A stretch of DNA of 24,150 nt. Source: a virus. The stretch lies in the IMG/VR virus record IMGVR_UViG_3300023179_000503, positions 1 through 24,150 of that record. The stretch is one strand, 5' to 3'. Shown in pieces: positions 1-24,150 of this stretch. Under the pieces are notes generated by a model. It was not told the origin of the DNA. It saw nothing but the letters and a program-made list of their open reading frames with translations, and did not search any database. Both the position numbers and the translations under genes were made by a program. How positions within the stretch are numbered: the first letter of the stretch is position 1; each line of letters starts with the position of its first letter.

Positions 1-3000
1 AAGTTAAAACGTTTTGTCCAGAAACTGTAAAATCAGCCTCTATTACAGAATCACCTTCTGGGCTATAAGGGTGTCCGTTAGACTGTAAAAATAAACTAAA
101 CGAGTTTTTTCTTAATCTATAACCACCCACAAAAACATCTATATCATTTTTAGTTATAATTTCTTGATCAGGACTAAATTTTTCATCGAGAGTAAAACTA
201 GAAGTACTACCATCACTTACTATTTTTTCAATTATCTGTTCTTCATTATAAGAAATAGTTTCGCTATAACCTATGTTAATTACAAGATAATCTTTTTTAT
301 GTCGATAAGGTACACCAGTCCCTAAAGTTCCTCTACGCAGTCTTGATAATTCATTACCATTTTTTTCAAAATATTCAATTCGTTCACCATTTATTTCAAT
401 AATGCCTGGAATATTTTCAGATAATCTAGGGAAATCTAAGACAGATCCGTCAATGACTTTGATAATTGTATCAAATTGATACAGATCTTCTGCTAATCTA
501 GTTGATTTAGATTTATTTAATCTCTTATAATGAACTCTGTTAAACATATCTTTAAACTGCATAAATCCATATCCTTCAGATACTCTATGTGAATTAAAAA
601 TAATTACATCTAGTATATCTGAAGTTTGAATATAATTGGCAAAAATAACTTGATCTAAAGAAGTATCCAGATAAAAATCAATACCTGGTGTAAGAAGATT
701 ATTATTTTTTATAATCCAAACAAAGTCGTCTATATTAACCTGTTTAAACAATCTTAACTTACCTCCTTGTAGACTACTATATCTATAAAAATCCGGAGTA
801 TCTATATCTAATGCAGTAGTATATGTTAAAGATTCTCTTGTCCTAATTATATCTAAGACATTATGATTATAAAAGCTAATAATTTCTATACGCGAATTTA
901 AAACAGGAGGATTGGTAAAAACTATTTGTCCATTAACTATTTGATATTGTTCTCCTACCATGTTAGATACATGCAAAATTCCATTTTCAATGTATGCATT
1001 TGATCTTAATATAATTCTTATACCTGTAATATCAATATTATAATCTACAGATCTCTTTAATAGTTTACCATTTAGGTAGACTGAAATTTTATCTAACTCT
1101 ATTTGATAAGGTACTTGTTCATATCTTGTCAAACGATAAGATAAAATATCATCTTTTAATAAAAAGTATTCGCCTAAGCTTGGATTTAATATTTGTCCAT
1201 CTACTATTACTAATAGGTTAGTATCATAAGGTAAATTCTCTCCTAGATTATGTGCTAGAGAATAAGTTGTAGTAGATCCATCTCCTAAAATTTCTTGAGA
1301 CTTGACAATACTAGCTGTATTATTACTGTCACTGTTCACTATATAATTGATAAGGGCACCGTCTTCAGGAGGTTCAAAAAATCTTATTCCTACTCTGCTA
1401 ATTGTAGTATAATCGCTATCTGTTTCAAAAATCGAATACAAAGAAGATTCACCGTTGACTAAAACTACTACACCATTATTTTCAAAATATGGTGCCGCAG
1501 TAACGAACTCTTTTGTACTGCCATCAGCTACAAAATAATCTTGATCTAATAATTGCTGTGAACTATACCCCAGACTAATTATAGTAACATTTGAATTTTC
1601 TATAGGAGAAGAATTAAACACTACAGTCCTATTGGACCAGTCGAAAACATAAGCTGATCTATCCACAATGGTAGAATTTACTTTTACTATAATAGAGTTA
1701 GAATTTTGAGGTATTTGATTAATCTGGAAACTATTTGTAGATCCATCTGCAATTATCGTTTTAAATAATATTTTTGCAGAATTTCCTGAAGGTAACTGAA
1801 ATACCTTAACTGAAACTGTATCGATAACATGCCCTGGAACAACTTCTTCAGGAGCATAACTAGTATCAGGTGTAATCAATCCGTCACCATCTACAATGAT
1901 GTCTTCTGGGTTTAAGCCAGTTATACCGAAAGACCCTCCAATAAGTTGCGTATCATAATCTTGAGGCTTAGGACTGATACTTCCATCGCTTGATGATTTT
2001 CTGAATATTATACTATCAGTATTTGCTAAATTTAATTGTGAAATAGGTAATGAATAAGTAGAAGTTGTTCCGTTACCAACTATAGTCGCCATTACCGCAT
2101 TTGTATTAGTAATTGGATTACTAGTTCCATAATTAGGATCATCAATTCGAACATTATTCACGTATACATTGATTTGTTGTCCTAATACAGGAACATAATT
2201 TAGACTATAGTTATTAGACGGGCTGTAAGAAAAAATTTGATCCTCAAATCCTTCGTTTATTTCATCCCATAATTCATTACCCCATCCTAGATCATCCCAA
2301 CCTCCTGTGCCTGAGAAATTAACTAATCCTTGAATATCAACTCCACCATAATCTATTCCCGTCATTAGTTGTGAAAAATCATTACCTATCATTCCGATTA
2401 CTGGACTGTAATAATTATAAATTCTATCTAACGCATTGAGATGTAAAAAGTTAATTCTATAATTTATGACAATTATATCACCGCGAGCTGGAGGGGTTTC
2501 AAAATTTAAAATTCCGTAATAACTAGTATAACCACGAGTAGTAGTAGATTTAATACTAAGAAAGTAATCATCTATCAGTATATCTAATCCATTTATTGTC
2601 ACAGAATAACTGTCTTTTGATAATACCGGAGCATATTTTAACACAAACTGAACTTTACTACCTGTTCCTCTAAATTCGTTTTGTATGACATTCAAAGATG
2701 TATAATTATTTGTCCTAGTTGTCCTGTCAAATTTTAAAGACATTTTGTTAGCTCTAACAACTTCAGACTCAATTATTGGAACAACTTTTGCTACTGACCC
2801 TTCGTCTGATAACCCCCCATCGATTATTACTTCAGGAGCTTTCTTATATCCAGAGCCATTATCAATAATTTGTATCCTATTAACCCGTCCTCCACTGATA
2901 TATGCTTTAGCAACAGCAGGTCGAACAGAGTCACCATTGATACGTACTATCGGATTAAACAAGTAACCAGATCCTCCGTCAGCAATTAGCAAGTCAACAA

Positions 3001-6000
3001 CTTTACAACCTAAACTAGTATTAAAATTAAACGTCAAACTATCAGCCGAAGGATTTATATTATAAAGACTGGGAAAATCAAAATCGGTTATAATCGAACT
3101 TGTATTTTCTATCTTCGAATAAGAACTAACATATTCCCTTATCTTTGTTCTAAAAGGCTTTACTTCCTTAATATAATCTTCAAAATTTTCTAAACTATCA
3201 TTTTTATAAGTTACTTTTTGTGCTAACTCTCCCAAATTATGTTTAGCTTTTACAAAACTAGTTTTAGTGATCCAGTCAACAAAAGGTTGCTCATATAAAA
3301 TATATCTCAACGAACTATAAAATAAGTTCAAATATTCCTTATACAAATCGTCTATAAACAAATTGTTCTTGATTACACCTAATATAATTCTAAGTTCTTT
3401 AACTGGCATATTGTCATAGTAAAAACTATCGAATAAATTACCGTCAAATCCTATTATATTTTCAGTAAAATCATATAAACCTTTATAAAATTGAATAGTT
3501 CCATTCTGTCTACCTATTACCTTATAATTTTTTGTATAATCAAAATCTAAAGTGTCAGCATATCTTTCTAATAAAACCCATCCTCCAGTTCCGATATTTT
3601 CTACTTTAACTATCTGTCCTACAGCAACAGTAGATCTATATAATTCAAAAGTGCTTTCTACAATGTAATCAATTTTTACATATTGATTATATCCTTCTGC
3701 ATACCAATCTATATAGTACCAGTACCTTGAAACATCAAAACTTTGACTTTGTAATCTTATAAACTTATTAGAGGAACTATTATACTCATACAAACTCCAG
3801 ATATCAAAAACTGTAGAATCTGACTCAACTAATATTGTAAAATTTCTTACTTTGAGGACTGTATCATCTCTGTATCCAGATCCTTTGTTTAAAATATCTA
3901 CACTAATTACTTGCCCTAAGTCATTTAAATTACATCTTAATTTAGCTCCTATACCACTACCCATTATCTTAACATACGGGCTGTTCACATACCCGTATCC
4001 GGAATTTACTATCTTAATCTCATTTATAGAACCATCCTTTACTATTGCCAACAATACTGCTTGAGCTAATAGACTAGTGTTAATAAATCGCTGTTCTTCT
4101 AATATGGAAATAGATTTATCCCATAATCCTGAACTTTTAGTAGGTGCTTCATCTCGCAAATTTAAATCCGATATATCAACTGTATCGGTAATAACATAAT
4201 TTTTTAAAAGATTATTTGTTCTTTCAATAACTTGTTTTAAAGCTTCAACTCTGTTAATAAACATAGATTGTCTAGGTCTGTTATTAACTCCATAACGTTT
4301 TTTGATAGGAAGTTTTAAATTCGGAACTAGTCTATTTTGATTATCTACGCCTATAAGACTGTCAATCCATTTAGTTTCAATTTCTTTTGGAATAATTGTG
4401 TTTTCATTCAAACTAAACAATTTCCATTGACTATGAGTATTAGTATCAGTATATTGTTCATCTACCAAATAATATTCAATGTTAATATTTGATTTGTTTG
4501 ATCTTACATAATTTGTAAGATTAACTAAAATAAAACTATTATTATCTATAAAAGAAATGCAAGGGTAATTATAAGAGATAGGGTCAGCAATCAATTTACT
4601 TACATCATTAGCACTGAGTTTTCTATCAAGGATGTTAGGAATTATTGCAGGATTTTTGACCCAGAAATAATATGTATTTTTAAAAGTTTGACTAGTGCTA
4701 TCGAAATATCGTCGTATACTGTAACAATCATTTCCATACTTTGATACACCACTTATACCTAGTGAGTCTCCTTTTTCTGTTCCGGATAAGACATCCCATT
4801 CACTAGGTTTATATTTTGTTTCAACCCATTCATAAATGTCTATACTAGCAGTTTTGTATAACTTATTCCAATTAGCAGATTTGTAAGTAATATTTCCCAT
4901 TAAATTATCTACAAACTTAGCCTTAGTCAAATCCCACCATAACATACCTACATGTTGCTTATTCCACGCTTGCCCATCATCAACAATTACATCCGATGTT
5001 CCAACATTATAAGTAGCAGGATCATAATAAGTTTTAAATCTAATTTCCTGATCCGCTGGTCCTGGAATTTTTCCTTGATTAACATTAACTATATCTATAT
5101 AACTTAATAACTTATTTTCTTCTGTATCATAGATATAAACTTTTTTAATTTTTTTAATATCGACATTATCTGCTTGAATATACTTTTCAGACCAGCTCAA
5201 TTTATTAGGAACTTTAGTATAAGAAAATACTTTTCCAACATCAGTAAAATTATCTATTTCTTCGTAAACAGAACTTACCAATATTGTATCTGCTCCAACT
5301 GCTACAGAATAACCATATCCATCAGAAAAATTTGTTGTACTATCAGTATCTAATGATTCTCCAAAAATATAATTATTAGCATACCTATCAAATATTTCTA
5401 TTCTTCCAGAATTTACACGCTTATCTAAGTATCGTAAAGTATTGTTATCAAAGAATGTTGTTTCTTCATCAAATGTTGATATACTATCAACATCGCCGTT
5501 CAATGATAATACAACTAAAGTTTGATCATTGTTCATAAAAGATACATTATAACCAAAATAATCATACGTATCAGGATTTTTACTTCTTATATCTTGTATA
5601 AAATTATAAAGATTATTATTATTTTTTTTATAAATCTTTACTAGACCAGAATTTATTGTACTACCGTCATATTCAGACATACCAAAAGCTAAAGTCGATC
5701 CAGTATCAGATACAGCTATCGAGCTACCAAAGAAACTTACCCCATTTATAGTTTGTAATAAACTAAATTGATCATCATCTCTTTTAAAAATTTTAACAAC
5801 GCTATCTCCTCTTGTTGCATCACCAGAAAGGTCAATCGAGCTAGAAACTAACACAGAACTCAAACTATTAGTTTCAAATAAAGTCACTGAAGTAGCCATC
5901 TGTTGAATTTCAGCGAAAGAAGAATTTACTAACTTATATGAATATATTGTATCAGATGATGAAATTAAAGCAAAATAATTTGTATTATCAAACCCTAATC

Positions 6001-9000
6001 TTATAACAAGACCAAAAGAACTATTCAGCTTGGTTATTGTTTGAAAATATTGAAAGGTGCCTAAAGGACTATCTTTTCTATAAATGTGTACATTACTGGA
6101 ATTATCTAGTCTGATTTCTAAAAATGCCAAAAATTCTCCGTCAGAACTTATTGCCATACTGTCTGCGAATTTTGAGGAATTAGGATAAAACGAATTAATT
6201 ACTTGCTGTTGGGCAAAAGTATAATCCTTTGTATTCTTGAAATAGATATTAATTCCGTTATTATAAGACACTGCACTAATCATTCCAGTCTTATTGATAA
6301 TAACGGATTTTCCGAATAACATATTATTTGATTTTAAATTTAGATTATCAATATAATTTTTAGAATATACCTTACTATAAGTTAAAACAGATTTTTTTTC
6401 AAATCCGTTATTGTCAACCCAGATTAATTCATTATTTTTAATCTTTTTAGGTAGATAATCATTCACATCATCTACATTAGTTACTCTTGATTCTGTAAAT
6501 TTATAAATCAAAGTTTGGGTGCTATCCGATTTTAAATCATCTTCCCATTCTTCAACTTTAGTTCTAATTTTTAAAGTTTTACCTAAAATAGAATCTACTT
6601 TATAAAAACCACTAATTTTATCTATATTAGCGATTCCTATTACTTGTCCTGTTACTAAATCGGATAACTCTGTAAAAACTAATGTCAATACCTCACTCTT
6701 ATAAGATATACTCTCTACTCTAATACCAGTAGATGTTAATCTATAAACAGACCATTGTTTAGCAGAATTTAAAAATGCAGTCCAAACATAATCTCCTTCT
6801 TCAAAATCTGTTATATCCTCATCTAAAATATCTTCAATATCATCCACACTTAACTTTACGTCACTATAACGGACATGCCCTGGAGATCTTAAATAGTCTG
6901 GTTTAATAGTCAAAGGCCATAAATTTTCTTTAAAGCCTTGAGGTTTGATATAAATCTCTGATTGCTTTACTCTATAAACAAAGTCAGGTTGAATAACAGA
7001 AAGCTCTGTGAATTCTAAAGGCTGTGGATTCAATTTTATTTTAGATTCATCTAATTTTATTTCTAACTCGTCAAAAGTAGCTGTATTCCCGTAAGTACCT
7101 ACTCTTAATCCCCATTCCTCATCAAATGTTAAACTTTCTTTATCCTCTGCACTAAGAACATCGAATAATTTATTGAGAACATTTGATGTACCTTTATCTA
7201 AAATCATACCTTGATAGAATTTATATTGACTAATATCATCATTAATAATATTTTCAAGATATCGACGTTTCTGATATCCTATAAGATGTTGTGCAAGTTT
7301 CTGTTGTTCAACATCAAAATTATCACTGTCTAAATCGTAAAAATCTGCAAATTGTTCAGCCTTGTAATCCCAATTAGGTATTAATCTTGATTTAGGTTTA
7401 GAATCTAATTTCGTCCAATCTGTAAAATTAAGTAAATCTGTTCCAGGTAAAAATCGATTAGCACTGTAATAGAAATCTTTATAAAAAACGATATCTCCTA
7501 AATTATAATCTGTCCAAGATTCCCAATCTTTTATCTTTGCTTCATCATAGATAAAACCCGGAATATTAAACTTTCCGTTCCATCCTGTTGTTACGTATCC
7601 CTGTATCTTTAACTTATCTTGTTTATATCCTGCTTCTAAATCATATATTACATCATTAAATAAACTCACATTATCTAATAATAATACATGTTCTTTTTGA
7701 ACAAGTCTAAATTTTGCTCCGTATATACCATGATTAGAATTTATTACCTTAATATTAAATTCATTATTGTCTCTATAAGAATTTACAAAAGAGTCGTCTA
7801 AAAGCTCTCCATCAACTCTAAAAATATTATATCCATAAAATAAATCTCTAATATCATCTACTACAGAAAATTGATTTTTGTATATAATTTTATTTGCCAT
7901 TGGACTTAGACTTATTACACTGCCTGATTTCCAATTTTGAGTAGTCCAGAAAGCAAATTCTTTCACACTGGTTTCCCAGCTTTCTACTGACTTTAAATTA
8001 TTATTATATTCATCAAAAACAAAACCTTCTAATTCAAGATATTTTCCGTACCCTAAAATAAAATCTACTACTTCTTGAATAGTATAAAATACAGTACCAT
8101 AACTTAAAGTATATTCTATTCTTGTATCAAAATCTTTTGATATTAGTATGTCCCTACCACCGATTACAGGTAAAGAAGACAACTTTACATATAAACTTTC
8201 ATTGAATAAATCTTCAGTAGTATGTGTAGCAACTACTCGATAATAATAACTGCTATAATAAACTATTTGACCTACTAAAAATCTCTGATTACTTACCCAT
8301 TCTACATAAATCTCCGATATTCCTCCAATATTATAATTTTTACCGGGACCACTTATAAGATAATACTTAAAGTACGGCCTTTTTTTATCATAACCTCTTA
8401 CTTCAAAACCTGAATCAGTCTTTGTTATTAATACACCACTATAATTTAATTCTTTAATCGGACTACTAGAATTTAAAAATATTTTAAAATTTTCATCTGG
8501 TAAAAATACACCCGAAGTACTACTAGGATTTTTACTAGTTAATATAACTCTTAATTTTTCTTTACTGGTAAATCCAGATAACCTGTAAGAAATCTTATTA
8601 TTAAGATTTTCTAGTTGAAATTTATACTTTTCAATTGGATTAGATAATCCGACATCAAAATTGTTTACTACATAATTTATTAAACCAGATGTATAAGATC
8701 TAATTTCTGTAGTCACAACACTTGGTAATACAATGTCTTTTAATCTAATTCTTAAACCGGTAGGTTTATAGACTAACTGATTTACAATATTTCTAACAAT
8801 TCTACTACGATCAAAACACAAAGAAATTACTCTAGCAGGGTTCATTAGTATTGCAGATTCTAACAAACTGAAAGCATAATAACTACTTCTTCTCCAAGCT
8901 GTTTCTACAGGACCTTGATCTCCAAAAATAAAATAGCCATCATCTATAGGATTTATTAACCCCTTAACGAAATTAGATTGTATTGGATCAAGTAAAGATC

Positions 9001-12000
9001 CGCTGCCATCCACAGGCTTTCCATATTGCAGAATTGGCTTGGCAAATTTAGACCGTACTTTGACAGATTTTCCCGGTTCTCGTATAATACCATCCTTAAT
9101 ATCATCCCATAGCATAAAATTATCGCTAGTGTAAGGATGTGGTCCGTAAACTTCTTTCCACCATATTGGTTCAATACTAAAACCTAAACATTCCCAAGGA
9201 TGCGTATGCGGTCTATCTGTGTCTAATACCCAACGATATATTCCTCGCCAAAAAGCCAAACTTGAAGTATTGTCTGCTAAATTATATCCTCTAAAATTAT
9301 AAGTAAAAGCATTTAATAGATCCCAATCTCCGTTACTTTTAGTATAGTCATTTTGTATTTTACTAGTCCATTGATAAAAGAATTTACTAAGAATGACGTC
9401 TTGTTCAGATTTTAAATAAGATGTAGCTCTATTATGTCCTGGAATATAATCCCAAATATCAAAAATATCAGGATCATATTTAATTTTAATATTATTAAAA
9501 ATTCTTTTTTCTAATTCTAGTAAAACATCATCACGATAATCTTCAAACCCAATTGTAATACTTCCATCGTGTCCTTGAATAACTGTTCGAGGAATAAGGT
9601 AAGTATCATCGATATACTTTCTAGGTTCGTATAAAGGATACAAGCCTAATTTAGTAGGAGTTGGGGGGCAAAAACTTCCGTCAGTTGTTTCATATTCATA
9701 AACTTCTATTTGATCATCTTCTGCTAAATCAGTCAATATTTCAAAAAAATCTCCTAAAAAATTATAATCTTTTCCATGAACTAATTGTATATTATTAAGA
9801 TATATCAATACACTTTTATTAGATAGATTTTCTAAATTAAAAGAATTTTTTAAAGGATAATTTTTTGTTCTAGGATCTAAAACAGTATAAACAAATTTTA
9901 AATTTCCAGTATAACCAAACATATCACTCAAAAACCATGCATCGGTTTTTGGTTTATCTTTATTCATTTCATAAAGTATTAGATCTACTAATTGTTTTGG
10001 CTCTGTATGTACTCCTATTTCGGAAGCTGTGATTAAAAATGTAGTTTTAAATTTGCCGTAATCATTCTTAGCTAATTCTAATGAATTAAAAAGATTAAAA
10101 TCTTTAGATCCTAATGCGTGTAAAGCAAGATTTATTAGACTTGTATGTTGAACGAATCTTATACCAAATGCACTTAAATTTGATAAATCTCTAAGATTCC
10201 CATTTCCTGGATAATCGCCTTTAAACATTAACGGATCTGGAAGATTATCGATTATAGATGACACATGATCAATTACTTCGCCTAAGGTAAAACTATTCAG
10301 ATTATTATTTTGTGGGTTATTTTGAAAATTAATAGGTAATTCGTAATATCCGTTTTGATTTTTTGGTTGTCTACTATAGCATTTCAATGTTACAATATCA
10401 GTTTCTTTTACAGGAGATGCTAAAAAAACTGCTTTCCTAACTACTCCTTGTTCGACTTTAAAATGATAATTACTTAAACGATTTCCATTTATATAAACCT
10501 TTACTACTAGATCAGATAAGTCTAACTGATCATCAAACACATCAATAGGAAACCCAGTAGTAACTCCATCTATCGAACTGTTTTTATAAATTCTTACAAT
10601 AGGTTGAAAATTCTTAACTTGACTTTTTATCCAACCATTTTCATAATGCCAGTTCTCTGTACTATCTATCTTTCTTAAAAATCCTTTATCTGTATTTTTT
10701 TGTAGAACAGTCGTTCCACTCTTATAAAAAAAAGAATCATTTAGCAAATCAAAATTGAAAACAATATCTCCGATATTGCTTATGTTACGATAACTTAGTG
10801 ATAATCCTAACTCAAGATCTGCAGATCCTTCTCCTAATTTATAAGAAAATAATTTTGTTCCAAGAAAACTACTTCCACTATAAACATCGACATCACTATA
10901 ACTATACCCGTACTCGTCAAAAATATCAAATAGCGGAGATTGATTTTTATCAAATTTATTTTGTCCTAAAATCCATTTTGTTCCATTATACCAATACATC
11001 AAACCTTGATTACCTATAACAGTATTTCCATTATAATTGATAACTTCGTTTATCCCAGAATTTACTAACACAGTTTCATAAATTTTAGGATCACTATCTT
11101 CTGTAGGTTCTAAACTAATTTGTCTTCTTAATCCTACTAATATTTCTAAACTATGAGTACCTGAACCTATAGCTAGAATATCAGCTACTTTTAATAATTC
11201 AGGGTCAATATATAATTGAATAGAATAAGCATCTATGACTTTGACATAATAAACCTGCCTGTGTTTTAATAATTGCAATTCGACATTGTTATTACTTAGG
11301 TATACAACTTTATCACCATTTATCAACCCATGTGGGGTATAAGATTTAATTGTATCTGTTTCAATAAAAACTCCTCCGGTAGAATCACTAGGAGGCTCTG
11401 CTTGAAAATCTATTCGACGACTAGTTAAAGTTATATTGATAAACCTAACTTTATAAATTTTTCCATTTACTAATCTATCAGTATCTGCTGTAAAAAGCAC
11501 ACGCATACCGTCTGTTAGATCTATACCATCAATATTATATCCTAAACTACCTTCTATTGTACTAAAAACATCGGTAGTAAAATTATCTATAAGATCAACA
11601 TTAGGTTTATTAATATGACCAAAATTATGAAGTTTTAAATTTGCATCGAATTCGATGATAGGTCTTATGGCTCTTTGCGTCTGATCTAAATCAGCAACAG
11701 ATCCGCGTTGTTTAGCAGTTTCAATAATGATATTTTGATGAAACCATCTATTAGTTCTACTCCAAGGATTCCTATCCTTACTAGTTCTTTTTATTACAAT
11801 ATAATCTTTTGATTTAGGTATACTTGTTTGAGTACTAAAAGGAACTTGGTCAAAAGGATCATTGTCAAATAATAAATTTTTTTCTTCTGTATAACTGGCA
11901 ATTATTTCTAATTCTCTAGAATTAATAAGAGTAATAGCATCACCTACACCATCGACAAGCCAATATCCAGTCTGATAAATCTCAGGTTCAGTCTTACCTG

Positions 12001-12931
12001 TAAACTCTAACTTCATTCCGTTTGATAAAGACATCCCAGACGGTAATGTATAAGTTTTTTTTCCTAATAATTCTTTTTGTACATTTAAAAAAGTATTTTC
12101 CTCAATATCTTTTATTATGAACTGTCCACCAACATTAGGATCTTGTTCACTTACATAGTATAAAACATCAGGAGCATTAAATGGAATATTAAATATTACA
12201 GTTCCATTTTCAACACTATTTTGACTCACTATATCAGTATCATTAGTATAACGATTATCAAAGCCTTTGACTCTAGAAGTTTTAATGCTGAAAGGATGAT
12301 CGGTACTTTGAATTGTAAATCTATAAGTTTGTCCTCTATATAAAACTAATCTAGGATTTCTAGTAAGTCCGTCTGGAGTAAACAAATAAGCAAATACATC
12401 TCCTTGGTCCTCTAAGACCACTGTAAATGTACTATCAATTTCCAATTGTTGACCTATTATAGGTATAGGATCAGGGCCATAAGGTAACCAATAATACTGT
12501 TGAAAATTAGCAAATTTGTCCCAATCTATATGTGGATTCCAACTATAAAATTCTTGTTCAGATAGCCTTTGATGGTTAGTTGTGTCTCCATCTAATAGAT
12601 TAATATGATTTATATAATCAATGTAATCTTTAAAGAAATCAACATTGCCAAATCGATCCTCAATGACTGCTGCCGGTTCTAATTGATAATCTTGTCTATT
12701 TTTTTCCGGAGATTCAATAAAGACATCTGTATTTTTAACACTTTTAGCATCTTGGCGGCCAACAAAACTACTAACTTTTTTAACTGTTCCTGGCTGTATT
12801 AATTGATCAACTGTCGATGACAAAAACTTTTTATTAGTATCAGTTCGATAAAATCTAGGTAACAAATTAAAAGATTTTCTATCGTTATCCTGACTTGAAA
12901 TTGGTAGTGGATATTCATTATCTAGAGACAT
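1..12931 (-). CDS. Giant multi-domain baseplate/tail structural protein in the gp7 position, partial (C-terminus outside window)
   Basis: Starting at the ATG at 12931, 2 bases after the gp6 stop and preceded by AGGA, the frame stays open for 4310 codons and leaves the window. I checked the frame at many points down to base 2. The place after gp6 is that of T4 gp7 (1032 aa), so a structural role in the baseplate wedge or tail periphery is inferred from position, not from recognised gp7 homology. Modules in order: N-terminal motif LLPRFYRTDTNKKFL (residues ~23-37); cupredoxin-like RGxTYxF segment (~192-273); DGVTTGF module (~780-850); HDGS...LLELEKRI motif (~1118-1146); conserved-looking TDRPHTHPWE to ETAWRRSS block (~1233-1367); two GDIVFY/GQIVYY carbohydrate-binding-like modules (~1541-1585, ~1801-1843); beta-propeller (~2196-2573); two pairs of GSGY repeats (~2974-3020, ~3315-3372); several DGST modules (~3613-4245); LRRGTLGTG motif (~4196-4204). 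No signal peptide or membrane segment is seen. It could be a fusion of gp7 with fibre-like parts. Confidence 0.85.
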   Translation of the reverse strand, partial: MSLDNEYPLPISSQDNDRKSFNLLPRFYRTDTNKKFLSSTVDQLIQPGTVKKVSSFVGRQDAKSVKNTDVFIESPEKNRQDYQLEPAAVIEDRFGNVDFFKDYIDYINHINLLDGDTTNHQRLSEQEFYSWNPHIDWDKFANFQQYYWLPYGPDPIPIIGQQLEIDSTFTVVLEDQGDVFAYLFTPDGLTRNPRLVLYRGQTYRFTIQSTDHPFSIKTSRVKGFDNRYTNDTDIVSQNSVENGTVIFNIPFNAPDVLYYVSEQDPNVGGQFIIKDIEENTFLNVQKELLGKKTYTLPSGMSLSNGMKLEFTGKTEPEIYQTGYWLVDGVGDAITLINSRELEIIASYTEEKNLLFDNDPFDQVPFSTQTSIPKSKDYIVIKRTSKDRNPWSRTNRWFHQNIIIETAKQRGSVADLDQTQRAIRPIIEFDANLKLHNFGHINKPNVDLIDNFTTDVFSTIEGSLGYNIDGIDLTDGMRVLFTADTDRLVNGKIYKVRFINITLTSRRIDFQAEPPSDSTGGVFIETDTIKSYTPHGLINGDKVVYLSNNNVELQLLKHRQVYYVKVIDAYSIQLYIDPELLKVADILAIGSGTHSLEILVGLRRQISLEPTEDSDPKIYETVLVNSGINEVINYNGNTVIGNQGLMYWYNGTKWILGQNKFDKNQSPLFDIFDEYGYSYSDVDVYSGSSFLGTKLFSYKLGEGSADLELGLSLSYRNISNIGDIVFNFDLLNDSFFYKSGTTVLQKNTDKGFLRKIDSTENWHYENGWIKSQVKNFQPIVRIYKNSSIDGVTTGFPIDVFDDQLDLSDLVVKVYINGNRLSNYHFKVEQGVVRKAVFLASPVKETDIVTLKCYSRQPKNQNGYYELPINFQNNPQNNNLNSFTLGEVIDHVSSIIDNLPDPLMFKGDYPGNGNLRDLSNLSAFGIRFVQHTSLINLALHALGSKDFNLFNSLELAKNDYGKFKTTFLITASEIGVHTEPKQLVDLILYEMNKDKPKTDAWFLSDMFGYTGNLKFVYTVLDPRTKNYPLKNSFNLENLSNKSVLIYLNNIQLVHGKDYNFLGDFFEILTDLAEDDQIEVYEYETTDGSFCPPTPTKLGLYPLYEPRKYIDDTYLIPRTVIQGHDGSITIGFEDYRDDVLLELEKRIFNNIKIKYDPDIFDIWDYIPGHNRATSYLKSEQDVILSKFFYQWTSKIQNDYTKSNGDWDLLNAFTYNFRGYNLADNTSSLAFWRGIYRWVLDTDRPHTHPWECLGFSIEPIWWKEVYGPHPYTSDNFMLWDDIKDGIIREPGKSVKVRSKFAKPILQYGKPVDGSGSLLDPIQSNFVKGLINPIDDGYFIFGDQGPVETAWRRSSYYAFSLLESAILMNPARVISLCFDRSRIVRNIVNQLVYKPTGLRIRLKDIVLPSVVTTEIRSYTSGLINYVVNNFDVGLSNPIEKYKFQLENLNNKISYRLSGFTSKEKLRVILTSKNPSSTSGVFLPDENFKIFLNSSSPIKELNYSGVLITKTDSGFEVRGYDKKRPYFKYYLISGPGKNYNIGGISEIYVEWVSNQRFLVGQIVYYSSYYYRVVATHTTEDLFNESLYVKLSSLPVIGGRDILISKDFDTRIEYTLSYGTVFYTIQEVVDFILGYGKYLELEGFVFDEYNNNLKSVESWETSVKEFAFWTTQNWKSGSVISLSPMANKIIYKNQFSVVDDIRDLFYGYNIFRVDGELLDDSFVNSYRDNNEFNIKVINSNHGIYGAKFRLVQKEHVLLLDNVSLFNDVIYDLEAGYKQDKLKIQGYVTTGWNGKFNIPGFIYDEAKIKDWESWTDYNLGDIVFYKDFYYSANRFLPGTDLLNFTDWTKLDSKPKSRLIPNWDYKAEQFADFYDLDSDNFDVEQQKLAQHLIGYQKRRYLENIINDDISQYKFYQGMILDKGTSNVLNKLFDVLSAEDKESLTFDEEWGLRVGTYGNTATFDELEIKLDESKIKLNPQPLEFTELSVIQPDFVYRVKQSEIYIKPQGFKENLWPLTIKPDYLRSPGHVRYSDVKLSVDDIEDILDEDITDFEEGDYVWTAFLNSAKQWSVYRLTSTGIRVESISYKSEVLTLVFTELSDLVTGQVIGIANIDKISGFYKVDSILGKTLKIRTKVEEWEDDLKSDSTQTLIYKFTESRVTNVDDVNDYLPKKIKNNELIWVDNNGFEKKSVLTYSKVYSKNYIDNLNLKSNNMLFGKSVIINKTGMISAVSYNNGINIYFKNTKDYTFAQQQVINSFYPNSSKFADSMAISSDGEFLAFLEIRLDNSSNVHIYRKDSPLGTFQYFQTITKLNSSFGLVIRLGFDNTNYFALISSSDTIYSYKLVNSSFAEIQQMATSVTLFETNSLSSVLVSSSIDLSGDATRGDSVVKIFKRDDDQFSLLQTINGVSFFGSSIAVSDTGSTLAFGMSEYDGSTINSGLVKIYKKNNNNLYNFIQDIRSKNPDTYDYFGYNVSFMNNDQTLVVLSLNGDVDSISTFDEETTFFDNNTLRYLDKRVNSGRIEIFDRYANNYIFGESLDTDSTTNFSDGYGYSVAVGADTILVSSVYEEIDNFTDVGKVFSYTKVPNKLSWSEKYIQADNVDIKKIKKVYIYDTEENKLLSYIDIVNVNQGKIPGPADQEIRFKTYYDPATYNVGTSDVIVDDGQAWNKQHVGMLWWDLTKAKFVDNLMGNITYKSANWNKLYKTASIDIYEWVETKYKPSEWDVLSGTEKGDSLGISGVSKYGNDCYSIRRYFDSTSQTFKNTYYFWVKNPAIIPNILDRKLSANDVSKLIADPISYNYPCISFIDNNSFILVNLTNYVRSNKSNINIEYYLVDEQYTDTNTHSQWKLFSLNENTIIPKEIETKWIDSLIGVDNQNRLVPNLKLPIKKRYGVNNRPRQSMFINRVEALKQVIERTNNLLKNYVITDTVDISDLNLRDEAPTKSSGLWDKSISILEEQRFINTSLLAQAVLLAIVKDGSINEIKIVNSGYGYVNSPYVKIMGSGIGAKLRCNLNDLGQVISVDILNKGSGYRDDTVLKVRNFTILVESDSTVFDIWSLYEYNSSSNKFIRLQSQSFDVSRYWYYIDWYAEGYNQYVKIDYIVESTFELYRSTVAVGQIVKVENIGTGGWVLLERYADTLDFDYTKNYKVIGRQNGTIQFYKGLYDFTENIIGFDGNLFDSFYYDNMPVKELRIILGVIKNNLFIDDLYKEYLNLFYSSLRYILYEQPFVDWITKTSFVKAKHNLGELAQKVTYKNDSLENFEDYIKEVKPFRTKIREYVSSYSKIENTSSIITDFDFPSLYNINPSADSLTFNFNTSLGCKVVDLLIADGGSGYLFNPIVRINGDSVRPAVAKAYISGGRVNRIQIIDNGSGYKKAPEVIIDGGLSDEGSVAKVVPIIESEVVRANKMSLKFDRTTRTNNYTSLNVIQNEFRGTGSKVQFVLKYAPVLSKDSYSVTINGLDILIDDYFLSIKSTTTRGYTSYYGILNFETPPARGDIIVINYRINFLHLNALDRIYNYYSPVIGMIGNDFSQLMTGIDYGGVDIQGLVNFSGTGGWDDLGWGNELWDEINEGFEDQIFSYSPSNNYSLNYVPVLGQQINVYVNNVRIDDPNYGTSNPITNTNAVMATIVGNGTTSTYSLPISQLNLANTDSIIFRKSSSDGSISPKPQDYDTQLIGGSFGITGLNPEDIIVDGDGLITPDTSYAPEEVVPGHVIDTVSVKVFQLPSGNSAKILFKTIIADGSTNSFQINQIPQNSNSIIVKVNSTIVDRSAYVFDWSNRTVVFNSSPIENSNVTIISLGYSSQQLLDQDYFVADGSTKEFVTAAPYFENNGVVVLVNGESSLYSIFETDSDYTTISRVGIRFFEPPEDGALINYIVNSDSNNTASIVKSQEILGDGSTTTYSLAHNLGENLPYDTNLLVIVDGQILNPSLGEYFLLKDDILSYRLTRYEQVPYQIELDKISVYLNGKLLKRSVDYNIDITGIRIILRSNAYIENGILHVSNMVGEQYQIVNGQIVFTNPPVLNSRIEIISFYNHNVLDIIRTRESLTYTTALDIDTPDFYRYSSLQGGKLRLFKQVNIDDFVWIIKNNNLLTPGIDFYLDTSLDQVIFANYIQTSDILDVIIFNSHRVSEGYGFMQFKDMFNRVHYKRLNKSKSTRLAEDLYQFDTIIKVIDGSVLDFPRLSENIPGIIEINGERIEYFEKNGNELSRLRRGTLGTGVPYRHKKDYLVINIGYSETISYNEEQIIEKIVSDGSTSSFTLDEKFSPDQEIITKNDIDVFVGGYRLRKNSFSLFLQSNGHPYSPEGDSVIEADFTVSGQNVLT
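180..2095 (-). repeat. Tandem DGST beta-modules near the C-terminal side of the giant protein
   Basis: Five copies of a motif G/SDGSTxxFxL (one GNGTTSTYSL) start near bases 2085, 1755, 1540, 1300 and 215, at residues ~3615, ~3726, ~3798, ~3878 and ~4239. Each is followed by a strand such as VVVLVNGE, LLVIVDGQ or IDVFVGGY, then a P.P..G..I.. type ending (for example FFEPPEDGALINYI). The plan 'GDGSTTTFxL ... V.VNG... ..F..PP..G..I.V' is a well-known phage fibre and baseplate beta-sandwich module. An isolated sixth copy, NSSIDGVTTGF, lies far upstream near base 10580. Copies are diverged at DNA level. Confidence 0.65.
2805..3000 (-). repeat. GSGY repeat pair 2 in the giant protein
   Basis: Residues ~3311-3376 contain IADGGSGYLFNPIVRINGD, a linker with GGRVNRIQII, then DNGSGYKKAPEVIIDGG. 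The spacing between the two GSGY motifs (about 38 residues) is close to that in the earlier pair, so the same module occurs twice about 340 residues apart. Internal duplication or exchange with tail-fibre genes is a reasonable inference. Confidence 0.65.
3870..4020 (-). repeat. GSGY repeat pair 1 in the giant protein
   Basis: Residues ~2971-3020 contain VNSGYGYVNSPYVKIMGSG, a linker with GQVISVDIL, then NKGSGYRDDTVLKV. The unit (I.N.GSGY...P.V.I.G.G.GA...... G.V..I.I) is a short beta repeat common in phage fibres and marine phage structural proteins. The second copy is degenerate, since TVLKV replaces P.V.I. Confidence 0.6.
5215..6345 (-). repeat. Seven-unit beta-propeller (FG-GAP-like) inside the giant protein
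   Basis: Residues ~2196-2573 contain about seven units of 40-70 residues with the plan FGxSVAxSxDGxxLAxxx...GxVxIYxK. Visible unit starts or ends include FGKSVIINKTG with INIYFKN; FADSMAISSDGEFLAFLE with VHIYRK; FGLVIRLGF with TIYSYKL; a weaker unit ending VVKIFKR; FGSSIAVSDTGSTLAFGM with GLVKIYKK; FGYNVSFMNNDQTLVVLS with GRIEIFDR; and YGYSVAVGADTILVSSVY with GKVFSYTK. The units are diverged, so they are invisible as DNA repeats and clear only in protein. Seven is the most common blade number of such propellers. Propellers typically bind proteins or glycans on one face. Confidence 0.65.
7405..7530 (-). other. Carbohydrate-binding-like module 2 of the giant protein
   Basis: Residues ~1801-1843 read DWESWTDYNLGDIVFYKDFY, then YSANRFLPGT, then FTDWTKL. 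This fits the CBM5/12-type pattern better than module 1: Trp before the GD.V.Y core, a YYSA strand, and a Trp at the end. It lies about 260 residues after module 1, so the two look like related repeats separated by other domains. Binding to a cell-surface glycan would suit a baseplate or fibre part, but that is inference. Confidence 0.45.
8180..8310 (-). other. Carbohydrate-binding-like module 1 of the giant protein
   Basis: Residues ~1541-1585 read W.SNQRFLVGQIVYYSSYYYRVV and end in YVKLSSLP. The pattern (aromatic residue, short gap, GxIVYYxxxYYR, then a closing aromatic-K-L) resembles the small CBM5/12 chitin-binding fold, where the consensus is roughly W..Y..GD.V.Y.G..Y.A....P....W. The last Trp is replaced by Tyr here. 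A sugar-binding role is inferred. It may be only a small structural beta domain. Confidence 0.4.
12115..12358 (-). other. Cupredoxin-like segment of the giant protein
   Basis: This stretch encodes residues ~192-273. It reads PRLVLYRGQTYRFTIQ, then HPFSIKT, then a strand-rich part ending LYYVSEQDPNVGGQFII. The order RGxTYxFxI, HPFxIxT, GTVxFxxP..AP..LYY is the pattern of plastocyanin-like beta-sandwich domains that recur in marine phage structural proteins. I see HPF but not a full His-Cys-His-Met copper site, so a purely structural beta-sandwich is more likely than a metal site. The assignment rests on motif memory only. Confidence 0.5.
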
Positions 12932-12933
12932 CT

Positions 12934-15900
12934 TTAATTTCCTATACTAGTAATATTTTGTTGTGATAATATCTTAGAAGAATAACTAACTTCGCCTATT
13001 GCTTTAATTCGTGAAGCAGTAATAGAACTAATTATTTCTACATCATCTGTTCCTGCGCTACTAATAAAAATTTGATCTTTTTCTGCTTTAATTTCTAGTA
13101 AACTTCCAAATGTTAAATTGTCTTTTTTAGGAACAATTAAAAAATTTGTAATACTAGTAGCTAACTGATTCATTACATATGTAGATAACTCTGTAAAATA
13201 AAAGTTATCACCGAAGTCCCAATTATCAATAGCAAAAAATTCATTAATTGCACTTATAACTTTAGATTTAACATCATTATCACTGATTACAACTTCAGGA
13301 TTTTTAACTATCTTGAATATTGCCTGAAGATCCGCACTAGCAGTTTTACCGAATAATACTTTATATCGTGCAGGATGATATATGATTTCATCACTTATAC
13401 TCTTAACTAAGTTTAAGCCTGAACTTAATGTATTATACAAGCTATCTGTACTAGGTGGCAAAGGCTCTATCGTTCTAGTACCATTTAAATATTCTCTAAA
13501 CAATTGATCATATTGTTTAGTCATTACATAGATATCAATTAAATTAGTAATTCCCGGATCGATTCTAGTTTCATAATCAGCATTATGAATATATTGAAAT
13601 CTTAAATTGCCCCTTCCTACATAGCACTTATAATCACTAGTTATAGATAATTTACCTATTGTCTTAGTCAAAATTTTCACTAATCCAGAGTCTTCAAAAT
13701 AAAAATATTGTCCATCTGGGTATTCGGTAAAATCAGTTAGAATTGATTCTGACGATACAATATATACTATTCCATAATCTGTGCCATTATCATTTACTAC
13801 ATATCTATAATCTTCCTGTTGATCTTCAATAAAATATTTTTCTAAAATAATATAATCGTCTTGATTACTAATTGTATTATTACCAATGATGAAATCAAAA
13901 ATTTCTGGGTTATCTACAATACCATCATCGTCACTATCCGCAAAGCTTATTTGTATTTTTTTCGTATCGACATAACCATCTAATCCTCTAAATTCTTCAA
14001 CTATTTCCCAATCAAAATCTGTTGTAAAACTGCTATTAGATGTGCTATTTTTATCTACATTAATACTTAGAATCTTAATTTTATCCTTTTCAACCGTATT
14101 TGTTCTCGTATCATATATCTTATCACTGCTGTCAAAAAAGAATCTTACCTGTTTATCGCTTTCAAAAATATATCTTAAAAATCTAAAAGTTACAGTATAA
14201 TATTCGCTATCAGAAACAAAACTTACTAACCAACTACTATCTGTTTTTTCATTTATATTACTACCAGTTTGTCCCAAACTAAAACTATCATTTAAATTTA
14301 GATTGACATCATAAATTATTTTCCAAATATTAGTATCCTGATCATATCTCAATCCAAATGGTTTATGTTCATAGATTAAATCAATCATAGAACTAATCGT
14401 ATTAGCTGTTAAAGATGTTTTGAAAGGAGCGATAACAGTTACAAGTTTTGAATGTTCAGGGATAACATCATTTAAACGAACTGTGCCTTCTCCTGTCGTC
14501 AAAGTTCCTGATCCTCCGTTTGTTCCGTCTCCGTAAACATTAATAACTTTCGTCCACAAAACATTTGTAGTGCCAAAACTATTTTGTTGAACTAATTTAT
14601 TATTTTCTAAAATGTTAAAATAATACCCGTCAGGAGCCTGAAACTTTAATAAAGAACCTATTAAAACATTTTTTAAAGTGGTTGAAGTATATGTACCTAA
14701 TTTTAAAGCAACAAGTGGTGTATTATTATTTCTTAAAAATCCTGTTGTTAAATTCACATCTGTGGTTAAACTTCTCCAGATAATATTCAAATCTTTAGTA
14801 GGAAATTTTTTAAAATTATTATAATAAAAATCTCTCATTACAGATTTACTCATGTTGTCATATAATTCATTGTAAATTATCGATTCAATATCTGTTTTAG
14901 TGACAAATTTAAATTGAAAATTACTAGTAAATTCTTCTTTATAAATTATACCATCATCAGCAAATATGTTTGTTTTACTATACTTTCCTGTAGGATCAAC
15001 TAAATCAAAATAACGACTTATACCGCTGCTAGATCTATTAACTGCTTTAATTTTCATTATTTGTTGGTTAACTGTAAATGGCATCAAATTATAATCTTCA
15101 GCCGTTATCATTCTATTTTGCGTATAAAAATTTGCAGGAGCTTTTTGCTTGATACTATCTGAAGATTCCGGAGGACTACTATTATTAACACTACTAACTA
15201 AACTCAAACTTATAATAAGACTTTCTGGTTGATTAAAATTACTAACATAAGGAATTTCAATGCTTATATTCCGCATATCTCTAGGATTTATTGTATAAGA
15301 AACACCTTCGCTAGTTCTATAATATACTCTAAAAGTTCCTAAAGGTATATTTCCAAAAACTCCATCGCTAAATTGTAAAGTAATTCTATCACTCAATCTT
15401 GTTATAACAGAATAAAAATTCCTTATTGATTTTTCAAGACTGTTATATATTACATTATTGCCTTCTATAGCAGGTAACTTTTCCCAAAGTTCGTATTCTT
15501 GACCATTTTGATTTAGCTTATAAAGCCATACATCACTATTGTTTATATTATTGCTATCAATATCTAAGGTAGTATTAGGAACTGGCTGTGTAAAGTTAAA
15601 AGATCCTTGATTCAATTGTCCTTGTTTAAACAGGAAAAAGAAACCAGTATTCGAACTGGCGTTACCTTTACCATCATTGCGGTATAAAAATGCTAATCTA
15701 TTACCCTGCGAAGGAGATTCTTCATATATTTCATCTTTATTTTTAAATGAACTACTTACTATTTCGAATGACATCATTCTTCCATCTATATTTTTATCAA
15801 AACTATAGATAGGAACATCAACATTACTACTCTGAAATCTATATTGTTCTGAAGTAACACCTGAAATTATTTTACGATCATCTGGATTTCCAAATTGCCT

Positions 15901-16401
15901 TGTTATAGGTAATGCAGCATTAATTATTTTTATAAACTGATCGTACCAATTTGAATTAGCAGGATCATTCCATGATATAACTTGACCTGCAAGATTTCTT
16001 CCATTGCTATCTAGAACATTTTGAGTAGATTGCAAACTAGTAATTTTTAAAAATCCACTACCTGGAATATTTCTCTTTGCATTATAACTCAATAATCTAG
16101 CTAGTCGTAAAACGCTTTCTCTACGCTCAGCAAGCTCTAAAAAATTATCACGACTATTTAAATCAACTCTAAAAGCTATACTTTGACCTAAAAATGCTAT
16201 CAGATCAATTAGAGCCAAATATTCACTACTTTCTATATAATCGTTAAAATCTTCAGGATAATTTTCTCTAATATATTGAATCATAGTTCTGCGTAGATTT
16301 TCAAAATCATAACTTTGAAAATCTGCATTACGGTAAGTCTGATATATTCTACGCCAATCTTCGGCAACTAATAATCTATTTTGTCTATCAGTTATTGACA
16401 T
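12934..16401 (-). CDS. 6: Baseplate wedge protein gp6, enlarged (Baseplate J-like)
   Basis: gp6 dimers link the T4 baseplate wedges into the ring around the hub. Residues ~10-110 carry the typical N-terminus (AEDWRRIYQTYRN, SSEYLALIDLIAFLGQSIAF, RDNFLELAERRESVLRLARL). The middle has the Baseplate J-like part (FSDGVFGNIPLGTFRVYYRTS near 344-364). The C-terminal domain at ~985-1130 ends in NWDFGDNFYFTELSTYV and is typical of the family. At 1155 aa it is much longer than T4 gp6 (660 aa). The extra length lies mainly between about residues 600 and 960. That part holds an EF-hand-like loop, DSDDDGIVDNPE (822-833). ATG start at 16401 with a GGAAGAA ribosome site at 16404-16410, and a late promoter candidate just upstream. 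It ends 2 bases before the giant gene. Confidence 0.93.
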   Translation of the reverse strand: MSITDRQNRLLVAEDWRRIYQTYRNADFQSYDFENLRRTMIQYIRENYPEDFNDYIESSEYLALIDLIAFLGQSIAFRVDLNSRDNFLELAERRESVLRLARLLSYNAKRNIPGSGFLKITSLQSTQNVLDSNGRNLAGQVISWNDPANSNWYDQFIKIINAALPITRQFGNPDDRKIISGVTSEQYRFQSSNVDVPIYSFDKNIDGRMMSFEIVSSSFKNKDEIYEESPSQGNRLAFLYRNDGKGNASSNTGFFFLFKQGQLNQGSFNFTQPVPNTTLDIDSNNINNSDVWLYKLNQNGQEYELWEKLPAIEGNNVIYNSLEKSIRNFYSVITRLSDRITLQFSDGVFGNIPLGTFRVYYRTSEGVSYTINPRDMRNISIEIPYVSNFNQPESLIISLSLVSSVNNSSPPESSDSIKQKAPANFYTQNRMITAEDYNLMPFTVNQQIMKIKAVNRSSSGISRYFDLVDPTGKYSKTNIFADDGIIYKEEFTSNFQFKFVTKTDIESIIYNELYDNMSKSVMRDFYYNNFKKFPTKDLNIIWRSLTTDVNLTTGFLRNNNTPLVALKLGTYTSTTLKNVLIGSLLKFQAPDGYYFNILENNKLVQQNSFGTTNVLWTKVINVYGDGTNGGSGTLTTGEGTVRLNDVIPEHSKLVTVIAPFKTSLTANTISSMIDLIYEHKPFGLRYDQDTNIWKIIYDVNLNLNDSFSLGQTGSNINEKTDSSWLVSFVSDSEYYTVTFRFLRYIFESDKQVRFFFDSSDKIYDTRTNTVEKDKIKILSINVDKNSTSNSSFTTDFDWEIVEEFRGLDGYVDTKKIQISFADSDDDGIVDNPEIFDFIIGNNTISNQDDYIILEKYFIEDQQEDYRYVVNDNGTDYGIVYIVSSESILTDFTEYPDGQYFYFEDSGLVKILTKTIGKLSITSDYKCYVGRGNLRFQYIHNADYETRIDPGITNLIDIYVMTKQYDQLFREYLNGTRTIEPLPPSTDSLYNTLSSGLNLVKSISDEIIYHPARYKVLFGKTASADLQAIFKIVKNPEVVISDNDVKSKVISAINEFFAIDNWDFGDNFYFTELSTYVMNQLATSITNFLIVPKKDNLTFGSLLEIKAEKDQIFISSAGTDDVEIISSITASRIKAIGEVSYSSKILSQQNITSIGN

Positions 16402-16419
16402 ATTTCTTCCAATTTTAAA

Positions 16420-16427
16420 TATTTATT
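16420..16427 (-). promoter_or_regulatory. T4-type late promoter candidate for gp6
   Basis: Minus-strand octamer AATAAATA lies in the only real gap (45 bases) of the baseplate operon. It differs from the T4 late consensus TATAAATA only at the first base and fits the looser NATAAATA form seen in marine T4-like phages. A start about six bases downstream would leave a short leader holding the GGAAGAA ribosome site before the gp6 ATG. The surroundings are very AT-rich, so a chance match is possible. Confidence 0.5.
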
Positions 16428-16446
16428 TTAACAAAAAACTAGTATA

Positions 16447-16887
16447 TTATCCTATCAGCAATCCGTTATCTTGATCAAATCTTAACTGCAAAGCCTCTTG
16501 AATATTATATGGAAAATAAGTTAACACACATTCGATCTGTATCCCTTGTTCATAAGTTGTAACAATAACTTGTTCGGCTCTTACTCTAGGATCATAATTA
16601 ATAATTGCTTCTACATTTTTAATTACGGCTGTTTTAAGTTCTTCTGTTAGTGGTTCAAAAATAAGATCCCAAACAATAGTACCAAACTCTGGTTGCTCTA
16701 GTCTTTCCCCCATCCTTATATGAAACATATTAATAAGATCTTGTTTAATCAGCTGTAAATCGTAGAGACTAAAGGTATTAGATCCAGAAACTGTACTAAA
16801 TCCTTTATAAGTTTTAGAACCAGCTATAAAATTAGACTTACCGTTAGATAATGTAATCTTATCATATAATTTACTACTCGCTGTCAT
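16447..16887 (-). CDS. 25: Baseplate wedge protein gp25 (sheath initiator)
   Basis: gp25 sits in the wedge core and starts sheath polymerisation in T4-like tails. The protein is 146 aa, close to T4 gp25 (132 aa). The family signature is in the middle: QDLINMFHIRMGERLEQPEF, then GTIVWDLIFEPLTEEL, then INYDPRVRAEQVIV. The C-terminus ends LRFDQDNGLLIG. I chose the ATG at 16887 because it overlaps the gp5 stop as ATGA and has GGGGAA close by and AAGGA further upstream. A TTG at 16896 would add three residues (MGN). Confidence 0.93.
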   Translation of the reverse strand: MTASSKLYDKITLSNGKSNFIAGSKTYKGFSTVSGSNTFSLYDLQLIKQDLINMFHIRMGERLEQPEFGTIVWDLIFEPLTEELKTAVIKNVEAIINYDPRVRAEQVIVTTYEQGIQIECVLTYFPYNIQEALQLRFDQDNGLLIG

Positions 16888-18941
16888 ATTCCCCAAAGTC
16901 CTTCTTCATTTTCATTTGCTTCTACTGGAGGGTCTCTAGTAAAGGTATCTTTACTTGTAGTATATTTCCTCCATTCTGACGCTGGTTTAGCTAATGATTC
17001 AGTAGGAGTAGGATCACTAGCAGGATGATATCTATCGTCACTGTCTCTATCTAATCCTGGGCTTTCTCCTCCTTTGTCAGGTTTAAACTTTAAAGGATCG
17101 AGATTTTCGTGGTGTGGATAAGGCTCATATGTCGGAACTCGTCTTAATATTGTTTCTAAAGTTTCTAAAGATTCCCAAGCATCTTGGCTTGATAAATCTG
17201 GCAATTTATGCATTTTAGCATTTAACGGTATAGTAGCTTTAGCTGTTACTCTTGCTTCTTCAGACTGTTCTGCTTCAGATGCTGTAGAAGCAGTTGGACC
17301 GTTCATATGGATAACTGGAGCTGTTTCAATAATTGAGGCACCAGATAGTGTTTCATTACTACCTCCTGATGTAGTAAAAACATGTCCTCCTACGTTGATA
17401 TCTTGATCTTGATTAACCTTTAACTTATGAGATCCTTCCACAATATGATCTAAATTTGTCCCGCTTAAATTCCAAATTCTTGTATCTTTATAAATTTTAA
17501 CATCAACCCTATCTGGAGTAGGACCATTATGATCCTCTACAGGACTACTTGTTTCTTCATCACTGCTTGTAGGATCATCTCCGTCTTGGTTGGTAGATTC
17601 CATAGGTGCAAACTGGGCTCCCGATGCACCATTGCCTGCGGTAAAACTTACACCATCTGCCACTCTGTAATCGAAACGTCCATCTATATTATGTGAGTAA
17701 TCTTTAGCATAATATTTTTTAACATCATCATTAACTGTTTGTCTAAATTGTTCATCCACAGTTTCATCTTTACGACGCTTAATATGAATTTTTTGATCTC
17801 TATCAACAATTAAAACTTGATCTTTTATTACCTTAGTGTGCATTTCCCCATGCACCTTTGTGTTAAAATTACGACCAACTTCTAAATTAAAATCTCTGTC
17901 ACAATAAAAATTAAAATCTTGTTTTGTTCTTATACTAATACTATCTTCACTAAAAATGTCTATCTTCCCATCGCTAGTCAGCTCTATCCAAGCAGTACCT
18001 CTAGCATTACTGATGTAAATTAAATCTTCACTATTGTGTAATAATATTTGATGACCTGTTCTCGTTCTTAATCTAATCAGTTCGTTATGGGGCCTATCTC
18101 TCAGACCAAATTTCTTTTCTTCTACGCTTTTATATATTGGAGGACCATCGGTAGGTAACTTCTCTCTTTCCCATTTATCGTCGCCGTCATCCATGACAAA
18201 ACTACTACCTCCAAGACGACTAACGAAATGTGAATTTTCTTCGCTTTCAGCCTTACCAACTTTACCAGTTTTACCTGATTTATCTGTAGGACCTGGAGTA
18301 CTAATACCAAATACCATACTAGGAACTTCTCTACGACCGCTAGAAGTAGTGATTCCCCTAGTATCATCTTTAAGAAGACCCTGATCTTCCAGCACTTTAG
18401 CGAAAGGATGTTCAGGTTTTAATTTTTTTGTAGGATCTTCGTTTCCTTCGTGAATTTTTTTATTATATTCAGATACTGGTACTCTCGATTTTTCTCTATC
18501 AGTTTGTCTACTTTCATCTACTATATAACCTGTACTGGCATACCCAGGAACAGTAAAGTTCATATTTTCGTTGATCATCGGACAACCTATCCAATAACCC
18601 CTCTTTTCATCTCCATTTAAAAAAATTACAACAACATAACTTCCTACATCTGGAGGTATCATCCACATTCCATATGCTTTTTGAGCTTCATTGTGTGTAT
18701 CAGGATCTAGTCCTAAGAAATCATAACTAGTAACACCATAAAATGGACTTAAGTATTTTACTTGACGAACTTGACTTCCACTTTTTTCATTATTTCCAAC
18801 TTCTCTCATTAATTGAACTTCAAGAGTACCATTATAAGTTTGGTCAGCTACACTTATAACCTTTGCTAGACAAGGCGTACCGTCCTTAGTAGTTGTACCT
18901 GGACTTGATCTTGTGTCTTCTGTAGGAGTTCTATTTGTCAT
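16884..18941 (-). CDS. 5: Baseplate central spike protein gp5 (VgrG-like, no lysozyme domain)
   Basis: This is the membrane-piercing spike under the tail tube. Residues ~23-125 form the gp5 OB-fold (CLAKVISVADQTYNGTLEV, YGMWMIPPDVGSYVVVIFLN, GDEKRGYWIGCP). Residues ~130-285 are a charged, low-complexity linker where T4 gp5 (575 aa) has its lysozyme domain. I see no T4-lysozyme-like sequence there. From ~295 comes the VgrG/gp5 beta-helix entry (HNELIRLRTRTGHQILLHNS, TAWIELTSDGKIDIFSEDSI), followed by short beta repeats (FNLEVGRNFNTKVHGEMHTK). A later Asp/Ser/Glu-rich linker (~446-470) leads to another beta part, SHKLKVNQDQDINVGGHVFT. The tail after ~560 is Pro/Glu/Ser-rich. ATG at 18941 overlaps the preceding stop as ATGA, with GGGAG at 18951-18956. 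Confidence 0.92.
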   Translation of the reverse strand: MTNRTPTEDTRSSPGTTTKDGTPCLAKVISVADQTYNGTLEVQLMREVGNNEKSGSQVRQVKYLSPFYGVTSYDFLGLDPDTHNEAQKAYGMWMIPPDVGSYVVVIFLNGDEKRGYWIGCPMINENMNFTVPGYASTGYIVDESRQTDREKSRVPVSEYNKKIHEGNEDPTKKLKPEHPFAKVLEDQGLLKDDTRGITTSSGRREVPSMVFGISTPGPTDKSGKTGKVGKAESEENSHFVSRLGGSSFVMDDGDDKWEREKLPTDGPPIYKSVEEKKFGLRDRPHNELIRLRTRTGHQILLHNSEDLIYISNARGTAWIELTSDGKIDIFSEDSISIRTKQDFNFYCDRDFNLEVGRNFNTKVHGEMHTKVIKDQVLIVDRDQKIHIKRRKDETVDEQFRQTVNDDVKKYYAKDYSHNIDGRFDYRVADGVSFTAGNGASGAQFAPMESTNQDGDDPTSSDEETSSPVEDHNGPTPDRVDVKIYKDTRIWNLSGTNLDHIVEGSHKLKVNQDQDINVGGHVFTTSGGSNETLSGASIIETAPVIHMNGPTASTASEAEQSEEARVTAKATIPLNAKMHKLPDLSSQDAWESLETLETILRRVPTYEPYPHHENLDPLKFKPDKGGESPGLDRDSDDRYHPASDPTPTESLAKPASEWRKYTTSKDTFTRDPPVEANENEEGLWGI

Positions 18942-21259
18942 AGGTTAGTATCTCCCAATTCTTGCCCATAAGTTTCTTCTTCATATGTTGGTTCTAATCC
19001 TCCTTGCCATTCTGGAACATTTGATGGGATTCCCATTTCAGCGAAATCTGCTTCCTCTAATTCAGTTAGATTTTCAGGTCCTTTATAATCATCGCCTGGT
19101 TCGGGCTGCGGAGCATTAGCAATCTTATTAGCTTCTGCCACTTGTCTATTATCTTGATCTGGTACTCTTACTAAACTTAACTCTTGAGTAAATTTACCTT
19201 TATTAAAATTACTTAAAACTCGTAAAACTCTAAACAACCCACTGAATTGAAATTGAGAGTCTTCACTACCAAAATAATAAGCACCATCCCATTCAGGATT
19301 TCGATCATTGGGATTTTGATCTATTGGAGTCCTAAAAAATACTCCTATGTATGTTTCCCCGTTTTCATAATTTAATTCTTTATCTGCGTTAATACCTTGT
19401 TTATTTGTAAATCCTGCTCTATAATTACCTGTACCACTGCTTGTAATATAAAAAGGATCTCCTAAAATAGTCATGTCAAGATTTATCATATCGTAACCGG
19501 TGGTTGCTAGATCATGAAATTGTCTAGCAGCCAAAGTTGCAGGATCATCTGATTGATATGCACCACCTTTATTACTAGTTGAACTCTTATTCTTGTTAAA
19601 TCTTATAACCGAAGGATGAAAATGTGCGTCAGGCGATTCTCCGCTAGGATTTTCTTCTTTTTGTTTTCCTATTTGTTCAGTATTACTCCCTCCAGTTGCT
19701 TGTCCAACTCCTGCATATCCTTCTGATAATTTTCCAGCATCTGCTGTTAGAGCTTTGTAAAATCCTGTATTGAATCTTAATTGTAAATCTAAAACATCAA
19801 GATTTTTTCCTGTATAGATATAATAATATTCTTTTACAACTTCATTCCATTTATTTTCTAATCCTGGATTTTTCTTATTAGGAGGAGCAAATTTCTGAGC
19901 ATCTATTAAAAATTCCTCTACTCTAAACACAATTTTTTTAGGTGCAAATCCAGTTTTTTTGTCTTCAGGTCCTTTAAAATAAACTTTGACATCAATTCTC
20001 CACCACGGTATCTGTCCTTGAGGAGTCCAATTTTTTAAAGCATACTTAGGATAATCACTAGTTATTATAACCTGATTGATAATATCTGTAACCAACTGTC
20101 CTTGATCGAATGTAAACACACCATTAAGAGGATTAATTTTCATTTTACCTCTTTGATAAACTCCATCCTCATAGACAAAATTATCTTCAGCAAATCCAGT
20201 TTCACCTTTATTATAATTGCTAAAACCTAGTTTAGCATTTCCTAATTTATTAACGCTTTCATCGTCTCGAGTTTCATCTGGGAATACTATATCAATTTCA
20301 TCAAAATATTCCGTGGTTTTTTGATCTTTTCTTTCTTTATAATATTGATTTACTACATGCTTTAAGCTTTTTTCACTTTTCCTTAATAATTGTTCTACGG
20401 TTTTTGGAGCAGTATCATCCACTATAATTTTTACATCATGTTTGACTTGATTATAAGTGTCACTAAAACCAGTTTCATTATAAGGATAGGCCTCTATATC
20501 GTAGGAGCATCCTTTTTGACTAACAGCCATTTCAATCTGTCTTATTTTTAAGGGTAAATATTTTCTACTTACTGTAGATTCAACAGCCTGATTATCTGGA
20601 TCGATGTGCCCTGTAAATTTTATAGTCAGTAACATTACACTATCAGCATAATTTTTGTAACCTTGTTTAAAAGCTGCTGTCTGTAATGCTTGAAAAAATA
20701 AACCCATGCTATATGGTTCTACAACTGTCCAACTTAAAGATAAAGCATTACTATTTCCAGTCTTTTCATTTAATCCAGTTACACCTGATATTTTTAAATT
20801 TTCTATATAATAATCATGTCTTCCTGATTTAGTTTCAACTAGATCACTTTCTTTGTATGCACCGGCACTGGCTAAAATAATCTGTCCTAGGTCACCGCCC
20901 ATGTAAGAACTTGCATTATAATTATTTTGACTAATAACACTTAAAGTAAGATGATAATTGTAAACACTATAATCGAAAAGAAGATTAGGCTGTGGTCTAT
21001 CCCATTTTTCTTCTAACTGTTTTAATGGTTTAGCTGTTTTAGAAGGAGGTTTAGTATCAACTCCAGATGCTCCAGGCACTAGTCCTGTCGGGATTCCAAA
21101 ATTTGTCTTTCCTAATTGTCCCAAAGATGCGACCTGAGATAAATTAGGACTTATGGCAGATAGTCCACCTACAACTTGACTTACATTAGATAATACATTT
21201 TTACCTGCATTAGTCAATGTTGTAGTAGCAGAATCAACGAAATCGTTTAAAAATCCCAT
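18938..21259 (-). CDS. Putative baseplate hub protein (gp27-like by position)
   Basis: The 773-aa protein lies between gp53 and gp5. In T4 the gp5 spike is mounted on the gp27 hub ring, so a hub role is likely, but clear gp27 (391 aa) homology cannot be shown by eye. The N-terminus (1-70) is small-residue-rich with helices (TTTLTNAGKNVLSNVSQVVG), much like gp48. Residues ~95-290 look like a tube-type or hub-type beta domain (FDYSVYNYHLTLSVISQNNY, SLSWTVVEPYSMGLFFQAL, KYLPLKIRQIEMAVSQKGC). Residues ~425-510 form another mixed domain (RIDVKVYFKGPEDKKTGF). A Gly/Ser/Asn linker follows (~520-575). Then comes NLDMTILGDPFYITSSGTGN (~595-615), a phrase typical of tail hub proteins, and FSGLFRVLRVLSNFNKGKF, which ends the folded part. 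The acidic C-terminus is a likely flexible tail. Its start overlaps the gp53 stop as TAATG. Confidence 0.65.
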   Translation of the reverse strand: MGFLNDFVDSATTTLTNAGKNVLSNVSQVVGGLSAISPNLSQVASLGQLGKTNFGIPTGLVPGASGVDTKPPSKTAKPLKQLEEKWDRPQPNLLFDYSVYNYHLTLSVISQNNYNASSYMGGDLGQIILASAGAYKESDLVETKSGRHDYYIENLKISGVTGLNEKTGNSNALSLSWTVVEPYSMGLFFQALQTAAFKQGYKNYADSVMLLTIKFTGHIDPDNQAVESTVSRKYLPLKIRQIEMAVSQKGCSYDIEAYPYNETGFSDTYNQVKHDVKIIVDDTAPKTVEQLLRKSEKSLKHVVNQYYKERKDQKTTEYFDEIDIVFPDETRDDESVNKLGNAKLGFSNYNKGETGFAEDNFVYEDGVYQRGKMKINPLNGVFTFDQGQLVTDIINQVIITSDYPKYALKNWTPQGQIPWWRIDVKVYFKGPEDKKTGFAPKKIVFRVEEFLIDAQKFAPPNKKNPGLENKWNEVVKEYYYIYTGKNLDVLDLQLRFNTGFYKALTADAGKLSEGYAGVGQATGGSNTEQIGKQKEENPSGESPDAHFHPSVIRFNKNKSSTSNKGGAYQSDDPATLAARQFHDLATTGYDMINLDMTILGDPFYITSSGTGNYRAGFTNKQGINADKELNYENGETYIGVFFRTPIDQNPNDRNPEWDGAYYFGSEDSQFQFSGLFRVLRVLSNFNKGKFTQELSLVRVPDQDNRQVAEANKIANAPQPEPGDDYKGPENLTELEEADFAEMGIPSNVPEWQGGLEPTYEEETYGQELGDTNL

Positions 21260-21558
21260 TATAATCCTAAACTTGTTTTAATATTTGTAATTTTTGGTAG
21301 ATAAATCTTAACACCTGGACGGAAATCATATACAGGATCACTTAATACATCCATATTTCGTTGAATAAATACCCACCATAACTTAGCATCATTGTATAAA
21401 TCATAAGCTAGTAAGTCGGGTCTATAAGTATATTGTGGTTCAATAGTATATAAAAAATCATCGGACTCAGAAATTAAAGGTCGTATTCTAAAATATCCCA
21501 AGTAATTATTACTAATAGGAGTTCTATACCAAGGACTATTGTCTTTATATTCTGCCAT
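21259..21558 (-). CDS. 53: Baseplate wedge protein gp53 (short form)
   Basis: gp53 helps wedges join around the hub. The 99-aa protein begins MAEYKDNSPWYRTPI and carries TYRPDLLAYDLYNDAKLWWV, then NMDVLSDPVYDF, then GVKIYLPKI. This is the LysM-like fold pattern of gp53 (Y.RPDLLAY.LY....LWW....N...DP..D...G..I..P). T4 gp53 is 196 aa, so only the core domain is kept here. Start and stop overlap its neighbours by single bases (TAATG on both sides), which indicates translational coupling. No separate ribosome site is obvious, since the upstream gene covers it. Confidence 0.85.
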   Translation of the reverse strand: MAEYKDNSPWYRTPISNNYLGYFRIRPLISESDDFLYTIEPQYTYRPDLLAYDLYNDAKLWWVFIQRNMDVLSDPVYDFRPGVKIYLPKITNIKTSLGL

Positions 21559-22613
21559 TATAGATATCCTGGTTTGCTATCTACATAATCACCATTGACA
21601 AAACTGTCAAGGTTAAATGTTCTAACTTTCTTTCTACTCCACACTGGTTGACAAGTAACGGAAATAACACTTTTTACAGGAACATGGGTTTTTCCGCTAT
21701 TACTGAATGGAGCACTACCTCCTCCAGTAGAACCTTTTAACAAATTACTTGCATTATTAACTACTGATAACGCAGCTCCTGCTGCTCCTAATGCATTAGC
21801 AGCCTTGCCGGCTCCAACAAATCCTGCTATTCCTCCTAATACTCCAAATGTGTTAGCAGCATTTTCAATTGTTTGACCAGAACCTCCTGTACTCATTCCA
21901 TATCCAGCTACTGGTTGTTCAGTTCCGACAGTAGTAGATATGTAGGCTACGTCTTGAGGTAACTCCACTGTAAAATTAGTTATGATTACGGGTATATTTT
22001 TAAAAACATACTCGCCGTACCCGTTCAAATATACCATAGGTGGAGGATTCCCAGAATATGCACTATCCCCTGTAAACATTTTTGTTACACTTCTCAAATA
22101 ATGAACTGCTGCTATCCAATACTGCGCCTGTATCACATCTTCTACATTAAACGGACCAGTAATCGAGATAGAACTAGCTGTGCTGTTTTGATAACTAAAA
22201 TAGCTATAGTTGTTATGTGTAACTGGAGTATTTTCGTAACTGGCATTTCCTGACATCTGTATAGTTGGAGTGTAAGGAAAAACCAAACCGTTGGTGGCAT
22301 TAAGCGGGGTTAAAACAGGACTTCCTTTAAATGGTCCAGGCACACTTAGTCTTACTCGCCAATCTTCGCCACCTTCACCGGCTCCAAAACTGGCTGTTGA
22401 ATTTCCACTTTTAAATCCCGACATAGCACCAGATGGAATATTAACACTTCGTAATGCACTTACTAGTCCGGCAGGATTAGATAAATTATTAAGTGCTCCA
22501 GCCATTCGTCCTACAGTACCTAATGCTCCCTGTATACTTGATGCAGACCCTAAACTATTGGCTAAAGTGCCGACTGAGTTTAAAACACTACCTACCGAAT
22601 CGAACAAACCCAT
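21558..22613 (-). CDS. 48: Baseplate tail-tube cap protein gp48
   Basis: gp48 sits on the hub and starts tail-tube assembly in T4-like phages. The 351 aa are close to T4 gp48 (364 aa). The N-terminus (1-65) is rich in Gly, Ala, Ser, Leu and Asn (MGLFDSVGSVLNSVGTLANS) and reads as helices. Residues ~80-235 hold the tube-like core (GLVFPYTPTIQMSGNASYEN, THNNYSYFSYQNSTASSISI, AQYWIAAVHYLRSVTKMFTG, PPPMVYLNGYGEYVFKNIPV), a pattern I recognise from marine T4-like gp48. A Gly/Ala-rich low-complexity stretch (~250-305) follows. The C-terminus is KSVISVTCQPVWSRKKVRTF. ATG at 22613 with a strong AAGGAG at 22620-22625. First gene of the leftward baseplate operon in this window. Confidence 0.88.
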   Translation of the reverse strand: MGLFDSVGSVLNSVGTLANSLGSASSIQGALGTVGRMAGALNNLSNPAGLVSALRSVNIPSGAMSGFKSGNSTASFGAGEGGEDWRVRLSVPGPFKGSPVLTPLNATNGLVFPYTPTIQMSGNASYENTPVTHNNYSYFSYQNSTASSISITGPFNVEDVIQAQYWIAAVHYLRSVTKMFTGDSAYSGNPPPMVYLNGYGEYVFKNIPVIITNFTVELPQDVAYISTTVGTEQPVAGYGMSTGGSGQTIENAANTFGVLGGIAGFVGAGKAANALGAAGAALSVVNNASNLLKGSTGGGSAPFSNSGKTHVPVKSVISVTCQPVWSRKKVRTFNLDSFVNGDYVDSKPGYL

Positions 22614-22636
22614 ATAAAACTCCTTACATTATTTAG

Positions 22637-22665
22637 TTGACAAAATTAAGTGGGTAGTTTATAAT
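22637..22665 (+). promoter_or_regulatory. Consensus sigma70-type promoter for gp55
   Basis: TTGACA at 22637-22642 and TATAAT at 22660-22665 are separated by exactly 17 bases: both hexamers are perfect and the spacing is ideal. The predicted start near 22672 falls on or beside the AAAGG ribosome site (22671-22675) only about 10 bases before the gp55 ATG, so the leader would be unusually short. This implies that unmodified host RNA polymerase transcribes gp55. Confidence 0.88.
22656..22663 (-). promoter_or_regulatory. Weak late-promoter candidate for the gp48 operon
   Basis: The 68-base divergent gap must hold whatever drives gp48 leftward. The minus strand has TATAAACT, six of eight matches to the T4 late octamer TATAAATA, partly overlapping the opposite-strand -10 box of gp55. 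A start near 22650 would give a leader of about 37 bases containing the AAGGAG site. The match is imperfect, and transcription from further right cannot feed this strand unless it enters through gp47. Confidence 0.3.
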
Positions 22666-22681
22666 ACTTGAAAGGTAATAT

Positions 22682-23509
22682 ATGACAAAAATTAACTATC
22701 TAAATAACAAAGACTTATTAGATGAAATTCATAAAAGTAAAAACACCTATTGCTCATTTATTAAATCAGAATATCATCAATACGACATAATTCTTCCGGA
22801 TATTGATAAAATTAATATAAGATCAATTGCAGAAGCCAAACGAAATCGTGCTAAAAGACTAGCTCAAGAAGAATATGAATTACACAAAAGACAAGGAGGA
22901 AAACTAAAACAGACAGAATTTGAAATTAATTATAAAAAAATTCTCAAAAATGATTTAGTCTTTAGAATAATGACCTATGAACATATTCCTCATAATGCTA
23001 CTAGAAAAAAGAATCCTAAAACCGAAGCAGACGGTCGAGATCGTGTAAACTTTCCTCCCTTCCAACATTGGAAATTTAATGAAATGGATGAGTTGATCTG
23101 TATTGGTAAAAGTCATTGGAAGGGCACTGTAGAAAAAGGCAAATTTAATAAAGAACACGGACAAATTACTAATAATCTAGCTAGAATGTTCATTAAATTA
23201 TGTGAAAGATATGCTACTCGAGGTAATGTTCGCGGTTATACCTATAACGACGAAATGAAAGGACAAGCCATCTTACAGCTAACGCAAATAGGTCTTCAAT
23301 TTGATGAATCAAAATCAAATAATCCATTTGCTTACTTCACAGCGGCTGTGACTAACAGCTTTGTTCGTATCATTAATATCGAAAAAAGAAATCAAACTAT
23401 TAGAGACGACCTTTTAGAATTGAACGGAATGAATCCTAGCTATAGTAGAACCAATGAAGGAGAACATGCAGCTGGATTAAAACGACACGAAACACAAGAA
23501 GAAATTTAA
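22682..23509 (+). CDS. 55: Late transcription sigma factor gp55, with a large internal insertion
   Basis: gp55 is the sigma-like subunit that directs host RNA polymerase to late promoters (TATAAATA type). The start MTKINYLNNKDLLDEIHKSK matches what I recall of the T4 N-terminus (YNYVNNKELL). The sigma region-2-like core is at ~175-235: VRGYTYNDEMKGQAILQLTQ, FDESKSNNPFAYFTAAVTNS, FVRIINIEKRNQTIRDDLLE. T4 gp55 has 185 aa. This one has 275, and the excess is an insertion of very roughly 100 residues between the N-terminal helix and the core. The insertion contains a basic helix (AEAKRNRAKRLAQEEYELHK) and a segment RKKNPKTEADGRDRVNFPPF. The C-terminus is short and hydrophilic (GLKRHETQEEI), with no clear hydrophobic clamp-binding motif. 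The gene is driven by a consensus promoter, with AAAGG six bases before the ATG. Confidence 0.9.
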   Translation: MTKINYLNNKDLLDEIHKSKNTYCSFIKSEYHQYDIILPDIDKINIRSIAEAKRNRAKRLAQEEYELHKRQGGKLKQTEFEINYKKILKNDLVFRIMTYEHIPHNATRKKNPKTEADGRDRVNFPPFQHWKFNEMDELICIGKSHWKGTVEKGKFNKEHGQITNNLARMFIKLCERYATRGNVRGYTYNDEMKGQAILQLTQIGLQFDESKSNNPFAYFTAAVTNSFVRIINIEKRNQTIRDDLLELNGMNPSYSRTNEGEHAAGLKRHETQEEI

Positions 23510-23521
23510 TAGAGAATAAAA

Positions 23522-24150
23522 TTGTCAAATCTATTCAAAAAAGTAGCACTATTCACAGATATACATTTTGGACTAAAGTCAAACAGTCATACTCATAATC
23601 AAGATTGTGAAGATTTTGTAGACTGGTACATTGCTAAGGCAAAGGAACAAGGCTGTGATACAGGCATGTTTCTTGGAGATTGGCACCATAATCGTAACAG
23701 TCTTAATATTACTACCATGGACTATAGCCTAAGAGCATTGGAAAAGCTAGGTAGGGCATTTGATGCCTTTTACTTTTTCCCTGGCAATCATGATTTATAT
23801 TACAAAGACAAACGAGACATCCATAGCGTAGAATTTGGCAAATATATTCCCGGAATTACCATTGTTCATAAACCCTTGACTATGGATAATGTCACAATGT
23901 GTCCGTGGTTAGTCGGGGATGAATGGCGTAGTATAGCAAAAAAAGGTGGACAATACATATTTGGACACTTTGAGCTACCACAGTTCATGATGAACGCCAT
24001 GGTTGCCATGCCCGATCACGGTGAAATACAACTAGAACACTTTTATCAATACGAACTTGGGTTCAGCGGTCACTTTCATAAACGCCAGCAAAAGAAAAAC
24101 ATGATGTATATTGGTAATGCCTTTCCTCACAACTATGCTGACACGTGGGA
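23522..24150 (+). CDS. 47: Recombination endonuclease subunit gp47 (Mre11/SbcD family), partial
   Basis: With gp46 (Rad50-like ATPase), gp47 resects DNA ends for recombination-dependent replication. The first 209 codons are present (T4 gp47 is 339 aa) and the C-terminus lies outside the window. The metallophosphoesterase motifs appear in order: ALFTDIHFGLK (DxH), FLGDWHHNRN (GD motif), FFPGNHDLYY (GNHD), YIFGHFELPQF (GH) and FSGHFHKRQ (GHxH). The start is the TTG at 23522, 12 bases after the gp55 stop, with AGAGAA upstream. The first in-frame ATGs come after the catalytic DxH motif, so they cannot be the start. It is in the same transcription unit as gp55. Confidence 0.93.
   Translation, partial: MSNLFKKVALFTDIHFGLKSNSHTHNQDCEDFVDWYIAKAKEQGCDTGMFLGDWHHNRNSLNITTMDYSLRALEKLGRAFDAFYFFPGNHDLYYKDKRDIHSVEFGKYIPGITIVHKPLTMDNVTMCPWLVGDEWRSIAKKGGQYIFGHFELPQFMMNAMVAMPDHGEIQLEHFYQYELGFSGHFHKRQQKKNMMYIGNAFPHNYADTW

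Follow-up and report, generated by a model that had tools for sequence, protein, structure and literature searches.

The window, i.e. the entire 24,150-base virus record that was analyzed, carries a cluster of baseplate genes, all of which lie on the minus strand, as do all the features of the window located hereafter. Read along this strand, it comprises a 99-aa protein (21259..21558) attributed to the gp53 position of the wedge from its location and the look of its sequence, a 773-aa virion structural protein (18938..21259), a gp5-type baseplate hub/tail lysozyme (16884..18941), a gp25-type wedge subunit (16447..16896; phrog_261 and phrog_43), a gp6-type baseplate wedge subunit of 1155 aa (12934..16401; phrog_10646, E 4e-296, and phrog_219) and a giant structural protein (2..12931), of which 4310 aa are seen and about 52-61 aa are predicted to be missing at the 3' end. 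PBECO4 has a wedge subunit of roughly 104 aa in the same slot as the 99-aa gp53-like protein. The wedge or baseplate position previously proposed for the giant is sustained by the gp53-like, gp5, gp25 and gp6 genes found directly upstream of it. The flanking genes, encoding a late sigma factor and a SbcD-like protein, are arranged as in PA5oct, which places the phage of origin in this broad jumbo group. Searching the phage collection for nearly identical DNA gave no match to the window, and bacterial genomes scanned with gp6 yielded no related prophage.

The frame of the giant opens with an ATG at 12931, separated by 2 bases from the gp6 stop codon (ending at 12934) and preceded by an AGGAAAT stretch, and it runs stop-free up to the contig edge, where the gene is cut off. 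Over the same 12.9 kb the remaining five frames contain 256-678 stops, and the probability of 4310 stop-free codons arising by chance at 31% G+C is ~10^-152. The earlier note had described a single frame of at least 4310 codons starting 2 bases after gp6 and a mass exceeding 470 kDa within the window; both statements hold, the calculated mass being 492 kDa (pI 4.9). An in-frame stop or a frameshift splitting the gene was looked for and is absent, in the frame itself as well as in the comparison with two complete relatives (L006 and L007), which a single BLAST alignment shows to be collinear with residues 1-4309 (60% identity), so that no frameshift is hidden in this frame. That the open frame might be an assembly artefact or several joined genes is a concern raised by the single contig seen, ending inside the gene, but it is hardly credible and was rejected, since the alignment is collinear across these 4309 residues and the same single frame occurs in many independent contigs and in several isolate genomes. 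Self-comparison revealed no long internal repeats in the giant. As the window is the whole virus record, the giant's own 3' end is unreadable; in the five close complete relatives whose alignment extends to the last residue seen here (G001, G003, G004, G005 and G007), the stop lies 52-61 residues further, and by this comparison the full-length protein should be about 4360-4370 aa.

The giant matches PHROG 10938 ('virion structural protein') with an E-value of 1.3e-297 over five stretches, and it displays the two features of this family, namely similarity along the profile and a gene located directly after a gp6-type wedge gene. It is an environmental member of a family of giant virion proteins from the baseplate region that had been catalogued before. 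Among isolates, the slot after the gp6-type gene is occupied by Atu_ph07 gp180 (4449 aa), Phosso 294 (4555 aa), PA5oct gp355 (3857 aa) and PBECO4 gp538 (3333 aa), with a gp25-gp6-giant synteny in all four. In AP-J-162, a 4455-aa 'structural protein' (ORF58) follows a 1198-aa wedge protein (PMC11242549); this ORF58 and phAPEC6 gp245 were assigned as equivalents by their position and size, as given in the papers, and CBB_236 by its position and by a tblastn match to the window giant in the CBB genome. More than 300 IMG/VR stretches encode relatives, the longest open frame among those measured reaching 5165 aa. The size of the giant, previously viewed as exceptional, turns out to be the rule in the RaK2/PA5oct/Atu_ph07-like clade and in cyanophages, and within its own clade the finding made in the window is, on its own, ordinary. 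Few phage proteins exceed these giants in size; their catalogue entry reads just 'virion structural protein', and the cited phage papers assign no role to them.

Mass spectrometry of equivalents supports a location in the virion. The annotation of PA5oct gp355 carries an 'ESI-MS/MS' note, phAPEC6 gp245 (381.9 kDa), neighbour of the wedge protein gp244, was recovered in virions with 17 unique peptides (PMC7247149), and CBB_236, neighbour of the wedge protein CBB_237, with 21 peptides (PMC5259590). By analogy with these equivalents, we infer that the window giant is a virion protein.

AlphaFold models of aa 1-1085 (mean pLDDT 79) and aa 1080-2275 (mean pLDDT 77) display strings of beta domains. 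The conserved body of the protein extends from aa 1 to about 2270 and over aa 2600-3290; variable beta modules lie between these two parts and after them, and inserts at about aa 501-601 and 2269-2400 are present or absent depending on the relative. A cupredoxin-like beta domain (aa 162-278; 12098..12448) matches copper nitrite reductase with a VIA Z of 11; the rows aligned over this domain lack the Cys that serves true cupredoxins as a copper ligand, making copper binding unlikely, and the function of the domain is probably structural. Tail-fibre and minor tail proteins of cyanophages also gave matches to this stretch. It is followed by a small beta domain resembling the UBA1 FCCH/endosialidase-stalk type (aa 503-600; 11132..11425), which is optional and missing in many relatives, by a weakly matching chitin-binding (CBM5/12-like) module (about aa 1542-1580; 8192..8308), a second CBM5/12-like stretch below the Pfam cut-off (aa 1803-1823; 7463..7525), a second FCCH/endosialidase-stalk-like beta domain (aa 2064-2146; 6494..6742) and a FG-GAP type beta-propeller (about aa 2190-2570; 5222..6364), the last of which falls where the conserved body varies most. 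Further along, two GSGY-type beta modules (aa 2957-3022; 3866..4063, and aa 3284-3370; 2822..3082) are common to the cyanophage giant P-RSM4_106, and five T7-fibre-N-like small beta repeats were detected over aa 3418-3977 (1001..2680). The adhesion- and fibre-type modules that the earlier note had suspected in the giant are supported by these profile and structure-model matches (CBM-like, FG-GAP and T7-fibre-N-like).

Conservation over 68 family members culminates at aa 1850-1949 (7085..7384), the top 100-aa window of the giant, in which FYQGMI-x-x-KGT...LFDVL resembles the gp7 core (FYSTKGI...LFKVL in T4). In a profile-profile scan (hhalign) of the whole giant, cut into overlapping tiles, against a gp7-core profile (consensus FYxxKGx..S..FLF.lLy), the tiles at aa ~1910-1945 ranked first and second, with a score reached by 0-1 out of 100 column-shuffled profiles and a hhalign probability of only 4-6%. 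The matched stretch lies within KFYQGMILDKGTSNVLNKLFDVLSAED, inside aa 1850-1949. The motif was spotted by eye before the final gp7 profile was built, so that the profile itself was not an entirely blind choice, unlike the ranking of the tiles and the measure of conservation. The comparison of slices of the giant with T4 gp7 had been suggested as a check: hhalign found no significant match of such slices to T4 gp7 alone, nor to a six-sequence Straboviridae gp7 profile; the top rank of aa ~1910-1945 was obtained with the gp7-core profile. HMMER searches with a 13-sequence gp7-core profile returned no match in the window, in four complete relatives and in eight relative contigs, and those of the family profiles against PDB sequences retrieved only CBM, FG-GAP/integrin and a tailspike stretch, and no gp7. 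With the models of aa 1-1085 and 1080-2275, Foldseek/VIA matched single beta domains only and no whole protein; T4 gp7 was not among the matches listed, an outcome that leaves gp7 in contention. Modelled as a monomer, the putative core has low confidence; like aa 46-117, it is conserved yet poorly predicted alone, which would fit parts folding with partners. Taken with the position of the gene, the core match is suggestive, though no proof, of a homology between the giant and gp7.

The slot after gp6 is that of gene 7 in T4 (1032 aa), and in six Kyanoviridae it encodes proteins whose lengths, taken in part from annotated coordinates, are 1892, 3274 (S-RIM44), 3544 (ACG-2014b), 6603 (P-RSM4_106), 7019 (ACG-2014g gp084) and 7351 aa (P-TIM40 gp099). 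The T4 gp7 core motif is present in 6/6 of the Kyanoviridae checked (T4 FYSTKGIEASYKFLFKVLYNEE; P-RSM4 FYTAKGTSFSISYLFKLLYGE), and the P-RSM4 giant matches T4-like gp7 at this core with a best E-value of 3.5e-4 in a small pairwise test on six sequences. Since these slot giants carry the gp7 core, gp7 can be enlarged in such a manner, and a giant gp7 is a known arrangement, though annotated only as structural protein. The cyanophage genes for the 6603-, 7351- and 7019-aa proteins (L190:367-20178, L194 from 17101 and L195 from 17012, respectively) bear the sole annotation of virion structural protein.

Because of the slot after gp6, the conserved core with its gp7-like motif and the gp7-bearing giants of cyanophages, we favour the giant being a gp7-type wedge protein of a RaK2/PA5oct/Atu_ph07-like jumbo myophage, with a probability of roughly 0.68. 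It could otherwise be a peripheral baseplate protein specific to the clade, a scaffold or adhesin lodged in this slot, the true gp7 being lost or unrecognisable elsewhere. The silence of HMMER on gp7, the carbohydrate-binding and fibre-type modules and the bulk of the giant's mass, which has no counterpart in T4 gp7, would agree with such a protein. We nevertheless consider it unlikely, given that the slot is the same as that of gp7, that the conserved gp7-like motif is the top-ranked tile of the giant, that cyanophages have gp7-bearing giants in this very slot and that a search of four complete relatives yielded no alternative gp7 candidate.

The genes located downstream of the giant in relatives bear on the further proposal of the earlier note that it replaces several separate T4 genes. 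Behind the giant, complete relatives encode a conserved ~202-aa protein (PHROG 11259), a collar-domain fibre and several more proteins of fibre type; a protein with the T4 gp9/10 N-domain comes directly after the giant in two relatives (G011 and G012), and PA5oct encodes a Gp10_C protein close downstream. Within the giant, no Pfam match to a gp8, gp9 or gp10 domain was obtained up to an E-value of 1. The replacement of gp9 and gp10 is contradicted by these separately encoded gp9/10-N, collar-fibre or Gp10_C proteins, and the absorption of gp9/gp10 by the giant was rejected. The search for separate genes in relatives differed for gp8 (PF09215), which was not found in four complete isolates (Atu_ph07, PA5oct, PBECO4 and Phosso) and five contigs, the T4, Vibrio and cyanophage controls giving matches. 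A fusion taking over the T4 wedge genes 7, 8, 9 and 10 could draw on this gap in the four isolates and on a length sufficient for such functions, but it is improbable in view of the lack of any of these domains inside the giant, of the gp9/10-N genes that directly follow it in two relatives, of the Gp10_C protein of PA5oct, of the collar and other fibre genes of the closest relatives, and of P-RSM4, whose slot protein is larger still and which retains separate gp9 and gp8 genes downstream of it.

Several further observations were made on relatives. The PHROG 11259 protein (L173:7555-8163; same slot in L174-L181) is encoded immediately or shortly behind the giant in nearly all of them, PA5oct among these, which makes it a candidate for an otherwise missing component of the wedge or adaptor kind, gp8 for instance. 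Two environmental relatives encode second giants matching the T4 gp9/10 N-terminal domain, with ORFs of 4710 aa in G012 (around 148757-149194, minus strand) and 4741 aa in G013 (around 48386), which are possibly long-fibre anchoring giants. In Atu_ph07, a GIY-YIG homing endonuclease gene is found just after the giant gene (L002:31459-32172).

The T4 wedge unit is a (gp6)2-gp7 heterotrimer, and a baseplate contains six wedges. If the giant is a gp7-type wedge protein, its conserved aa 1850-1949 would pack with the gp6 dimer, like gp7 in this unit, and the remainder would form a large shell outside the wedge, which may serve as a rigid scaffold for the separately encoded downstream adaptor and fibre proteins. 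The CBM-like, propeller and fibre-type repeat modules could make weak contacts with the cell envelope, and the baseplate would be about 3 MDa heavier with six copies. More tentatively still, and with appreciable doubt, the RaK2/Atu_ph07-like jumbo phages and the cyanophages may each have acquired gp7-type giants on their own, by the gathering of beta modules around a core of ~100 residues, the jumbo giant perhaps also filling the role of gp8, in which case the wedge exterior would be one chain displaying glycan-binding modules of its own. Naming these giants enlarged wedge proteins gives them a testable place in the baseplate and, if the wedge reading is true, marks gp7 as a point at which surface modules are added in distinct phage lineages.

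Compared with known systems, the window giant resembles T4 gp7 by its gene lying directly after gp6 and by the short KGT...LF motif of its most conserved segment, whereas T4 gp7 is four times shorter and shares no significant sequence similarity with it. The Kyanoviridae giants follow the same principle, combining in the slot after gp6 a gp7-type core with many beta modules, some of which can be aligned with those of the window giant (E 1e-7 to 1e-8); the bodies of the proteins, in contrast, are not alignable, the gp7 core is clear in the Kyanoviridae giants, and P-RSM4 has gp8 and gp9 as separate genes. With the PHROG 10938 isolates, the identity is of 22-34% per aligned stretch, some of the insert modules are missing, the C-terminal ends are different and the cupredoxin-like domain is unaligned in all four isolates compared. 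These isolates nonetheless share with the window giant the slot after gp6 and the size class (3333-4555 aa), and the proteins of Atu_ph07, Phosso, PA5oct and PBECO4 are homologous to it over most of its first 3290 residues.
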